This document shows positions 1-64,000 of a stretch of 64,000 nucleotides of DNA, piece after piece. Both the position numbers and the translations under genes were made by a program. Numbering within the stretch: position 1 is the stretch's first letter; each line of letters opens with the position of its first letter. The notes below the pieces were generated by a model. That model saw only the letters and a program-made list of their open reading frames with translations. It had not been told where the DNA came from and ran no database searches. The stretch is from contig NZ_CP109009.1 in the NCBI RefSeq assembly GCF_036226685.1, positions 868,001 to 932,000 on the forward strand. The letters run 5' to 3'. This stretch comes from Streptomyces sp. NBC_00690. Lineage in GTDB: Bacteria; Actinomycetota; Actinomycetes; Streptomycetales; Streptomycetaceae.

Positions 1-1861
1 CGCGGAGATCCGTCAGACGGCCGTCACGAACGGCCAGGTCAAGTGTCGCAGCCGTGGCATCGGGTTGCAGCCCCTTCGCAGAGACGGTCTCCAGCACATC
101 GCCGATCGGGCTCTTCCGCCTCACGACGAACCGTGTCGATACCATGGGGGCAACGGCCCGCACTCCGGGAAAGTCACGTGCGCGGTCGGCGATGCCTGGC
201 GGGAGACCGTCGGCACCGTTGGCCACCAGTACCCGGTCGACCTCGGTCAAACGTGCGGTGGCCTGCTGTGCGCTCTCCCTCTCCAGCGTGGTCCCGGTGA
301 AGAGCACCGTGCAGGCGAAGCCGGAGACCAGGGTGAGGGGAACCACCGCGCCGGCAAGTCTGCGCGTCTCAGCACGGAACGCCCGGTGGGTCAGATGGCC
401 GGCGATCCCGCCCACACGCGTCATGGCGGAACCGATCAGACCCATCCCCAGTCGCACCACCACCGGCCCGAGCAGCGCGAACCCCAGCAGCAGCACAGCC
501 ACGTACGCCAAGGTCCGGATGACGTCACCCTCGCTCTGGTTCCGCAGGGTGAGCACCACGCCCACGACCAGGACCAGGACCCCGCCGAGAGTACGCCAGC
601 CGGAGACGCCCTGCGGTGGCGCGTCCGCTTCACGCAGAGCTTCCACGGGACGGATCCGACTCGCCCTACGGACCGCCATGAGCGCCGCCGCCTGCACCCC
701 GATGAGACTGAGGATCGCCGCGGCAAGGAGTGGCAGGAGGCTTCGGGACAGAGAGAGTTGGGCGGGGAGAATCCCCGCGGATACGAGGACCTCACGCATC
801 GGTTCCGCCAGGAGAAGACCGAGCGGGCCGCCCAGCAGGGTTCCGACACTCGCCAGGATCAACGCCTCCCCGCACACCATGCCGCGGACCGTGCCACGGG
901 ACGCGCCGACAGCGCGCAGCAGCGCGATTTCACGCCGTCGCTGCTGTACGGAGATGCTGAACGGCCCGGACACGATGACCATGGTGAACACCGCAGCCAG
1001 CAACCCGAACGACGCGGAGATGGCGAGTGCGAAGTCCCGCCCCGCGACGGTCTCTCGATTCTCCGCCTCGGCTCGGTCACCACCGTGCAGTACGCGCACA
1101 CCGGCGGCTCCGACGCGTTCCTCGATCCGCAGGGCGAGTTGCCGCGGGGAGACTCCAGGACGCGTGGTGACGGCGATGGCGGACGGGCCGGGCAAGACCC
1201 CCGCGGAACGACTTAGCTCCGCCGCCTCCCGGTCGGTGAAGAACAACGATGCCTCGCGTGGACGCTCGCCGCGACGGCCCGGGCTCCCCGCAGGCTCGAC
1301 GAATCCCACGACACGGTAGGTGCGGGCGCCGCTCACCGTCAGCACGCGCACTGTCGAACCGGGTTCCAACTCCGTCCGTGCAGCGGTGCGGCGGTCGACC
1401 ACCACATCGCCGTCGCGGCGCGGTGGCTGCCCGGACACCAGCCGGAACGGAGTTGTCGACGCCGCACTCCAGGCGTGCCCCCGAGAGGGTCCGCCGTTCG
1501 GGCCGCCGACAGCGACACCGTCGACTCCGACGAGTTGTGCGTACAGCGGCCGGTCCTCGACGACGCCGAGCACTCCTGGCACACGCCGTACTTGATCGGC
1601 GAGTCCTTGCGGCAGTGGCCGTTCCTCCGGCAGAACAGCTTGGATCGACCGCCCGCCGGGCTGTTTCTCCTTGACCCAGGGGTCACCGTCCACCACGACA
1701 TCGGCTGCTGCGAACCGCTCGGGTAACGCCTTCATTCTCAGGCTCGATTCGAAGTACACCCCCCACACCGTGGTGAGCACTACTCCCAGGAGGACGCCCG
1801 CGAACGCGCCGACAAGTCCCGGCAGGCGACCGCGTACGGTGCGCCATGCGATTAATGCCAT
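1..1861 (-). CDS. FtsX/MacB-type ABC transporter permease, C-terminus off the window
   Basis: The frame stays open to base 1, giving about 620 residues of a protein that in this family is usually 800-850 long. After a short N-terminus there is one membrane segment (about residues 14-35), then a MacB-like extracytoplasmic domain. Three hydrophobic segments follow (FtsX core, about 280-400), then the start of the second membrane bundle. The start ATG at 1861 lies 10 bases after the stop of the peptidase gene, so it looks like the last visible gene of the lanthipeptide operon. Such permeases work with a separate ATPase, which would have to lie left of the window. A role in export of, or immunity to, the lanthipeptide is inferred only from position. 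Confidence 0.85.
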   Translation of the reverse strand, partial: MALIAWRTVRGRLPGLVGAFAGVLLGVVLTTVWGVYFESSLRMKALPERFAAADVVVDGDPWVKEKQPGGRSIQAVLPEERPLPQGLADQVRRVPGVLGVVEDRPLYAQLVGVDGVAVGGPNGGPSRGHAWSAASTTPFRLVSGQPPRRDGDVVVDRRTAARTELEPGSTVRVLTVSGARTYRVVGFVEPAGSPGRRGERPREASLFFTDREAAELSRSAGVLPGPSAIAVTTRPGVSPRQLALRIEERVGAAGVRVLHGGDRAEAENRETVAGRDFALAISASFGLLAAVFTMVIVSGPFSISVQQRRREIALLRAVGASRGTVRGMVCGEALILASVGTLLGGPLGLLLAEPMREVLVSAGILPAQLSLSRSLLPLLAAAILSLIGVQAAALMAVRRASRIRPVEALREADAPPQGVSGWRTLGGVLVLVVGVVLTLRNQSEGDVIRTLAYVAVLLLGFALLGPVVVRLGMGLIGSAMTRVGGIAGHLTHRAFRAETRRLAGAVVPLTLVSGFACTVLFTGTTLERESAQQATARLTEVDRVLVANGADGLPPGIADRARDFPGVRAVAPMVSTRFVVRRKSPIGDVLETVSAKGLQPDATAATLDLAVRDGRLTDLR

Positions 1862-1871
1862 GGTGATGCCG

Positions 1872-3965
1872 TCAACCTTTCAGCCCCAGCTGACCACCGA
1901 GAAACGCGAGGACATCCGATCCCAGAGCGGCTGCCCGGCTCGTCGATCGCTTGCCGTGTCCCGAGCCCGCTTCCCGGCGCAAGAGCACTGGCCTGCCCGA
2001 GCGGTTCGCATGTTGCAGGGCTCCGCACATCTTCCGCGCATGACTGGGATCTACACGGGTGTCACCCTGGAAGACCGCGAACAGCACGGCCGGATAGGAA
2101 GTTTCCTCTCGCACATTATGATACGGAGAGTAGCTGAGCAACCAACGAACGTGTTCGGGATCGTCCGCGGTTCCGTACTCGGCACTCCACAATCGCCCCA
2201 TGCCTGACCTCTCGTACCGGAGCATGTCGAGAAGCGGCGCCGAACATACCGCGGCACCGTACAGCTCCGGCCGCTGGACCAGTGCCGAGGCGACCAACAG
2301 CCCTCCGTTGGAGCCGCCCACGGCTCCCAGTTGTCTTGGTGTCGTCCAACCGTTGTCGACCAGCCACTCCGCTGCGGCGTGGAAATCGTCGATGCTGTTC
2401 TGTTTGCCCGCACCCGTGCCCGCCCGATGCCACGCCTGCCCCTGCTCGCCCCCTCCGCGAACCTGAGCCACGGCGTACACACCGCCTGCCTCCACCCAAG
2501 CCAGTGCGTCGGGTTGGTACGACGGGGACATGCTGACGCCGAACCCACCGTACGCGGTCAGCAGCAGCGGGCGGGGGCGCCCGGGCTTCGTGTCCTGGGC
2601 GAGGACCAGCATCCCGACCGATGTGCCGTCCTCGCTGCGGTAGCGGACGTGGCGCGTGGTCACGGCGGTACGCGACCGCACTGATGGACGAGGTGTGCCG
2701 CCGACCATCAGCCCCGTGCGCGGGTCGTAGCGGTGGATTCGAGGAGGAGAGGTCATGTCGGCGTGGGCGATCCACGCCTCGCCCGGCGTGTCGGCCTCAC
2801 TCGCGGGGTGTACGGATATGCCCCTGACGGTTCCGAGCTCCGGCAGCGGCACCCGGCGGATCAGCTCACCGGTGTCCGTGCGGTGCACCGTGACCGTGTG
2901 GACGGCATCCCGCGCCCACTGGGCGAGCAACAGCCCTCCGCCGAGCGGCACGACGCGTGCGAGCACCGCCCAGGGGTCTTCGGGGATGAGTTCCTCCCAC
3001 GGCCCTCGGGGGTTCTCGGGGTCGGCGACGCACAACCGGTGCCGGGGCGCGTTCTCGTCGGTCAGGAGGTACAGACGTCCGTCGGGCCCCGCATCCGCCC
3101 GCACACGAGCCCGGCCGGCGGGGTGGAAGGTACGGAGGCGGGGCTGGCTGGCCGGGCCCGAGCCGAGGTCCGCCAGCATGAGTTCGCGGGACAGGGCCGG
3201 GCCTGCGGCCAGGGACACCAGGAGAAGGCGCCCGTTCGGGCTGACGCGGACGTCGTACACCCGGCGGTGGTCATCCTGGCCGCCTAGCACCAGGACATCT
3301 TCGCGCGTGTGTTCTCCCACCCGGTGCCACCAAAGGCAGGGCCGTGCGCCGGGCGCGGTACCGCCGTCGGAACCGTACTCGGGGCGGGTGTAGTAGAAGG
3401 ACCGGCCGTCGGGCAGCCATGCGACCGGGGAAGAGCGGCAACCAGTGATTCCGTCATCGGCCAGGAGTCCGCCCGTGCGGACGTCCAGGACCCGGAGGCT
3501 GGCGTTCTCGCTGCCGCTGTACGCCAACTGGCAGGCGACGAGACGTCCGTCGGGGGACGGTTCCCAGGCTTCGAGGGTGATGGTGTCGGCATCCGACAGG
3601 TGTGCCAGGTCGAGCAGGGGACGATCCAGGTCGTCGGGCGCCGAGGTGTACAGCACCTCGTGCTCGTTGCCGGGGATGTGGCGCAGAAAGAAGCGACGGT
3701 CGCCCCGCCACGCCGGGACCTGTTCCGAGGCCGCCCCGTACAGTTCGCGCAGCCGTGGGCCGAACCGGTGGGGCCAGGTACGTCGTTCCGCTGCGTAAAG
3801 CCGGTCCTGTGCGGCTTCCCAGGTGCGGGTCTCGGCCGACGAGGAGTCCTCCAGCCAGCGGTACGGGTCCTGTGTGGACACTCCGAACACGCGGTGGACG
3901 GTCGGGTCCCGGTGGGCGGGCGGGAATCGCCGGCCGGAGTCCCGCGGTGCCATGGCCTCAGTCAT
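1872..3965 (-). CDS. Prolyl oligopeptidase (S9A), candidate lanthipeptide leader protease
   Basis: A 697-residue serine peptidase, normal length for S9A. The N-terminal part carries DPYRWLED, typical of the family, followed by a beta-propeller region and a C-terminal alpha/beta hydrolase domain. The triad is visible: Ser in GGSNGG (about 552), Asp in GDTRVD (about 635) and His in GSGHG (about 670). No signal peptide is seen, so it should be cytoplasmic. The start overlaps the flavoprotein stop as ATGA, which decides the start against longer frames. Prolyl oligopeptidases are known to trim class III lanthipeptide leaders (FlaP for flavipeptin) by cutting after proline. The precursor here has a single Pro, at position 19, directly before the predicted core. 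The leader-protease role is therefore a strong inference. Confidence 0.93.
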   Translation of the reverse strand: MTEAMAPRDSGRRFPPAHRDPTVHRVFGVSTQDPYRWLEDSSSAETRTWEAAQDRLYAAERRTWPHRFGPRLRELYGAASEQVPAWRGDRRFFLRHIPGNEHEVLYTSAPDDLDRPLLDLAHLSDADTITLEAWEPSPDGRLVACQLAYSGSENASLRVLDVRTGGLLADDGITGCRSSPVAWLPDGRSFYYTRPEYGSDGGTAPGARPCLWWHRVGEHTREDVLVLGGQDDHRRVYDVRVSPNGRLLLVSLAAGPALSRELMLADLGSGPASQPRLRTFHPAGRARVRADAGPDGRLYLLTDENAPRHRLCVADPENPRGPWEELIPEDPWAVLARVVPLGGGLLLAQWARDAVHTVTVHRTDTGELIRRVPLPELGTVRGISVHPASEADTPGEAWIAHADMTSPPRIHRYDPRTGLMVGGTPRPSVRSRTAVTTRHVRYRSEDGTSVGMLVLAQDTKPGRPRPLLLTAYGGFGVSMSPSYQPDALAWVEAGGVYAVAQVRGGGEQGQAWHRAGTGAGKQNSIDDFHAAAEWLVDNGWTTPRQLGAVGGSNGGLLVASALVQRPELYGAAVCSAPLLDMLRYERSGMGRLWSAEYGTADDPEHVRWLLSYSPYHNVREETSYPAVLFAVFQGDTRVDPSHARKMCGALQHANRSGRPVLLRREAGSGHGKRSTSRAAALGSDVLAFLGGQLGLKG

Positions 3966-4567
3966 AGCACCGAGGCGGTGAACCGCAGGATCGTCACCAG
4001 ATCGGCCATGGCACCGGAGCCGACACGGCCGGTGTGTACGGACATGCCTTCCTGTGTGGGCACGACGTAGTGACCCTCCTCTTCCAGAAGTTTCAGGTTC
4101 CTTCGCACGGATGGGCGGTGCAGCGCCGCCTCGGGTACCGACGGGGCGATCACGACCGGGCAGGTCGAGCTCATCACCGTGCTCACGGCGAGACTGTCCG
4201 GCATGCCGGTGGCACATTTGGCCACGAAATTTGTGGTCGCCGGTGCGACGATGATCAGTTCTGCCCAGGCTGCCAGTTCCTGGTGGGGAGTCATACCTTC
4301 CGAAGTCGGCCAGTGCGGGCCCCGGACGGCCGCGCCAGCGGCCGCGGCGAGTGCTTCGCGGGACACCAGCCGGTCGGCCGAGTGGGTCAGACAAGGCCGA
4401 ATCGACCAGCCGTACCAGGAACGGAGCAGAGCGGCCCACCCCGGAAGCTCAACGACGGAGAAGGCGCCCGTACCAATGAGTACGACATTGCCGTGAACGA
4501 GAGGAAGGTGACGGGGCGCACGGGGCGGTGGGCCCCCCGCCGGGTCGGTGGACGACAGGCGGTTCAT
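3962..4567 (-). CDS. LanD-like flavoprotein, peptidyl-cysteine decarboxylase
   Basis: A 201-residue HFCD flavoprotein (EpiD/MrsD/Dfp superfamily). The N-terminal beta strand and phosphate-binding loop VVLIGTGAFS is followed later by PATTNFVAKCATGMPDSL, the counterpart of the PASANT motif that binds FMN and substrate in EpiD. LanD enzymes oxidatively decarboxylate a C-terminal cysteine to an aminoenethiol. The precursor in this operon ends in Cys, as required. Start and stop both overlap neighbours by ATGA (permease upstream, peptidase downstream), implying translational coupling. In class III systems this activity together with LanKC yields the avionin residue of lipolanthines. A coenzyme A-pathway decarboxylase is an alternative by family, but context argues against it. 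Confidence 0.9.
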   Translation of the reverse strand: MNRLSSTDPAGGPPPRAPRHLPLVHGNVVLIGTGAFSVVELPGWAALLRSWYGWSIRPCLTHSADRLVSREALAAAAGAAVRGPHWPTSEGMTPHQELAAWAELIIVAPATTNFVAKCATGMPDSLAVSTVMSSTCPVVIAPSVPEAALHRPSVRRNLKLLEEEGHYVVPTQEGMSVHTGRVGSGAMADLVTILRFTASVL

Positions 4568-5328
4568 CGGACGACTCCTTTGCGGAACAGGCTGGCGGCC
4601 CATGAGACTGTGAGCACCGCGAGCCCTCCGACCACGGCGAATCCCACTGGTATCGCGGTGTCATGGAATTGGCCGGCCATCAGACTTCTGGCGGCTTCGA
4701 CGGCGTAGTACAGGGGATTGACCTTGGCCATCGCCTGCAGCCAGCCGGGAGCGAGCGTGACGGGGAGCAGAAGGCCACTCACCAGCGTGAGCGGCATGGT
4801 CAGTATGTTGACCGTGCTCGCCAGGGTGTTCTCGTCGCGCAGTACGAGTGCCAGGCCGTAGGAGGTGCTGGCACCGAGCACTCCGACCAGGGCGACCAGA
4901 ACCAGAGTCATCGCCGTTCCCCCGAGATGCGCGCGAAGCCCCATCGCCATGGCTACCGCGAGGAGGAGCAGCGCCTGGGCGGTGAGCAGGGTGACATCGC
5001 GCAGGAGCCATCCCGACAGCAGCCCGACGCGGCTGACGGGGGTGGCGGCCAACCGCTCCAACACACCGGTACGGAGGTCTGCTAGGAGGGTCAGTCCCAT
5101 GAAGGTGCTGCCGAACAGGGCGACCATCATCAGCAGCCCGGGGACGAACAGCATGAACTGGTTCCCGCTGCTGACGCCGGGGCCCGTCACCGACCTCACC
5201 AGCGGGCCGAACAGCACGAGCCACATCACGGGTTGCCCCAGACCGAGCACGATCCAGGTGCGGTTGCTGACCGCCTCGTGCAGCGCGAAACGGTAGAGCG
5301 CTCGGGTGTCCGGCAGCAGAGTGTTCAT
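4564..5328 (-). CDS. ABC-2 type transporter permease
   Basis: A 254-residue membrane protein with six predicted hydrophobic segments, among them WIVLGLGQPVMWLVLFGPLV near the N-terminus and GFAVVGGLAVLTVSWAASLF at the end. The central LRTGVLERLAATPVSR is the conserved cytoplasmic loop of drug-export ABC-2 permeases (DrrB type). Its start overlaps the stop of the ATPase gene as ATGA and its stop overlaps the flavoprotein start in the same way. It should form a 2+2 exporter with the ATPase and most likely exports the mature lanthipeptide. Substrate assignment rests on context alone. Confidence 0.92.
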   Translation of the reverse strand: MNTLLPDTRALYRFALHEAVSNRTWIVLGLGQPVMWLVLFGPLVRSVTGPGVSSGNQFMLFVPGLLMMVALFGSTFMGLTLLADLRTGVLERLAATPVSRVGLLSGWLLRDVTLLTAQALLLLAVAMAMGLRAHLGGTAMTLVLVALVGVLGASTSYGLALVLRDENTLASTVNILTMPLTLVSGLLLPVTLAPGWLQAMAKVNPLYYAVEAARSLMAGQFHDTAIPVGFAVVGGLAVLTVSWAASLFRKGVVR

Positions 5329-6371
5329 TGTGCCGCCCCTGGACCGTCTGTGAGGGAACGGCCGGTGTGGTGCAGGAAGACGTCGTCGAGGCTGGGGCGC
5401 GACAGTGCCACTTGGTCCACCGCACACCCCATGGAGTTGAGCGTGTGCAGCACCAGAGGAAGTGCCTTCTCGCCGTCGTCCGTGTACACCCGCAGATGGG
5501 AGTCGTCGGCGCGGACGGAGTGGACTCCGGACAGTTGCGTGAGCTCGACACGCACGGCGTCCGTGTGCCCGCTTTCCAGTCGGAGCCGCAGGACATCGGG
5601 TGAGAGCGACTTCTTGAGTTCCTCGGGGGTACCGCAGACCACTACTCGGCCCTCGTCGATGATCGCCAGCTGATCGCACAGGCTGTCCGCCTCGTGCAGG
5701 TAGTGGCTGGTGAGGAAAACAGTGGAACCACGGTCGCGGAGGGCCCTGATCTCCTGCCACAGCCCGGATCTGGCGCGAGGGTCGAGGCCCAGGGTGGGCT
5801 CGTCTAGGAAGAGGAGTCCGGGGGCGTGGACCAGTCCGACGGCCAGCGCCAGCCGACGGGCCTGTCCGCCCGACAAACTCCCGGTCCGTCGCTCATCCAG
5901 GCCCCGGAGGCCGAAGACCCGGAGCATGGTGTCGGCTCGCTCTGCTGCCTGCGGGGCGGTCAGACCGAACAGCCGCGCCTGGAGGAGGAGGTTTGCGCGG
6001 ACCCGGGTCGCGGGATTGACCCCGCCGTACTGGCTGACATAGCCGATCCGGCGCCGGACCTCTCCCGGTTCGGACAGCACGTCGTGACCTGCGACGACCG
6101 CGCTTCCGCTGTCGGGCGCCAGCAGTGTGGCGAGGATCCGAACCGTGGTGGTCTTCCCCGCTCCGTTCGGGCCGAGGAAGCCGAAGATCGATCCCGTGGG
6201 CACAGTGAGGTCGATGCCCCGTAACGCCTCTGCCGGTTGTCCTGTCGGCTGCCTGCCCCAGCGCCGTCGCCTTGGCGCCGGATATGCCTTCCGCAGTGCG
6301 CGGACCTCGATGGCCGCTCCGGGATCGCCCGTGGCCTGCAGGGCGGCCCTCCCGAGCTGGGGAACCGTCAT
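5325..6371 (-). CDS. ABC transporter ATP-binding protein (DrrA type)
   Basis: A 348-residue ATPase. Walker A is GPNGAGKTT (about residues 70-78), the signature is LSGGQARR and Walker B is LLFLDEPTLGLDP, all intact. The C-terminal 100 residues form the extra domain typical of DrrA/NodI-type drug-export ATPases. It starts with an ATGA overlap on the GNAT stop and ends with an ATGA overlap on the permease start, so the pair is made together. Its neighbours (precursor peptide, modifying enzymes) point to lanthipeptide export or self-protection. Confidence 0.94.
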   Translation of the reverse strand: MTVPQLGRAALQATGDPGAAIEVRALRKAYPAPRRRRWGRQPTGQPAEALRGIDLTVPTGSIFGFLGPNGAGKTTTVRILATLLAPDSGSAVVAGHDVLSEPGEVRRRIGYVSQYGGVNPATRVRANLLLQARLFGLTAPQAAERADTMLRVFGLRGLDERRTGSLSGGQARRLALAVGLVHAPGLLFLDEPTLGLDPRARSGLWQEIRALRDRGSTVFLTSHYLHEADSLCDQLAIIDEGRVVVCGTPEELKKSLSPDVLRLRLESGHTDAVRVELTQLSGVHSVRADDSHLRVYTDDGEKALPLVLHTLNSMGCAVDQVALSRPSLDDVFLHHTGRSLTDGPGAAQ

Positions 6372-7027
6372 GCGCGAATGTCTCGTGTGTGTTCGAGGAA
6401 GGACCGCAGGTGTGCACCGGTCCGGCCGGCCAGGAGCACGCGCGTGGCCTCCTTCGCCTGTGCCCTGTCCTCCGCGGGCACGATGTCCTCGGGCGGGGCG
6501 AGGGGAGATTCGGGGCCCAGCGCGTAGTAGTCGTCGCGGAGCATCGAGATGGAGACGCCGTCGTGGTAGACGCCGTCGAGGAAGAAATAGTCGCGGAGCA
6601 GTCCCTCGAAGATGAAGCCCCGCTCACCGACGAGGCGAACGCTCCGCTTGTTGTAGAGACCGACGACCCCCTGCACACGGTGGGCGTTCTTGGAGTGGAA
6701 CAGATGCCGGAGCAGGAGGCTCAGGGCTTCGGCTCCGTAGCCTGCGCCCCAGTGCTTCGGGTCGCCGATGTTGATGCCGATCTCGTAGTTCCCGGCGTAG
6801 GTCGCCCGGGAGTAGTCCGCGACGCCGACGAGTTGACCCTCGTCCGTGACAACCGCGAGGTACTGGTGTCCGCTCTGCCGGGAGAAATCCCGTAGCTCTT
6901 CCCCGGACAGAAACTCCGCGGAGGCCGATGAGTAGGCTCCCGACTGGCCCGAAGACCACTTCGCCAGTTGCTCGTAGTCCTCGTCCGACATCCGCTGCAG
7001 ACGGACGAGCTTTCCTGTGATGGCCAT
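6368..7027 (-). CDS. GNAT-family N-acyltransferase, candidate lanthipeptide N-terminal acylase
   Basis: A 219-residue RimJ/RimL-like GNAT protein. The acyl-CoA binding loop is visible as KHWGAGYGAEAL in the middle, with YNKRSVRLVGERGFIFEG after it, as in Rim-type acetyltransferases. A tail of about 45 residues beyond the GNAT fold has no match I recognise. A ribosome-binding sequence (GGGAAGAG) precedes the ATG at 7027. It is the first gene after the strong hairpin that follows the precursor gene. GNAT enzymes attach the acyl chain to the peptide N-terminus in lipolanthine and goadvionin pathways, so acylation of the core Val after leader removal is the natural hypothesis. No polyketide or fatty-acid synthase gene is visible here, so the acyl donor is unknown. 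Self-resistance by acetylation is an alternative. Confidence 0.85.
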   Translation of the reverse strand: MAITGKLVRLQRMSDEDYEQLAKWSSGQSGAYSSASAEFLSGEELRDFSRQSGHQYLAVVTDEGQLVGVADYSRATYAGNYEIGINIGDPKHWGAGYGAEALSLLLRHLFHSKNAHRVQGVVGLYNKRSVRLVGERGFIFEGLLRDYFFLDGVYHDGVSISMLRDDYYALGPESPLAPPEDIVPAEDRAQAKEATRVLLAGRTGAHLRSFLEHTRDIRA

Positions 7028-7079
7028 CAGTCTCTTCCCATCGGGTTCTACCGGGACCCTGAGAGTCCGTACCGTGGAC

Positions 7080-7133
7080 GCCGGGCCCGCCGCTGGGCGA
7101 GGTCAGTGCCTCGCCGACAGCAGCGGGCCCGGC
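7080..7133 (-). terminator. Long hairpin between precursor and downstream operon
   Basis: The outer arms GCCGGGCCCGC (7080-7090) and GCGGGCCCGGC (7123-7133) are perfectly complementary. An inner 7-bp stem (7096-7102 with 7109-7115) closes a 6-nt loop. It has no T-run. It sits 66 bases after the precursor stop and 52 bases before the GNAT start, where RiPP operons often carry a leaky terminator or mRNA-stabilising hairpin that favours precursor over enzymes. A weaker stem (7168-7172 with 7182-7186) lies just after the precursor stop. Confidence 0.65.
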
Positions 7134-7198
7134 ATGCGGGGCGTGAGACGATGAGGCAACCACTCTCACACCACATCACTAGGTGTTTCTCACTGCTG

Positions 7199-7282
7199 TC
7201 AGCAGTGCCAGCTGGCGGTGCTCACCGGCAGCTCCGAGCCCTCGGTCGAGGTCTCCATCTCCTGCAGTTCGAGAATCGTCAT
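7199..7282 (-). CDS. Class III lanthipeptide precursor peptide, predicted avionin core
   Basis: A 27-residue peptide, too short for ordinary gene calling. It starts at ATG 7282 behind a near-perfect ribosome-binding site, AAAGGAGGTGAC. Residues 3-7 are ILELQ, the leader motif recognised by class III LanKC enzymes. The middle is acidic (four Glu in residues 8-17). Pro19 precedes the last eight residues, VSTASWHC (20-27). Ser21, Ser24 and Cys27 give Ser-x2-Ser-x2-Cys ending at the C-terminus, the arrangement used for avionin in microvionin-type lipolanthines. It lies 116 bases downstream of LanKC and upstream of a GNAT and a LanD. Sequence and context agree closely. The exact cleavage point and ring are inferred. 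Confidence 0.88.
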   Translation of the reverse strand: MTILELQEMETSTEGSELPVSTASWHC

Positions 7283-7398
7283 GTCGTCACCTCCTTTCGT
7301 GTTGCCTTGGTTGCCCTTCCTCTCCCCTTCTCCTGATGTCGCGGCCTTGGGCAGCGCGGCGGTGCCACGCGGTCGCGATCAGGTGCCCGCTGACCGGG

Positions 7399-10014
7399 TC
7401 ACGGCTTCTGCGGGCGGAAAAAGGGGAGAAACTCGCTCGGCTCTTCCAAGGCGGTCGCAATGCCTAGGAGGACACCGGCATTTCCAGTGGCCAGGTCCAT
7501 GGACAGCCGGAGGCTCTGGTCGCCCGGGAACGCGAGCCGACCCCGGTAGGACAGGGCCAGCCAGCTGAACCGTCGCAGATGACGGCGCACCACGGCTTCG
7601 GCGTCGTCGAGCGGAACGTGGTGCCGCAGTCGAGCGACCGTGGCGAGCAGGCCCGCGCGTCCGTTGAAGAGATGGGACTCCGCGACCAGTTCCGTACGGC
7701 AGGCGGCAATGATCTCCCGCACGGTCGCTGAGAGCCGCTGGTCCTCCCCGTGGGCAAGGATTTCGTCGGACACCAGCCCGATGCCCGCGCTGCCGCTCTC
7801 CAGGTAGGCGAGTGTCCGCCGGCCCGATTCCAGGACCTGTGAGGTTCCGTTGTCCAGAGTGACGCATTCCGCGAGATCGTGGTCGAGCGCGGCACGAGCC
7901 ATGGCTAGATGCTCTCTGTCGCCAGTGGACTCGTAGAGCCGAAGGAAGAACAGAGCGGGACCCGACCAACCGTGCATCAACCCCGCACGCTTCTCCGTGC
8001 CCGACGTTCGCCCCGAACGTACCGACTCCGCCAGCCGTTTCGCTATCTTCCGAACTTCGAGACGGGCGGCCGTGTCTCCATACCGCCCTTCGAAGTACAG
8101 CAGGTTGAGCCCGATCCCGGACAGCCCGCTGAACAGCGACATGCCGTGGGTGTGCTCGGTGAGTGGCAGGGACTCGCTGACCACGGCACGGGCCACGTCG
8201 TGGTGACCTAGCTTGTCCAGGGCATAGGCGGTTCCATGACGGCCCGTGTAGAAGCCGGGCTGCTCCGGCAGCCCTCGGGAAACGGCATCGAGCAGCCATT
8301 GTTCGTGCTCAAGGCTTGGCGGTGCTCCGGTGGCGGCAAGGGCCCAAAGAACACCTGCCGCGCCGTAGGCGAAGCTCGTCGGTCCGTGGCGGAACTGCCG
8401 TACGTCTCCGGGGTAGAGCTGATCGATCCGCTCCGGGGTGGCACTCAACCGGATTGCCTCCGCTAGAGAGGTCCGCACGGCACGCCAATCCGGGCTCTCC
8501 GTGTCCAGATCGACATCGAGGGGCTGGCCGAGAACCCGCCGCCGTTGAGCGACGAGGTTCGCGGGGAGCCCTGGAGGCACGTGTTCACTGCGCCCTTCCT
8601 CAACGCCCATGTCCTGCAGGACGCCCGTGGTGAACCCAGTAGGCAGCGCGAATCTCTCGGCCACCGCGGCGGCCGTCTCCGCGACCTTCCGCGGACCCAA
8701 CGGAAAGATCCGATTGACCGGCAGGAAGGCCCAGAGCCGGAGGGAGGCGAACGCGTACCGGTCCATCTCTTCCCCCGTGCGGCACCAGGGAGCGGCGAAA
8801 CCCTGTGCTCCCATGGCCGGCCGATAGCTCTCCTCCTGCCAGAAGGCAGTTTCGAAGTCAATGAACGAGACTGTGCCATCCGCATCCACGAGGACATTCC
8901 CGGGATGCAGGTCACCGAAGAAGATCCCCTGTCGGTGGATGTCTTCGAGTAGTTCTCCCACGCGGTCCAGAAGGGCGAGAGCATCGTGGGTGTATTTCTC
9001 GATGTCCTGGTCGCTGGGATCGGGCTGAAGGAGGGCATGCGATCGACCGGCCCAGACGAACAAAGGGTCTCCGGGCATCAGTTCCATAGCCAGGAATTCA
9101 TGCTCCCACACTGTGAAATATCCGTCGACATTCGGAACACCACTTACATCGGAGAGGTGTTCCAGAACACGTCGCTCTCTACGCAGTCGACTGATCGCAT
9201 CCTGTCCCAGTCGATCGAGCCCGGCATTCGGACGCGCCTCTTTGAGGATGACGGATATTCCATCCGACCGGCGCTCCGCGAGATACACCCCGCCGCCATT
9301 GGAGAAGTGAATTGCCTTCTTGACTTCGTAGGGGAAATCAACAGTGTCGCTCTCACGGGCAGCCTCAAGGGCAGGGCGGAGGAATTCCGGGATCTGGACC
9401 CATCCCGGCGGCGAAAAGACGGGTTTGCGATGGTCCTGCACCAACGCGCCGTCCGGTCGCACCAAGGCCAGGACGAGTTCCCCGTCCGCATTCAGCGTCC
9501 GTGTGTTCCGGAAGCCCCCGTAGCGTACGAAGAGAGGCCCCTTCCCCCAGCGCAGATCGCTCAGGATATACGACCCTGCCTGGCCTCCCTCCGCTTGGAG
9601 GAGTGGTGAAAGCTCTTCCAAAATGCCCCCGCACTGCTCCTCATCGGCAGGGTAGATAGCCGCCAGCTTCCCGCTCGACTGCCGCGGTGCGTACTTCGAG
9701 TTGAGCACGAGATGCATATTGCTGTCGCGCAGATACTTGAAGGGCAGATCGCGCATGACGCAATATTCCCAGACAATCTCCAGCGCCTGGGGTGCATTGT
9801 CCATACGGGCGGAGAGATGAATCTTCCAACCTTGGCTCGGCGGGGAGACCTCTGCCGGTCGAAGCACCGTCCACATGTCCTCATACGTACGAATCCAGCC
9901 CTGGGGAATCGGCTTGCTGCTCACCTTGAATTCGGTAGCTGGTTCGACCCACCGGCTTGGAGTGTCATAGAAGGTCAGGTTCGCCCAGCCGAACAGTTGA
10001 TGGTCTTCCTCCAC
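7399..10014 (-). CDS. Class III lanthipeptide synthetase LanKC
   Basis: An 871-residue three-domain enzyme of normal length. The N-terminal lyase region (about 1-220) is followed by a Ser/Thr kinase-like domain with ATP lysine in VILKEA (Lys258), catalytic GDLHPGN (367-373) and metal-binding DFE (386-388). The C-terminal cyclase-like domain (about 540-871) has FYTGRHGTAYALD and MHGWSGPALF. It lacks the Cys-Cys-His zinc site of class I, II and IV cyclases, which defines class III. The enzyme would phosphorylate Ser21 and Ser24 of the precursor, eliminate phosphate to dehydroalanine and direct ring closure with Cys27. It is the first gene of the minus-strand cluster. Its upstream region carries a palindrome and 11-bp-spaced direct repeats. 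Confidence 0.96.
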   Translation of the reverse strand: MEEDHQLFGWANLTFYDTPSRWVEPATEFKVSSKPIPQGWIRTYEDMWTVLRPAEVSPPSQGWKIHLSARMDNAPQALEIVWEYCVMRDLPFKYLRDSNMHLVLNSKYAPRQSSGKLAAIYPADEEQCGGILEELSPLLQAEGGQAGSYILSDLRWGKGPLFVRYGGFRNTRTLNADGELVLALVRPDGALVQDHRKPVFSPPGWVQIPEFLRPALEAARESDTVDFPYEVKKAIHFSNGGGVYLAERRSDGISVILKEARPNAGLDRLGQDAISRLRRERRVLEHLSDVSGVPNVDGYFTVWEHEFLAMELMPGDPLFVWAGRSHALLQPDPSDQDIEKYTHDALALLDRVGELLEDIHRQGIFFGDLHPGNVLVDADGTVSFIDFETAFWQEESYRPAMGAQGFAAPWCRTGEEMDRYAFASLRLWAFLPVNRIFPLGPRKVAETAAAVAERFALPTGFTTGVLQDMGVEEGRSEHVPPGLPANLVAQRRRVLGQPLDVDLDTESPDWRAVRTSLAEAIRLSATPERIDQLYPGDVRQFRHGPTSFAYGAAGVLWALAATGAPPSLEHEQWLLDAVSRGLPEQPGFYTGRHGTAYALDKLGHHDVARAVVSESLPLTEHTHGMSLFSGLSGIGLNLLYFEGRYGDTAARLEVRKIAKRLAESVRSGRTSGTEKRAGLMHGWSGPALFFLRLYESTGDREHLAMARAALDHDLAECVTLDNGTSQVLESGRRTLAYLESGSAGIGLVSDEILAHGEDQRLSATVREIIAACRTELVAESHLFNGRAGLLATVARLRHHVPLDDAEAVVRRHLRRFSWLALSYRGRLAFPGDQSLRLSMDLATGNAGVLLGIATALEEPSEFLPFFRPQKP

Positions 10015-10053
10015 AGCCGCCGCACTCCTCTCGCCCGGACCGCACGATCACCT

Positions 10054-10070
10054 CGGACAATCACTGTCCG
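10054..10070. promoter_or_regulatory. Inverted repeat upstream of LanKC, candidate operator
   Basis: CGGACA and TGTCCG form perfect 6-bp arms around a 5-base centre, 40 bases upstream of the LanKC start codon. The spacing and position fit binding of a dimeric repressor or activator. No regulator gene is present in the visible cluster. Confidence 0.4.
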
Positions 10071-10099
10071 CCCTGCAGATCAACCAATGTATGGAAGGC

Positions 10100-10128
10100 G
10101 GGTTTATGGACGGTATATTGCCGGTATA
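10100..10128 (-). promoter_or_regulatory. Heptamer direct repeats at 11-bp period, SARP-like box
   Basis: CGGTATA occurs at 10111-10117 and again at 10122-10128, exactly 11 bases apart. A degenerate third copy, GGGTTTA, lies at 10100-10106 (5 of 7 matches). Streptomyces SARP activators bind heptamer direct repeats spaced one helical turn apart just upstream of a -10 element. The array lies about 90 bases upstream of LanKC. The sequence is unlike the classical TCGAGxx heptamer, so the match is by spacing only. Confidence 0.35.
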
Positions 10129-10501
10129 CGGGCAGGGCAACATGCGCCAGGAACTGCGGTCTTGCTGAATCGGAACCTCAAGGCGACCGGGCATCGAATG
10201 GCTCACCTGCACGCCTCGCCGCGTGGCGGAGGAGGGGAGTGCGATTGCCCCCAGGAACAAGCACATGCCGCAGGCGCGGCACAACGGATTCGGCAGACCA
10301 TCAGAAACTCCTCTGCCCTGCCGAATCAGGCAGTCGCGCCCCTAGAGCCCGTTCGAATCGGCTTCCCTGCAGAGAGGCCACCGCGCATCCCTTCAGCACA
10401 CACGGCGACCTCCCCTTCGGCGTCCACTACGCGAAGCGCATGTTCATCGGCCAGGCTGCTCCTCGCGGCGCTCTTCCCGGAGCTGCCCGGTGATCAATGT
10501 G

Positions 10502-10747
10502 TCAAGGGCTCTCGGTGAAGCGAACGGACCAGGCGTAGCCGCTCAAGCTGTCCTGGGTGACCCGCCGGACCTCTTTGACCTGGCAACCGTCGTGGGCGTA
10601 CTTACGAGCGAACCGATCGAGGCGCTCTGCATCGGTGAGATCTTCCATGGACAGGGGTGCTCCGACGACCAGGTCCTCATGAACGATTGTCTCCGTCACA
10701 GCACCGTCCGAGCAGGCTGAGCAATGATGCGTTTTGGGTAGGGTCAT
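10502..10747 (-). CDS. Small hypothetical protein with CxxC
   Basis: An 81-residue protein starting at ATG 10747 (MTLPKTHHCSACSDG). A CxxC pair near the N-terminus (residues 9-12) and a further Cys at about 54 could hold a metal or disulfide. The C-terminal half (KYAHDGCQVKEVRRVTQDSL) has ordinary globular composition. No signal peptide or membrane segment is seen. It lies 490 bases upstream of LanKC on the same strand. I see no reason to assign it to that cluster and do not recognise the family. Confidence 0.55.
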   Translation of the reverse strand: MTLPKTHHCSACSDGAVTETIVHEDLVVGAPLSMEDLTDAERLDRFARKYAHDGCQVKEVRRVTQDSLSGYAWSVRFTESP

Positions 10748-11281
10748 AGGTGCAGTGTCCTCTTCTTCTGTGGTGCTCTGCAGAGCACCCGCTGCTTGGG
10801 AGCCGTGGGCGGATACCCGCTGGGCGAGAAGCGCTCCCGCACCCTCCTCGATGCGAGGACCCAAGCGACACCCTGGGCACCCCGATCACTCTGACTCATG
10901 CGGTCAGAAGCCAGGCGCCGGAGACCATCGGCCTTGAGTGTTCGCCGGGTGGGCGGGCCGCCCGAATCATCCCTTTTGGTACCTGCTGCCACCGCCTGTC
11001 CTGACGGTCACACAAGAGCAGCGGGCTCTGCATGCTTTGTGGGCACTCGAACTGAGCCGATCCGGCCTCGGATCGTGCACACAAGACGACGTTCACATTG
11101 CCGCATGTAAAGCCAAGTTGACGGGCGAGTGGCATCATGTCGTGCTCATGGCAACATCCAGCTCGTGCTTGCCCTGCCCGAGAGCGCCGCGCCATCGTCA
11201 GTTGCGGCGTACAGACCCCGTACGCCGCACCCAGCGGGCGCGTGCACTTTTGGCGCGCCACCATTCGAGGAGGACCACTCG
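10748..11281. other. Intergenic region before the subtilisin-like protease
   Basis: About 530 bases without a gene I can support. It must include the promoter of the protease gene. The ribosome-binding site GAGGAGG stands about 9 bases before its ATG. Short open frames on both strands here have no recognisable content. Confidence 0.4.
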
Positions 11282-12493
11282 ATGGCAGCAGTGCGCAACA
11301 CCAAGCGGCGGATCGTCGCGGCGGTAGCCACCGTGGCGACTGTGGCGTTGGCAGCCGGAGCGGGCGCGATCTTACCCGCCCAGGCAGCCCAGCCCGAGGG
11401 CAGAATCCTGCAGGCCGGAGCAGCAGGCGCAGTGCCGGGAAGCTATCTCGTCACACTGAAGCAGACCGCTGGTTTCACCGCGTCCACCGCCCGCGGTAAG
11501 CAACTGATAGCCAGCTACGGCGGCCAGATCAAGCGCACCTACACCTCTGCGTTGAACGGCTATGCCGCCACGCTCAGCAACACCGAGGCCAAGCGGCTCG
11601 CCGCCGACCCGGCGGTCGCCTCGGTCGAGCAGGACCAGAAGGTCCACTCGACCGCCACCCAGTACAACGCACCCTGGGGCCTTGACCGGATCGACCAGGC
11701 GAACCTCCCGCTGAACGGTACGTACACCTACCCTGACTCGGCGGGCATCAACACGACCATCTACGTCCTGGACACCGGGGTGCGCATCACCCACCAGGAC
11801 ATCGTCGGCCGCGCCTTCAACGGCTACGACTTCATCGACAACGACCCCATCGCCCAGGACGGTTACGGGCACGGCACCCATGTCGCCACCACCGCCGCCG
11901 GGACCACCTGGGGAGTGGCGAAGAAGGCCAAGATCGTTGCAGTGCGTGTCCTCGGCAACACCGGGTCCGGTACCACCGCTGGCGTCATCGCCGGCGTCGA
12001 CTGGATCACCGCCAACCATGTGGCCTCCTCCGTTGCGAACGTATCGCTCGGCGGAGGGCCCAGCCCCACACTGGACAACGCGGTCAGGCGGTCGATCGCG
12101 TCTGGCGTCACCTACTCCATCGCGGCCGGCAACTCAGGCGCACCCGCGTCGGGTTACTCGCCCGCCCGAGTGACCACTGCGATCACCGTGGGCGCCACGA
12201 CCAGGACCGATGCCAAGGCCACCTACTCCAACCACGGTCCCATCGTGGACATCTTCGCGCCGGGCTCCGACATCACGGCCGGCTGGAACAACTCTGACAC
12301 CGCCACCTACACGGGCAACGGCACATCCTTCGCCGCGCCCCATGTTTCCGGTGCTGCCGCGATCTATCTGACCAACCACCCCGGCGCCTCCCCCGCGGCC
12401 GTGGCAACGGCACTCGTGAACGGCGCAACGCCCAACGTTCTCACCGCCATCGGAGCGGGCTCCCCGAACAAGCTGCTGAGGCTCGTACCGTAG
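11282..12493 (+). CDS. Secreted subtilisin-like serine protease (S8)
   Basis: A 403-residue protease of proteinase K type. The N-terminus MAAVRNTKRRIVAAV followed by an Ala-rich stretch ending AQA is a Sec signal peptide (cleavage near residue 35). An inhibitor I9 prodomain follows (about 50-122, SYLVTLK to VEQDQKVHS). The catalytic domain has Asp164 in VLDTGV, His197 in GYGHGTHVA, oxyanion Asn284 in AAGNSG and Ser349 in GTSFAAPH, so the enzyme should be active. The start ATG at 11282 is chosen because GAGGAGG precedes it and it begins the signal peptide. It is monocistronic, closed by the terminator at 12509-12538. It probably degrades extracellular protein. Confidence 0.95.
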   Translation: MAAVRNTKRRIVAAVATVATVALAAGAGAILPAQAAQPEGRILQAGAAGAVPGSYLVTLKQTAGFTASTARGKQLIASYGGQIKRTYTSALNGYAATLSNTEAKRLAADPAVASVEQDQKVHSTATQYNAPWGLDRIDQANLPLNGTYTYPDSAGINTTIYVLDTGVRITHQDIVGRAFNGYDFIDNDPIAQDGYGHGTHVATTAAGTTWGVAKKAKIVAVRVLGNTGSGTTAGVIAGVDWITANHVASSVANVSLGGGPSPTLDNAVRRSIASGVTYSIAAGNSGAPASGYSPARVTTAITVGATTRTDAKATYSNHGPIVDIFAPGSDITAGWNNSDTATYTGNGTSFAAPHVSGAAAIYLTNHPGASPAAVATALVNGATPNVLTAIGAGSPNKLLRLVP

Positions 12494-12508
12494 CGACATG
12501 TCGACCGG

Positions 12509-12538
12509 GGCCCGTACGGGATCATTCCCGTACGGGCC
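12509..12538 (+). terminator. Rho-independent terminator after the protease
   Basis: GGCCCGTACGGG and CCCGTACGGGCC are perfect 12-bp arms around the 6-nt loop ATCATT, starting 16 bases after the protease stop. Only two T residues follow, which is usual in Streptomyces. Confidence 0.85.
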
Positions 12539-12716
12539 TTCCGTCGCAGGCGACTGTTTCGTGGGCAGAACTCGCTGGTTCCTCACGAACCTCTCCCATC
12601 CCGAGCAAGAGCCGTCGGACACTCCCCCGCAGTGACGGTAGTTGGGATTCGCCTTGCCCGGTCCGCGCTCTGGCTTTGGCCAGCCTTCCGGGATGGAGTG
12701 GCCTAAAGTGACCGCC

Positions 12717-14678
12717 ATGGTGGGGGAAGTGGGACGCTTGGTGGGTGGACGGTACCGATTGGTCGAGTTGGTGGGCCAGGGCGGTATGGGACGGGTATGG
12801 CGGGGGCACGATGAGACCCTCGACCGCAGGGTCGCCGTCAAGGAAGTGGTACTGCCGGCGGGAACTTCGCCGGGTGAGCGGGAGCAGTTGCTTCAACGCA
12901 CCATGCGCGAGGCGCGGGTGGCAGCGACACTGGGGCACCCCGGGATCATCACCGTCCATGACGTGGTCAAGGACGCTGACGCTCCCTGGATCGTCATGGA
13001 GTTCATCCCCGGGGACTCCCTTGGTGGCCTGATCGCCCAGAACGGCAGGCTCCCTTGGCAGAGGGTCGCCGAGATCGGCGCGGAGATCGCCGACGCGCTC
13101 GCGCATGCCCACGCCGCTGGCGTTGTCCACCGTGACCTCAAGCCCGACAACATCCTCATCCACGGCGCGCGCACCATCCTCACCGACTTCGGCATCGCCC
13201 GTGTCCTCGACGACTCGGCTGGAACCCGGCTCACCCGTACCGGAACAATCGTGGGAACACCTCAGTACATGGCTCCCGAGCAACTCGAAGGCGGGGACGC
13301 CACCGCTGCCGGCGATCTCTGGTCACTCGGAGCCACCCTGTACGCCGCCGTCGAAGGCAAGGGCCCCTTCGAAGCTCCTACTTTGATGGCACTCTTCCAC
13401 GCCATCCTCTCCCAGCCCCTGCCTGCACCCCGGCACGCCGCACAGCTCGCCCCCACCCTGAACGACCTTCTGTCCAAGAATCCCGATCAACGCCCGAGTG
13501 CCACTGCCCTCGCCGCCCGACTCACCGGTCTCCATCACCCGCCCACCCGGCCGGACCATCCAGCGCCACCGGCACCGGCACCGAAGTACCAGCCGACCGT
13601 CACCGCACCCGCCCGGCAACGTCCGTCCGTGCCACACCCGCCCACCCATATCTCCGCACCGGATACACACGCCACACCGACTACGGGAGGAGCCGGGCGA
13701 AGTGGGCCTGCCCGTCGGACGGTCGTCCTGGCCGGGGCCACGGCCGTTGCCGGGATCGCCGGGGCCGCATGGGCGCTCAGACCCGATTCGGACGAGCCCT
13801 CGGGCCGACCGAGTACGGCCAGCCTCAAGGGTCACACCAAGGGTGTGTATGCGGTGGCCTTCAGCCCCGATGGGAAGACCGTCGCCAGCGGGGGCGAGGA
13901 CAACACCGTCCGTTGGTGGAACACGGCCACCAGGTCCCTCACCGCATCGGTCAACGGGCGTTCCCTGGTGTTGGCCGTGGCGTTCAGCCCGGACGGCAAG
14001 ACCATCGCCACCGGTCACGGTGACAGCACCATCCGGCTATGGCGTGTGGCCGACCGCGGTCTCGTTGCCACCCTCACCGGCCACAGCAAATCGGTGAACG
14101 GCGTCGCCTTCAGCCCGGACGGCAAGACCGTCGCCAGCGCGGGCCGGGATCTGACGGTGCGTCTGTGGAAGGTGTCCGACGGGGCCCCCGTCGCCGTCTT
14201 CGCCGGCCACACCTCCGATGTGGTCTCCGTCGCCTTCAGCCCCGATGGGAAACACCTCGCCAGCGGCGCCTGGGACAACACGGTCCGCCTCTGGGACGTG
14301 GCAGCCGAAAGCCCGCTCGCCACCCTCACCGGCCACACCCTCTATGTGTCGTCGGTCGCCTTCAGCCCCGACGGAAAGTCTCTCGCCAGCGGTGGTTGGG
14401 ACAAAAAGATCCGGCTGTGGGACGTGGCTTCCCGGACCAGTACCGCCACACTCGATGGGCACACCGAGATCGTGAGAGCCGTCGCGTTCACACCGGATGG
14501 CGAGCAGCTCGCCAGTGCCAGCGAGGACGAGACCGTACGCATATGGGACATCCTGCGTCGGGCCAGCACCACCACCCTCTCCGACAGCGCAGGGGCCCTG
14601 TGCTCGGTCGCCATCAGCCGGGACGGGAGAACCGTGGCCAGCGCCGACCGGGACGTACGCCTATGGAGTCTCGACTGA
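12717..14678 (+). CDS. Ser/Thr protein kinase with C-terminal WD40 propeller
   Basis: A 653-residue membrane-linked kinase. The N-terminal Hanks-type domain (about 10-265) has glycine loop GQGGMGRV, catalytic HRDLKPDN, DFG and APEQ. A Pro-rich linker is followed by one membrane helix (VVLAGATAVAGIAGAAWAL) and then seven WD repeats of about 42 residues, each with VAFSPDGK-like and TVRLW-like signatures. Seven blades make a closed propeller, presumably outside the membrane as sensor or binding platform. The upstream in-frame ATG at 12693 is possible. I prefer 12717 because TAAAGT (12704-12709) resembles a -10 hexamer placed so that transcription would begin at or near this ATG. Confidence 0.9.
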   Translation: MVGEVGRLVGGRYRLVELVGQGGMGRVWRGHDETLDRRVAVKEVVLPAGTSPGEREQLLQRTMREARVAATLGHPGIITVHDVVKDADAPWIVMEFIPGDSLGGLIAQNGRLPWQRVAEIGAEIADALAHAHAAGVVHRDLKPDNILIHGARTILTDFGIARVLDDSAGTRLTRTGTIVGTPQYMAPEQLEGGDATAAGDLWSLGATLYAAVEGKGPFEAPTLMALFHAILSQPLPAPRHAAQLAPTLNDLLSKNPDQRPSATALAARLTGLHHPPTRPDHPAPPAPAPKYQPTVTAPARQRPSVPHPPTHISAPDTHATPTTGGAGRSGPARRTVVLAGATAVAGIAGAAWALRPDSDEPSGRPSTASLKGHTKGVYAVAFSPDGKTVASGGEDNTVRWWNTATRSLTASVNGRSLVLAVAFSPDGKTIATGHGDSTIRLWRVADRGLVATLTGHSKSVNGVAFSPDGKTVASAGRDLTVRLWKVSDGAPVAVFAGHTSDVVSVAFSPDGKHLASGAWDNTVRLWDVAAESPLATLTGHTLYVSSVAFSPDGKSLASGGWDKKIRLWDVASRTSTATLDGHTEIVRAVAFTPDGEQLASASEDETVRIWDILRRASTTTLSDSAGALCSVAISRDGRTVASADRDVRLWSLD

Positions 14679-14704
14679 CCATCGACGCTCCGTCGTCCCC
14701 TTCG

Positions 14705-14893
14705 TCACCGGGCTGGCGACTTCTTGTGTTGGGGGTCCAATCGGTATTCGGGACAGTCGCGATTTTGGCATGCGCCCGGGCCCCATACCGGGACGAATAC
14801 ACCGAGGGTCCGGCGGCGGTGGATCGCGGTCGGAACGGGCTGTTTGCACATCGGGCACATGTACACGTCGGTTTCGCTCTTTGTTTTGGCCAT
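14705..14893 (-). CDS. Small zinc-ribbon protein
   Basis: A 62-residue protein with two metal-binding knuckles, CPMC near residue 12 and CQNRDC near residue 43, separated by TLGVFVPVWGPG. The spacing is that of a small zinc ribbon. Function is unknown. The ATG at 14893 has no clear ribosome-binding site, but TATAGT stands 6 bases before it on the minus strand, so a leaderless transcript is likely. It lies 67 bases downstream of terC on the same strand and converges on the kinase gene with 26 bases between stops. Confidence 0.7.
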   Translation of the reverse strand: MAKTKSETDVYMCPMCKQPVPTAIHRRRTLGVFVPVWGPGACQNRDCPEYRLDPQHKKSPAR

Positions 14894-14960
14894 ATTTTTA
14901 CTATATGTCTGCATTTGGGGGAAGGAAAGTGCTGTGTCCTCGCCGTGAGCGCGGACGGGC

Positions 14961-16031
14961 TCAAACGTCCCGACCCCGTGATCCAGGTGGGGAATCACCG
15001 TCATTCACCGCAGGTGGCGGGCCGGGTTGCTCGGGGGTCGCGGAAGCAGCCCCCTGTTCATCGGTCTGTTCCGCACCGCCCATCCGGGCGGACCTTCTGA
15101 GGCTGAGGAGCACGGAACCTGCCAGGATCACGACGATGACTGCGAGGCTGATCGGTGAAGGGATCTCGGGGATGCTGGGGCTGATCATCTTGTGGGATGC
15201 CTGAAGGATCAGCTTGACACCGATGAAGGCGAGGATGATCGCCAGGCCCTTGCTCAGGTAGTGGAAGCGGTCCAGAAGGCCGGCGAGCATAAAGTAGAGG
15301 GCCCGTAGGCCGAGGATGGCGAACGCATTGCTGGTGTAGACGATGAAGGCTTCGTCGCTGACCGCGAGGACGGCCGGAACACTGTCAACAGCGAAGATCA
15401 GGTCGGCGGCCTCGATGGACGCCACCACCGCGAGGAGTGGAGTCGCCACCCACTTGCCGGCCTCCTTGACGAAGAACTTCGCCCCGGCATACTCGTCCCG
15501 AACCGGGATGATCTTACGAAGCATCCGCACGGCAAAGTTCTTGCCCGGGTCAAAACTCTCCTCCTCGTCCTTGAGGAGTTTGTAGGCGCTGTAGAAGAGC
15601 ACACCCGCGAAGGCGAACAGCACCGCGGTGAAGCGGCTGACCACGGCCACACCGAGGAAAAGGAAGATCCCGCGGAAGACGAGCGCGCCGATGACCCCCA
15701 AGAACAGCACGCGGTGCTGGTAGGCGCGGGGCACCTTGAAGTACGCGAAGATTACGGCGAAGACGAACAGATTGTCGACCGACAGGCTCTTCTCCAGCAG
15801 CCAAGCCGTTGTGTACTCGGTGCCGGCAGTGCTGCCGAGGACAAGGAAGACGACCGCGCCGAAGATCACGGCGAGGCTCACCCACAGGCCGCTCCAGAGG
15901 GCCGCCTCCTTGAAGCGGATGACGTGCGCGGTCCGGTGGGACAACAGGTCCACCGTCAGCGACACGACCACCGTCGCGGCGAACACACCCCACAGCCAGA
16001 CCGGAACCTCCAGCACGCCGAACACCCTCAC
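14961..16031 (-). CDS. TerC-family integral membrane protein
   Basis: A 356-residue protein with about nine membrane helices. Family motifs are visible, for example EKSLSVDNLFVFAVIFAYFKVP and SIEAADLIFAVDSVPAVLAVS, with the acidic residues thought to bind metal in TerC/Alx proteins. The C-terminal 45 residues are hydrophilic and Pro/Gly-rich. TerC proteins are linked to tellurite resistance and, in bacteria such as E. coli and B. subtilis, to manganese export that supplies secreted proteins. No other ter genes accompany it here, so a general metal-homeostasis role is more likely than tellurite resistance. Confidence 0.92.
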   Translation of the reverse strand: MRVFGVLEVPVWLWGVFAATVVVSLTVDLLSHRTAHVIRFKEAALWSGLWVSLAVIFGAVVFLVLGSTAGTEYTTAWLLEKSLSVDNLFVFAVIFAYFKVPRAYQHRVLFLGVIGALVFRGIFLFLGVAVVSRFTAVLFAFAGVLFYSAYKLLKDEEESFDPGKNFAVRMLRKIIPVRDEYAGAKFFVKEAGKWVATPLLAVVASIEAADLIFAVDSVPAVLAVSDEAFIVYTSNAFAILGLRALYFMLAGLLDRFHYLSKGLAIILAFIGVKLILQASHKMISPSIPEIPSPISLAVIVVILAGSVLLSLRRSARMGGAEQTDEQGAASATPEQPGPPPAVNDGDSPPGSRGRDV

Positions 16032-16156
16032 TTTGGCCTGCGCAATAGCCCTTCACGAAAAGTGTGCGGCATCGCGCTACAGGGAGCATGCGCAGCGTTC
16101 GGCCCGGCTGGCGGACTGGAGGCGCGCCATCGGTGGCATCCTCCCCATCGACCCGA

Positions 16157-16212
16157 CCCGACCCGACCTGGACGGGATCGGCGGCGCGGTCGGCGGGATC
16201 GGTCGGGTCGGG
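16157..16212 (-). terminator. Inverted repeat after the DJ-1 gene
   Basis: CCCGACCCGACC (16157-16168) and GGTCGGGTCGGG (16201-16212) are perfect 12-bp arms separated by 32 bases. The element lies between the DJ-1 stop and the terC start, both on the minus strand. It probably ends the DJ-1 transcript. The GACCC units are also a short tandem repeat. Confidence 0.5.
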
Positions 16213-16256
16213 CTCCCGGGTACGGTCGGATGAATGACGGCCCCGAGGCCCTGGGT

Positions 16257-17054
16257 CTATCGCGCCGAGGAGTTCGGTGCCCAGACCGTGCCCCGTGCCT
16301 CGTACTCCATCATCGACTCGATGCCGAGTGCGGCGTCCGGTCCGAGTTCACGGCGGACGATCCACAGGGCGAGTTCCAGCCCCGAGGTGATACCGCCCGC
16401 GGTCACCAGGTCGCCGTCGTCCACGACCCGGGCGTTCTTCACCACCCCGCCCTGCGACTCCAGGTCCGCGCGGGCCCTGTGATGGGTGGTGCAGGGGCGG
16501 CCACGGGTCAGCCCGGCGGCGGAGCAGAGCATGACGCCCGTGCACAGTGCCGCGATGGTGAGTCCCGGACGTGCCGCCTCGGCCAGTGCACGAGGAAGGG
16601 TTCCCCGGTCGATCTCGGCCCATACCCCCGGGCTGTCCCGTCGGCCGTAGCCGCCGCCTGGTACGACCAACACATCGGCCTCTTCGGGCGCCCAGCGGCC
16701 GATGCCGCGTAGCCGTGTCCCGTAGGCCGCGGTGACGGCGGCCGGTCCCGAGGCTCTCACGTAGTCGACCTCCACCGGCCGCGAGGTGAAGAACCCCGCA
16801 GCGGAGAACACCTCGTACGGCGCGGCGAAGTCGAGCTCCTCCACCCCGTCGAACATGACGACCTGCACTCGAAACGGGCCGGTCCGTTCCTTCGCCGCGA
16901 CCGGCTGATCCACCGCCGTCGCGGCACTCGTGGAGCCTGTGGCACCCGCCAGCACGCCGGTGGCGCCCAGCGCGGTGGAGGCACGGAGCACGTCCCGTCG
17001 GTTCATGCGTGGCATTCGGGTCTCCTCATCGATCCTGGTGGTGATCTGCTCCAT
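16257..17054 (-). CDS. DJ-1/PfpI-family protein with Tat-like leader
   Basis: A 265-residue protein. The N-terminus has MNRRDVLRAS followed by an Ala/Gly-rich hydrophobic stretch, a twin-arginine-type signal, so it is probably exported. The class I glutamine amidotransferase-like domain follows (VVMFDGVEELDFAAPYEVF), with the nucleophile elbow AALCTGVML (Cys) and GGITSGLELALW near the end. This layout resembles isonitrile hydratase and AraC-type ligand domains of the same fold. No DNA-binding domain is present. The start could also be the ATG 16 codons later, directly at the twin arginine. Substrate unknown. Confidence 0.85.
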   Translation of the reverse strand: MEQITTRIDEETRMPRMNRRDVLRASTALGATGVLAGATGSTSAATAVDQPVAAKERTGPFRVQVVMFDGVEELDFAAPYEVFSAAGFFTSRPVEVDYVRASGPAAVTAAYGTRLRGIGRWAPEEADVLVVPGGGYGRRDSPGVWAEIDRGTLPRALAEAARPGLTIAALCTGVMLCSAAGLTRGRPCTTHHRARADLESQGGVVKNARVVDDGDLVTAGGITSGLELALWIVRRELGPDAALGIESMMEYEARGTVWAPNSSAR

Positions 17055-17361
17055 TGGTCGGACAGCGGACCATCGGAGTTCCCGTACCGATCAGGGTTTC
17101 CGTGGACGGATCGTCAGCGAGGTCCGAAACGGGGCCGGGTGGAGTGTTCCGGCCCGGCTCAGCGATTCCCCACTCCCTGAAGGGCTCTCCTCGTGGGCCC
17201 GTACGGGACTCGGCGGATACGAAATCGGCCTCCGTCTGATCCCTGTGCTCCAACCGGTGGGACGCAGGGATCAGCACGAAGGCCGTGGGGGGAGGAGGCT
17301 GCCGTACCGCGATGTCCGGTGTGAGGTCTTCGCGGTGCCGTCACACTTCCCAGGAGCCGTT
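17055..17361. other. Intergenic region between LPMO and DJ-1 genes
   Basis: About 300 bases after the LPMO stop and before the DJ-1 start, both on the minus strand. I see no gene, and no hairpin or box I can support. Confidence 0.4.
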
Positions 17362-18228
17362 TTAGTTCGTCCTGCGTCGACCGCGGCCGAGGAGCAGGGC
17401 GCCCACGGCAAACGCGGCTGCGCCCCCCGCCCAGGCCAGAGCACCTGGCAGAGCACTCGCGGGCTGCGACGGAGCGGAGACCAGTGCGGGCGCGTGCTCG
17501 TCCCCGCCATGGCCCGCGTGGCTTACGGTCGAGCGGGGTGCGCTGGTGTCGATCCTCGCCTCGGTCGGGGCTTTGGCCGCGGACACGCCCGCCCCGCCGA
17601 AGGTGACGTCCGAGCAGCCGTAGAACGCCTCGGTGCTGTCGTGGCGCTGCCAGACCTTGTAGACGATATGGCGGCCCGTGCGGGCGGGGAGGGTACCGGT
17701 GAAGCGGTAGTAGCCGCTGTCGCTGATGCCCGGCGTGGAGTACGTACCCACCGGGGCCGAGTCCAGGTCCGACCACTTCAGCGGCTTCGTCGGGTCGAAT
17801 CCCTGCTTGGTGATGTACATCGTCATCGTGCCCCGGTGGGCCGCGGTGACCCTCACGTTGAAGTTGTAGGAACCCGCGGTCACCGCCGTGGCGGGCCAGT
17901 CGGTGCGGGCCCAGTCGAGTGCGCGGTACTTCACGCGGTTGGCGGAGCAGAGCTTGCCGTCGGGGATGATCTGCTGGTGCCTGCCGTCGGCATTGGCGAT
18001 GTTCACCTCGTTCCAGTCGTACAGCGGCTGGGTCCCCGAGTCAGCGACAAGGTCCTTGCAGATCTGGGACTTCGGCGTCTCCGGGCCTTCCGCGAAGCAT
18101 GCGCTCACCCGGCTGACCGGGCCGAAGACGGAGCCGTGCGCACTCGCGGGTGAGGGCGTCAGGGAAAGGAAGGTCGCGGCGGACACGGCCAAAGAGGCCG
18201 TGGCGAGGCGGCGTCGGACGGCAGACAT
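17362..18228 (-). CDS. AA10 lytic polysaccharide monooxygenase with C-terminal membrane anchor
   Basis: A 288-residue secreted copper enzyme. After a signal peptide ending in ASA the mature protein begins with His (residue 31, HGSVFGPVSR), the first ligand of the histidine brace. The second His is in VTAAHRG. Near the domain end EAFYGCSD supplies the axial Phe/Tyr. After a Pro/Ala/His-rich linker there is a membrane segment (LAWAGGAAAFAVGALLLG) and a basic tail RGRRRTN, so the enzyme appears to stay on the cell surface. No canonical LPxTG/LAxTG is seen. It should oxidise chitin or cellulose. Paired DasR-like sites 80-115 bases upstream favour chitin. Confidence 0.93.
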   Translation of the reverse strand: MSAVRRRLATASLAVSAATFLSLTPSPASAHGSVFGPVSRVSACFAEGPETPKSQICKDLVADSGTQPLYDWNEVNIANADGRHQQIIPDGKLCSANRVKYRALDWARTDWPATAVTAGSYNFNVRVTAAHRGTMTMYITKQGFDPTKPLKWSDLDSAPVGTYSTPGISDSGYYRFTGTLPARTGRHIVYKVWQRHDSTEAFYGCSDVTFGGAGVSAAKAPTEARIDTSAPRSTVSHAGHGGDEHAPALVSAPSQPASALPGALAWAGGAAAFAVGALLLGRGRRRTN

Positions 18229-18635
18229 GGCGACTCACTCTCGTACGTGTAGGGGACGTCGGGAGGATCTGGACAACACCGCCCCGAGTGCGGGGGGTTG
18301 GGGCGGAGGTCTATACCAGAGAATCACATTGGTCCGTACCAATAGCAAGGGGATGCGTACCATCCCCGAGAGATATGGCTGCCGGCTCGCCTTACGGGTG
18401 TTCCATCCAGGGTTGGCATCATGGAAGGCGGCGAGCATTTCCGGGGTATGTCCGAGCCAGTGGCCGGCCAACACAACATCATCGGCTTCCGTGCCCACTT
18501 CCAACGCCGCATCGAGTCCTCGGTGAGATCGTTGGCGTGACCGGGTGTCTCGGATCGACGCCGCCAGGAATGGCGACTGGCGTCAGTGTGCCGTCGACCG
18601 TGAGGCGTGTCAGTCCGTGGGGCTAGCATCCGCGC
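18229..18635. other. Divergent promoter region of LPMO and DUF4253 genes
   Basis: About 400 bases between divergent genes. The DasR-like pair lies on the LPMO side. A minus-strand open frame ending at 18235 (with AGHWLGHTPEMLAAFHDANP) has coding-like composition but matches nothing I know and would cover the promoter, so it is not called. Confidence 0.4.
18307..18343 (-). promoter_or_regulatory. Two dre-like sites (DasR/chitin-type) upstream of the LPMO
   Basis: AGGTCTATACCA (18307-18318) matches 10 of 12 bases of the TGGTCTAGACCA element. TGGTCCGTACCA (18330-18341), inside the longer palindrome ATTGGTCCGTACCAAT, matches 9 of 12. The two are 23 bases apart, 80-115 bases upstream of the LPMO start. 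Paired elements of this kind stand before Streptomyces chitinase genes and bind DasR. Confidence 0.6.
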
Positions 18636-19446
18636 GTGACCTTTGAACCGCACATGCTTCTCGACACCCCGCTGCCGCCCGGCCGAATGATCACGTCCGA
18701 GGACAGCAGCGACGGCAACCAGATTCTCTGGCTGAGCGATGGCCCGGTCGCTCCTGGACTGTGGGCGCGCATACACGCCGAACACGCCCGCACCGGACTG
18801 TGGCCCCTCCTGCTCGACTGCCGGGATCCCGGCGACAGCGAGTTCCGGCCCTGGGCCTCGGGTGAGCTGTCCCCCGAGCGCATGTCCTCGCCCGGGGATC
18901 ACGACCCGGCCGAACTCCTCGCGAACTGGTGGCGCGGGTACACGGTCACCGGCGAGGGACGACGTGCTTCCGCCTGCCGAGCGGCTGGCCGTCACCGCGC
19001 CCTTCGGGCAGCGATGGCCGGGCCTGGCCCCCGGCCGGCCGACAGGACCCGATCCGGACAAAGAGGCCGCCGAGTACGCGGAGTTCTTCGCCTCCCTGCG
19101 GGCCCGTGTCCGTCTTGGGCTGGTCCCTGCGGCTTCGGGCGCCGACGCACTCGCCATAGCAGGATGGGACGGGCCCGCCAACTACGATAACGACACCGCG
19201 AAGTTCTCCACCGTTCTGCGAACCTGGGAGCAGCGCTTCGGAGCACGCGTCGTCGCCGTTGGGTTCGACACCCTCCACCTCAGCATCGCCACCCCGCCGA
19301 CGCAGACAGAAGACGCGCTCCTCATCGCCGCGGAGCACTTTGCGTTCTGCCCGGACAACATCTGGCAAGGCTCCCGTCCCCACACGCTGATCTCATACGC
19401 CGATCAACTCGTTGACGCTCACTCCTGGGAATTCTGGTGGGACTGA
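18636..19446 (+). pseudogene. DUF4253 protein interrupted by one extra G
   Basis: Two reading frames together encode one DUF4253 protein of about 269 residues. The first runs from GTG/ATG 18636 (TFEPHMLLDTPLPPGR) to NWWRGYTVTGE. The second continues with DDVLPPAERLAV and ends in the conserved block with FAFCPDNIW and SWEFWWD. The junction is the run GGG at 18956-18958. Removing one G gives an uninterrupted GEDDVLPP. The rest of both frames is undamaged, so this is either a very recent inactivation, a sequencing error or programmed slippage. The function of DUF4253 is unknown. Such genes are numerous in Streptomyces. Confidence 0.85.
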
Positions 19447-19923
19447 CCCCAGCACATCTTGGTGTTGGAGCCAGACTCTGAAGAGAGTGTGCACGGCGGC
19501 GAGGACGCTTTGATCCGCCTTGCGACTGGTGGCTGGAGCGGGGAACGGGGTAGCGGGGGCGGACCTGTTGGAGCCGGCAAGCGATATGCCCCAACAGTGT
19601 GGGAGACAGTCGATCCCACGCCGATGGGCCGACTCGACGACGCTCACGGCTCGCTTCAAGTCCGGAAGGTGCTGCGCGGCTTCATGCAGGGTCCGTCTGC
19701 GGAAGGAACATGGAATCCCGGCCTCGAACGCCCTTTTCGCACATTTTGCACCGGAGGCGCAACGAAGTTCCGCAGTTGGCAACAGAGGGTACTCGCGCAA
19801 TTGCATTGGGTAGCGTTGCGATAGGTGGGGTTCAGGGGCCTCCATTCCACTGGGAGGTGTTGCCCGGCGGAGTCGGGCTGTTGAGTCCCTCCACATTCCG
19901 CTCTGTCTCACGGGGAGAACAAT
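19447..19923. other. Intergenic region before the small secreted peptide
   Basis: About 480 bases. Open frames on both strands lack recognisable domains and a consistent codon pattern. The 3' part must contain the promoter of the peptide gene. GGGGAGAA precedes its ATG as ribosome-binding site. Confidence 0.4.
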
Positions 19924-20103
19924 ATGCACAAGGCTCTTGGCCGAATTGCTGCTGCGACGATTGTCGCCGCATTCGCTCTGCTTCCGCTGGCCGGTACCGC
20001 AGCTGCTCTGGCGCCGACCACGCCGGCATCGCAGACCCTCGCATCCGAACCCCGCGAATGCCTTATCTACAAGGGGAAGCTGTACTGCCGCATCCAAGCC
20101 TGA
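19924..20103 (+). CDS. Small secreted two-cysteine peptide
   Basis: A 59-residue precursor. Residues 1-28 (MHKALGRIAAATIVAAF and on) form a Sec signal peptide with likely cleavage after an Ala-rich site near residue 28. The mature part is about 30 residues and ends CLIYKGKLYCRIQA. The two cysteines, eight residues apart around a basic-aromatic loop, could close a disulfide ring. GGGGAGAACAAT before the ATG is a good ribosome-binding site, and a 16-bp terminator follows 56 bases after the stop, so it is a single-gene transcript. Function unknown. A secreted signal, inhibitor or antimicrobial are all possible. Confidence 0.75.
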   Translation: MHKALGRIAAATIVAAFALLPLAGTAAALAPTTPASQTLASEPRECLIYKGKLYCRIQA

Positions 20104-20158
20104 CCGTGGGACAGGACCCGCTAGTCAGCACGTGAGCGCTGCTTGAGTCATTGCGCAG

Positions 20159-20193
20159 CCGTGGGAGGGGCCCGATGCGGGCCCCTCCCACGG
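20159..20193 (+). terminator. Strong terminator after the small peptide gene
   Basis: CCGTGGGAGGGGCCCG (20159-20174) pairs perfectly with CGGGCCCCTCCCACGG (20178-20193) around a 3-nt loop. It ends the transcript of the small secreted peptide. Confidence 0.88.
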
Positions 20194-20382
20194 TTCGTTG
20201 AGCGCGCAATTTCGCCGGTGAGACAGACAGTGAGGAGGAGGGTGTTGATCAGACCGCCACGGCGCCCGAATCCCGGACCCTCCTGGACGGGCTCGTCATC
20301 TTCAGGGAGGGAGATGCCCCGCGGGGCCGGGCCGATGCGCCCGCCCCGGACAACTGAACCGCGATTGCCGCCCATGGGGCGG

Positions 20383-20925
20383 TCAGTCGGCACCGCAGCC
20401 ACAGCCTCCTCCGCTGTCGCTCCAGTCCGGGCAGTCTGGCATCGCACCGCGTCTTGAGCGTCGCTCTGCACGACCGACGAACAGCCCCACCGCGATCAGG
20501 TTCATGATGCTGGCCGTCATATGGGCAGGCACTCCCATGGCGATTGGCGCGAGCGCCTCCTTGTCGACGTCATGCCCCGTCGCCAGCACGACGAGCAGGA
20601 GCGGGAACGCAGCCACCATGGCGAAGTAGTGGAAGAGAATGCCGGATAACGCGGCGCGGGTGTGGCACTCAAGTGCTTCCTTGGAGCGCGCACCATCGCC
20701 GGGCCACAGGGCCGCCGCTACTGCGAACATCTGGCAGAGGGTGCAGGCCGCGAGTGTGGTGGTGAACCCGGCGAAGGTGGATCCGTACAGTACCGAGTAC
20801 ACGCACGCGGACAACGCACAGAGCCAGCCGGCAACGTGTCCGACCCACACCCATACCTTGCGGACCTCCGTTGCCGAGATGGATTCATCCAGCCAGTTCC
20901 GGACCATCACACTCGATCCCCCCAA
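20383..20925 (-). CDS. Hypothetical membrane protein with Cys/Gly-rich tail
   Basis: A 180-residue protein with four hydrophobic segments (about 30-50, 55-75, 95-118 and 130-152). The C-terminus ends GGGCGCGAD after a basic stretch RAERRSRRG, which predicts a short cytoplasmic tail able to bind metal. A CTLC pair lies at the edge of the second helix. The ATG at 20925 is used. An internal ATG six codons later (MVRNWLDES) is equally possible. No family recognised and no operon partner. Confidence 0.7.
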   Translation of the reverse strand: MGGSSVMVRNWLDESISATEVRKVWVWVGHVAGWLCALSACVYSVLYGSTFAGFTTTLAACTLCQMFAVAAALWPGDGARSKEALECHTRAALSGILFHYFAMVAAFPLLLVVLATGHDVDKEALAPIAMGVPAHMTASIMNLIAVGLFVGRAERRSRRGAMPDCPDWSDSGGGCGCGAD

Positions 20926-21292
20926 CTAGTCGGCTGCTACGGGCCGCCCTTATGGCTACCCCGCGGTGGGACCCCTGATGGGGCAATGTCCGGGGAAGGG
21001 AGGGGAACGGATCGTTCGAGGGCCACCCGGCGGATCGGGGGCTCTCCGGCTCGACGCACCAACGGCCGGTCACGACGTAGGCCGTGAACCCATGACTGGC
21101 CAGACCGTCACACGGCCGGTACCGGAATCGACTGGGTCCGTATGACAGCTGCCCAGGTGGCCCCGCTCTGCGCCCATCACACGACTACACGAATTGCAAA
21201 TTTGTGCAATTCGCTACAATATGAACGTCGCCGCGTCCTCGCTGAGGGGTGTGGCAGCCGGGCGTTCATCCGGCCTCGGGTGCGCTAGCGCC
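20926..21292. other. Divergent region upstream of the ArsR gene
   Basis: About 370 bases between the minus-strand membrane protein and the plus-strand ArsR gene. The ArsR operator and -10 lie at 21191-21220. The rest has no gene I can support. Confidence 0.4.
21191..21220 (+). promoter_or_regulatory. ArsR-type operator and -10 box
   Basis: GAATTGCA (21191-21198) and TGCAATTC (21205-21212) are perfect 8-bp arms around AATTTG, an AT-rich island in GC-rich DNA. TACAAT at 21215-21220 reads as a -10 hexamer immediately after it, with TTGCAA (21194-21199) as a possible -35 inside the palindrome. Binding of a dimeric ArsR protein would block the promoter, so autoregulation is likely. Confidence 0.75.
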
Positions 21293-21664
21293 ATGGATGT
21301 GGATGAGGGAGCTGGTTTAAGGGTGCAGGTGCCGTTGTACCAGGCGAAGGCCGAGTTCTTTCGGATGCTCGGGCACCCGGTCCGTATACGGGTGCTGGAG
21401 TTGCTCCAGAGTGGTCCGATGCCGGTACGGGATCTGTTGACCGCGATCGAGGTGGAGCCTGCGGCGCTGTCTCAGCAGCTCGCAGTCCTGCGTCGCTCTG
21501 GGATCGTCACCTCCACCCGGGAGGGCTCGACGGTGGTGTACGAGTTGGCGGGCGGGGATGTGGCGGAGTTGATGCGGGCCGCCCGGCGGATTCTGACCGA
21601 GATGCTGGCCGGCCAGAACGAGCTCCTGGCGGAGCTGCGGGAAGACGTGGTCACGTCCCGGTGA
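21293..21664 (+). CDS. ArsR-family transcriptional regulator
   Basis: A 123-residue winged-helix regulator. The core AKAEFFRMLGHPVRIRVLEL through LSQQLAVLRRSGIVTSTREG is the ArsR DNA-binding fold, followed by a long C-terminal helix used for dimerisation. No cysteine metal site is seen, so it is not a classical metal sensor. Starts upstream of about 21227 are excluded by the -10 box at 21215-21220. ATG 21293 and GTG 21323 (preceded by GGAG) are both possible. Close relatives in Streptomyces often precede a SulP-type anion transporter. Here a lone STAS protein follows instead. Confidence 0.85.
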   Translation: MDVDEGAGLRVQVPLYQAKAEFFRMLGHPVRIRVLELLQSGPMPVRDLLTAIEVEPAALSQQLAVLRRSGIVTSTREGSTVVYELAGGDVAELMRAARRILTEMLAGQNELLAELREDVVTSR

Positions 21665-21824
21665 GCACCTTGCTGGCCCGCCGGTCCTGCGGCCGGGTCC
21701 GATCACTGCACCCTGGCCCTGGGCAGCACCGCCGTCATCCGTGGTGACGCTGACGGCAACGGCAAGAGCATCTGGGACCCCCCTCCCCCTGTGAAACATC
21801 CCCCATGAAAGACCGAGGCAGCGG

Positions 21825-22220
21825 ATGACCATCGAGTGGCGCTACACCACCCACCCCAACCTCAGTGTTCTCTCCCTGGCCGGGCACCTGGGCCCCGAGG
21901 CGGTGGCCCGGTTCACCGGTGCGATCGGCTGGGCCCTGGCCCGCGGAACCGGACCGGTCATCCTGGACCTGACCGAACTGCGCAGCTGGTCGACAGACGG
22001 ACAGGCCGCCGTCGTCCAGGCCGCACGCCAACTCGCCGCCGAGGGACGCCGCCTGGAGCTGGCCGCGGTCCCCGCCGACGGCTTCCTCGTACCCGAGAGC
22101 CCCCATCCGTCGATCCCCGTGCACGGCGACCTGCCCACCGCCCTCACCGCCCACCACCTCGTGCCAGGGAAACAACGCCAGTGGTCCAGCGACGAGTGGC
22201 CCAACGCCACCACAACCTGA
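21825..22220 (+). CDS. STAS-domain protein
   Basis: A 131-residue single-domain protein. LSVLSLAGHLGPEAVARF, then TGPVILDLTELRSWSTDGQAAV, is the beta-alpha pattern of STAS (anti-sigma factor antagonist) domains. The loop has Ser-Thr at the place where antagonists are phosphorylated. It may act in a partner-switching system or be a free-standing relative of SulP tails. It lies 160 bases after the ArsR gene and 37 bases before the phnA-like gene, all on the plus strand, perhaps one transcript from the ArsR promoter. Confidence 0.75.
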   Translation: MTIEWRYTTHPNLSVLSLAGHLGPEAVARFTGAIGWALARGTGPVILDLTELRSWSTDGQAAVVQAARQLAAEGRRLELAAVPADGFLVPESPHPSIPVHGDLPTALTAHHLVPGKQRQWSSDEWPNATTT

Positions 22221-22257
22221 CACCTGAGACACAAGAACCCGCCAGATGAGGAACACC

Positions 22258-22620
22258 GTGAACGACGCGACCGATGCCCTCCCGCCATGCCCCAAGTGCT
22301 CCAGTGCCTACACCTACGCCATGGGTGCACTCCTGGTCTGTCCCGAGTGCGCCCACGAGTGGACGCCGACGCCCCTCGGCTCCACGAGCGGCGGAGAGGC
22401 CCAAGCGATCAGGGATGCGGTCGGCAACGTGCTCGCCGACGGTGACACCGTCACCGTCGTCAAAACCCTGAAGGTCAAGGGCAGTCCGAGCAGCATCAAG
22501 GCCGGCACCAAAGTCCGCAACATCCGCCTGGTCAACGGTGCGGACGGCCACGACATCGACTGCAAGATCGACGGACTCGGCGCCATGCAACTCAAATCCA
22601 GCGTGGTCAAGAAAGCCTGA
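22258..22620 (+). CDS. PhnA/YjdM-family zinc-ribbon protein
   Basis: A 120-residue protein. The N-terminal zinc ribbon LPPCPKCSSAYTY and VCPECAHEW is followed by the conserved domain with VGNVLADGDTVTVVKTLKVK and VRNIRLVNGADGHDIDCKID. Family length is about 110. GTG 22258 is chosen because GAGGAA stands just before it. ATG 22246 is the alternative. Despite the name, YjdM proteins are not proven to act in phosphonate metabolism and their biochemical role is unknown. Confidence 0.88.
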   Translation: MNDATDALPPCPKCSSAYTYAMGALLVCPECAHEWTPTPLGSTSGGEAQAIRDAVGNVLADGDTVTVVKTLKVKGSPSSIKAGTKVRNIRLVNGADGHDIDCKIDGLGAMQLKSSVVKKA

Positions 22621-22632
22621 CCGGTTCGTTCG

Positions 22633-22917
22633 GTGCGTACCGCCCGAGGTGCTGCTCGCGCCGAGGGAGCGCTGTGTGCCTTCTGGCCTCTGCGGATCGA
22701 TGTCGCCACGTTGCGGATCCGGGCACAGATCGTCCCGGACGGGCAGTCCTGCCTCGATGATCTGCATGCCATGGACGACGAGCCCGTACCGCCGGGGGAG
22801 GCGCTGGCCCGGGTTCTGTCCGCCGTCGGGAAGCAAAGGGCGCTGCCTCAAAGCTTGGACGACGGGGTGCGGCATCGGATGTGGACGCGAACGCGACTGT
22901 GGCGGGCCTGCCGGTGA
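22633..22917 (+). CDS. Hypothetical protein, weakly supported
   Basis: A possible 94-residue protein from GTG 22633, 12 bases after the PhnA stop. Codons from about residue 20 onward have the G/C-ending bias of real genes here. The product has a regular central stretch (VATLRIRAQIVPDGQSCL, then an acidic loop). I recognise no family. Its stop codon falls in the centre of a perfect hairpin, which is unusual for a functional gene. It could be the remnant of a longer gene. Confidence 0.35.
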   Translation: MRTARGAARAEGALCAFWPLRIDVATLRIRAQIVPDGQSCLDDLHAMDDEPVPPGEALARVLSAVGKQRALPQSLDDGVRHRMWTRTRLWRACR

Positions 22918-22938
22918 CCGGCAGGCCCGCCACAGTCG
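22894..22938 (+). terminator. Very long perfect hairpin terminator
   Basis: Bases 22894-22915 and 22917-22938 are exact reverse complements (22-bp arms, one base between). The stem includes GGCGGGCCTGCCGGT on the left. It probably closes the ArsR-STAS-PhnA transcript and may serve both strands. Confidence 0.85.
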
Positions 22939-23176
22939 TGTGAGGGAAGGGTGCCGCGCCGCAGCCAGCCACTCCACGGTGTACGAGGAGATGCCTTCGA
23001 TGAACCAGCCCGAGTGGCCTCGTGTCGGTTGCTCGAAGGCGCTCACGAATCGAAGCGATGAGGCCCATGTGTATGCCGTCGCGTACGCCCGGTCGCCGGA
23101 CAGGGCTACCGCCCCCCGGGGTGGACGCCTGCGGTGGCTCAATGATCGCGGCGGGCCCAGGGGTGGGAGTCAGTCG

Positions 23177-24055
23177 TCAGCGCTGTCGCCCCAGGGGGAT
23201 CACCAGAGGCGTGTGGGAAACCGGATCCTCGATGATCTGGCACGGCAGGCCGAAGACTTCCTCGACCAGCTCTGCCGTGACGATGTCGGCCGGACGTCCG
23301 GTGGCGATCACCTTGCCGTCACGCATCGCGATGATGTGGTCCGCGTAGCGACACGCGTGATTGAGGTCGTGCAGCACCGCAACGAGGGTGTGTCCGTCGC
23401 GCTGGTTGAGGTCGCGGCAGAGCTCCAGCAGTTCGATCTGGTGGGCGATGTCGAGGAACGTGGTGGGTTCGTCCAACAGCAGCAACGGAGTCTGCTGGGC
23501 TAGCACCATGGCCACCCAGACCCGCTGTCGCTGTCCCCCGGAGAGTTCGTCGACCAAGCGCGCCGATAGATCGGTGACCCCGGTCGCGGCCATGGCACCG
23601 AGCACCGCTTGCTCGTCCGCATCGGACCACTGGCGGAGCAGCTTCTGGTGCGGGTGGCGTCCTCGCGCCACGAGGTCGGCCACCGTGATGCCGTCCGGTG
23701 CGACGGAGGTCTGTGGAAGCAGGCCCATCCGCCGAGCCACCTCCTTCGCCGGGTAGGAGGAGATCGCCCGCCCGTCCAGGTGCACGGTTCCGGCCGTGGG
23801 TTTCAACAGTCGGGAAAGGGCACGGAGCAGCGTGGACTTGCCGCAGGCGTTGGGACCGATGATGACCGTGAAGGAGCCGTCGGGGATGTGGAGGGAGAGC
23901 TCGGTGGAGATGGTCCGGGCGTCGTAGCCGAGGGTCAGATTCTCGGCCCAGAGCCGCGCGGTGTTCGGGTGATCGGGCCGGGTTGCCCCCGGTGCGGCCA
24001 GCGGTCCGGTTTCGGCTTCGGCTTCGGCTTCGGCTTCGGCTTGGTGGATGGTCAT
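23177..24055 (-). CDS. Ferric-siderophore ABC transporter ATP-binding protein (FecE/FepC type)
   Basis: A 292-residue ATPase. Walker A GPNACGKST, signature LSGGQRQR and Walker B LLLLDEPTTFLD are intact, and the D-loop and switch His (AVLHDLNHA) follow. It energises the permease pair encoded upstream for uptake of ferric siderophore. The ATG at 24055 is followed by an Ala-Glu repeat of ten residues encoded by five hexamers, outside the ATPase fold. It is the last gene of the minus-strand uptake operon, 67 bases after fecD. Confidence 0.95.
   Translation of the reverse strand: MTIHQAEAEAEAEAETGPLAAPGATRPDHPNTARLWAENLTLGYDARTISTELSLHIPDGSFTVIIGPNACGKSTLLRALSRLLKPTAGTVHLDGRAISSYPAKEVARRMGLLPQTSVAPDGITVADLVARGRHPHQKLLRQWSDADEQAVLGAMAATGVTDLSARLVDELSGGQRQRVWVAMVLAQQTPLLLLDEPTTFLDIAHQIELLELCRDLNQRDGHTLVAVLHDLNHACRYADHIIAMRDGKVIATGRPADIVTAELVEEVFGLPCQIIEDPVSHTPLVIPLGRQR
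24011..24040 (-). repeat. Hexanucleotide repeat (TTCGGC)5 inside the ATPase gene
   Basis: Five exact tandem copies of TTCGGC on the plus strand encode (Ala-Glu)5 near the ATPase N-terminus. Copy-number change would stay in frame and alter only a flexible acidic leader. Confidence 0.95.
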
Positions 24056-24122
24056 CGAGCGGGATCCGTTCGTGCGGGAGATTCGTACCGAAGACGCCTG
24101 CGGCAAGGTTTGTCGATGGTGT

Positions 24123-25292
24123 TCACTGGCGCCGGGCCTCACCGAGCAGCAGCCAGATCAGATATACGCCACCGATGCTGACCGTCACCACACCCACCGG
24201 TAGCTGAAGGGGCGCGAAGGCCCGTTGTGCCACCCAGTCGCTGGTGACCAGCAAGGCTGCTCCCATCACCGCCGACGGCAGTACCGAGACCCCGGGAGAG
24301 CGGACCAGTCGGCGGGCCAGCTGGGGTGCGGCCAGGGCGATGAAGGAGATGGGACCGGCGGCGGCGGTCACCAGCGCGGTCAGTGCGACACCGGTGACCA
24401 CCAGCGCCAGCCGGTTGGGTTCCACCCGCACTCCGAGGCTACGCGCGGTGTCATCGCCCATTTCGAGCATCCGCATCCGGCTCGCCAGGAACAGCACCAC
24501 CGGCAGCAGTAGGGCGAGTACGACGGCGACCGGGCCCAGTTGTTCCCAGCTCAGACCATTGAGGGAGCCGGCACCCCAGACGGCCGCCGCCATCGCCGTC
24601 TCCAGGTCCGCCTTGAGGGTCATCCAGGTGTTGAAGGAGGCGAGCAGTGCGCTGATTCCGATGCCGACGATGATCAGACGAAACCCTTGGATGCCCTGCC
24701 GGTAGGCGAGGAGGTACACGACGGCGGCCGTGGCAATACCGCCTGCCATTGCGCCCGCCGCCACCTGGTAGTAGCCCCCGTGCGCCAGCATGATGACGGC
24801 CAGTGCGCCGGTGTTGGCACCGGTGTTGAATCCGATGATGTCGGGACTGCCCAGCGGATTGCGAGTCAGTGACTGGAAGATGGCACCGCTCACCCCGAGC
24901 GCCGCTCCGCACAGGACGGCCAGCAGCACCCGGGGCAGCCGCCACTCGATGACAACCATGTGCACCTTGGTGGTGGCGTCGCCGAGCAACGCCCGGATGA
25001 CATCGCCGGGTGGCACGGTGTACTCGCCGCTGCCGAGGGTGAGGATGCCGATGGTCGCGGTGACGGTCAGCAGGAGCAGACAGACGATGGTCGCGCGGGT
25101 GTCCAGGCGGAGCGAGAGTCGACCGCCGCGTAGATCGTGAAGGCGCATCACGCGAATGGGGCGCCCGAAGTCGACGGCGGTGCGGCCGAACCGGTTGGCT
25201 GCCTTGGTGGGTGCCACACCGGGCCGATTCGGCTTGCTGATCCGCTCCGACTTGCTTGTCTGCTCCGGCTTGCTGTCCAGAGGGGTGGTCAC
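24123..25292 (-). CDS. Ferric-siderophore ABC transporter permease (FecD/FepG type)
   Basis: A 389-residue FecCD-family permease with about nine to ten membrane helices. LPRVLLAVLCGAALGVSGAIFQ and NPLGSPDIIGFNTGAN are typical family blocks. The C-terminal region has SFIALAAPQLARRLVRSPG, the coupling segment that meets the ATPase. The N-terminal 60 residues are hydrophilic, rich in Lys/Ser/Glu, and not part of the fold. The start GTG at 25292 overlaps the stop of the previous permease as GTGA. It forms a heterodimer with the adjacent FecC-like protein. Confidence 0.94.
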   Translation of the reverse strand: MTTPLDSKPEQTSKSERISKPNRPGVAPTKAANRFGRTAVDFGRPIRVMRLHDLRGGRLSLRLDTRATIVCLLLLTVTATIGILTLGSGEYTVPPGDVIRALLGDATTKVHMVVIEWRLPRVLLAVLCGAALGVSGAIFQSLTRNPLGSPDIIGFNTGANTGALAVIMLAHGGYYQVAAGAMAGGIATAAVVYLLAYRQGIQGFRLIIVGIGISALLASFNTWMTLKADLETAMAAAVWGAGSLNGLSWEQLGPVAVVLALLLPVVLFLASRMRMLEMGDDTARSLGVRVEPNRLALVVTGVALTALVTAAAGPISFIALAAPQLARRLVRSPGVSVLPSAVMGAALLVTSDWVAQRAFAPLQLPVGVVTVSIGGVYLIWLLLGEARRQ

Positions 25293-26353
25293 AGTCCGCT
25301 CGCCTTCTGCTGTCGTACCAGCGCGATGAGTACGGGTACGCCGACGAACGCGGTGACGATGCCGACCTGGAGTTCGCCCGGTCGTAGCACCAGCCGTCCG
25401 ATGATGTCGGAGCTGAGCAGCAGGATCGGTGACAGCACGAGGGTATAGGGAAGGATCCACCGCTGGTCGGGGCCGACGATCCAGCGTGCGACGTGCGGGA
25501 TCATCAGACCGATGAAGGCGATGGGCCCGGCGACCGCGGTCGCCCCGCCGCAGAGCAGGGTGAGGGCGACGAGGCTGAGCAGCCGGGTCCGGTTGATGTT
25601 GACGCCCAGGGCGCGGGCGGTGTCGGTGCCGAGGGCGACCGCGTTGAGCGGGCGGGCCAGCGTCAGGGCGAGGAGGAGTCCCCCCACCAGGAACGGCGCG
25701 ATCCGCGCCACGGTCTGCATGTCCTGGCCCGCGATGGAGCCCGCCGCCCAGAACCGCATCCGGTCGAAGGTCTTGGGGTCGAGCAGGGTGATGCCGGAGC
25801 TGATACCGCTGAGTACGGCGCCGGTCGCCACACCCGCCAAGGTGAGACGGATGGGCGTCGCGCCGCCACGGCCCCGTGAACCGATCGCGTACACGGCGAT
25901 GGTGGCCAGGACCGCGCCGAGGAAGGCGAACCAAATGTACTGGCGCAGATCGGTGAGCCCCAGGAGTGCGATGGCCAGCACGGCGGCGAATCCGGCGCCG
26001 GCGTTGACACCGAGGATGCCCGGGTCGGCGAGCGGGTTGCGGCTGAGTGCCTGGATGACCGCGCCCGCCACCCCGAGGGCCATGCCGACCAGCAGGCCCA
26101 GCAGGGTGCGGGGCAGCCGCAGATCACGGATGATCACATGGTCGTTGGAGCCGGTGTAGTGGAACAGTCCATCCCATACGGTCGCGGGCGGAAGGTATTT
26201 GGAGCCCACGCCCACGCTCAGGAGCAGCGTCGCCAGGAGCACTGCCACGGCAAGCAGCAGCCAGAGCGAGCGGCGTGCGGCGGTCGGTGCGACACCGGGC
26301 CGCGGACTCTCGCGAGCCGCGCGATTGCGGCCCTCGGTGGTCACACTGGTCAC
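25289..26353 (-). CDS. Ferric-siderophore ABC transporter permease (FecC/FepD type)
   Basis: A 354-residue FecCD-family permease. LPRTLLGLLVGMALGVAGAV, NPLADPGILGVNAGA and GLMIPHVARWIVGPDQRW are the conserved family blocks, the last being the ATPase-contact region. The start is GTG 26353, overlapping the SIP stop as GTGA, and the stop overlaps the next permease in the same way. Strict overlap implies equal synthesis of both half-channels. Confidence 0.94.
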   Translation of the reverse strand: MTSVTTEGRNRAARESPRPGVAPTAARRSLWLLLAVAVLLATLLLSVGVGSKYLPPATVWDGLFHYTGSNDHVIIRDLRLPRTLLGLLVGMALGVAGAVIQALSRNPLADPGILGVNAGAGFAAVLAIALLGLTDLRQYIWFAFLGAVLATIAVYAIGSRGRGGATPIRLTLAGVATGAVLSGISSGITLLDPKTFDRMRFWAAGSIAGQDMQTVARIAPFLVGGLLLALTLARPLNAVALGTDTARALGVNINRTRLLSLVALTLLCGGATAVAGPIAFIGLMIPHVARWIVGPDQRWILPYTLVLSPILLLSSDIIGRLVLRPGELQVGIVTAFVGVPVLIALVRQQKASGL

Positions 26354-27279
26354 AGCCCGGCTCTCTCCATGGTCTCTTCCACGGAGTCGAGGATGTCCTC
26401 GCTCTGCTCCATGCTCGCCTCATCGCCTTCCGCCCCGCGGATCGCGTGGTCGCGCATGGAGTCGAAGGCGTCGTCGAGTTGCTGTCGGACGGTTGGATCG
26501 AGGGCGGCCCAGCGGTCTTCCCACTCCTTGGATGCGTACTGCCAGTAGCTGACCACCTTGTACATGCGGGCGGCCAGACCGAGGTCGTGCCGGAGGTAGC
26601 GGCGGATACCGCGGACCGCGTGGCTCTCGCCGGCGACCCAGACATAGCCGGGCGCGACACCGGGTCTGGCCAGGGTGCGGACGGCTTCCTCCAGCCGACT
26701 GGGTCCGATGCCGTTGCCTGCGCCGTGAAGCCAGACGAACTCCACGTCCGCCGCGGAGTGGATCGTCTGTTCGTGGCTGGCGTCGGCCACCTCGACGATC
26801 ACGGTGGCGCGGGTGCCTGCGGGAAGTTGCTCCACGAGTCGTCCCACGGCCGGCAGGCCCGTCGCATCGGCGGCCAGTAGTTGGTGGTCGACCCCCGCTG
26901 GGGGGTCGTACAGTCCGCGCGGGGAGCCGATGCCTAGCTCATCGCCGGGTCGGGCGGCCTTCGCCCAGGAGCTGGCCACCCCGCCGTCATGGACCACGAA
27001 GTCGAAGGTGACTTCGCCGCGCTCGGGGTCGTACCGCCTGACGGTGTACCGCTCGCACGGTGAGCGTTCCCTGTCGGCGGGGTAGGTCCAGTCCAGTTCG
27101 GGTCGTGGCAGGACCAACTCGCCGGTTCCGGGGACGGGGAAGTGCAGCCGCAGATACTCATCCCCGACGCCGGAGGTCTTGAAGGCGCTCAGCCCGGCAC
27201 CGCCGAAGACGATCCGGATCATGCCGGGGGTGAGGTAGTTGGTGGTGAGCACCGTTCCGCGGTGCAGCAGGTCTTTCAT
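26350..27279 (-). CDS. Siderophore-interacting FAD protein (SIP)
   Basis: A 309-residue flavoprotein of the ViuB/YqjH type. RYTVRRYDPERGEVTFDFVVHDGG is the FAD-binding signature of the N-terminal barrel. The C-terminal NAD(P)-binding domain includes LLAADATGLPAVGRLVE and GYVWVAGESHAVRGIRRYL. SIPs reduce ferric siderophore in the cytoplasm to free the iron. The last 50 residues form an extra acidic, Met/Glu-rich tail. It sits between the binding protein (7 bases) and the permease (GTGA overlap). Confidence 0.95.
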   Translation of the reverse strand: MKDLLHRGTVLTTNYLTPGMIRIVFGGAGLSAFKTSGVGDEYLRLHFPVPGTGELVLPRPELDWTYPADRERSPCERYTVRRYDPERGEVTFDFVVHDGGVASSWAKAARPGDELGIGSPRGLYDPPAGVDHQLLAADATGLPAVGRLVEQLPAGTRATVIVEVADASHEQTIHSAADVEFVWLHGAGNGIGPSRLEEAVRTLARPGVAPGYVWVAGESHAVRGIRRYLRHDLGLAARMYKVVSYWQYASKEWEDRWAALDPTVRQQLDDAFDSMRDHAIRGAEGDEASMEQSEDILDSVEETMERAGL

Positions 27280-27286
27280 GTGCCGA

Positions 27287-28348
27287 TCACCCCAGGAGTT
27301 TCGCGGCGGAGACGAGTTCGTCGAGCAGGGCCGTGGCGGTGAGGGCGAGGCCGGCGTTGCTGTAGTAGTTCAGGGGGGCGACTCGGCCGGCTCGGACGGC
27401 GGGCAGCCGCTGCCAGGTCTTGGCGCGGGTGGCGGGGTCGTCCGGGTTCTGGAGGATGATCAGGTCGGCAGGGGCGAAGGCATCGACCTTCTCCAGGCTG
27501 TAGTACTCATTCGACTTGCCGCTGCTGATGTCGCGCTCGGGGTCGTAGAACATCACGTCCATGCCGAGGTCCCTGGCGACGCTGAGGTAGAAGCTTCGGG
27601 TCTGGGCCCAGAACTGGGGGTTCTCGGCGCCGGCGACGAGTATCTTCTTGCCCTTGATCAGCCGCCCGACCTCTTTGCGGGCAGCGGCCAGCCGGGTGTC
27701 GTAAGTGGTGAGTCGCTTCTTCGCCTGCTGTTCCCGACCGAGGAGTGTGAGTTGCTCTTCCGTGTGGCGGCGCCAGAACGGGCTGAAGCCGCCGCCGACG
27801 ACGAGTACGGGAGCGATGTCCTCAGTGAGGAGCTTTTTCTCCTGGTAGAACTTCCACCAGTCCTCGCCGATGACTAGCAGGTCCGGTTCCTGGGCCAGCA
27901 CCGATTCGGCGCTCGGCTCGGTCTCGTTACCTTCGAGCGCCTTGAATCCCGAGGGGGTTTGGGCGGCGAGGTGATTGCCCTTCTCCAGCCGGTATCCGGC
28001 GACGATGGGGTAGCCGGCCATCACGGCGAACTCCATGCCGGTGCGCGGGTCGAGGGCGACGACGCGCTTCGGGTTGGCGGGGATCTTGGCCCGGTAGCCC
28101 TGGTAGGAGAAGTCGATGGTGTCGGAGCCGCTGCTACCGGAGTCGCGTACATCATCCGAGCCGTTGTTGCCGCCGCAGGCGACGAGCAAGCCGCCCAGGG
28201 TGAGGGCGCCCACTCCCCTCCCGAAGCCGCGGCGGGTGAGCTCGTTGTGGACGAGATGCGTGGGGGAAACCCCTTGACGCCCGGTCGGTGAAACGTTCCG
28301 GCAGCAACTCCGGGTGTCACTGCGCCCGCTCGTGCCCTGGTGGGCCAT
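27287..28348 (-). CDS. Ferric-siderophore binding lipoprotein (FecB/FepB type)
   Basis: A 353-residue substrate-binding protein. The N-terminus has TRRGFGRGVGALTLGGLLVAC, a twin-arginine lipoprotein signal with lipobox Cys. The mature protein has the periplasmic-binding TroA-type fold, with KRVVALDPRTGMEFAVMAGY early and LDELVSAAKLLG at the end. ATG 28348 is chosen because CGGAGAA precedes it. The long leader before the twin arginine is unusual, and later starts are possible. It opens the operon binding protein, SIP, permease, permease, ATPase. The iron box about 515 bases upstream should control it through the remnant gene. Confidence 0.92.
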   Translation of the reverse strand: MAHQGTSGRSDTRSCCRNVSPTGRQGVSPTHLVHNELTRRGFGRGVGALTLGGLLVACGGNNGSDDVRDSGSSGSDTIDFSYQGYRAKIPANPKRVVALDPRTGMEFAVMAGYPIVAGYRLEKGNHLAAQTPSGFKALEGNETEPSAESVLAQEPDLLVIGEDWWKFYQEKKLLTEDIAPVLVVGGGFSPFWRRHTEEQLTLLGREQQAKKRLTTYDTRLAAARKEVGRLIKGKKILVAGAENPQFWAQTRSFYLSVARDLGMDVMFYDPERDISSGKSNEYYSLEKVDAFAPADLIILQNPDDPATRAKTWQRLPAVRAGRVAPLNYYSNAGLALTATALLDELVSAAKLLG

Positions 28349-28377
28349 GGAAGTTCTCCGAAGGACGTGGTGAGGGC

Positions 28378-28839
28378 TCATGCGTGTAGCTCCGCTGCTT
28401 CTGCGAGGACATCGAGGAATCCGGTTGCGGTCAGGACCAGGCCGGCGCTGAAGCGGGCGTCCATGGTGACCACCTTGCGATGGGGGACTGCGGGGTGTTG
28501 TTTTCAGGTGGGGCGGGCGTCGAGCACTTTGGCCGCCTCTGCGTCGACGTCCTGCCGGATCACCAGATCGGCCCGGTCGAGCCGGTCGAACTGCTCGGAG
28601 GACAGCTCGAAGCTGTTCTGCTCGTCCTTTGGGTCGTAGAAGAGGACGTCGAGGCCCGCTTCCTTGGCGACGGACGGACGGAACCGCTCAATCCATTGCC
28701 GCAGGCCGTGGGCGCTCCCGCAGTGGTGAGGACTCCGGCCCCGATCGCGAACCGGCGCCGGGTCACTCGGGAAGCCGGGCGAAGCAGGGGTCTCGGTCGT
28801 GGTGGTGCAACCGGCATTGACGCCTCCGGGGCGGTTCAT
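28378..28839 (-). pseudogene. Decayed ferric-siderophore binding lipoprotein
   Basis: Fragments in two frames match the intact binding protein downstream. The N-terminal piece has RVTRRRFAIGAGVLTTAGA and a Cys-Gly lipobox in one frame. The other frame gives KEAGLDVLFYDPKDEQNSFE and QFDRLDRADLVIRQDVDAEA, matching DLGMDVMFYDPERDISSGKS and VDAFAPADLIILQNPDDPAT of the neighbour. After a further shift, FSAGLVLTATGFLDVLAEAA matches the last helix. About 200 central residues are missing. The intact copy probably arose by duplication or the two were acquired together. Confidence 0.85.
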
Positions 28840-28862
28840 ACAGAGGACTGCGAAGAATTGTC

Positions 28863-28881
28863 TTAGGTAAGCCTTACCTAT
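28863..28881. promoter_or_regulatory. Iron box (DmdR/IdeR type)
   Basis: TTAGGTAAGCCTTACCTAT, with perfect 8-bp arms TAGGTAAG and CTTACCTA around one base, matches the 19-bp actinobacterial iron box TTAGGTTAGGCTAACCTAA at 15 of 19 positions. It lies 24 bases before the remnant gene on one side and 157 bases before the ABC exporter-fold genes on the other, so iron-loaded DmdR should repress both directions. Confidence 0.9.
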
Positions 28882-29037
28882 GAATAGTCGACGGAGTGAG
28901 CAGGATGCAACATACGATGTCGGGCATACGCCAGTTCCTATCGCGATGCGGCCACTCGGCCGGCCAATGGCCCGTTCACAACAGGAAATGGCCCGTCCCA
29001 GGGAACGCCGGGAGCACCGACGGTACGGTCGGCTCTC

Positions 29038-30840
29038 ATGCCCGCCCACCTCGATGCGCCGTCCGCGCCTCCCCCACCAGCCACGGCAACAGGTGTCCTT
29101 CCGCAATCCGTCACTGCCCGCTCCGTGCTGCGCGACGCGCTCACCGGTCAGCGACGAGGTCGCCGTCTTGCCGCCGCCTCGGCTGGGCTGACCGGCCACG
29201 ATGTCGCAGAGGCACTGATACCGGTGACCATCGGCGCCATCATCGACCGCGCCGTCGCCACCGGGGATTCGGCCGCACTCGGCCGTTGGCTGCTGATCCT
29301 CACCGTACTGTTCGGCGGGCTGCTGCTGTCCTGGCGGTACGCAGCCCGGGCAGCGGCTCATGTGGCCGAGTTCGGTGGGCACAGCGTCCGGATGTCCATC
29401 GCCCAAAGGGCGCTCGACCCCAGCGGCATGGCGAGCCGCCGCATGCCCGGCGAGCTCTTCTCCCTCGCCACGGCGGACGCCCAGAACGTCGCCCGCTTCA
29501 CACATACGCTCAGCACCAAGTTCGCCGCCGCTGCCGCGATCGTCACGGCTGCGGTGGCGCTGCTGTTGATCTCCGTACCGCTGGGCCTCCTGGTTCTCCT
29601 CGGCACCCCGCCCGTGCTGGTGGCGATGCAGTACGCGAGCCGCCCACTGGAACGGCGTACGGAGCACGACTACGCATCCGCGGCACAGGCCGGAGCCACC
29701 GCGACGGATCTTCTGACCGGACTGCGCGTGCTCGACGGCATCGGCGCCCAGCCCCATGCGGCCAGGCGCTATCGCGCGGTCAGCCGCACGGCGCTCGCCG
29801 CGACCCTGCGCACCGAACGTGCCCAAGCCTGCTACACGGCCGCCAACACGTTGGTCACCGGTGGCTTTCTCGTTGTGATCGCCCTGGTGAGCGCGCGAAT
29901 GGCAGCGCACGGCAGCATCACGGTGGGCGAACTCGTCGCGGTCGTGGGTCTGGCCCAGTTCCTGCGCGGCCCCCTGGTCGATGTGGCGTACTTCGGCTCG
30001 GGTCTCGCCCGTGCCCGTGCTTCGGCCCGGCGGGTGGCCGCAACTCTCGGGAGCGCTCCTTCGGTAACCACTCACACACCTGCCGAGCCCGCCGATGCGC
30101 ACCCGGCTCCGGGCGCCACCATCGGCTCCCTCCGGGTGGAAGGGCTGACCATCCGTGGGCCCGCGGGCGCCGGAGGTGATCTGACCGAGGTGACGTTCCA
30201 CGCCGGGCCCGGCGAACTCGTGGGGATCGTCACCGATGACGCCGCACACGCCCGTGCCCTACTGGACTGCTGCGCCCGGCGGATCGACCCCGACGCCGGA
30301 GCCGTGTACGTCGACGGGGTTGCGATCCACCAGCGTGACCCGGACGAGGTGCGGCGCACCCTGGTCGCTCCACCGCACGACGCGGCCCTCTTCGCGGGAA
30401 CCATCGTGGAGAACATCACCCCTTACGAACGCCCGATCACCCAGGAGACGATCGACGCGGCTCTGACCGCAGCCTGTGTCAACGATGTGGTCGACGCACT
30501 GCCCGAGGGGTTGCAGAGCGCGATCGGCGAGCGGGGACTGACGCTCTCCGGTGGGCAGCGCCAGCGCATCGCCCTGGCCCGGGCGTTGGCCACCGGGGCA
30601 CCCGTGTTGGTTCTGCATGACCCCACGACCTCCGTTGACAGTGTCACGGAGGCGCGTGTCGCCGTCGGACTGCGCGCGGCCCGGGCGAACCACACCACCG
30701 TCCTGGTGACCACCAGCCCAACCCTGCTCGCGGTCTGCGACCGGGTGGTCGTGCTGGCCGACGGCCGCAACACCACCGTCGGCAGCCACGCTGAACTCCT
30801 CACGACATCGGCGTCCTACCGAGCGACGGTGCTGGCATGA
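29038..30840 (+). CDS. ABC transporter half, degenerate ATP site (siderophore locus)
   Basis: A 600-residue membrane-ATPase fusion with the six-helix exporter fold (about 50-320) followed by the nucleotide-binding domain. Its Walker A is lost: the loop reads GIVTDDAAHARALL, without Gly-Lys-Ser. Walker B ends LVLHDPTTSVDS, so the catalytic Glu is Pro. The signature LSGGQRQR is intact. It overlaps the next gene by ATGA and pairs with it. In such heterodimers only one of two composite sites hydrolyses ATP. Exporter-fold ABC pairs next to siderophore genes either export the siderophore or import it (YbtPQ, IrtAB). Direction cannot be told from sequence. Confidence 0.93.
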   Translation: MPAHLDAPSAPPPPATATGVLPQSVTARSVLRDALTGQRRGRRLAAASAGLTGHDVAEALIPVTIGAIIDRAVATGDSAALGRWLLILTVLFGGLLLSWRYAARAAAHVAEFGGHSVRMSIAQRALDPSGMASRRMPGELFSLATADAQNVARFTHTLSTKFAAAAAIVTAAVALLLISVPLGLLVLLGTPPVLVAMQYASRPLERRTEHDYASAAQAGATATDLLTGLRVLDGIGAQPHAARRYRAVSRTALAATLRTERAQACYTAANTLVTGGFLVVIALVSARMAAHGSITVGELVAVVGLAQFLRGPLVDVAYFGSGLARARASARRVAATLGSAPSVTTHTPAEPADAHPAPGATIGSLRVEGLTIRGPAGAGGDLTEVTFHAGPGELVGIVTDDAAHARALLDCCARRIDPDAGAVYVDGVAIHQRDPDEVRRTLVAPPHDAALFAGTIVENITPYERPITQETIDAALTAACVNDVVDALPEGLQSAIGERGLTLSGGQRQRIALARALATGAPVLVLHDPTTSVDSVTEARVAVGLRAARANHTTVLVTTSPTLLAVCDRVVVLADGRNTTVGSHAELLTTSASYRATVLA

Positions 30841-32702
30841 CCCTGACGGACAACGGTACGAACCCGCTCGGGCCCGTTCTCGACACGCTCCTGCCGACGG
30901 CCGATACGGCACAGACTCGACGGGCGGCCCTCGGTCTCCTGCGACCGCATCGCGGCCGGGCGGTCGGGGCGATCGTCCCGCTGGTGGCAAACACCCTCGC
31001 CGGTCTGGCGACCCCCCTGGTGTTGGGCCGGATGGTCGACGAAGTGGTGCGCCATGGCGCGGATGCCGTGGACTCGCTCCATGTGTGGGGAGCGGCACTG
31101 GCCGCGATCGCACTTCTCCAAGCGGTGTTGGGAGCACTCAGCCACTATCTGGTGATCCATGTCGGCGAAAACGTGGTCGCCGATCTCCGTGAGGACGTGC
31201 TCGACCGTGCCCTGCACCTGCCGTCGAAGGACGTGGAACGATCCGGTCGAGGCGACCTCGTCGCGCGGATCACCGGGGACGTACGAGTCGTCACCGACGC
31301 GGCCTCCAACGCGGTGCCGATCTTTGTGACCGCGGCTCTCGGCGTGGTCCTGACCCTCGTCGGGATGGGTACGCTCGACTGGCGTTTCGCCGTTGCCGCA
31401 CTGCTCGCGGCGCCCATCCAACTCCGGGCGCTGATCTGGTACCTCAGCCGCTCCAAGCCGGTCTACCAGGCCGAGCGGAAAGTCGAGGGGGAGCGCGCAC
31501 AACGGCTTCTCGACGCACTCGGTGCGGTCGACACCGTCGCCGCGCTGCGCCTGGGCCCCCGCCATCTGGACGCCATCGCGGACCGGTCCCGTGCGGCCGT
31601 CGAGTACAGCTTGCGGGCGACCACCTTGCGCACCCGCTTCTTCGGACGCCTCAACCTGGCCGAGTTGATCGGCCTCGCGGCCGTCCTTGCGCTCGGCTTC
31701 CACCTGGTGCGCGAGGGGACGGCCACCATCGGCGAGGCGACGGCCGCCGCGCTCCTCTTCCACCGCCTCTTCGATCCAATCGGTGCGCTGCTCAGCGTCT
31801 TCGACGAACTTCAGGAGGCGGGGGCTGGACTGGCCCGTCTGGTCGGGGTGACCTCGCTCCCCCGCGTCCCGGAGCCGATCGACCCACCCCGCGCTGCGGA
31901 CAGCTCCCTCGAACTCGCCACGGTGTCCTACTGCCATCGGGAAGGGCTTGAAGTGCCTTCCGGAGTCAGCCTGACAATCGCGCCGGGCGAGCGGGTCGCG
32001 CTCGTAGGCAGCACCGGAGCAGGCAAGTCAACCCTCGCGCAACTGATCGCGGGCGGGTACGAGCCCCTGAGCGGAACTGTTCGCATCGGCGGTGTCGAAC
32101 CCCGGGAGATGGGCGCGGTGCTCACTCGACGCACGGTCGCTCTGGTGACCCAGGAAACCCATGTGTTCGTCGGTACCCTCGCCGACGATCTGCGGCTGGC
32201 TCGCCCGGAGGCGGACGACGCCGCATTGGAACAGGTGCTGCGAGCGGTCGGTGCGGACCGTTGGATAGACACCTTGCCCGAGGGTCGTCAGACCCGGGTC
32301 GGGGCGGGCGGTCACCCCCTCACCGCACCTCAGGCACAACAACTCGCCTTGGCCCGAGTCCTGCTCCTCGACCCGCTGATGGTGGTGCTGGACGAAGCCA
32401 CGGCCGAAGCGGGGAGCGCGGGAGCGCGCACCCTGGAGGCGGCCACCGATGCCGTGGTGAAGGGGCGTACGGCCATCACGGTCGCCCATCGATTGAACCA
32501 GGCCGCCACGGCGGACCGCGTTGTGGTGCTGGAGGCGGGCAAGATCGTCGAAGAGGGTGCCCATCGAGAGCTCCTTGCCGCACAGGGGCGCTACGCGGAG
32601 CTCTGGCAGGCGTGGACCGCACAGCGCCCAACACCCGAACTGCTGACTACCCCACCGCCCCCTCGAAACCTTCATACCCCTCGTACCCAGAGTCCTCGAT
32701 GA
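30837..32702 (+). CDS. ABC transporter half, canonical Walker motifs, degenerate signature
   Basis: A 621-residue partner of the preceding protein. The membrane domain is followed by Walker A GSTGAGKST and Walker B LMVVLDEATAEAG with catalytic Glu. The signature is degenerate, LTAPQAQQ in place of LSGGQ. Combined with the partner, its Walker A faces the good LSGGQ (active site) while its poor signature faces the dead Walker A. The two losses therefore fall in one composite site, as expected for a functional asymmetric transporter. The last 55 bases overlap the converging AraC gene, and the C-terminal Pro/Thr-rich tail lies in that overlap. Confidence 0.94.
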   Translation: MTLTDNGTNPLGPVLDTLLPTADTAQTRRAALGLLRPHRGRAVGAIVPLVANTLAGLATPLVLGRMVDEVVRHGADAVDSLHVWGAALAAIALLQAVLGALSHYLVIHVGENVVADLREDVLDRALHLPSKDVERSGRGDLVARITGDVRVVTDAASNAVPIFVTAALGVVLTLVGMGTLDWRFAVAALLAAPIQLRALIWYLSRSKPVYQAERKVEGERAQRLLDALGAVDTVAALRLGPRHLDAIADRSRAAVEYSLRATTLRTRFFGRLNLAELIGLAAVLALGFHLVREGTATIGEATAAALLFHRLFDPIGALLSVFDELQEAGAGLARLVGVTSLPRVPEPIDPPRAADSSLELATVSYCHREGLEVPSGVSLTIAPGERVALVGSTGAGKSTLAQLIAGGYEPLSGTVRIGGVEPREMGAVLTRRTVALVTQETHVFVGTLADDLRLARPEADDAALEQVLRAVGADRWIDTLPEGRQTRVGAGGHPLTAPQAQQLALARVLLLDPLMVVLDEATAEAGSAGARTLEAATDAVVKGRTAITVAHRLNQAATADRVVVLEAGKIVEEGAHRELLAAQGRYAELWQAWTAQRPTPELLTTPPPPRNLHTPRTQSPR

Positions 32703-33480
32703 GGCCGAAACACTCACCGGGTGTCCGCCCGGTGACCCGACGGAAGACGGCGACAAAGGCGCTGGGCGTGCTGTATCCCACCCGTCGGCCCACCACGGAG
32801 ACGGGCAGGCCAGCGGCCAGATAGGTCAGGGCCGCTCGGATGCGGACCTGAGTGCGCCACTGCACGAAGCTCATTCCGGTGTCGGTGGTGAAGACGCGCG
32901 TCAGGGTCCGCACCCCGCAGCCGGAGAGCCGGGCGAAGTCCGTGAGACCGCGAGGGTCCGCAGGATCGGCGGTCAGCGCCTCGGCGACGACCAGCGCTCG
33001 CGGATCGGTGGGCATCGGCACCTCCACCGCGGCGATCTCCAGGGGTTGCAGCAGGTCGAACGCGACCTGCTCAGCTCGGTGCCGGGCAGCCAGCAGCATG
33101 CCGTACCGCCTCATGTGCAGCAGTATCTCGCGCAAGGCCGCACAGACCGCGACGAGCCCAGGCCGTCCCCAGACCCCGGGTGTGGTCGATGCCGGAGTGA
33201 AGACTTCGGCCCGGAAGTAGGTGGTGTTGAAGTCCGCCCCCGGGCCCGTGGAGACCGCGTGCACCGTGCCCGCGGGGAGCCAGAGTCCCACGGTCGGTGG
33301 GACGGTCCAGGACACACCGTCCACCACGGCGGTGACGGCTGTACCCGTGACCCCCCAGAGCAACTCATGATCAAACGGATGAGAGTGCGGCTCCCAGGTC
33401 CGCCCCTGTGGATGCCGCTCACGGCGCATCCGTGACGTGGATATGCCGTACGGTGCGATGACCTCTCGCAGTTCGCCCAC
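32647..33480 (-). CDS. AraC-family regulator of the siderophore locus
   Basis: A 277-residue regulator. The N-terminal cupin-like sensor (EPHSHPFDHELLWGVTG) precedes two helix-turn-helix motifs (LTDFARLSGCGVRTLTRVF and VSVVGRRVGYSTPSAFVAVF). GTG 33480 is chosen: GAGGGGG stands before it, and the alternative start at 33537 would lie upstream of the apparent -10 TATAGT. The C-terminus has a short Gly-Tyr-Glu repeat. It converges on the ABC pair with 56 bases of overlap. By analogy with YbtA beside ybtPQ in Yersinia, it may sense the siderophore and activate uptake. That is inference. Confidence 0.9.
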   Translation of the reverse strand: MGELREVIAPYGISTSRMRRERHPQGRTWEPHSHPFDHELLWGVTGTAVTAVVDGVSWTVPPTVGLWLPAGTVHAVSTGPGADFNTTYFRAEVFTPASTTPGVWGRPGLVAVCAALREILLHMRRYGMLLAARHRAEQVAFDLLQPLEIAAVEVPMPTDPRALVVAEALTADPADPRGLTDFARLSGCGVRTLTRVFTTDTGMSFVQWRTQVRIRAALTYLAAGLPVSVVGRRVGYSTPSAFVAVFRRVTGRTPGECFGLIEDSGYEGYEGFEGAVG

Positions 33481-33804
33481 TCGTCTCGCCCCCTCGCCCC
33501 CTCGCCCACTTGCACGCGCAGCACTATAACGCGCCACAAGTTAGGCATACCTCACTCGCCAAGGGCAGAGCCTTGGCGACAGCACGGCCATGGGCAACGC
33601 CCGAGCACCGATGCGGCGCTGAACGCTGCCCAGATGCACTGACTTGCTGCCGGGGCTGGCATCCGTGACGGGGGTGCGATCGCTCACATGGCCAACATCC
33701 TCGGTCAACCAACGGGAGGATCCCCGGCGTCAGCTTGCGAGCACGGAGGACCTTGCGGGGCAGGGCACATCCGTCGGGCCACTGCCGGGCGGGCACCCTC
33801 ACGG
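33481..33804. other. Promoter region of the AraC gene and spacer to the kinase
   Basis: The first 75 bases hold the AraC promoter and iron-box-like element. The rest, up to the stop of the dihydroxyacetone kinase gene, shows nothing I can assign. Confidence 0.4.
33523..33554 (-). promoter_or_regulatory. AraC promoter with iron-box-like element
   Basis: On the minus strand TATAGT (33528-33523) is a good -10 box. Plus-strand bases 33536-33554 agree with the 19-bp iron box at 13 positions. The best part, TTAGGCATACCTCA, matches 11 of the last 14. The element would cover the -35 region, so the AraC gene is probably iron-repressed. Confidence 0.6.
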
Positions 33805-35514
33805 CTAGCGGGTGATGGTCGGGAGTTCGGGGAGTTCTGCTGCGGGGTGGGGTTCGTGTACCCGGGCGAGAGCGATGAGGACGAGGGCGACCGCGACGGC
33901 GCCCGGGTCGGGGCGACCGGCGGAGCGGTGGCCGGTATAGCTGGCTCGGCCCCTGCGGGCGGTGAGCTCGGCGGTGGCACGCGCTCCTTCGACGGCTGCC
34001 AACGCCGCCGCGGTCAGAGGTCGTCGTGAGTCCGAGGGGTGGGTTGCGACCATCGCTTCGGAGGCGGGGGCGAGGGCGTCGATCAGCGTGCAGTCGCCCG
34101 GGGACGCGCCTCCGATGGCGGTGATCCGGCTCAACGCCCGGTGCAGCGCAGCACCGATGGCGGGAATGTCTGGTGGGGTGTGGTCGGCCCCGGGAGCCAG
34201 AGCGGAGAAGAGAATACCGAAGAGGGGGCCGCTGGAGCCTCCGACGCGGTCGCGGAAGGTGTCGGCGAGCGCTGTGGTACCCGTGAGACCTGTCGCAGTG
34301 GCGTGGCGGACCGCTGTGGCCACGCCACCGCAGAAGTTGTCGCCGAAGTCCCCGTCTCCACTCGCCTGGTCCAGTGCGGTGAGGTCGCTGTGGGCCTGGG
34401 CGCACAGCCGCGCGAGTTCATCGAGGAAGGCGCGGCTGCCTTGTCCTTGTTCCTGCTCTCGGCCCTGGTGGTCGAACGTGGTGGTGGGAGGTGTCAGGGT
34501 GGTGGTGCGGGAGGCAGCGGGACCCGGGAGGCGCAGGGGTGTGTCCGTTGGCAGGTCCCACAGACCCGGCCAGGCGGGGGCTAGGGCGGTCAGTGTGATG
34601 CTGAAGCCGGCCATGTCGAGGGCGGAGACGTAGGTACCCGCCGCCAGGGCGTGGACGTGGATGCCACGGGTGGTGAGGTCGTGGTGGAGCAGCGCGCCGA
34701 TGGCATGTAGTTCGAGGTCGCTGGTTCCGCCGAGACCGGATACGAGTGCGATCACTCCGTACTCACCCGGTGTCACACTGCCGAGGAGCTCATCGACCAT
34801 GCGGGTGACAAGGCGGCCGACGATGTGGGGTTCGGTGGTGGTGTGGGCGGCACGCTCGCCGTGGATGCCGATTCCGTAATCCAGCTCGTGCGGTTCCAGC
34901 CGGAAGGCGGGTGCCCTGGTGGCGGGGGTGGTGTGGGCGCGTGCGCAGACGGCGAGACTGCGGGAGGCGGCGGCGACCTGGTTGCCCAGTGCGGCGAGGG
35001 TGTCGAGGTCGGCCCCCTGGTCGGCCATGGCACCGAGCAGCTTCTCCACCACGACCGTAGCCGCCGTGCCCCGGCGCCCGGCGGCAGCACCCTCGGTGGC
35101 GAGGTCGTCATCGATGACTACCTCGGCCACCGGAATGCCCGCCGCGCGGACCTGTTCGGCGGCGAGGCGGAAGTTGATGCGGTCACCCGTGTAGTTCTTC
35201 ACGATGTGCAGGACGCCGTCGCGCTGGCCGAGAGCGGCTGCCGCCTGAGTGGCCGCGGTGATCTGTGCGCTGCTGGGTGAGGTGAAGACCGGGCCGGGTA
35301 TCACGGCGTCCAGTCCGCCTCGGCCGAGGAGACCGGTATGCAGCGGCTCATGACCGGCACCGCCCCCGGTCACCAGCGCCACCCTGCGTGGGGGCGCGGG
35401 CCTGGTCGCAAGCAGATAGAGGGGCTCGACGCACAGGCCGATTCCGGGATACGTCAGCGCCAGCCCCTGGCATGCCGTGCGCACCGCATCGTCTTCGGGG
35501 AGGAAGTAGCTCAT
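33805..35514 (-). CDS. Fused dihydroxyacetone kinase (DhaK-DhaL)
   Basis: A 569-residue ATP-dependent kinase. DhaK occupies about 1-330, with GGGAGHEPLHTG and the substrate-binding His in YGIGIHGERA. DhaL occupies about 365-565, with nucleotide and metal site SGDGDFGDN and loop GGSSGPLFG. The motif usually reading PGD(K/R)TM is PGDCTLID here. ATG 35514 is preceded by GGAGG. The enzyme phosphorylates dihydroxyacetone (or glyceraldehyde) for glycolysis. It stands alone between the siderophore and cyclodipeptide loci and is preceded by about 400 bases without genes. Confidence 0.93.
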   Translation of the reverse strand: MSYFLPEDDAVRTACQGLALTYPGIGLCVEPLYLLATRPAPPRRVALVTGGGAGHEPLHTGLLGRGGLDAVIPGPVFTSPSSAQITAATQAAAALGQRDGVLHIVKNYTGDRINFRLAAEQVRAAGIPVAEVVIDDDLATEGAAAGRRGTAATVVVEKLLGAMADQGADLDTLAALGNQVAAASRSLAVCARAHTTPATRAPAFRLEPHELDYGIGIHGERAAHTTTEPHIVGRLVTRMVDELLGSVTPGEYGVIALVSGLGGTSDLELHAIGALLHHDLTTRGIHVHALAAGTYVSALDMAGFSITLTALAPAWPGLWDLPTDTPLRLPGPAASRTTTLTPPTTTFDHQGREQEQGQGSRAFLDELARLCAQAHSDLTALDQASGDGDFGDNFCGGVATAVRHATATGLTGTTALADTFRDRVGGSSGPLFGILFSALAPGADHTPPDIPAIGAALHRALSRITAIGGASPGDCTLIDALAPASEAMVATHPSDSRRPLTAAALAAVEGARATAELTARRGRASYTGHRSAGRPDPGAVAVALVLIALARVHEPHPAAELPELPTITR

Positions 35515-35921
35515 CGGACCTCCACTGGGGGGTTGAAGTGCGATACCGGCTAGCAGGCGGCCTCGGAGAGCGGCCGGGGACGCCGATCTTCGACGCAGGC
35601 GACTGCACGGCTCCCAAGCTTGGACAGGACATCGGCGAAGATGTAGCGCCTCGCAGAGGTCGTGATCACGACACCTCCTCACTTGGAGGATTTTATGCCA
35701 GTACGACCAAATGAGGAGGGGCGGATTCGGAGCCATCGAGGTGTTTGCCGCTGCGGCCCGGCCCCCAGGGTTCCTCGCGTCGCGCGGGCGCACTTCGACG
35801 GGCGCACTTTCAGGGGAACCGCGTGCTCGAACCGAGAGGCCGGCTCGTGATGCGGGGGCACGAGGATGTCGCACCACCGGCTGGAGCCATCCACTCGTTG
35901 CCGAACCCTGGGAGCAATGGT
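35515..35921. other. Intergenic region between P450 and dihydroxyacetone kinase
   Basis: About 400 bases with no supported gene. A weak stem, CCTCC/GGAGG near 35675-35690, is followed by a short T-run. The 18-mer TCGGCGAAGATGTAGCGC at about 35635 also occurs inside the CDPS gene near 37320. Confidence 0.4.
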
Positions 35922-37148
35922 TCAGGACCAGGTAACGGGTAGTTCCACCGGCCGGGTGAACAGGTAGCTGTCCGGTTCCCAGGCGATGTCCTCGTGTTTG
36001 GCCGCCAGGGCCAGGTCAGGCAGTTGTTCGAACAGGGTGGAGAGTGCGGTCTCCAGGTACATGCGGGCGATATTGACTCCAAGGCAGAAGTGGGGGCCGG
36101 TGCCGAAGGTGACGGCCGGGTCCTCCTGTGCACTGCGGTCGAGGCGGAATCGTTCCGGTTGCTTGTAGTGCTCTGGGTCCCATGTCGCGGCGACCCATGG
36201 AGTGACGACGGCGTCACCTGCCCGGATGAGCACCCCGTGCAGTTCGGTGTCGGTCAGCGCGAGGCGGGGCATGGAGGTCATACCGTTGTGGTGCAGTCGC
36301 AGGAGTTCGGCCACCGCGGCGGGCCATAGGGTGGGATCTCGCTGTATTCGGGCGAGTTGGTCGCCGTGTCGGAGCAGGGTGTAGACGCCGGTGGTGACGG
36401 GGCCGGTGACCGGCTCGGCGGAGGTGACGAACAGGTACATCACCGTGGCGTGCAACTGTTCTCGGGTGATGGTTCCGTGGCGGTGGGCGCGGATCAGTGC
36501 CTCCACCGGGTCCCGTGGTTCGCGTGCGTCATCATGGTCCACCGACTTGGCGTCGATGACTTCGTCGGCAAAGTCGAGCATCCATCGGGTGGATGTATCG
36601 ATCTTGGCGGCCGGTGTTGTGTAGTCGACCTGGGAGCGCAGTCGGGGCACGATCTTGCGGCGTTGTCGAGGTGCCACGCGCATGAGGTCGCAGGCCAGTG
36701 TCGCCGCCAGCGGATGCGCGTAAGTACCGTGCAGATCAGCGGGGTTGGCGCCATCGCGCAGCGCCTTCGCCAGGTCTGCGGCGGCCAAAGCAACCGCGGG
36801 CTTGAGGGCGGTCGCGGCGGCTTGGTTGAAGAACGGCTGGACCACGCGCCGCACGGTGGTGTGCGCGGGAGGATCGAGGTTGAAGATGCCGCCTGGCACG
36901 CTGTTGAAGTCCTCTCCGGCGATGCGCTGCCCGCCGGGGCAGGTGAGGTCGCGGGAGAAGCTACGGCTTGATCCGATTGCGGTGATGTCGGAGCGGCGGG
37001 TGACGAGCCACGCCCGGTGCCCGGAAGGGAATGTCACCCGGGCGACGGGCCGCTCGCGCCGCAGGCGGTCGAACATCTCCGGTGGCAGCCCGTGTCCGCG
37101 GGTGGGGAAGGAGTCGGGCCAGGTCAGTTCATCGGGAATCGTGGTCAT
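35922..37148 (-). CDS. Cytochrome P450 of the cyclodipeptide cluster
   Basis: A 408-residue P450. The heme loop FGTGPHFCLG (Cys355) and the K-helix ELLR (281-284) are present. The I-helix, normally AGx(D/E)T, reads TSAEPVTG (242-249): the acid is kept but the oxygen-activating Thr is Pro. Some diketopiperazine P450s are also atypical here, such as CYP121. The start at 37148 lies 20 bases inside the CDPS gene, so the two are coupled. It should oxidise the cyclodipeptide, for example by C-C coupling, hydroxylation or nucleobase addition. No ferredoxin gene is adjacent. Confidence 0.92.
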   Translation of the reverse strand: MTTIPDELTWPDSFPTRGHGLPPEMFDRLRRERPVARVTFPSGHRAWLVTRRSDITAIGSSRSFSRDLTCPGGQRIAGEDFNSVPGGIFNLDPPAHTTVRRVVQPFFNQAAATALKPAVALAAADLAKALRDGANPADLHGTYAHPLAATLACDLMRVAPRQRRKIVPRLRSQVDYTTPAAKIDTSTRWMLDFADEVIDAKSVDHDDAREPRDPVEALIRAHRHGTITREQLHATVMYLFVTSAEPVTGPVTTGVYTLLRHGDQLARIQRDPTLWPAAVAELLRLHHNGMTSMPRLALTDTELHGVLIRAGDAVVTPWVAATWDPEHYKQPERFRLDRSAQEDPAVTFGTGPHFCLGVNIARMYLETALSTLFEQLPDLALAAKHEDIAWEPDSYLFTRPVELPVTWS

Positions 37149-37911
37149 CACGGTCGTTCCTCTCGTCGGTGAGTACGGACAGGACATGGCCCGCTCCGAT
37201 GGTGAGGCCGGGAATCTGCCCGTAGGCCACCACGTCGTAGACGGGCACCCTGCGGTGGTACACGAACAGTGCTCGGGACCGCGCCAGCACTCCGGTCGAG
37301 TCCAGCAGCAGCGGAGATTCGGCGAAGATGTAGCGCGTGTTGTCCTCGATCTGGGCCGGGGTGGGCTCGGAGTCGATGGAGGTCGCCAGGGCCGTGCGGG
37401 TCATCGAACACACCGCCTCTCGCATCGGGGCCTGTGTGCGGTACGCCGTCTCGATGCGGGTCCGAATCTCCCGGTAGCGCGGGTGTGCGGCGAAGCGGGT
37501 CATCACGTGGACCCTGGAGTCCGTGTCGGGCACCTCGCATTCGGCCAGGGTGCGGCGCGCCACATTGCGCATGTTGTGGATGACACGCTTGGAACGCTGG
37601 ACTGCGCGCCGTGGCGCCTTGCCTGCGGAGATGTAGCGCAGCGCTGCTTCGGGAGCCCCCGGAAGAACCACATGCACATCGGCGAAGGACTCCGAGGCGC
37701 TTCGACACAACGCCGTCACGGTTTCCGTGGAGTAGAAGGAGTTGAACGGTGACAGGCCCAGCACAACGGTGCCGTATCGCTCGGCAAGGCGGGGGTCGTG
37801 GAGGTCGAGGCCCTCCACCCGGAAGCCGCTGGGAGTGATGGGTTCTTGCGGCACCGAGCGCGCGCAGTTTGTGTCGGGAGCGGGTGCGTGGGCAGCCATG
37901 CTGTGACTCAT
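37129..37911 (-). CDS. Cyclodipeptide synthase (CDPS), NYH subfamily
   Basis: A 260-residue Rossmann-fold enzyme that joins two aminoacyl-tRNAs into a cyclodipeptide. GLSPFNSFYS (52-61) corresponds to GISAGNSYFS of AlbC, so Ser54 is the acylated nucleophile and Asn57 the subfamily Asn. YIFAESPLL gives Tyr194 and Glu198, the counterparts of AlbC Tyr178 and Glu182. YH at 218-219 completes the NYH signature. The first 30 residues are an extension. It follows the methyltransferase by 75 bases and overlaps the P450 start. The amino acids used cannot be read with confidence by eye. Confidence 0.95.
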   Translation of the reverse strand: MSHSMAAHAPAPDTNCARSVPQEPITPSGFRVEGLDLHDPRLAERYGTVVLGLSPFNSFYSTETVTALCRSASESFADVHVVLPGAPEAALRYISAGKAPRRAVQRSKRVIHNMRNVARRTLAECEVPDTDSRVHVMTRFAAHPRYREIRTRIETAYRTQAPMREAVCSMTRTALATSIDSEPTPAQIEDNTRYIFAESPLLLDSTGVLARSRALFVYHRRVPVYDVVAYGQIPGLTIGAGHVLSVLTDERNDRDDHDSR

Positions 37912-37986
37912 GCTGGTGACCTCAACTTTCGGTTGTCGTTGCGAGGTGGGGGAACTGCGGAGAGTCGGCTCATGGGAGTCGGAGTC

Positions 37987-38817
37987 TCACTTCGCGGGAG
38001 CTGGGTCGGTGTCCTTTGCCGGGAGCGGGCGGTCGGCGAGTTCGGGCTCGGGGCCCGCCTGTGCGTGGATGATCAGCGCGTGGGGGCAGGCGAGGTAGTT
38101 TGCCCAGAACGTCTCTCCGTACTTCGCCAGTCCCTGTTCGGAGACGGTCGGGTTGATCCACGAGACACGGTCGAAGCCGGCTGCCGCCAGGGCTTGTTCA
38201 TGCGCTGCCGCGGACCAGCGGAAGAAGTCCAGGTCGAGCACCTCCGGCCCGACCCAGGCCCGCAGGTGCCCCGGGGTGCCCTCCGCCGGCGATTGCCGTG
38301 CGCTCAGACACATGCCATAGCCGCGGTACCACTGGGGGTCGGTGGAGAATTCGGGGTTGAGGACTGCGGCCACGAACCGCCCGCCCTCAGGGCGTAGCGC
38401 CCGACGCGCAGTGGCGCAGAACCCCTCCAACGCCTCCCGGGTGGGCGCATAGGGCAGTACGTACACGGCAGTGACCACATCGAACGCCCCGGCGATGCCG
38501 GGCAGATCACCGGCGGCCGGATCGGTGGCGTTCGCGGCCAGGTACTCCACACCCAACCCCTCGCGCTCGTCGCGCCGTCGCGCATGCTCCACCATCGCAC
38601 CGGACTCGTCCATGCCAACGACCCGAGCCGCCCCTGCACCGCGCAACCGGCGGGCGTACAACCCGCTGCCACAGCCCAGGTCGAGCACATCGCGCCCGAC
38701 GACGTCGCCGACCGCGTTCAAAAAGCTGTACGCCTCCACGTGCTCCCGAAAGGGCATCTCCTCCATGCTGCGTTCATACGCGGCCACTGCCGTGTCGAAC
38801 TGGGAATCCATCGTCAT
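37987..38817 (-). CDS. SAM-dependent methyltransferase of the cyclodipeptide cluster
   Basis: A 276-residue class I methyltransferase. Motif I is VLDLGCGSGLYARRL, and MDESGAMVEHARRRD supplies the ribose-binding acidic residue. The C-terminal part (WSAAAHEQALAAAGFDRVSW) is the usual small-molecule methyltransferase end. An 18-residue Pro/Ala-rich tail follows. AAAGGAG precedes the ATG at 38817. It is the first gene of the methyltransferase-CDPS-P450 group and probably N- or O-methylates the diketopiperazine. Confidence 0.92.
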   Translation of the reverse strand: MTMDSQFDTAVAAYERSMEEMPFREHVEAYSFLNAVGDVVGRDVLDLGCGSGLYARRLRGAGAARVVGMDESGAMVEHARRRDEREGLGVEYLAANATDPAAGDLPGIAGAFDVVTAVYVLPYAPTREALEGFCATARRALRPEGGRFVAAVLNPEFSTDPQWYRGYGMCLSARQSPAEGTPGHLRAWVGPEVLDLDFFRWSAAAHEQALAAAGFDRVSWINPTVSEQGLAKYGETFWANYLACPHALIIHAQAGPEPELADRPLPAKDTDPAPAK

Positions 38818-39317
38818 TCTTCTTGCTCCTTTGCGTCTTGGTGTCAGGCCCGACCCCGTGGCCGGGCACTGTCAGAAGCCTGTTGAGAAGGGAGTGCCGA
38901 CATCGAGTCGAAACCCCGCGGAGGCAGGGGACCCAACCCAGCCTTCGAGCGCAGGACGGATACCTCACACACTCGGCGAGACACAACGACATGTTGTGTC
39001 TTCGAACCAACGGGAACCGTCGCACCCGCAGCCGGTCTAGCCGCCATCCCCACCGAGGTGCGGCGGACTTGCTCGGTCGGCACCCTTCGTGCCGTCGGTA
39101 CCCCCGGTCCAGATAATCCGTTCTTCGTCTCCGCCCTTCTTGCCGCGATCCGGCGCCGCAAGAGTCCATGCGCAATCGGAAGCGTGAACGTGTTGAACGC
39201 TTGTGCCTTTGTGAAAAACTCAGCCACGAATCCGCCCCCGGGCGGCCAACAAGGTCTCTCACGCCGCCACTTCAGTCGTCCCGCCCACTGATCAGCCCAA
39301 GGCACGACCCACCCGTG
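38818..39317. other. Upstream region of the cyclodipeptide cluster
   Basis: About 500 bases. It holds the palindrome at 38979-39001 and presumably the cluster promoter. Beyond it lies the decayed epimerase. No intact gene is supported. Confidence 0.45.
38979..39001. promoter_or_regulatory. Palindrome upstream of the cyclodipeptide cluster
   Basis: AGACACAAC (38979-38987) and GTTGTGTCT (38993-39001) are perfect 9-bp arms around GACAT, about 160 bases upstream of the methyltransferase start. Size and symmetry fit a TetR- or GntR-type operator. No regulator gene is adjacent. Confidence 0.55.
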
Positions 39318-39806
39318 GGCGGTCGGCAGCCCGTCCCCGTCTCGCATCCCCTGTGGCGCTGCCTGGACGGCCTCAGTCGCCGTGCATCGGGATTGCCAGC
39401 CCAGTACGTTGCGAGCACGGGTGGTGTCCATCAGCGGAAGTCGAAGGACGGCGTCGAATCAGTTGCGGCGAGGCGGGCAGGAGGTGCACTGCTCAGATGG
39501 CAGCCAGCGCGGACCGCAGGTCCCTATTCGGCAGCGTGCAGAGGCGTACGTCGAAGAGGTCCGCGGGGAACCGAGGGCCACGCGGAGTCCCCGCCGCGAG
39601 GCACAACGCACGCGGCCTTCGCGGATGCGCGCGCGGTGCTACGGGTGTAGGCGACGCCTGACCATCCGTGGATCGGCCGGGCCTCGTCCACCGTTCGGTC
39701 CTTGGGTCCCGGCGAGTGGGCGCCGACCGAGGACGCGTACACCAACCCCGTGGCGGACAGTCGAACCCGCGCATCGGCCATTCCGTTCCACCCGGACATG
39801 TTGGGA
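39318..39806 (-). pseudogene. Remnant of an NAD-dependent epimerase/dehydratase (SDR)
   Basis: Two separated fragments in different frames match extended SDR proteins. One gives GLVYASSVGAHSPGPKDRTV and IHGWSGVAYTRSTARA, with the catalytic Ser and Tyr region. The other, after stops and a frame change, gives FDAVLRLPLMDTTRARNVLG and WQSRCTATEAV, the usual C-terminal block. The NAD-binding N-terminus and much of the middle are gone. A sugar epimerase next to the glycosyltransferase would make sense, but this copy cannot function. Confidence 0.75.
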
Positions 39807-39936
39807 TCCCGGGACCGGACAAAGCCATCTGTAGGCGGATCCGATGCATGGGCGTTGACGGCTCTGGCGTCGAGGCCACGAGCGACTCCGCTGCCCGGCT
39901 CCCGAAGGCTTAGCACCGGAACGCGCGTGTGTCCTG

Positions 39937-41157
39937 CTAGCGGACGAGTTGCTCCAAGTCGGCAACTGCGCTCTCGATCTCTGGGAGCGTAAGTGTCGCC
40001 AGGCGCGCCCGGCGGGTGTTCGCGCCGATCACCCGATCCGCCAGGACCTGGCGACAGACCGTCGTGATGCCGTCGGGGGTGTTGTCGGTGATCTCTCGTC
40101 CGAGTCCGAGTTCCTCGACGCGGCGTGCGTTGCCGTGTTGATCTCCAAACTGAGGGAGCACCGCCATGGGTGTGGCCGTGCGCAGCGACTCCCGGACGCT
40201 GTTGAATCCGCCGTGGGTGAGGAACAGGTCGACGGATTCCAGCAGCAGCGGCTGCGGCAGACGCTCGGTGATGTGGATATGCGACGGTAGGGGATCGATG
40301 TCCACGGGGAGACCCATGGTCGCCACGAGGACGGTGCAGTCGTCCAACCGGATTGCGGCCTCGATGATCGACCGCAGGGTGTCGACCGGATCCGGCATCA
40401 AGAACGGTGGCTTCCCGGCCTCCTGGTCGGGAGTCTTCTCGTGGATCATGGGAAGTGCCGTGCCGATGGCGGCGAACACCAGCGGTCGGTCGGTGGGCAG
40501 ATCCACAACCCACCGCGGCAGGACCGATCTGCGGTCCACGGTCACCGTCTGCCGGTACGACCGCGCCACCGGCAGATACCGGGCGAAGGAGTAGTCGGGC
40601 GGCACATAGTCGATGCGCCCCCGCGGGACGATCGACAGCGGATCCTCATGTGCGGGTAGCCCATGCTCTTCCCGCAGGATGTTGAGACCCGGCAGGAGCT
40701 CAGCCGGGTCGAACGCGTTGAGTGCCCCGGAGGGAGTGGGCAGTTGGGGAATGTCGAGCATCTCACCGATCAGGACGCTGCCCAGGTCCATACCGTCGCG
40801 AAGAATCAGCTCCGGCCGAAAGTCTCGCACCACGGGGAGCACCGCATCAAGAACGTCCCGGGCCATCGGACCGGACAGAACCTGTGACATGACCCGTAAG
40901 AACAGCGCCCGTCGCTGCTCGGGATTCAAGTCGGTGCGGTCGGTGATTTCCATGATTTGGGACGGCGTCGCGTGGGAGCCCGGATTGAACCCGCTGATAC
41001 AGCTCGTCACCCTGACGTCGTCCTGTTTGAAGACCTCGGCGACGGGTTGGGTAGTGGCCGCCAGCACCTCACACCCTGCTGCGGCGAGGGCTCGGGCCAG
41101 TGGCAACTGGGCGCGCCCATGGGAAGGGCTGCCGAGAGTGGTGAACAGTACGCGCAC
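39937..41157 (-). CDS. GT1-family glycosyltransferase (macrolide/UGT type)
   Basis: A 406-residue GT-B enzyme. The N-terminal acceptor domain starts MRVLFTTLGSPSHGRAQLPL. The C-terminal donor domain has FLTHGGFNSVRESLRTATPM followed by FGDQHGNARRVEELGLG, the nucleotide-sugar binding signature of this family. The start GTG at 41157 is preceded by a weak GGAG. The acceptor is unknown. It stands alone between a decayed epimerase and the PP2C gene, so it could glycosylate a small molecule made elsewhere or inactivate a foreign one. Confidence 0.9.
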   Translation of the reverse strand: MRVLFTTLGSPSHGRAQLPLARALAAAGCEVLAATTQPVAEVFKQDDVRVTSCISGFNPGSHATPSQIMEITDRTDLNPEQRRALFLRVMSQVLSGPMARDVLDAVLPVVRDFRPELILRDGMDLGSVLIGEMLDIPQLPTPSGALNAFDPAELLPGLNILREEHGLPAHEDPLSIVPRGRIDYVPPDYSFARYLPVARSYRQTVTVDRRSVLPRWVVDLPTDRPLVFAAIGTALPMIHEKTPDQEAGKPPFLMPDPVDTLRSIIEAAIRLDDCTVLVATMGLPVDIDPLPSHIHITERLPQPLLLESVDLFLTHGGFNSVRESLRTATPMAVLPQFGDQHGNARRVEELGLGREITDNTPDGITTVCRQVLADRVIGANTRRARLATLTLPEIESAVADLEQLVR

Positions 41158-41516
41158 GAGAAGAGGACTCCGTCCAGGTTCCTGCCATGAGACGGGAGGA
41201 GGCTGCCCTATAGCCGACCCGCCTATGCGGGCACCCTCACAACAGACCTGATCGATAGCCGGGGATGGCGCGGAACCATGCGGTCGCTACCGTCCAGAGA
41301 GGCGTGGGCAAGAGGGAACTCCTGATCGACGGCCAATGGGACGGGCCAGGGCTTGACGTGATGCTCCACAGAGGCGGGGATCGGGGTCGAGCGCAGCACC
41401 GTGGCCGAGGGCGCGTCGGACGCGGCGCACCGGAGTCCAAACCGGTCGGAGTACTACCGGGCGCGTCTGCATGTCCCTTGCGGCGCCTGGACTCCTCCGC
41501 GCTCCAACGGCAGGTG
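41158..41516. other. Intergenic region between glycosyltransferase and PP2C genes
   Basis: About 360 bases. A plus-strand frame from 41265 contains ELLIDGQW but loses any resemblance to a known family within a few residues, and I do not call it. Nothing else is seen. Confidence 0.4.
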
Positions 41517-43955
41517 TCAGGTGATGTGGATACCGATGAGGCAGGTGTCATCGTCGGTGTCCGACTGACTATGCGAGAGGAGATCGTCGAGACGTTGTTC
41601 CAGGGATTGGTCAGGTCCTGTCGCGGTGGTGAGCAGCTGGGTCAGAGCGTCGTCGAGGGCGAGGTCCTTGCGCTCGACCAGTCCATCGGAGTACATCAGC
41701 AAGATGTCGCCCTGTTCGAGTTGCACTTCCTGTTCGCTGTAGGGGACTTGCGGTATCGCGCCGAGAAGAAGCCCGCGCCCCAAGGGGAACGACTGGGCCT
41801 TCTGGTTCCGGATCAGGACGGGCGGGAGGTGCCCGGCGCGCGCCCAGCGCAGTACGCGTGTTCGGGGGTCGTAGAGGGCGCAGACTGCGGTGGCGGTGAT
41901 CTGTTCGGTGAGATGGTGGGCGACGAGATTGAGCCAGGTGAGTAGCTGGCCCGGGCCGGCGCCGGTGACGGCGAGTCCCCGTAGGGCGTTACGCAGGACC
42001 ACCATGCTGGTGGCGGCTCCGACGCCGTGTCCGGCAATGTCGCCGACACAGAGGAGGATCTGCCGGGAGGGCAGGACGACGCTGTCGTACCAGTCGCCGC
42101 CGACGAGCGCGTCTGTGGCGGCCGGGCGGTACCGCACGGCGACGCTCAAGCCGGGGAGGTCGAGCGGGCCTTGGCTGGGAGGCATGATGGCGTGTTGGAG
42201 CTGTAGGGCAAGGCGGTTGCGTTCCTCGGACTCGGCCTCGCTGTAGGCGAGTTGATCTCGCGTGGCGTGCAGGGCGACTTCAGTCCAGTGTTGGGATGAG
42301 ATGTCCTGGTAGGCGCCGCGGACCGTCCTGAGTTGGTGGTCGGTGTCGAGGACCGGTTCGGCGATGACACGGATATGCCGGGTGACGCCGTCGGTACGGC
42401 GCAGGCGAAAGGCTGCGGAGGCGGGTCGCCGGTACTGGAAGACCGTGTGCAGAAGGCGGTCGATGACGGTCCTGTCGTCTGGATGGGCGTGCGCGGCCAG
42501 TTCGCGCAGCGGCAAGGGTGCCAAGGTGGGCTGTCGGCCGTAGAGATCGAACAGTTGGCTGTTCCAGGTGATGCTGCCGGTCGTCAGGTTCTCTTCGAAG
42601 CCACCGATACGCCCGAGGCGCTGGGCGTGCTGCAACAGGCTCGCCAGGCGTACGGTCTCGTCCTCGATCCGCCAGATCAACACCAGCGCCTCCCCCACGC
42701 GGCTGATGCTGACGTCGGCGACCGCGGTCAAGGGGACCTGGTCGACGAGGGCGGTGAGATTCATATGCCGGGCGCGGAAGGGCTCTCCGGTCGCATGGAC
42801 ATGCTCGATCTTCCCGTAGAGGCCGTGGTCCTCGGCGGCCAGCGGGTACGCCTCCAGCAGCAGCGCTCCTCGGATCTGGGCGGGTGGGCGCCCGGCAGGA
42901 TCGGCAAATCGGCTGTTCACGTGGCGGATGCGAAAGTCGACCAGATGCCCGTCGGAATCCAGGAGCGGGGTGAGAAGGAGCAGAGGGTCGCTGACTCCTT
43001 CCGCGAGGTCGATCAGTTCTGCCATGCCGGGTTGTTGGAGCGGCGCGGGTGCGTTGTGGGCGGGCAGGGTCTCCAGGGTGTGCCCACACAACTGGGCGAG
43101 TGCTTCGATTTGGCGGACGATCTGCGGGGGCCGCGGCGGCAGCGGTCCCGGCCAGCAGATTTCCAGCACGCCGTGCAGGCGCCCTCCTGTTCCTGCGGGG
43201 ACCGCCATCCTGCCGCCTCGCGGCCACTCCTTTCTACCCAAAGAGGGCGTCGCCGTCTCGATGAGGCTGGGCAGGATGATGGGTTCGCGTTCGTCCAGGG
43301 CCCGGCGGGCGAGAGTGGTGACTCCGGGCGGCACGTGGTGCCAGCGCGCTGCCTCCTGGGGGGTGAATCCGGCGGAGCCGGCCAGGGCGAAGGAGCCGTC
43401 CCCGTGGGCGGTCCATATCGCGACCGCGCAGGCCCCGAGGGGGCGCAGGGCATTGTGGAGGAGTGCCTGTGCCATCGCCTGTGTATCGCCGGCCGCGAGG
43501 ATGCCGCTCTCAGCCGTGCGCAGGCGTACGGCAGCCGAAGGGCGCGCCTGGCTATCGGGAGAAGATGCCGTGCGCTGGAGGAACTCGGCCGCGACGTGAC
43601 TGACATCGTCCCGGGACGCTTCGTTCACGATGTCCACGGCCAGTTCCAGCAGGGTGAGTCCGGTGCGGCCGGTGAGGGTGGCCAGTTGCTGGGCGGCCTG
43701 GGAGGGTCCGTATCCCAGCCGTTCGATGAGGATGCCTTTCGCCATCTCGACCAGGGCACGGCCGTCCGCTTCGGCATGAGCCGCTCGGACTTCGCGCCGC
43801 AACCGTTCGACCGTGGCGGCGAGTCTGCCGACGGGGGAACTCGTGTGAGCCACGCTGTCCACCGCCGCGCCGGGAGCGTTCGGTGGCACGGCTGGGGAGG
43901 GAGCATCCAGCGTGTCCGCTCTTTCGGGTCCTGGGGTTTCGTCTGGGGTGCTCAC
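41517..43955 (-). CDS. ANTAR-GAF-PAS-PP2C phosphatase (SpoIIE/RsbU type)
   Basis: An 812-residue signalling protein. An N-terminal ANTAR-like helical domain (about 45-115, ALVEMAKGILIERLGYGPSQA) is followed by a GAF domain (about 155-290), two PAS-like domains (about 315-560) and a PP2C phosphatase of SpoIIE type (about 600-810). Metal ligands lie in GGDWYD, GDIAGHG and MYSDGLVER. Phosphatases of this group dephosphorylate anti-sigma antagonists. ANTAR normally binds RNA hairpins, so its place in front of a phosphatase is notable. It starts at GTG 43955, 57 bases after the hybrid kinase stop, probably in one operon with it. Confidence 0.92.
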   Translation of the reverse strand: MSTPDETPGPERADTLDAPSPAVPPNAPGAAVDSVAHTSSPVGRLAATVERLRREVRAAHAEADGRALVEMAKGILIERLGYGPSQAAQQLATLTGRTGLTLLELAVDIVNEASRDDVSHVAAEFLQRTASSPDSQARPSAAVRLRTAESGILAAGDTQAMAQALLHNALRPLGACAVAIWTAHGDGSFALAGSAGFTPQEAARWHHVPPGVTTLARRALDEREPIILPSLIETATPSLGRKEWPRGGRMAVPAGTGGRLHGVLEICWPGPLPPRPPQIVRQIEALAQLCGHTLETLPAHNAPAPLQQPGMAELIDLAEGVSDPLLLLTPLLDSDGHLVDFRIRHVNSRFADPAGRPPAQIRGALLLEAYPLAAEDHGLYGKIEHVHATGEPFRARHMNLTALVDQVPLTAVADVSISRVGEALVLIWRIEDETVRLASLLQHAQRLGRIGGFEENLTTGSITWNSQLFDLYGRQPTLAPLPLRELAAHAHPDDRTVIDRLLHTVFQYRRPASAAFRLRRTDGVTRHIRVIAEPVLDTDHQLRTVRGAYQDISSQHWTEVALHATRDQLAYSEAESEERNRLALQLQHAIMPPSQGPLDLPGLSVAVRYRPAATDALVGGDWYDSVVLPSRQILLCVGDIAGHGVGAATSMVVLRNALRGLAVTGAGPGQLLTWLNLVAHHLTEQITATAVCALYDPRTRVLRWARAGHLPPVLIRNQKAQSFPLGRGLLLGAIPQVPYSEQEVQLEQGDILLMYSDGLVERKDLALDDALTQLLTTATGPDQSLEQRLDDLLSHSQSDTDDDTCLIGIHIT

Positions 43956-44011
43956 CGTGGATGTCTGATTTCTGGCTGGGGGTCGTCAGGAAGGACGGGG
44001 CGCGCCTGGGC

Positions 44012-47000
44012 CTACTTGCCGGGTGGGAGCCAGCGGCGGACGCAATCGATGAGGTCATTCGCGTCGACTGGTTTGGTCACGTAGTCACTCGCTCCCGAAG
44101 CCAGACTCTTCTCCCGGTCGCCCGGCATCGCCTTCGCGGTAACCGCGATGATCGGCAACTCCGCGTACGCAGGCATGCGGCGGATCTCCTCCGTCGCGGT
44201 GTAGCCGTCCATCTCGGGCATCATCACATCCATCAGGACGAGATCGACCCGGGGGTGACGGATGAGCGCCTCTATTCCCTTGCGGCCGTTCTCCGCGTGC
44301 ACCACGCGGATTCCGTGCAGTTCCAGGATGCCGCTGAGCGCATACAGGTTGCGGGCGTCGTCGTCGACGACGAGGACGGTACGTTCCGCAAGCGACGCGT
44401 CGACGGGATGGGCCGCGAGTCGACCCGCGTCCTCGGCACGGACCAGCGGCAGCACACTTCCGGGCTGCTCCGCCGCCAGGTGGAGCGCGATGCGCTCGCG
44501 CAGCTCGTCCAGACTGGATAGCACTTCCAGGGGGCGGTGTTCGGACCGGCTCAACAGGGCTTGTTCCTGCTCCGGGTTGAGACGCCGGTTGTTGTGGGCG
44601 AGCACCGGTAGTGCGGTGAGGGCCGGGTCGCCGTCCATGTGTTCGAGGAACCGTAGCGCCGCGCCGTCGGGTAGTTCGAGGTCGAGGACGACGCAGTGGA
44701 CGGGTTCCGCGGCGAGGGCCGTCGCCGCCTCCTGCGCACCGAGGGCGGTGATCACGGAGGTGTCCGGCTGGTGATCGGCCCGCTCGTGCCCGGCCGGGAG
44801 ATTGGCGGCAGCGCTCTCGGCGACGAGGGAGAGCAGGCCGTGAGGACGCTCCTCGATCACCAGTAGACGGCGCTGCTGGCGCGGCATCGGAATCGGGGGC
44901 TGCTCATGGGTTGGTGGGCTGGCCGTGTCGGCACCGTCCGTCTGGGCCTCGAAGCCCGCCCGGGTGATGGGAAGGTACAGGGTGAAGACACTGCCCGTGC
45001 CGGGAGTGCTCCGCGCGGTCACCACCCCGCCAAGGACCTGGGCGATCTCCCGACTGATCGACAGGCCCAGCCCGGTGCCGCCGTACCGGCGGCTGGTGGT
45101 GCCGTCCGCCTGCTGGAACGCACCGAAGATCGCTTCGAGTTGCTGCTCGGCGATGCCGATACCGGTGTCCTTCACCCGGAAGGCGATGACCGGGCCGCTG
45201 CGGTCCATGGCCGTCGGCAGTTCGCTTGTTGCAGCGGGCTCGATCTGTAGCTCAACGCTCCCGTCCTCGGTGAACTTGACGGCGTTGGAGAGGAGATTGC
45301 GCAGTACCTGTCGCAGCCGGGAGTCATCAGTGACCAGTTCACCGGGCACTCCAGGAGCCGTGGTGACCGAGAAGCTAAGGCTCTTGTGCGTGGTCATCGG
45401 ACGGAAGGTCGCTTCCACGTAGTCGAGCAGTTGTCGCAGCGGAATCCGTTCCGGATGGATGTCCATCTTCCCCGCCTCGACTTTGGAGAGGTCGAGGATG
45501 TCGTTGATCAGCTGGAGCAGGTCGGAGCCGGCCGAGTGGATGATCCCCGCGTACTCGACCTGCTTCGGGCTGAGGTTCCGGGTGGGGTTCTGCGCCAGTA
45601 GCTGGGCCAGGATCAGCAGGCTGTTGAGTGGTGTGCGCAGCTCATGGCTCATGTTGGCCAGGAACTCGGACTTGTACTTGGAGGCGAGGGACAGTTGCTG
45701 AGCCCTGGTCTCCAGTTCCTGGCGGGCTTGCTCGATCTCCAGGTTCTTGGTCTCGATGTCATGGTTCTGTGTGGCGAGCAGGGCGGCCTTCTCCTCCAGT
45801 TCGGCGTTGGAGCGCTGGAGTTCGTCCTGCTGGACCTGGAGTTCTTCGGAGCGTGCCTGGAGTTCGCCCGCGAGCCGCTGTGACTCGCCCAGGAGTTCGT
45901 CGGTACGGGCGTTGGCGACGATGGTGTTGACGTTGACGCCGATGGTCTCCATCAACTGGTCGAGGAAGTCGCGGTGGACGGGGGTGAACGAAGTGAACGA
46001 GGCGAGTTCGATGACGCCGAGGACCTGATCCTCGACCACGATCGGCAGGATGATGAGGCTGCCGGGAGTGGTGGCGCCCAGTCCGGACGAGATGACGTAG
46101 TCGCCCGGCACCTTGTCGGCGGCGATCGTACGGCGACTGCGGGCGGCCTGGCCGACCAGGGACTCGCCGAGACCGAAGCGTCGGCCGGTGACCGTGCCGA
46201 CCGGCCCTCCGTACCAGCCGACGAGGGTGAGTTCCGTACCTTCAGCACCTTCGTCGGCAAGATAGAACGCCCCGTACTGAGCGGCGACCAGCGGGGTCAG
46301 CTCGTCCATCACGAGCTCCGCGACGAGGGACAGATCGCGGTGCCCCTGCATCAGCGAGGAGATCCGGGCCAGATTGGACTTGAGCCAGTCCTGCTCCTGG
46401 TTGGCTCTGGTGGTCTCCCGGAGCGAACCGACCATGGAGTTGATGTTGTCCTTGAGTTCGGCGACCTCGCCCGAGGCGTCCACGGTGATCGAGCGGGTCA
46501 GATCGCCCTCGGCCACGGCGCTCGCGACCTCGGCGATCGCGCGCACCTGTCGGGTGAGGTTGCCGGCCAGTTCATTGACGTTCTCCGTGAGGCGTTTCCA
46601 GGTGCCCGAGACGCCTTCCACCTCGGCCTGTCCGCCGAGTCGGCCCTCGCTACCCACCTCACGGGCCACACGCGTGACTTCGGCGGCAAACGACGACAAC
46701 TGATCCACCATGGTGTTGATCGTGGTCTTGAGTTCCAGGATCTCGCCGCGTGCGTCGACGTCGATCTTCTTCGACAGGTCGCCGTTGGCGACAGCGGTGG
46801 TGACCTGGGCGATGTTGCGGACCTGCCCGGTCAGATTGTTCGCCATCGAGTTGACGTTGTCGGTGAGGTCCTTCCAGGTGCCGGCGACGTTCGGCACCCT
46901 GGCCTGGCCGCCGAGCCGGCCCTCGGTGCCGACCTCCCGGGCCACACGCGTCACCTCGTCCGCGAAGGCCGAGAGGGTGTCGACCATGGTGTTGATCACC

Positions 47001-48556
47001 CCGGCGAGCGCTGCCACCTCGCCCTTCGCTTCGACAGTGATCTTCTGGGAGAGGTCACCTCTCGCCACCGCGGTGGCGACCTGCGCGATGGAGCGCACCT
47101 GACCGGTCAGATTGGACGCCATCACGTTGACGTTGTCGGTCAGGTCCTTCCAGGTACCGGACACACCCCGTACGGTCGCCTGCCCGCCGAGGTTGCCCTC
47201 GGTGCCCACCTCGCGCGCCACACGCGTCACCTCGTCCGCAAACGCGGACAACTGATCGACCATCGTATTGATGGTCTCCTTCAGCTCCAGGATCTCACCC
47301 CGGGCATCCACCCGGATCTTCTGGGATAGATCACCCTGGGCCACCGCGGTGGTGACCTCGGCAATGGAGCGCACCTGCGCGGTGAGGTTGTCGCCCATGA
47401 CGTTGACGGACTCGGTGAGGTCCTTCCACGTACCCGAGACGCCCTTGACGTCGGCCTGCCCGCCGAGCCGGCCCTCGGTGCCGACCTCACGGGCCACACG
47501 CGTCACCTCGTCCGCAAACGCGGACAACTGATCGACCATCGTGTTGATGGTGTTCTTCAATTCCAGGATCTCGCCCCGGGCGGTCACGGTGATCTTCTGC
47601 GATAGATCACCCTTGGCAACCGCCGTCGCAACCTGGGCGATCGAACGCACCTGAACTGTGAGGTTCCCGGCCATGGAGTTCACCGAGTCGGTCAGGTCGC
47701 GCCAGGTGCCGGAGACGCCCTTGACGTCGGCCTGCCCGCCCAACTGCCCTTCGGTGCCGACCTCCCGGGCCATACGAGTGACCTCGTCCGCGAAGGAGGA
47801 CAGCTGATCGACCATCGTGTTGATGGTGTTCTTCAGCTCCAGGATCTCGCCGCGCGCATCCACAGTGATCTTCTGGGACAGATCACCTTTGGCAACCGCT
47901 GTGGTGACCTGGGCGACGTTTCGGACCTGGTCGGTGAGATTGCCGGCCATGAAGTTCACCGAGTCGGTCAGCTCGCGCCAGACGCCGCCCACCCCGGGGA
48001 CTTCCGCCTGTCCGCCGAGCCGGCCCTCGCTACCCACCTCACGGGCCACACGCGTCACCTCGTCCGCAAACGCGGAGAGCTGGTCCACCATGGTGTTGAC
48101 GGTGCTCTTCAGCTCCAGGATCTCGCCGCGCGCATCGACGTCGATCTTCTGGGAGAGATCGCCCCGGGCCACCGCTGTCGCAACCTGCGCGATATCCCGG
48201 ACCTGGGTGGTGAGATTACCGGCCATGGCATTGACCGAATCGGTGAGGTCCGCCCAGGTGCCGGAGACACCAGGAACCTCCGCCTGGCCGCCGAGTGTGC
48301 CCTCGGTGCCCACCTCGCGCGCCACCCGGGTCACTTCGGAAGTGAACAGGGACAACTGGTCGACCATGCCGTTGAAGACAGTGGCGATCTCGCCGAGTAG
48401 CCCGTCAGCCTCACCGGGCAGGCGGGTACCGAAGTCCCCGTCACGCACGGCCGTCAGCCCGGCAAGCAACTGCCGCAGCTCTACCTCGCCCACGCCACCG
48501 GATCCGCCCGGACCCTGCGAACCGTGCTCCGAGTACTGGGCTCTCGCCTTGACCAT
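44012..48556 (-). CDS. Cytoplasmic HAMP-array hybrid histidine kinase (Nik1/OsaA-like)
   Basis: A 1514-residue kinase without membrane segments. Residues 20-710 hold one divergent HAMP unit and seven near-identical units of about 92 residues, each with a GDLSQKI-like and a [15 protein letters not shown] block. Then come a GAF domain (about 760-920), a coiled coil, the HisKA helix with [11 protein letters not shown] (phospho-His), an ATPase domain with GIGIAEQQL and [10 protein letters not shown], a degenerate receiver, and a canonical receiver with VDDD, the [11 protein letters not shown]sp loop and TKPV. ATG 48556 is preceded by AAGGTGG. It resembles fungal osmosensing kinases and Streptomyces OsaA, so osmotic or oxidative stress signalling is likely. 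Confidence 0.94.
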
Positions 48557-49151
48557 GCCCCCACCTTCTAGAGCCCGGCCAAGAGCGCGACCGGGAGACG
48601 TCAGGACTGCCGACGCAACAATGGAGCGGACATGCTTGCCGCCCGCTCCCACCGCAAATCACTCAACACTCTGGCAGCAAATACGACAGAGGATACCCCT
48701 GAACTACCCACTGGTATGGCCCGACTTCCCGTCCGGCGTGCAGGGCTCCCGCACCGGGCAACCACCTGGCTTCAGCGACTCAGGGCGGAACCAGCGGTCG
48801 CTCCCCGTGGGGCGAGTGATGGTCGTTCTCCAAGCTGAAGATACAAGCGGTGATCTGTCTCTCAGGAGTCCCATCGGTATCAACCACCGCACAGCGGTAC
48901 GGGCTCACCTGAATCAGAGAGATGGATAGGTCAACTGCAATGCCTCCTCCGCGCCCGTCCTCCGCGAGGCCCGACTCCTGCTGTGGACACCGGCTCCGGC
49001 GTCGCAGGCAGTCGCACCGAAGTCCCGGTCGCCCCGCACTCACACGGCGAGGGAAGTGACAGCAGAGATCATCCAGGATCTGCCGCACGACGACCGGGCA
49101 ACTCCAGCACGCAACTACGCGGCCATGGGCACGCTGCCCGCGATGCTCGCC
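48557..49151. other. Intergenic region between hybrid kinase and aromatic catabolism island
   Basis: Almost 600 bases. It should contain the promoter of the kinase gene. A plus-strand frame from 49056 (TAEIIQDLPHDDRATPARNY) has no known match and runs into the neighbouring gene. No gene is called. Confidence 0.4.
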
Positions 49152-50390
49152 CTACGGTGTCAACTGCTCCTTGGCGAAACCAGCGATGGCCTTGTACCCG
49201 TCGCTGAGGCCCGCGATCTCGTCCTGGGTGAGGACATCGTCAATACGGCCGAACGGCTGGTCTCCCGTACGTTCGTGGACCTCTCGGAGAATCGCGTCCG
49301 GTGGATTCTCCCGATTGGTGAGCACCACCTGTGACGTCGCCGGCAGACGGGATTCCTCGTAGCGGCGCAGTGCGGTGACCGGGTCGGTCTGGGCAAGGTG
49401 ATCGGCCAGCACCCCACCGTCGAGGATCGCCTGGGCGGCGCCATTGGAGCCGCGCGGGACCATCGGGTGTGCGGCATCGCCCAGGAGTGTGATCCTCCCT
49501 TCGGTCCAGTGGTCCAGCGGGTCCTGGTCCACCATGGGGTACTCCAGCACTTCGTCAGCGGCACGGATCATCGCCGGAACGTCGAGCCAGTCGAAGTGCC
49601 AGTCTTCGAACGGGCCGATGAAGTCCTCGATGAGCCCGGGAGTGTTCCAATCGCGCTTGCTGCGCATGGGCGCCTCGCACTCGGCGACCCAGTTGACGAG
49701 TTGGCGTCCCTGGTCGTCGATGGCTTCACGGACGGGGTAGATCACCATCTTCCCGGTCGAGAGCCAACCGGCCCTCACCATCGACGCGCCTGAGAGGAAT
49801 TCCGGCCACACCGTGACGCCCCGCCACATCATGTAGCCGGTGTATTGGGGTTGTGCCGCTTCGGGGTGGAACTGTCGACGGATAGCCGAATGCACACCGT
49901 CCGCGGCGACGACCACGGCGGCGGAGAGGGAATCGGCCGATCCGTCGGCGTGCGCTATCCGCACGGTCGCGCGGTCCTCGTCCTGCGATGCCGACACGAC
50001 CCGGTGGTCCAGGCGTACCGCGTCGTCGCCCAGGCGTTCACGTACTGCTTCCAGCAGCACCTGTTGCAGGTCACCGCGGTGGATCGAGAACTGCGGCCAG
50101 GCGTAGCCGGCGTGACGGCCGGCGGGTTCGCTGTAGATGTGCTGGCCGAACCGGTTGAAGAAAGCCGACTCGACCGTGGTCACCGCGACCGCCGCAAGTG
50201 CGTCCTCCAGACCCAGCCGGGACAGGTTGCGGGTGGCGTGCGGCAGCAGATTGATGCCGACGCCCAGCGGCTCCAGCTGCGGAGCGGCTTCCAGTACGAC
50301 GCACTCGATCCCTCTGTGGTGCAGTTCCAGTGCCAGAGTCAGACCGCCGATACCGGCACCGACGATGATCACCTTTGGCTCAGCTGCCAT
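49152..50390 (-). CDS. FAD-dependent aromatic monooxygenase (PhzS/salicylate hydroxylase type)
   Basis: A 412-residue group A flavoprotein. GAGIGGLTLALELHHRG is the FAD dinucleotide fold, VVVAADGVHSAIR the DG motif and ITLLGDAAHPMVPRGSNGAA the second FAD site. GINLLPHATR and QFSIHRGDLQ resemble the PhzS branch. It should hydroxylate an aromatic acid with NAD(P)H and oxygen, perhaps feeding gentisate or a catechol to the ring-cleaving genes of this island. It overlaps the dehydrogenase gene by 11 bases and is the last gene of its operon. The substrate is not certain. Confidence 0.92.
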   Translation of the reverse strand: MAAEPKVIIVGAGIGGLTLALELHHRGIECVVLEAAPQLEPLGVGINLLPHATRNLSRLGLEDALAAVAVTTVESAFFNRFGQHIYSEPAGRHAGYAWPQFSIHRGDLQQVLLEAVRERLGDDAVRLDHRVVSASQDEDRATVRIAHADGSADSLSAAVVVAADGVHSAIRRQFHPEAAQPQYTGYMMWRGVTVWPEFLSGASMVRAGWLSTGKMVIYPVREAIDDQGRQLVNWVAECEAPMRSKRDWNTPGLIEDFIGPFEDWHFDWLDVPAMIRAADEVLEYPMVDQDPLDHWTEGRITLLGDAAHPMVPRGSNGAAQAILDGGVLADHLAQTDPVTALRRYEESRLPATSQVVLTNRENPPDAILREVHERTGDQPFGRIDDVLTQDEIAGLSDGYKAIAGFAKEQLTP

Positions 50391-51438
50391 GGCTTCCTCC
50401 CGCTGTCGTCAGCAGCACCTTCAGTGCCGCTCCGGTGTCCATCGCCTCGTAGCCCGCTGCCGCGTCGGTGAGCGCAAGCGTCCGGTCCATCAGTGGTGAG
50501 GGATCGAGACCGCCAGTGCGCACCTCGTCGATCAGACCGGGGAGGTAGCGGCGGGCGGGCGCCACCCCGCCGCACACCTGGATCTGACGTCCGAAGAGCC
50601 GCATCGGCGGGATCGGCTCCACGCCGTGCGGGACGCCTACGAATCCCACGCTCCCGCCAGGGGCCGCCACATCCAGCGCGGTGTCGAACGCGGACTGCAT
50701 GCCAACGCACTCCACCACTCGGTCGGGCAGCCGGCCGCCGAATACCTCGCGTACCCGTGCGACGGACGACTCGTCGCGGGACACCCGCAGGGTCTCGACG
50801 TCGAAACCTTCGGCGATCGCCAGCCGGGCCGGCTGCTCGCCGAGCAGCACCACTCGCCCCGCGCCCATCCGGCGGGCCGCGGCGGCTGCCGAGATGCCGA
50901 CGGCCCCGTCCCCGATGACGGCTACGGTGTCTCCGGGGCCGACGCCCGCAAGGACCGCGCCGTGGGTGCCGGTGGCGTACACGTCGCACAGCGGCATCAG
51001 ACGTCGGGCCAGTTCCGTGTCGAGTTCATCCGCTGACCATGGCAAGGGCACCAGGGTCGCGTCCGCGAAGGGCACCCGGATGGCCTCCGCTTGTGCGCCG
51101 GCCCAGTCCTTGCCCCAGATACCGGAACGTTCGCACAGCGGCTGAAGCCCGTTCCGGCACTGCTCACAGTCGCCCTCGGAGAAGACGAACGGCGCGATCA
51201 CCGCGTCTCCGGGCCGGACCGACGACACATCGGTGCCGATGTCAAGGACGCGTCCCATGAACTCGTGGCCGATACCGCCGGGGGCGTGGGGGACGATGCC
51301 GCGGAAGGTCCACAGGTCGGACCCGCAGATCGCGGTGTACAGGATTTCCACGGTCACGTCGGTGGGATCGACCACCCGTGGGTCGGGAACCTCCTCGACC
51401 GTGATGTCGAAGGGTTTGTTGAATCGTGTGGCCAACAT
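50380..51438 (-). CDS. Zinc-dependent alcohol dehydrogenase (MDR)
   Basis: A 352-residue medium-chain dehydrogenase. The catalytic zinc site is built from CGSD near residue 39 and GHEFMG (GHE) near 58. The structural zinc site has FSEGDCEQCRNGLQPLC, with three of the usual four Cys clear. The Rossmann motif is VIGDGAVGISAAAAARRMGA. In this operon with a P450, ferredoxin and aldehyde dehydrogenase it may oxidise a benzyl alcohol or formaldehyde released by demethylation. It is transcribed after the P450, 15 bases away, and overlaps the monooxygenase. Confidence 0.92.
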   Translation of the reverse strand: MLATRFNKPFDITVEEVPDPRVVDPTDVTVEILYTAICGSDLWTFRGIVPHAPGGIGHEFMGRVLDIGTDVSSVRPGDAVIAPFVFSEGDCEQCRNGLQPLCERSGIWGKDWAGAQAEAIRVPFADATLVPLPWSADELDTELARRLMPLCDVYATGTHGAVLAGVGPGDTVAVIGDGAVGISAAAAARRMGAGRVVLLGEQPARLAIAEGFDVETLRVSRDESSVARVREVFGGRLPDRVVECVGMQSAFDTALDVAAPGGSVGFVGVPHGVEPIPPMRLFGRQIQVCGGVAPARRYLPGLIDEVRTGGLDPSPLMDRTLALTDAAAGYEAMDTGAALKVLLTTAGGSHGS

Positions 51439-51453
51439 GATCGGCCGCTCCTC

Positions 51454-52635
51454 TCAGGCCGCGTGCACGGTGGTGGGCAGCGCACTCAGCCCACGGATCA
51501 GCTGGTTGATGCGCCGCTGTGGCGTTCCCACCTCGAAGCGCGCCACCCGGTCGGCCAGCGCCTCCAGGATCGAGTGGCCCTCAAGCCGGGCCAGGCCCTG
51601 GCCGGCGCAGCCGTGCATGCCGTATCCGAATGCGACGTGCTCAGCGGCGTTGCGGCGGACGTCGAACCGCAGTGGGTCGGGCCACCGGCGTTCGTCGCGG
51701 TTGGCGGAGGCGTACAACATCATCACGCGCGAGCCCTCGGGCAGCACCATGCCCTCGACGTCCACGTCGCGGGTGGTGACGCGGCAGAAGAACTGCACGG
51801 GCGACTCAATGCGCAGGATCTCGTTGAACGCGCTCGGGATCAGGCTTCGGTCCTCGCGGACGGCGTCCCACTGGTCCGGGTACATCGCGAAGTACCAGAC
51901 GGCGTTGCTGATCGCGTTGATCGTGGTGTCAAGACCGGCGGTGACGTAGGCAGACATCAGCGGCACGCACGACTCGGGGGCTATCTTCCCGGCCTCGGCG
52001 GCCTCGTAGATCGCCCGGCCCATGCTGCCCGGGGTCAATTGATCAGGTGTGGCCTGGGTGGCGAGATACGCCATCTGGTCCGCCAGCAGCGGGAGGGCCG
52101 CGTTGGTGCGCGGGCCCTCGGGACCGCTCGCGGAGAAGGCGGCATCAGCCCAGGTGAGGACCTTGTCGCGGCCCTCCTGGGGCAGCCCGATCAGATCGAG
52201 CACGATGGAGAGCGGGAAGCCCTGGGCGAGGTCGGTGACCGTGTCGAAACTGCGCTTCTCGACCAGGTCGGCGACGAGTTCGGCGGCCCGACGTCTGATG
52301 TCCTCGCCGAGCTTGCGGATCTCGCGCGGCGACAGGCGCTCCGCCAGTGCGCTGCGGAGCCGGTCGTGCTCGGGCGGGTCGGTGGCGATGATCAGGCCGC
52401 GCGTGGCCTCGTTCGACACGTCGTTGAGACCGATGCCGCTGGCCGATGAGTACGTCTCCCAGTCACCGAGGGCGGCCCGGACCTCGGCGTAGCGGCCCAT
52501 CGCCCAGACGCTGTGCCGGGGCAGGTGGCAGAGGGGCCCGGCGTCTCGGATCTGCTGGTAGAGCGGCCAGGGGTCGAGCAACGCCTCGTCGGTGAAGAGG
52601 TCGATGTCCACGGTAGGGATGGGATGGGTAGGCAT
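51454..52635 (-). CDS. Cytochrome P450 of the aromatic island
   Basis: A 393-residue P450. The I-helix AGLDTTINA keeps the oxygen-activating acid-Thr pair. The K-helix is EILR and the heme loop FGYGMHGCAGQGLAR. The layout P450, ferredoxin reductase, ferredoxin and the overall sequence style recall the CYP199-type enzymes that demethylate 4-methoxybenzoate and related lignin acids. That is family resemblance judged by eye. It is followed by the alcohol dehydrogenase (15 bases) and preceded by the reductase (27 bases), so electron supply is encoded in the same operon. Confidence 0.93.
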   Translation of the reverse strand: MPTHPIPTVDIDLFTDEALLDPWPLYQQIRDAGPLCHLPRHSVWAMGRYAEVRAALGDWETYSSASGIGLNDVSNEATRGLIIATDPPEHDRLRSALAERLSPREIRKLGEDIRRRAAELVADLVEKRSFDTVTDLAQGFPLSIVLDLIGLPQEGRDKVLTWADAAFSASGPEGPRTNAALPLLADQMAYLATQATPDQLTPGSMGRAIYEAAEAGKIAPESCVPLMSAYVTAGLDTTINAISNAVWYFAMYPDQWDAVREDRSLIPSAFNEILRIESPVQFFCRVTTRDVDVEGMVLPEGSRVMMLYASANRDERRWPDPLRFDVRRNAAEHVAFGYGMHGCAGQGLARLEGHSILEALADRVARFEVGTPQRRINQLIRGLSALPTTVHAA

Positions 52636-52662
52636 GGTGACTCCAAACGAGGGGAATTGCGG

Positions 52663-53817
52663 TCACGCGACCGGTACGGCCGCGGCGAGTCTGTGGAGTT
52701 TGGCGACCGGGACCCGGCGGTTCACGGTGCCCGCGGCGACGGGGCGGCCGTCGAGGGTCCACTGGACGAGGGCGTCGCCATCGTCGAGCGAGCCGTCGAG
52801 GACGGAGAGGGTGGTGCCGGGACGGATCTCGCCTGCGATCTTGATGTCCAGACCCCACTGCTCGGTCCAGAAGAACGGTCTGGGTCGGTAGACCGGCGCT
52901 TCGTCGCCGCGTACCAGTGCCGCCGCGGCGATGCGTGCCTGGTCGAGTGCGTTGGCCCAGTGCGGGGTCCGGCGCGGTCCGCCCGAATCGCCGGACCGGG
53001 CGGCGAGGTCACCGGCTGCGACGATGTCCGGGCGTACCCGGCAACGGCTGTCCACTTCGACTCCGGCCGGTGAGGCGAGTCCCGTGCCATCGAGCCATTC
53101 GACGTTCGGTTGGCAGCCGACCGCCGTGATCACGACATCGGCCTCGTGCACGGTGCCGGAGCCGGTGCGCACGCCCGTGATGTCCTTGCCGGTGCCCAGC
53201 AACTCGACGGCGCCGTCGGCGCGGGCGAGGACGACGCCCTTGGCGATGGCAGCGGCGGTCATACGGGCGGCGAGATCTCGGCCGAACTGGCGGACCAGAT
53301 GCGGGTCCCGGTCGACGACGGTGACGTCGACGCCGAGCGAGCGCGCGGAGGAAGCGATCTCCATACCGAGGAAGCCACCGCCGATGATCACCGCAGAGCG
53401 TGCGGTGGCGAGACGGTCGCGCAGCGCCAGCGCGTCGTCAAGGTCACGTACGACGAGTTCCCCACCGGACGAGCCGAGTCGCCGGGCGCGGGCACCGGTC
53501 GCGAGGAAGAGCCCGTCGTAGGGCACCTCCTCACCGTCGGCGAGCAGCACGCGTCGGCGATCGGTGTCCAGGCCGGTCGCCCGCGCGTCGGTGCGCAGTG
53601 TGACGTCGGAGGGCAGTGCGGGCATGAACACCGACTCCGCTGGTTCCGTGCCCTTCAGTACGGTCTTGGACAGGGGTGGACGCACATACGGTGCGTAGGA
53701 CTCCTTGCTCAGGATGGTGATCGGGCCGTCGTGTCCCTGCTGGCGCAGGGCGTCCGATGCCGTCGTCGCTGCCACCGAACCGCCGACGATGACGATCGCC
53801 CGCGTCCCGCTACGCAT
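52663..53817 (-). CDS. Ferredoxin reductase for the P450
   Basis: A 384-residue FAD/NADH oxidoreductase of putidaredoxin reductase type. The N-terminal FAD motif is VIVGGSVAATTASDALRQQG. APYVRPPLSK is the typical block after it, AVIIGGGFLGMEIASSARSLG the NADH motif, and DIVAAGDLAAR the second FAD contact. It passes electrons from NADH to the adjacent ferredoxin. The start overlaps the ferredoxin stop by 8 bases, ensuring co-synthesis. Confidence 0.94.
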   Translation of the reverse strand: MRSGTRAIVIVGGSVAATTASDALRQQGHDGPITILSKESYAPYVRPPLSKTVLKGTEPAESVFMPALPSDVTLRTDARATGLDTDRRRVLLADGEEVPYDGLFLATGARARRLGSSGGELVVRDLDDALALRDRLATARSAVIIGGGFLGMEIASSARSLGVDVTVVDRDPHLVRQFGRDLAARMTAAAIAKGVVLARADGAVELLGTGKDITGVRTGSGTVHEADVVITAVGCQPNVEWLDGTGLASPAGVEVDSRCRVRPDIVAAGDLAARSGDSGGPRRTPHWANALDQARIAAAALVRGDEAPVYRPRPFFWTEQWGLDIKIAGEIRPGTTLSVLDGSLDDGDALVQWTLDGRPVAAGTVNRRVPVAKLHRLAAAVPVA

Positions 53818-54004
53818 CGGCGAGGTTCAGCGCGGCAACCGGACAGACCCGTATGGCGGCCTCGGCGGCTTCGGTCTGGGCGGCCGGGACCTCTTCCAGG
53901 AGGATCTCCAGTTCGCCCTCGTCGTCGAGGCGCAGCAGGGTCGGCGCGGACTGCTCGCAGAACCCGTAGCCCTCGCACCGGGCGCGTTCCACTGAGATCT
54001 TCAT
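53810..54004 (-). CDS. 3Fe-4S ferredoxin
   Basis: A 64-residue ferredoxin. Three cysteines are seen, in CEGYGFC (Cys10 and Cys16) and in RVCPVAAL (Cys54). The fourth ligand position of 4Fe-4S proteins is absent (Tyr-Gly in place of Cys), which is typical of the 3Fe-4S ferredoxins that serve Streptomyces P450s. It is encoded directly before its reductase and 46 bases after the aldehyde dehydrogenase. Confidence 0.95.
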   Translation of the reverse strand: MKISVERARCEGYGFCEQSAPTLLRLDDEGELEILLEEVPAAQTEAAEAAIRVCPVAALNLADA

Positions 54005-54050
54005 TTCGACTTCCTTTCGTGCTCTGTGCAGATGCGGCTACGGCGCTGAT

Positions 54051-55511
54051 TCAGATGGGGTAGGCGCCCGGAGTACTGCGGGCCGTGACCCACTGCCACT
54101 GGGTGAACTCGTCGAGGTTCCAGTGCCCGCCGTAGCGGCCACCGTTGCCGGAGTCCCCGGTGCCGCCCATCGGCACATGTGGCGCGTCGTTGATGGTCTG
54201 GCCGTTGATGTGCACCATGCCGGTGTGCAGGCGTGCGGCCAGGTCGAGGCCGCGGCCCATGGAGCCGGTGTGGATCGCCGCCGACAGCCCGTAGCGGGTG
54301 GCGTTGGCAAGCTCGACCGCCTCCTCGTCGCTGGAGAAGCGGGTGATCGGGAGCACCGGACCGAAGATCTCGTCGTTGAACGCGCGGGCCGAGGGGGTGA
54401 CCCGGTCGAGCACGGTCGGGGTGTAGAAGGGGCCGTCCTGCTTGCCGCCGGCGCGCAGCACCGAGCCGGCTGCGATCGATGCGGTGACGATCTCGTGGAC
54501 CCGATTCGCCTGCCGCTCGCTGATCAGTGGTCCCACCCTCACCCCGGGGTCGGTGGGGTCGCCGACGGCGAGCGATTGGACGTACGTGGTGAGCCGCTCG
54601 ACGTACTCGTCGGCGAGCGACTCGTGGACAAGGTGCCGGCCGGTCGCCATGCAGATCTGGCCCTGGTGCAGGAGCGAGCCCCAAGCCGCGTTGTTGACGG
54701 CCAGCTCCAGGTCGGCGTCGTCGAGGACGATGTGCGCATTGTTGCCACCGAGTTCGAGGACGACGCGCTTGAGCATGCCGCCGGCGATCTCGCCGACCCG
54801 GCGTCCGGCCGCGGATGACCCGGTGAACGAGATCACCGCGGTGTGGGGTGACCTGACGACGGCCTCGCCGGTGTCGGCGCCTCCCGGCAGCACGTGGAGC
54901 AGACCGACGGGGAGTCCGGCCTCCTCGAAGATCCGGGCGAGCAGCACACCGCCACTGACCGATGCCTCCGGAGCGGGCTTGAGCAGCACCGCGTTGCCCA
55001 GTGCCAGCGCGGGTGCAACGGCGCGGATCGCGAGCATGAGCGGGGCGTTCCACGGCGAGATGACCCCGACGACGCCGACCGGGACCCGGCGGGCCATGGA
55101 CAGCACGCCCGGGGTCTCGTGCGGAAGGAGGTCACCGTACGGCTGGTCGACCAGTGCGGCGGCGGCGTTGATCTCGCCTACGGCCTTGACGATCTCCTGG
55201 GTGGCCTTGGGACGTGTGCATCCGGTCTCACGGATCATGAAGTCGACGATGTCGTCGCGGTTCGCCTCCAGAGCCTCGACGGCGCGGTGCATCACCGCTG
55301 CCCGCTCTGTGAACGCGGTGGCGGCCCAGCGGGGTTGCGTGGCGGCAGCCGTAGCGCCCGCTGCTTCGACATCGGGGGCGGAGGCCGTGCCGATGGTCCC
55401 CAGCCGGGTGCCGGTCGCCGCCTCCAGGACGGCGGCCGGGGCGCCGGAGCCCTCACACCAACCGGCTGAGTACAGCCGACCGGTCCAGATCACAGGATCG
55501 AGGATGCTCAC
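54051..55511 (-). CDS. Aldehyde dehydrogenase (benzaldehyde/vanillin type)
   Basis: A 486-residue NAD(P)-dependent dehydrogenase of normal length. ISPWNAPLMLAIRAVAPAL and SFTGSSAAGRRVGE form the cofactor site, VLELGGNN carries the general-base Glu and GQICMATGR the catalytic Cys. DAPHVPMGGTGDSGNGGRYG near the end is characteristic of aryl-aldehyde members. GTG 55511 is chosen because AAGGGAGA precedes it. It is the first gene of the minus-strand operon and diverges from the CdaR gene. It probably converts an aromatic aldehyde to the acid used downstream. Confidence 0.93.
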   Translation of the reverse strand: MSILDPVIWTGRLYSAGWCEGSGAPAAVLEAATGTRLGTIGTASAPDVEAAGATAAATQPRWAATAFTERAAVMHRAVEALEANRDDIVDFMIRETGCTRPKATQEIVKAVGEINAAAALVDQPYGDLLPHETPGVLSMARRVPVGVVGVISPWNAPLMLAIRAVAPALALGNAVLLKPAPEASVSGGVLLARIFEEAGLPVGLLHVLPGGADTGEAVVRSPHTAVISFTGSSAAGRRVGEIAGGMLKRVVLELGGNNAHIVLDDADLELAVNNAAWGSLLHQGQICMATGRHLVHESLADEYVERLTTYVQSLAVGDPTDPGVRVGPLISERQANRVHEIVTASIAAGSVLRAGGKQDGPFYTPTVLDRVTPSARAFNDEIFGPVLPITRFSSDEEAVELANATRYGLSAAIHTGSMGRGLDLAARLHTGMVHINGQTINDAPHVPMGGTGDSGNGGRYGGHWNLDEFTQWQWVTARSTPGAYPI

Positions 55512-55626
55512 GTAGGTCTCCCTTGGGATGGGGCGTCGCACCGTCCTCGCCGGACGTCTTGGCCGAAAAGGTATGTGTGACGGCGGTGATAGAACTCGCT
55601 CGGGTGTACTAAGGTGCGCTCAAGAT

Positions 55627-55645
55627 TTCCGACACCGTGTCGGAA
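55627..55645. promoter_or_regulatory. Perfect 19-bp palindrome before the CdaR gene
   Basis: TTCCGACAC and GTGTCGGAA are exact 9-bp arms around one C. It ends 13 bases before the CdaR start codon and lies 115 bases upstream of the aldehyde dehydrogenase start on the other strand. Position and symmetry suggest the regulator's own operator, able to control both directions. Confidence 0.7.
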
Positions 55646-55658
55646 GGGCGGTAGGCCA

Positions 55659-56843
55659 ATGAACCTTGACGATGTGGTCCAAAACCTGGCAGAGCAGCTT
55701 GATCGTTCGCTCGTCCTCTATGACGCCGAGCTGAACCTGGTCGCATTCAGCGCCCACGACGACGATGTCGACGATGTGCGCCGCACGGTGATTTTGAGCC
55801 GCCGCGGCACCACACGGGCGCGGGCGATGATCCACCGGGCGGGCGCTCACCGCGCTCATGGTGCGGTGGTGATCCCGCCCGACGAGAAGACCGGCGCACC
55901 GGCCCGGGTGGTCTTCCCCGTCCGCCGCGGCGAACGCCTCGTCGGGTACATCGCCTACATTCCGCCCGACAGGGCGGGCGAGGAGGCGCCGTGGTTCCGT
56001 GACGCGCTCGACGTGGCAGCCGCCGATCTCAAGGAGTTGCTGTACGAGCGCGAGCTCGGCCGCAAGCATGATCTACAGCGTGTCCATGAGCAGTTGGCCC
56101 GTGTCCTGTCCGGTGATCCCGACACGCGTGCCGAGGCCGCCAAGGTGCTGAGCGACGCCCGGATGACCGGTGTGTCGAAGAGTTACACGGTCCTGGTGAT
56201 CAGCGTGGGTGAACCGGGCGGGGAACCGTCCGTCGAGGACCGGATGGCCCTCGACGACTGCATGACAGAGCTACTGCGCAAGTCGCCTTCGAAGGTGGCG
56301 GGAACCGTCCTGGCCACGCATGCGGTGGCGATCACTCCACGCCGGGTCAACCAAGAGCGCATCACCGAACACCTCCGCGCGGGCGGGTTCGTACGCCTGC
56401 GTGCGGGCATCGGTGACCCGCGGGCAGAACTCGCGGACGCAGTCGAGTCCTACCGGGAAGCGTTGGTTGCAGCACGGGCCGCCTGGCTGGACGAGGCGAC
56501 CTACGGGCCGGTCGCCAAGTGGTCGGACCTAGGTCTCGACCGACTTCTGGTCCAGCTTCCGCTCGCCTCCCTCACCCGCCGGGATCTGCCGCCACCGCTG
56601 CAGAAACTGCTGGCCGTCGAGGGTGGGCCCGATCTTGTCACCACACTGGAGTCCTACCTCGACAACGCCTGCGACGCACAGGCGACCGCGCGGGATCTCA
56701 TGATCCACCGCAGCACGCTGTACTACCGGTTGGATCGCGTGCGGGAGATCGTCCAGGTCGACCTGGGATGCGGCAGCGTCCGCCGCGAGTTGCACACGGC
56801 ACTGCGCGTCGCGACGTTGGCGGGCCTGCGGGGCGCCCGCTGA
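55659..56843 (+). CDS. CdaR/PucR-family transcriptional regulator
   Basis: A 394-residue regulator starting at ATG 55659 (MNLDDVVQNLAEQLDRSLVL). The N-terminal part is a GAF-like sensor with VVFPVRRGERLVGYIAYIPP, a central region follows, and the C-terminal HTH_30 domain reads AQATARDLMIHRSTLYYRL, typical of PucR/CdaR activators. It is divergent from the P450/aldehyde dehydrogenase operon and convergent with the gentisate operon, so it is the obvious local controller. The ligand is presumably an aromatic acid or a pathway intermediate. Confidence 0.92.
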   Translation: MNLDDVVQNLAEQLDRSLVLYDAELNLVAFSAHDDDVDDVRRTVILSRRGTTRARAMIHRAGAHRAHGAVVIPPDEKTGAPARVVFPVRRGERLVGYIAYIPPDRAGEEAPWFRDALDVAAADLKELLYERELGRKHDLQRVHEQLARVLSGDPDTRAEAAKVLSDARMTGVSKSYTVLVISVGEPGGEPSVEDRMALDDCMTELLRKSPSKVAGTVLATHAVAITPRRVNQERITEHLRAGGFVRLRAGIGDPRAELADAVESYREALVAARAAWLDEATYGPVAKWSDLGLDRLLVQLPLASLTRRDLPPPLQKLLAVEGGPDLVTTLESYLDNACDAQATARDLMIHRSTLYYRLDRVREIVQVDLGCGSVRRELHTALRVATLAGLRGAR

Positions 56844-56981
56844 CCGCCCCACCCACGATGGGTCTTGGCAGAGGAACCGCAACAGGGGTCCTGCCTGCAT
56901 TCGCACCATCGGACCCCGTGACCGCGGCCGGGGCACGGCTTCGGCTTCCGGGACGGGCGGGGTCCTGCCACACGATCGGTG

Positions 56982-57710
56982 TCACAGCCAGGCAGGCAGT
57001 ACGGGCAGGGGCACGTCGTCCGACGTAGCCAGCCCTGGGGACGCTCCCCGGCCGGTGAGCCAGCGGGCCAGGTCGGCGGTGGGACCGCACACACTGCTCC
57101 CCGTCGCCTGTTCTCCGATCAGGGCGCCGGTGGCCGAGGACTCGACACGGTCGGTGGGACGCACCGCGACCTCAATGTTGTGGGCATCGCGCCGACGAGT
57201 GAGCGCGTCCTGGAGCAGGGCGTCCACGAAGTCGCCCGGGAAGTTCGCGAAGTCGCCGCCTACGGGGAGGTCACAGGCGTGGACCCACACTTCGCGGGCG
57301 CGAAGCCAGGGGATGGCACTCGCCGGTATCGTGCGTCCCTGGGCGGTGACGACCTGCGCCCGCCACATGGCGTCGGTGAGCTGTGCCAGGGAGTCGGCCA
57401 ACCGGCACTGTTCCTTCTCCGCGAACGCGCGCAGTCGCGCGGCCGGCAGGAGGGCCCCCGCTTCGATCTCCTCCACGCGTGCCTGTGGGCTCGCGTACAT
57501 GGGGGTGGCCTCACCGGTCATCGCCCAATGGACGAGCCTACGGAGCGCCGCCGCGTTGTGACCCAGATGGGAGAGCAGGTGTCTGCCAGACCAGCCCGGC
57601 AGACGGCTGGGGCCGTGTAGGTGTTGGTCGTTGTTGTGCGCGAGTTGGGCGAGGAAGTACAGATGGCCGTCAGCCATCCAGCGCAGGCTCTGCGCCACCG
57701 CGGGTGTCAT
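56982..57710 (-). CDS. Mycothiol-dependent maleylpyruvate isomerase
   Basis: A 242-residue DinB-fold enzyme. LSRLPGWSGRHLLSHLGHNAAAL-like helices (written here in part: GWSGRHLLSHLGHNA) carry the zinc-ligand His, and EVWVHACDLPVGGDF contains a further His of the site. The C-terminal domain (TGSSVCGPTADLARWLTGR) is the second MDMPI domain. The enzyme isomerises maleylpyruvate to fumarylpyruvate with mycothiol as cofactor. The start ATG overlaps the hydrolase stop as ATGA. It is the last gene of the gentisate operon. Confidence 0.92.
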   Translation of the reverse strand: MTPAVAQSLRWMADGHLYFLAQLAHNNDQHLHGPSRLPGWSGRHLLSHLGHNAAALRRLVHWAMTGEATPMYASPQARVEEIEAGALLPAARLRAFAEKEQCRLADSLAQLTDAMWRAQVVTAQGRTIPASAIPWLRAREVWVHACDLPVGGDFANFPGDFVDALLQDALTRRRDAHNIEVAVRPTDRVESSATGALIGEQATGSSVCGPTADLARWLTGRGASPGLATSDDVPLPVLPAWL

Positions 57711-58534
57711 CTGGGCGCACCCCGCCGCACCGGGTTGCGCATCTCGCCGATGCCCTCGATGGCGGTGACGAGCAGCTGGCCGTCCTCCAGGTAGCGTGCG
57801 GGCTTGCGGGCATGGCCCACCCCGCCGGTGGTGCCGGTGGCGATCAGGTCCCCCGGATTGAGCGTGATCATGGTCGAGATGTAGCTGACCAGGTCGGCGG
57901 CGTCGAACAACAGATCGGCGATGGTGGACTTCTGGACGATGTCCCCGTCCACCTCGCAGCTGATCCCCGCGTCGGGTGCCAGTTCTTCCGGGGTGACAAG
58001 CCAGGGGCCGAGGGGGGTGCTGGCCTCCCAGGTCTTGCCCTGCAGCCACTCCTTGGTGCGGAATTGCCAGTCGCGCATCGACACGTCGTTCATCACCGTG
58101 TATCCGGCGATCGCGGCCTCGGCGGAAGTTCGGTCGGCACGCCGAATCCGCTCTCCGACGACCACGACGAGCTCGGCCTCCCAGTCCACGGCCGGGGACT
58201 CGGGCGGCAGTTCCAGCGTGTCGTAGGGACCGATGAGGGCCTCGGAGAACTTGGCGAACAGGGTGGGGTACGCGGGCAGGTCCCGGCCCATCTCGGTGAT
58301 GTGTGTGCGGTAGTTGAGCCCCACACAGACGATCTTGCCGGGCCGGGGGATCACCGGTGCCAGTCGGGCGGGCTCGACGGTGAAGGCATCTCCCTCGGCC
58401 GCCGCGGCGAAGGCCCGCCAGTCGGGGCGCGCCAGCAGGCCGCCGACATCACCGGGTCCGAGGTCGACGTACCCGTCGTCCCGCACGAGAGCCGCGTGCA
58501 GCCCGTCGTCCATGCGCAGGGTTGCGAGTTTCAT
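57707..58534 (-). CDS. Fumarylpyruvate hydrolase (FAH family)
   Basis: A 275-residue fumarylacetoacetate hydrolase-family enzyme. IVCVGLNYRTHITEMG and DWEAELVVVVGERIR (Glu metal ligands) are conserved blocks, followed by GYTVMNDVSMRDWQ and LNPGDLIATGTTGGVG. Between the gentisate dioxygenase and the maleylpyruvate isomerase it should split fumarylpyruvate into fumarate and pyruvate, the last step of the gentisate pathway. ATGA overlaps on both sides. Confidence 0.94.
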   Translation of the reverse strand: MKLATLRMDDGLHAALVRDDGYVDLGPGDVGGLLARPDWRAFAAAAEGDAFTVEPARLAPVIPRPGKIVCVGLNYRTHITEMGRDLPAYPTLFAKFSEALIGPYDTLELPPESPAVDWEAELVVVVGERIRRADRTSAEAAIAGYTVMNDVSMRDWQFRTKEWLQGKTWEASTPLGPWLVTPEELAPDAGISCEVDGDIVQKSTIADLLFDAADLVSYISTMITLNPGDLIATGTTGGVGHARKPARYLEDGQLLVTAIEGIGEMRNPVRRGAPR

Positions 58535-59643
58535 GCGTTGTTTCCTTCCTCACGGGAGCGGAGCAGACCAAGCCGCTCGACCACCGGGGCATCACTGAAA
58601 CGGAAGAGGTCAAGACCCACCTCGGACGACAGGGTGAAAGGCACCCAGGACGGGACCACGAACAGATCGCCGCGTTCGACCTTCCAGTTGTGCTGGCCGA
58701 CGCCTATCTCGCCCACGCCGTCGAAGACCTGGAAGACCGATGAGCCGGTCTCCCGGCGTGCGGCGGTGACCGTGCCCTGGGCGAGGCGGTGGAACTCGGC
58801 GCGGATCGTGGGCAGTACGTCCTGGCCGGTGGTGGGATTGGTGTACCGCACTGCGGCGTGGCCCGGCTCGATGGTCGCCGGACAGCCTTCGGCCTCCAAG
58901 GCCAGTTGCTCGGTCAGAGCACGGTCGGTGTACTCCCATCGGTAGGCCAGCAGCGGAGTGGCCGGCGTCGGTGCGAGGTGTGTCAGTGGACGCAGCCCGG
59001 GGTGGCCCCACAGCCGCTCGGCCCGTGAGCGTTTCGGGGTGTCCACGGCCTCGGTGCCGTCCGGGCCGTACTCGAAGAACGTCGCGTCCGCGAAGTACTG
59101 CAAGGGGATGTCGAGTCCGTCGATCCATGCCATCGGCCGGTCACTGCGGTTGTGGTGGCCGTGCCAGTGCCAGCCGGCCTGTGGTAGGAAGTCGCCGCGT
59201 CGCATGGCCACCGGGTCGCCGTTGACGACGGTCCACACACCTTCGCCCTCCACAACGAAGCGAAAGGCGTGCTGGGTGTGGCGGTGGACGGGCGCATCCT
59301 CACACGGGTTGAGATACTGGATGGCCGCCCACAACGTCGGTGTGACGAACGGGCGCCCGCCAAGGCCCGGGTTGGCCAGCGCGATCGCGCGCCGCTCACC
59401 ACCACGCCCCACTGGGACCAACCCGCCGGCCTGCTCGGCCATGGGCAAAAGTGCGCTCCAACGCCACAGGTGCGGCACGGCTTTGGAAGCCGGCTCGGCG
59501 GGCATCAGTTCGCCGATCTCTGTCCACAGCGGGACCAGTGACTCCGATTCGAAGCCCCGGTAGAGCGACTCCAGTTGTGGAGTGCGTTCGGGCTGGCCTG
59601 GGCCGTCAGTGGCATTGATGCGCACGGGTGAAGAGGTGGTCAT
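58531..59643 (-). CDS. Gentisate 1,2-dioxygenase
   Basis: A 370-residue bicupin. The iron site is visible as PVHRHTQHAFRFVVEGEG (two His) and AGWHWHGHHN (third His). YLNPCEDAP just before the first motif and the C-terminal second cupin (FQVFDGVGEIGVGQHNWKVE) agree with gentisate dioxygenases. ATG 59643 is chosen over a longer frame that would cross the flavin reductase gene. It cleaves gentisate to maleylpyruvate. The genes for the next two steps follow with ATGA overlaps. Confidence 0.95.
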   Translation of the reverse strand: MTTSSPVRINATDGPGQPERTPQLESLYRGFESESLVPLWTEIGELMPAEPASKAVPHLWRWSALLPMAEQAGGLVPVGRGGERRAIALANPGLGGRPFVTPTLWAAIQYLNPCEDAPVHRHTQHAFRFVVEGEGVWTVVNGDPVAMRRGDFLPQAGWHWHGHHNRSDRPMAWIDGLDIPLQYFADATFFEYGPDGTEAVDTPKRSRAERLWGHPGLRPLTHLAPTPATPLLAYRWEYTDRALTEQLALEAEGCPATIEPGHAAVRYTNPTTGQDVLPTIRAEFHRLAQGTVTAARRETGSSVFQVFDGVGEIGVGQHNWKVERGDLFVVPSWVPFTLSSEVGLDLFRFSDAPVVERLGLLRSREEGNNA

Positions 59644-59689
59644 CTCTGTGCTCCCAGACTTCCGAGCGGGATGGATAGGACAGACGGCC

Positions 59690-60649
59690 TCATTGGCGGC
59701 ACAGCCGCGCGCCCACCGTGGTGAGGTGCTCGGTGACCAGGGCCCGCGCGCGCTCCTCGTCGCCCGCCTCGATGGCGCGGTAGATCTCCTCGTGCGCCTC
59801 GATGGTGCGGACCATGGACTCCCAGGTGGTGCCGTTCGCGTAGTGGGCCTGCCGGGAGCGCCCGAGTGCCTGGACCGACGCGGCGATCGCGGGGTTCTCC
59901 GACGCCGTACCCAGCGCGTTGTGGAATTGGAGCGCGGACTCGGTGAACGCCTCCGGTGAGTCCATGAGTGCGCGCGAGCGGGCCAACGAGTCGCGCAGCG
60001 CGGACAGCCCCGGTTCGGAGCGGACACCCGCGGCGAGCGCGCCCGCGGCGGGTTCGAGGGCAAGCTGCGCGTCGAGAAGCCCGGTGCTGTCAAGGCCGAC
60101 CAGGTGCAGTTGGACCGACATCGCGTCCGCGTACCGCTCGATGCGGTTGTCGGACGGCTCCATGTCCAACTGGCGGTAGTTCCCGTCCCAGTACAGCAGC
60201 GGTGCTCCGTCCCGGCCGCCCGCCGCCACCACCTCACCGATGAGGATCTCATGGTCACCACCGGGCAGGACCGCGTGCAGCTTCGCGTCGAACCAGCTCA
60301 GACAGTCGCTCACGATCGGTGCGCCGGTGGTCATGGACTCGGTCGACAGATCCGGGAACTCGCCCTCGCCCCGTCCCCGGCCGCGGGTCGAGAAGTACCG
60401 TGACACGTCCTGCTGGTGATCGGCGAGCACGCTCACGGCGAGGCGGCCCGATTCCCGTACCTCCGCGAGGAAGGGGCTGTGGGAGTTGACCGACACGGTC
60501 ACCAGCAGCGGGTTGAGCGACAGCGAGACGAACGACGAGCAGGTGATGCCGTAGACATGGTCGCCGTTGCGGGTCGTGACGATGGTGACGCCGGATGCGA
60601 AGTGTCCGGCGGCTTGCTTGAACCCGGCCTGCGGGTCGGTGCTGGTCAT
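59690..60649 (-). CDS. Flavin reductase fused to an FCD ligand-binding domain
   Basis: A 319-residue fusion. Residues 1-165 are a HpaC-like flavin:NAD(P)H reductase (FASGVTIVTTRNGDHVYGIT, GGDHEILIGEVVAAG). Residues about 180-315 are all-helical and match the FCD domain of GntR regulators (RYADAMSVQLHLVGLDSTGL and SEPGLSALRDSLARSRALMD), including its His positions. No DNA-binding domain is present, so the FCD part should sense an aromatic ligand and gate the reductase, as the MarR-like tail does in the 4-hydroxyphenylacetate reductase C1. It overlaps the RraA gene by ATGA. A partner oxygenase is not seen in the window. Confidence 0.85.
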   Translation of the reverse strand: MTSTDPQAGFKQAAGHFASGVTIVTTRNGDHVYGITCSSFVSLSLNPLLVTVSVNSHSPFLAEVRESGRLAVSVLADHQQDVSRYFSTRGRGRGEGEFPDLSTESMTTGAPIVSDCLSWFDAKLHAVLPGGDHEILIGEVVAAGGRDGAPLLYWDGNYRQLDMEPSDNRIERYADAMSVQLHLVGLDSTGLLDAQLALEPAAGALAAGVRSEPGLSALRDSLARSRALMDSPEAFTESALQFHNALGTASENPAIAASVQALGRSRQAHYANGTTWESMVRTIEAHEEIYRAIEAGDEERARALVTEHLTTVGARLCRQ

Positions 60650-61272
60650 CGCAACTCCCGGAACGCGTAGATATCAAGGGTTAGCTCGCCCGAACGCAGC
60701 CTGTTCATATACGCGTCCTCCTTCTCGACTCGGTCCCGGGCCGCCGCGACGACTTCGTCCACACGGTCGGCCGGCAGGACGACGATGCCGTCCTGATCGG
60801 CGACGACGAGATCTCCACGTCGTACGGGGCGTCCACGCACCGTGATCGGCTCACCGACGGTGCCGCGCCACGCCTTCCCCGTGCCGCGGATCGCGATCGA
60901 GGACGAGAACGCCGGGAAGGCGAGTTGCTCCAGTTGCGCGGTGTCGCGTACGCCCCCGTCGATGACGAGCCCGCGCACCCCGCGAGCCTGCGCGGCAACG
61001 GACATCACCTCGCCCCAGAAGCCACAGCGTGATCCCCCGGCGTCGACGACCAGCACATCACCGGGGGCCGCCTCCTCCAGTGCCCAGTGCAGCGGCAGGT
61101 TGTCGCCCGCCGCAGCGAGCACCGGCAATGCGGTTCCGCACAGTCGGGCGCCGGGCCAACTGGGCCGCAGTTCGGGGTCGAGGTCACAGTCGAAGCGGGC
61201 GGCCTCGAACAGTGTCGCGGTGCCCATGGCCAGCAGTTCGGTCTCTTCGTAGGTGATGACGGGCGTGCTCAT
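60646..61272 (-). CDS. RraA-like aldolase/decarboxylase, copy 1
   Basis: A 208-residue member of the RraA/HMG aldolase family, the most divergent of the three here. The active-site block GVRGLVIDGGVRDTAQL keeps Arg-Asp, and GDVLVVDAGGSRCGFWGEVM is the phosphate or carboxylate loop. Family members cleave 4-hydroxy-4-methyl-2-oxoglutarate or 4-carboxy-4-hydroxy-2-oxoadipate to pyruvate or oxaloacetate, the final step of protocatechuate/gallate 4,5-cleavage. ATG 61272 overlaps the previous stop as ATGA. Its own stop overlaps the flavin reductase start. Confidence 0.88.
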   Translation of the reverse strand: MSTPVITYEETELLAMGTATLFEAARFDCDLDPELRPSWPGARLCGTALPVLAAAGDNLPLHWALEEAAPGDVLVVDAGGSRCGFWGEVMSVAAQARGVRGLVIDGGVRDTAQLEQLAFPAFSSSIAIRGTGKAWRGTVGEPITVRGRPVRRGDLVVADQDGIVVLPADRVDEVVAAARDRVEKEDAYMNRLRSGELTLDIYAFRELR

Positions 61273-61928
61273 TCCGCTCCTCTGCGCTGTAGCTCGTGGT
61301 AGCCGTGGGCGGCCCGTGCCTCGGCGATGGTGGAACCGGCGAGCGCGCTGGCGAGGATCTTCTCCTCGCGGTCGGCTATCTCGATCGCGAGGGTGACGAC
61401 GCTGGCGAGAGATGTCGAGGGGATCGCGACGATGCCGTCCTGGTCGCCGACCAGCAGGTCGCCGGGGCTTATCTGCACTCCGCCGACGGCAACCGGGCCA
61501 CCCACTTCGGCGACCTCGACCCGGTCCTTGCCGGTGCGCATGAACCGTCCTCGGCTGTAGATCGGGTAGCCGAGGCCGAGTGCGCGGTGCACATCGCGGC
61601 AGACGCCATCGATGACAGTGCCGGCCACTCCCTTCGCGTGTGCCACAGCCGTGAGGATGTCGCCCCACACCGTGCAGTCCGTACGGCCCTGATTGTCGAG
61701 GACCACGACGGAGCCCGGCGGAACGTCGTCGAGATAGTCGCCGACGGTCCCGGGTGGGTTGCCAGCCGGTTGGTAGCGGACGGTGAACGCGCGTCCGATC
61801 AGGTGCTGCCCTGGTCCGAGCGGCGCAAGCCCGTGCAGGCTCCCGGGCAGTCCTAGCCGGTCCAATGCGTCGGAGAGGGTCGCAGTCGACAGGTCGTCGA
61901 GTCGCGGGTCCAGCGGAGTGTCGGTCAC
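61269..61928 (-). CDS. RraA-like aldolase/decarboxylase, copy 2
   Basis: A 219-residue RraA-family protein. SVVVLDNQGRTDCTVWGDIL and AGTVIDGVCRDVHRA are the substrate and metal loops, with Arg-Asp conserved, and GDLLVGDQDGIVAIP is the family block near the C-terminus. It has a longer N-terminal helix than copy 1, resembling typical 4-carboxy-4-hydroxy-2-oxoadipate aldolases. It overlaps both neighbours by ATGA. Three paralogues in tandem suggest different substrates or a hetero-oligomer. Confidence 0.9.
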   Translation of the reverse strand: MTDTPLDPRLDDLSTATLSDALDRLGLPGSLHGLAPLGPGQHLIGRAFTVRYQPAGNPPGTVGDYLDDVPPGSVVVLDNQGRTDCTVWGDILTAVAHAKGVAGTVIDGVCRDVHRALGLGYPIYSRGRFMRTGKDRVEVAEVGGPVAVGGVQISPGDLLVGDQDGIVAIPSTSLASVVTLAIEIADREEKILASALAGSTIAEARAAHGYHELQRRGAE

Positions 61929-62620
61929 GGTGTCTCCTCGGCGGTGACGGCAGGGAACTGGGAGTCATGCATGACCTCGACGATCGAGCGGCCCGCCCGC
62001 ACCGCTATCGCCATCGCGGTCTCCCGGGCGGCGATGCGTTCGGCGAGGGCGATCACCGATCGGGCGTGCTCGGCCGCGACGAACACCACACCGTTGCGGT
62101 CGGCCACCACCAGGTCTCCGGAGCAGACCCGGACGCCGCGGATCTGGACGGGCACGTCCATCTCCTCCTGGACGATCCGGCCCCGAGCACTCACGGGAAC
62201 GGCGGCCTTGGCGAACAGCGGCAGGTCGAGACCGGCGCATTCGGGTACGTCACGGCACGCACCGTCGACGACAACCCCCGCGATCCCCGCGGCAACGGCC
62301 GCCTCGGCGAGCAGCCCACCCCAGCACGAGACATCGGTGCGCCCGTGGTTGTCGATCACGATCACGTCATCGGGATGTGCAGAGGCGACGGCAGGGCTGG
62401 CGATGTGGGTGGTTGGCCCAGCCGCCGCCCTGGGGCCCGCCTTCACGGTGCGGACCCGTCCCGCGACGGTGTTCGGGGACGGCCACATCGGGGCGAGCCC
62501 CACGGTCGCGCCGGGCAGCCCCAGAATGTCGAGTGCGTCGGAGACGGCGCAGACGTCCAAAGCTCGCAGGCGCGCGATCGCGTCGGGCGCGGTATCGGGT
62601 ACGCCGAGGGAATCAGCCAT
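61925..62620 (-). CDS. RraA-like aldolase/decarboxylase, copy 3
   Basis: A 231-residue RraA-family protein, closest to copy 2. DVIVIDNHGRTDVSCWGGLL and AGVVVDGACRDVPECAG carry the conserved Arg-Asp. GDLVVADRNGVVFV is the C-terminal block. It follows the extradiol dioxygenase with 8 bases of overlap and precedes copy 2 with ATGA. Direct adjacency to a LigB-type dioxygenase supports an aldolase role in meta-cleavage for at least this copy. Confidence 0.9.
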   Translation of the reverse strand: MADSLGVPDTAPDAIARLRALDVCAVSDALDILGLPGATVGLAPMWPSPNTVAGRVRTVKAGPRAAAGPTTHIASPAVASAHPDDVIVIDNHGRTDVSCWGGLLAEAAVAAGIAGVVVDGACRDVPECAGLDLPLFAKAAVPVSARGRIVQEEMDVPVQIRGVRVCSGDLVVADRNGVVFVAAEHARSVIALAERIAARETAMAIAVRAGRSIVEVMHDSQFPAVTAEETP

Positions 62621-63632
62621 TGGTGCGGCTCCACGTCACGAAGCCCATGGCATTTCCGGTACCGGCCTCGGTGCGGTAGCAGGCGCGGTAGTCGGTGGAG
62701 GTGACGGTCATCCCGGTCTCGGCCGCGATACCGGCCACCGTGATCCAGTTGCGCAGTTCGGAGGTGCCCGAGCGCATGAGAGCCGGGTCGATCGAGGTCA
62801 GATACTGCTCGTCGCCGGATTCCAGTGCCGTGAGAAAGCGTCGGTCGAGCTCCTCGTCGATGACGAAGTGTGACAACCCACCGGAGGCGACGACGCCGAC
62901 CCGCAGGTCCTGGGGAAAGTTCGCCAGTGCCCGACCAAGCGCGCGGCCGAAGCGGTAACTACGTTCGGCGGAGGGAGGGTTGGGTTCGTAGAAGGTGTTG
63001 ATGAAGACCGGAACGAACGGGATGGAGCACTCCTCACCGAGTATCCGCTGATAGATGAAGCCCCACCCGTGGGGGATGCCGTGGTTGGCGTACCGGCCCG
63101 ACGGCAGGGAGCGCGACGCGGCCACATCGAAGCCGGACCCACCCGCCTGCTCGATGAGGTACCGCGCCAGCTCCGGATGACACGCCCGTACGACCGTCTC
63201 AGCGGGCACATCGCCACGCGCGGCCTCGGCCAGCCCCGGTGCCATGACCGCGAGTTGCTCCTCGGTGAACGGCACGTGCGCGACGTCCTCGCCCCAGTAG
63301 ACGGCGAAGGCGGGAAGCAGTTCGTCGCCGTAGACCTCCTTGTGATCACTGCTGACGATCAGCAGCACATCTACATCGGCGGCGGCCAGGTGCCGGCCCA
63401 GCCGATCCATCGCCGTCTGCGAGGCGTCCCAGTTCGCCTGCATCGCCTCGGGCGTGCAGTGCTCCGAGAAATCCTCGCGCCGGGCCTGGAGTGACGCGAA
63501 GTCGTAGATGAGTCCCTGGAATTCGAGGGCCTGGTTGCGTCGGTCGGCCATCCCGCGCTCGGACCAGCCAGCCGGCGGCGTCTTGAGCTGAGGTCCGTGC
63601 GAGCAGCCGATCCCGGTGACTACGGTTGCCAT
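62613..63632 (-). CDS. LigB-type class III extradiol dioxygenase
   Basis: A 339-residue non-heme iron dioxygenase. GIGCSHGPQLKTPP has the first His ligand, LLIVSSDHKEVYGDE the base-forming Asp-His, and VVASGGLSHFVIDEELDRRF the conserved catalytic-His block of LigB/DODA enzymes. ATG 63632 is chosen because a longer frame adds a non-conserved basic stretch. The alpha subunit (LigA) of protocatechuate 4,5-dioxygenase is not visible, although gallate-type enzymes fuse or lack it. It probably cleaves a carboxylated catechol, with the amidohydrolase and RraA proteins acting afterwards. Confidence 0.9.
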   Translation of the reverse strand: MATVVTGIGCSHGPQLKTPPAGWSERGMADRRNQALEFQGLIYDFASLQARREDFSEHCTPEAMQANWDASQTAMDRLGRHLAAADVDVLLIVSSDHKEVYGDELLPAFAVYWGEDVAHVPFTEEQLAVMAPGLAEAARGDVPAETVVRACHPELARYLIEQAGGSGFDVAASRSLPSGRYANHGIPHGWGFIYQRILGEECSIPFVPVFINTFYEPNPPSAERSYRFGRALGRALANFPQDLRVGVVASGGLSHFVIDEELDRRFLTALESGDEQYLTSIDPALMRSGTSELRNWITVAGIAAETGMTVTSTDYRACYRTEAGTGNAMGFVTWSRTNG

Positions 63633-63642
63633 GGCGCGCCCC

Positions 63643-64000
63643 TCATGCCGTCCGCGCCGTGGCACCGGCGCCGATGGGGAACAGCGAGCGGGCATTGCCC
63701 TCGAACAGGGCCGTGCGGTCGGCGTCCGTGAGCCAGTCGATGTCGTTCACCAGCAGATGGATGTCGTCGAACCAGCGGCCGTTGTCCGGGTTGATCTGAG
63801 AGCCGGTTCCGGGCTTCTCCGTGCCGAACAGGCAGCGGTCGACGCCGACGGTGCGGATGAGTAGTTCGATCGCGTCCTGGGTGTACAGGCAGGTGTCGAA
63901 GTACAGCTTGCGGAGCTTCTCCAGGTACGGGGTCGCCCCGGAGCGGACACCGGAGGGCAGGAACCGGCCCACCTGATAGGGGATCGCGCCGCCCCCGTGG
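63643..64000 (-). CDS. Amidohydrolase-family protein (LigJ/ACMSD-like), N-terminus off the window
   Basis: Only the last 118 residues are present, and the frame is open to base 64000. It begins HGGGAIPYQVGRFLP, the conserved loop of amidohydrolase 2 proteins such as 4-oxalomesaconate hydratase and ACMS decarboxylase. LYFDTCLYTQDAIELLI and RCLFGTEKPGTGSQ follow, the second holding the usual late metal/active-site block with Gly-Thr-Glu in place of Gly-Ser-Asp. It precedes the extradiol dioxygenase by 10 bases. A hydratase or hydrolase step of the 4,5-cleavage route is the best guess. Confidence 0.85.
   Translation of the reverse strand, partial: HGGGAIPYQVGRFLPSGVRSGATPYLEKLRKLYFDTCLYTQDAIELLIRTVGVDRCLFGTEKPGTGSQINPDNGRWFDDIHLLVNDIDWLTDADRTALFEGNARSLFPIGAGATARTA

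Follow-up and report, generated by a model that had tools for sequence, protein, structure and literature searches.

A compact, predicted avionin-type lanthipeptide gene cluster with no ketosynthase or acyl carrier protein genes nearby

Layout of the locus

The window analysed here is a single stretch of 64,000 nucleotides, positions 868001-932000 of contig C1 in a two-contig assembly of 9.17 Mb (G000). Its left end holds a run of minus-strand genes, spanning 2-10014, for a LanKC, a precursor peptide, a GNAT, a DrrAB-type ABC transporter pair, a LanD, a prolyl oligopeptidase (POP) and an FtsX-type permease (Table 1). A sequence-only reading of this DNA had listed a LanKC, a short gene with an ILELQ leader and a VSTASWHC end, a GNAT, a LanD, a POP and export genes, all in one direction, and open reading frames together with family profiles recovered every one of them. 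The ends of the GNAT, ATPase, permease, LanD and POP genes overlap, as in an operon, with the POP start lying across the LanD stop. An alternative LanD start, the ATG at 4567, would give a protein of 201 aa (3962-4567) that matches database entry P0001. FtsX is complete in the left flank of the assembly (860 aa) and is also present in two related loci, L007 (NEAU-Y11) and L060 (genome G967), which we group with the window as own-clade loci.

Table 1. Genes of the cluster, in window coordinates
Feature	Position	Strand	Profile match or remark
LanKC, class III lanthionine synthetase, 871 aa	7399..10014	-	NF038151, E 6e-288
LanA precursor, 27 aa; predicted leader 1-19, predicted core VSTASWHC 20-27	7199..7282	-	
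GNAT acyltransferase, 219 aa; predicted N-acylation of core	6368..7027	-	PF13302
ABC transporter ATPase, DrrA-like	5325..6371	-	TIGR01188, E 1e-91; 307.1 bits, just below the cut-off of 312.45
ABC permease, DrrB-like, 254 aa from ATG at 5328	4564..5328	-	PF01061; TIGR01247 (DrrB), E 3e-28, below cut-off
LanD-type flavin-dependent Cys decarboxylase (predicted), 213 aa	3962..4603	-	PF02441, E 4e-18
Prolyl oligopeptidase (POP), S9 family, 697 aa; candidate leader peptidase	1872..3965	-	PF02897 and PF00326
FtsX-type permease	2..1861	-	PF02687; cut by window edge, continues to about -721

Several other genes lie around the cluster. Upstream of LanKC, a 120-aa reading frame on the minus strand (10502-10864) matches no Pfam or NCBIfam model, has a weak codon signal and may be no gene; the adjoining plus-strand segment (11129-14678) encodes a WD40-repeat Ser/Thr kinase and a subtilisin-like protease whose propeptide is of the I9 type. 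Outside FtsX, each of the three own-clade loci has a DUF6545 gene (L004:17012-19419, left of window base 1; L007:11417-13209; L060:4026-4916), the other two proteins being 53.6% and 56.9% identical to that of the window's genome. In this genome and in L007 the gene beside it resembles, on our own reading and with no Pfam match, an ImmA/IrrE peptidase, and the two neighbours are possibly regulators of the cluster. The genome also carries a second LanKC, 39% identical, at G000:C1:6909235-6911820 (L002, L005).

The precursor peptide

The 27-residue LanA reads MTILELQEMETSTEGSELPVSTASWHC. The DNA upstream of its reading frame is ACGAAAGGAGGTGACGAC, and a strong ribosome-binding sequence, GAAAGGAGGTGA, precedes the gene. 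The window contains 28 open reading frames of 18-80 aa that end in Cys; two of these have a [ST]xx[ST]xxC end, and LanA alone of the two has a LELQ leader and adjoins LanKC. It thereby shows the class III feature of an LxLQ-leader precursor next to LanKC, along with the core end typical of lipolanthines and goadvionins, S-x2-S-x2-C.

A search for the precursor in 392 genomes of the same genus returned the window's own copy only. In NEAU-Y11 (L007:3313-3399), the gene between LanKC and GNAT encodes MATILELQELETSTEGSELPVSTASWHC. When 28 codons are paired from the stop, the two genes show 8 synonymous and 2 non-synonymous differences, one of the latter being the window's start Met paired with Ala2. 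Over the final 17 codons, there are 7 synonymous differences and no amino-acid change. The identity of these 17 C-terminal residues in the face of 7 synonymous changes argues that the precursor is under purifying selection.

More distant precursors, from loci L036, L061 and L037, end in AASTTSWNC, in AASASSWNC and AASVTSWEC, and in AASTVSNNC, respectively, all with the S-x2-S-x2-C pattern. For each of the three loci, none of 2000 shuffled sequences aligned as well as the window precursor. In control comparisons, the score of the L065 precursor was equalled by 3 of 2000 shuffles and that of the SapB-like L008 precursor by 42 of 2000; part of the alignment signal therefore comes from the leader common to class III precursors. 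Judged by alignment, the window precursor is homologous to those of L036, L037 and L061.

Kinship of LanKC and LanD

LanKC scores 957.7 bits against NF038151 (cut-off 575) and 381.7 bits against the class IV model, under that model's cut-off of 650. Pfam resolves RamC_N, kinase and LANC-like domains, and a pattern search finds the kinase Lys, GDLHPGN and DFE motifs. A class III cyclase domain is expected to lack zinc ligands; here, by simple count and irrespective of ligand position, only two Cys follow residue 500. The enzyme is 68% identical to that of NEAU-Y11, 59% to that of Embleya and 47% to that of Streptomyces sp. TP-A0584, which we take to be the goadvionin producer. LanD matches the CoaBC model below its cut-off (E 8e-27) and shares 61% of its residues with the TP-A0584 entry 'Protein LanD'. 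Its H107, P121 and A122 are invariant in 8 aligned sequences; H107 presumably corresponds to the catalytic His of EpiD, and P121-A122 to the PASANT motif.

A LanKC tree was built from 37 rows, comprising 31 of 120 among the matches listed (of 3706) and 6 loci. The window enzyme falls in a clade of 8 rows (support 100/100) with NEAU-Y11, S. cucumeris, NPDC052051, NPDC004752, one more row and two Embleya. A sister clade of 12 rows (100/100) includes the enzymes of TP-A0584, L036 and L061. The node joining the two clades has support of 94/94, where the usual line for the first value is 95. A LanKC of S. noursei (P0060, 47%; not necessarily NorKC) lies outside the window's clade in this tree. In NEAU-Y11 all seven large genes recur in unchanged order, at 60.8-72.7% protein identity.

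These comparisons bear out the earlier proposal of an avionin-type cluster, in that LanKC and LanD are both related to their TP-A0584 counterparts, and the window precursor can be aligned with those of sister clusters linked to fatty acid synthase (FAS) genes. By homology the LanD is of the TP-A0584 lineage and would act as a Cys decarboxylase.

Two other kinds of locus came to light. An ordinary SapB-like cluster was considered and rejected for the window, as the SapB-like loci L008 and L009 differ in having long cores with internal Cys and no LanD match. Separately, a distant LanKC lineage has a LanD in the same 20 kb (L062:16528-17086 and 17183-19711; L065:850-3378 and 3507). An example of its precursors is MTQILELQELDTDFGPDEEGVIAYSSLSGAACDSNWSIFVC, and searches with the KAS and ACP of the sister clusters found nothing in these loci. 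They possibly encode AviCys-ended class III peptides of another family.

Distribution and integrity of the cluster

LanD matches at E <= 1e-25 occur in at least 17 of 392 genomes of the same genus (a scan that scored 7 candidates per genome, not every one) and in 6 of 394 of the same class. At E <= 1e-45 the counts are 5 of 394 for the family and 5 of 362 for the order; all these tallies count the window's own genome, and the genome draws overlap. Besides the window's, LanD of own-clade grade was found in one genome, G967 (78%), whose locus L060 retains the right half of the cluster before its contig ends within the ATPase; no LanKC at E <= 1e-80 was detected in that genome. Among 20 loci, most LanD relatives at or under about 50% identity have no LanKC. 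A plasmid search gave no close relative, the top-ranked rows being 38.5% identical for LanD, 32.2% for GNAT and 45.0% for LanKC.

Such patchiness would suit a lipolanthine cluster that lost its FAS genes and is now decaying or without function, as would the count in a panel of 41 relatives (25 of the same genus, 15 of the same order, 1 of the same class), where LanD at E <= 1e-40 appears in the window's own genome only. However, the reading frames are intact, gene order is conserved in NEAU-Y11, and the last 17 precursor codons differ at synonymous sites alone. We have rejected decay on these grounds as most improbable.

Search for acyl-synthase genes

PKS or FAS genes for the acyl chain, a feature of lipolanthine and goadvionin clusters, are absent here. 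Profile searches across the genome for ketosynthase (KS) and acyl carrier protein (ACP) turned up neither in the window nor in the adjacent 20 kb to its left, so that the absence of PKS/FAS genes first noted in the sequence-only reading holds for both. That reading had also called for extension past base 1; the 20 kb read there contain no PKS/FAS genes, which rules out a synthase just past the left edge and means that the absence is not an edge effect. The nearest KS matches lie 344 kb to the left (523625, a weak fragment) and 446 kb to the right (1377767), and the nearest PP-binding match, at 800450 (about 67 kb left), is weak and has an internal stop.

The sister clade presents a different picture. 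Surroundings of its 12 rows were read for L036 and L061, both with KAS and ACP, and for L037. Pfam assigns to L036 a pair each of ketosynthases and PP-binding proteins, along with an AMP-binding enzyme and a fatty-acid desaturase; L037 has one PP-binding protein (ACP) and a desaturase-like gene. Queries derived from L036 and L037 matched L061 and, in part, L037. They found no match in the window, L004, L007 or L060. The last two were searched as far as their sequence runs, which for L007 is to 609 bases short of the LanKC match and for L060 is to a point inside the ATPase. An acyl-ligase query gave one weak match, in L040.

One alternative is that the cluster is a true lipolanthine cluster served in trans, with a PKS or FAS elsewhere in the genome making an acyl chain that is delivered to the GNAT. 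The assembly as a whole has 55 matches to ketosynthase and 103 to PP-binding domains, and the GNAT is related to its counterparts in FAS-linked clusters (see below). Against this, neither the window nor its left flank holds a KS or ACP, the sister KAS/ACP queries also miss L007 and L060, and in L036 and L061 the KAS, ACP and acyl-ligase genes lie no more than about 10 kb from LanKC. We consider supply in trans distinctly unlikely.

The GNAT and its possible acyl donor

The GNAT is 68-70% identical to those of NEAU-Y11, NPDC052051 and NPDC004752 and 51% to that of Embleya. With the ketosynthase-adjacent GNATs of L036 and L061 it shares 43% and 44% identity. Equally near, among 12 homologues listed (its own included), are P0166 and P0169 (42-43%) and P0167 and P0168 (40-41%). 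P0169 is named Peribacillus simplex, and P0166 is close to it (Bacillales by one name); a plasmid search with the P0169 GNAT yielded no close relative (top-ranked row, 29.3%). As far as these identities tell, kinship to the FAS-linked GNATs is not exclusive. Among proteins of known structure, the nearest to it are spermidine and diamine acetyltransferases (best E 5e-14), and the best NCBIfam model is RimJ-like, far below cut-off. Kinship of this sort does not allow the choice of acyl group to be read from the GNAT sequence. GNATs that load fatty acids of primary metabolism onto lanthipeptides have been described for selidamides and nostolysamides (PMC9505594, PMC13060382).

The GNAT could instead have a self-protective or unrelated role, the mature product being an unacylated avionin peptide exported by DrrAB/FtsX. 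GNATs can serve self-resistance, according to the part of the literature available to us (PMC13060382), and the weak family matches to RimJ, spermidine and resistance acetyltransferases fit such a role, as do the equally near GNATs P0166 to P0169. In the window and in L007, however, the gene directly follows the precursor, and its product is homologous to the ketosynthase-adjacent GNATs of L036 and L061. We regard this alternative as unlikely.

POP and predicted leader release

The POP carries GGSNGG, GDTRVD and GSGHG motifs and is encoded in all three own-clade loci. It has no match in L036, L037 and L061, the S-x2-S-x2-C loci of the other clade; for L037 this absence is weak, because the locus is cut by a contig end. 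A Pro immediately precedes the 8-residue core in the window and L007 precursors, where L036, L037 and L061 have Met-Ala-Ala. It is plausible, from five loci split two against three over two branches, that POP matches the Pro cut site.

POPs have been implicated in class III lanthipeptide maturation, and one of them, FlaP, is reported to cleave the leader of a class III peptide after Pro(-12), with good efficiency once the rings are in place but not before (PMC10885120). Counting against the analogy, the FlaP site is 12 residues ahead of its core, whereas the cut proposed for the window POP is at the core border. Microvionin's MicP2 is described in the same source as cutting after acidic residues and less at Ala-Ala.

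Proposed pathway

We favour, at a probability of roughly 0.6, an intact minimal avionin lanthipeptide cluster, representing a sister lineage of the goadvionin and FAS-linked clusters that has no FAS or PKS of its own and draws its acyl group from primary metabolism. We infer the chemical steps, their order, the cleavage site and the acyl donor as follows. LanKC would bind the ILELQ leader and dehydrate Ser21 and Ser24. LanD would oxidatively decarboxylate the C-terminal Cys27, and the three residues would close to avionin (S-x2-S-x2-C), described as the decarboxylated analogue of labionin (PMC10880069). The clustered POP would then cleave after Pro19, leaving an 8-residue core with N-terminal Val20, whose amine the GNAT would acylate with an acetyl or fatty acyl group drawn from primary metabolism, not made by a dedicated PKS/FAS. 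DrrAB and FtsX would export the product or protect the cell. The calculated [M+H]+ values are 808.356 for the free avionin core, 850.367 with acetyl, 1046.586 with palmitoyl and 790.345 with one further dehydration.

The fate of Thr22 deserves comment. Nocaviogua is given in the accessible text as Ala-Avi-Val-Ser-Avi-Asn/Asp-Gly-Avi, with the inner Ser free (PMC10435860), and the V-S-T-A-S-W-H-C core has the same spacing, X-S-x2-S-x2-C over 8 residues. By analogy, therefore, Thr22 may remain free as Thr. A noursin-like product would require Thr22 to be dehydrated as well and crosslinked to His26 as histidinobutyrine. The core does contain Thr and His, and noursin biosynthesis likewise relies on a LanKC and a clustered S9 peptidase, with LELQEL in the leader (PMC10206099). 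Yet sister precursors carry N or E at the His position, Thr22 would fall inside the first avionin ring, and the portion of the source at hand names no LanD for the noursin cluster; this outcome seems very improbable.

A broader proposal extends the favoured reading: these loci may form a distinct small-avionin family in which a lipolanthine-type GNAT acylates straight from CoA metabolism and a POP defines release of the 8-residue core. We advance it tentatively, at somewhat less than even odds. If it is correct, the family would mark a stage before, or after loss of, a dedicated polyketide or fatty-acid partner, and the origin of RiPP-lipid hybrids would become testable in one small cassette. 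A conserved unit of about 11 kb that has no acyl synthase, yet encodes candidates for modification, release, acylation and export, would make it easy to reconstruct avionin chemistry, and it could teach us about GNAT substrate range and the rise of peptide-lipid hybrid pathways.

Comparison with known systems

To our knowledge, acylated lanthipeptides are few, and the known avionin-type ones have a dedicated PKS or FAS. The open-access literature on lipolanthines, avionin, goadvionin, lipoavitide, LanKC/LanD, GNAT and class III POP, to the extent that its text was accessible, describes no avionin cluster without PKS/FAS genes. The key lipoavitide paper reportedly names non-modular fatty acid synthases in its title. 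Lipoavitides, which have the acyltransferase LpvE, would on the strength of that title differ from the window cluster, where there are no such synthases. Our guess is that L036 and L061 are of the lipoavitide type.

Goadvionins resemble the window system in LanKC and LanD, at the TP-A0584 identities given above, and in the sister-clade relationship. They are described as polyketide-peptide hybrids joined by the acyltransferase GdvG (PMC12837651). Set against goadvionin descriptions, as distinct from cluster sequence, the window differs in having no KS or ACP nearby and in having a POP, DrrAB and FtsX. Lipolanthines (microvionin, nocavionin, nocaviogua) share LanKC with LanD, the avionin motif and, for nocaviogua, the 8-residue core; the descriptions available present them as lipopeptides with a long acyl chain. 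The microvionin leader is reported to be cut by AplP-like MicP1/MicP2 encoded outside the cluster, whereas the POP of the window is clustered (PMC10885120).

Noursin (NorKC) is alike in its class III LanKC, LELQE leader and S9 peptidase within the cluster. It differs, in the source text available, in forming labionin and histidinobutyrine, in its 16-residue core with Cys second to last, and in the lack of a named LanD (PMC10206099). Nostolysamides are made by a class II synthetase, and in selidamides and nostolysamides alike acylation is reported on Lys or Orn side chains (PMC13060382). Both are nonetheless similar to the pathway proposed for the window in that a GNAT loads acyl groups from primary metabolism onto a lanthipeptide.
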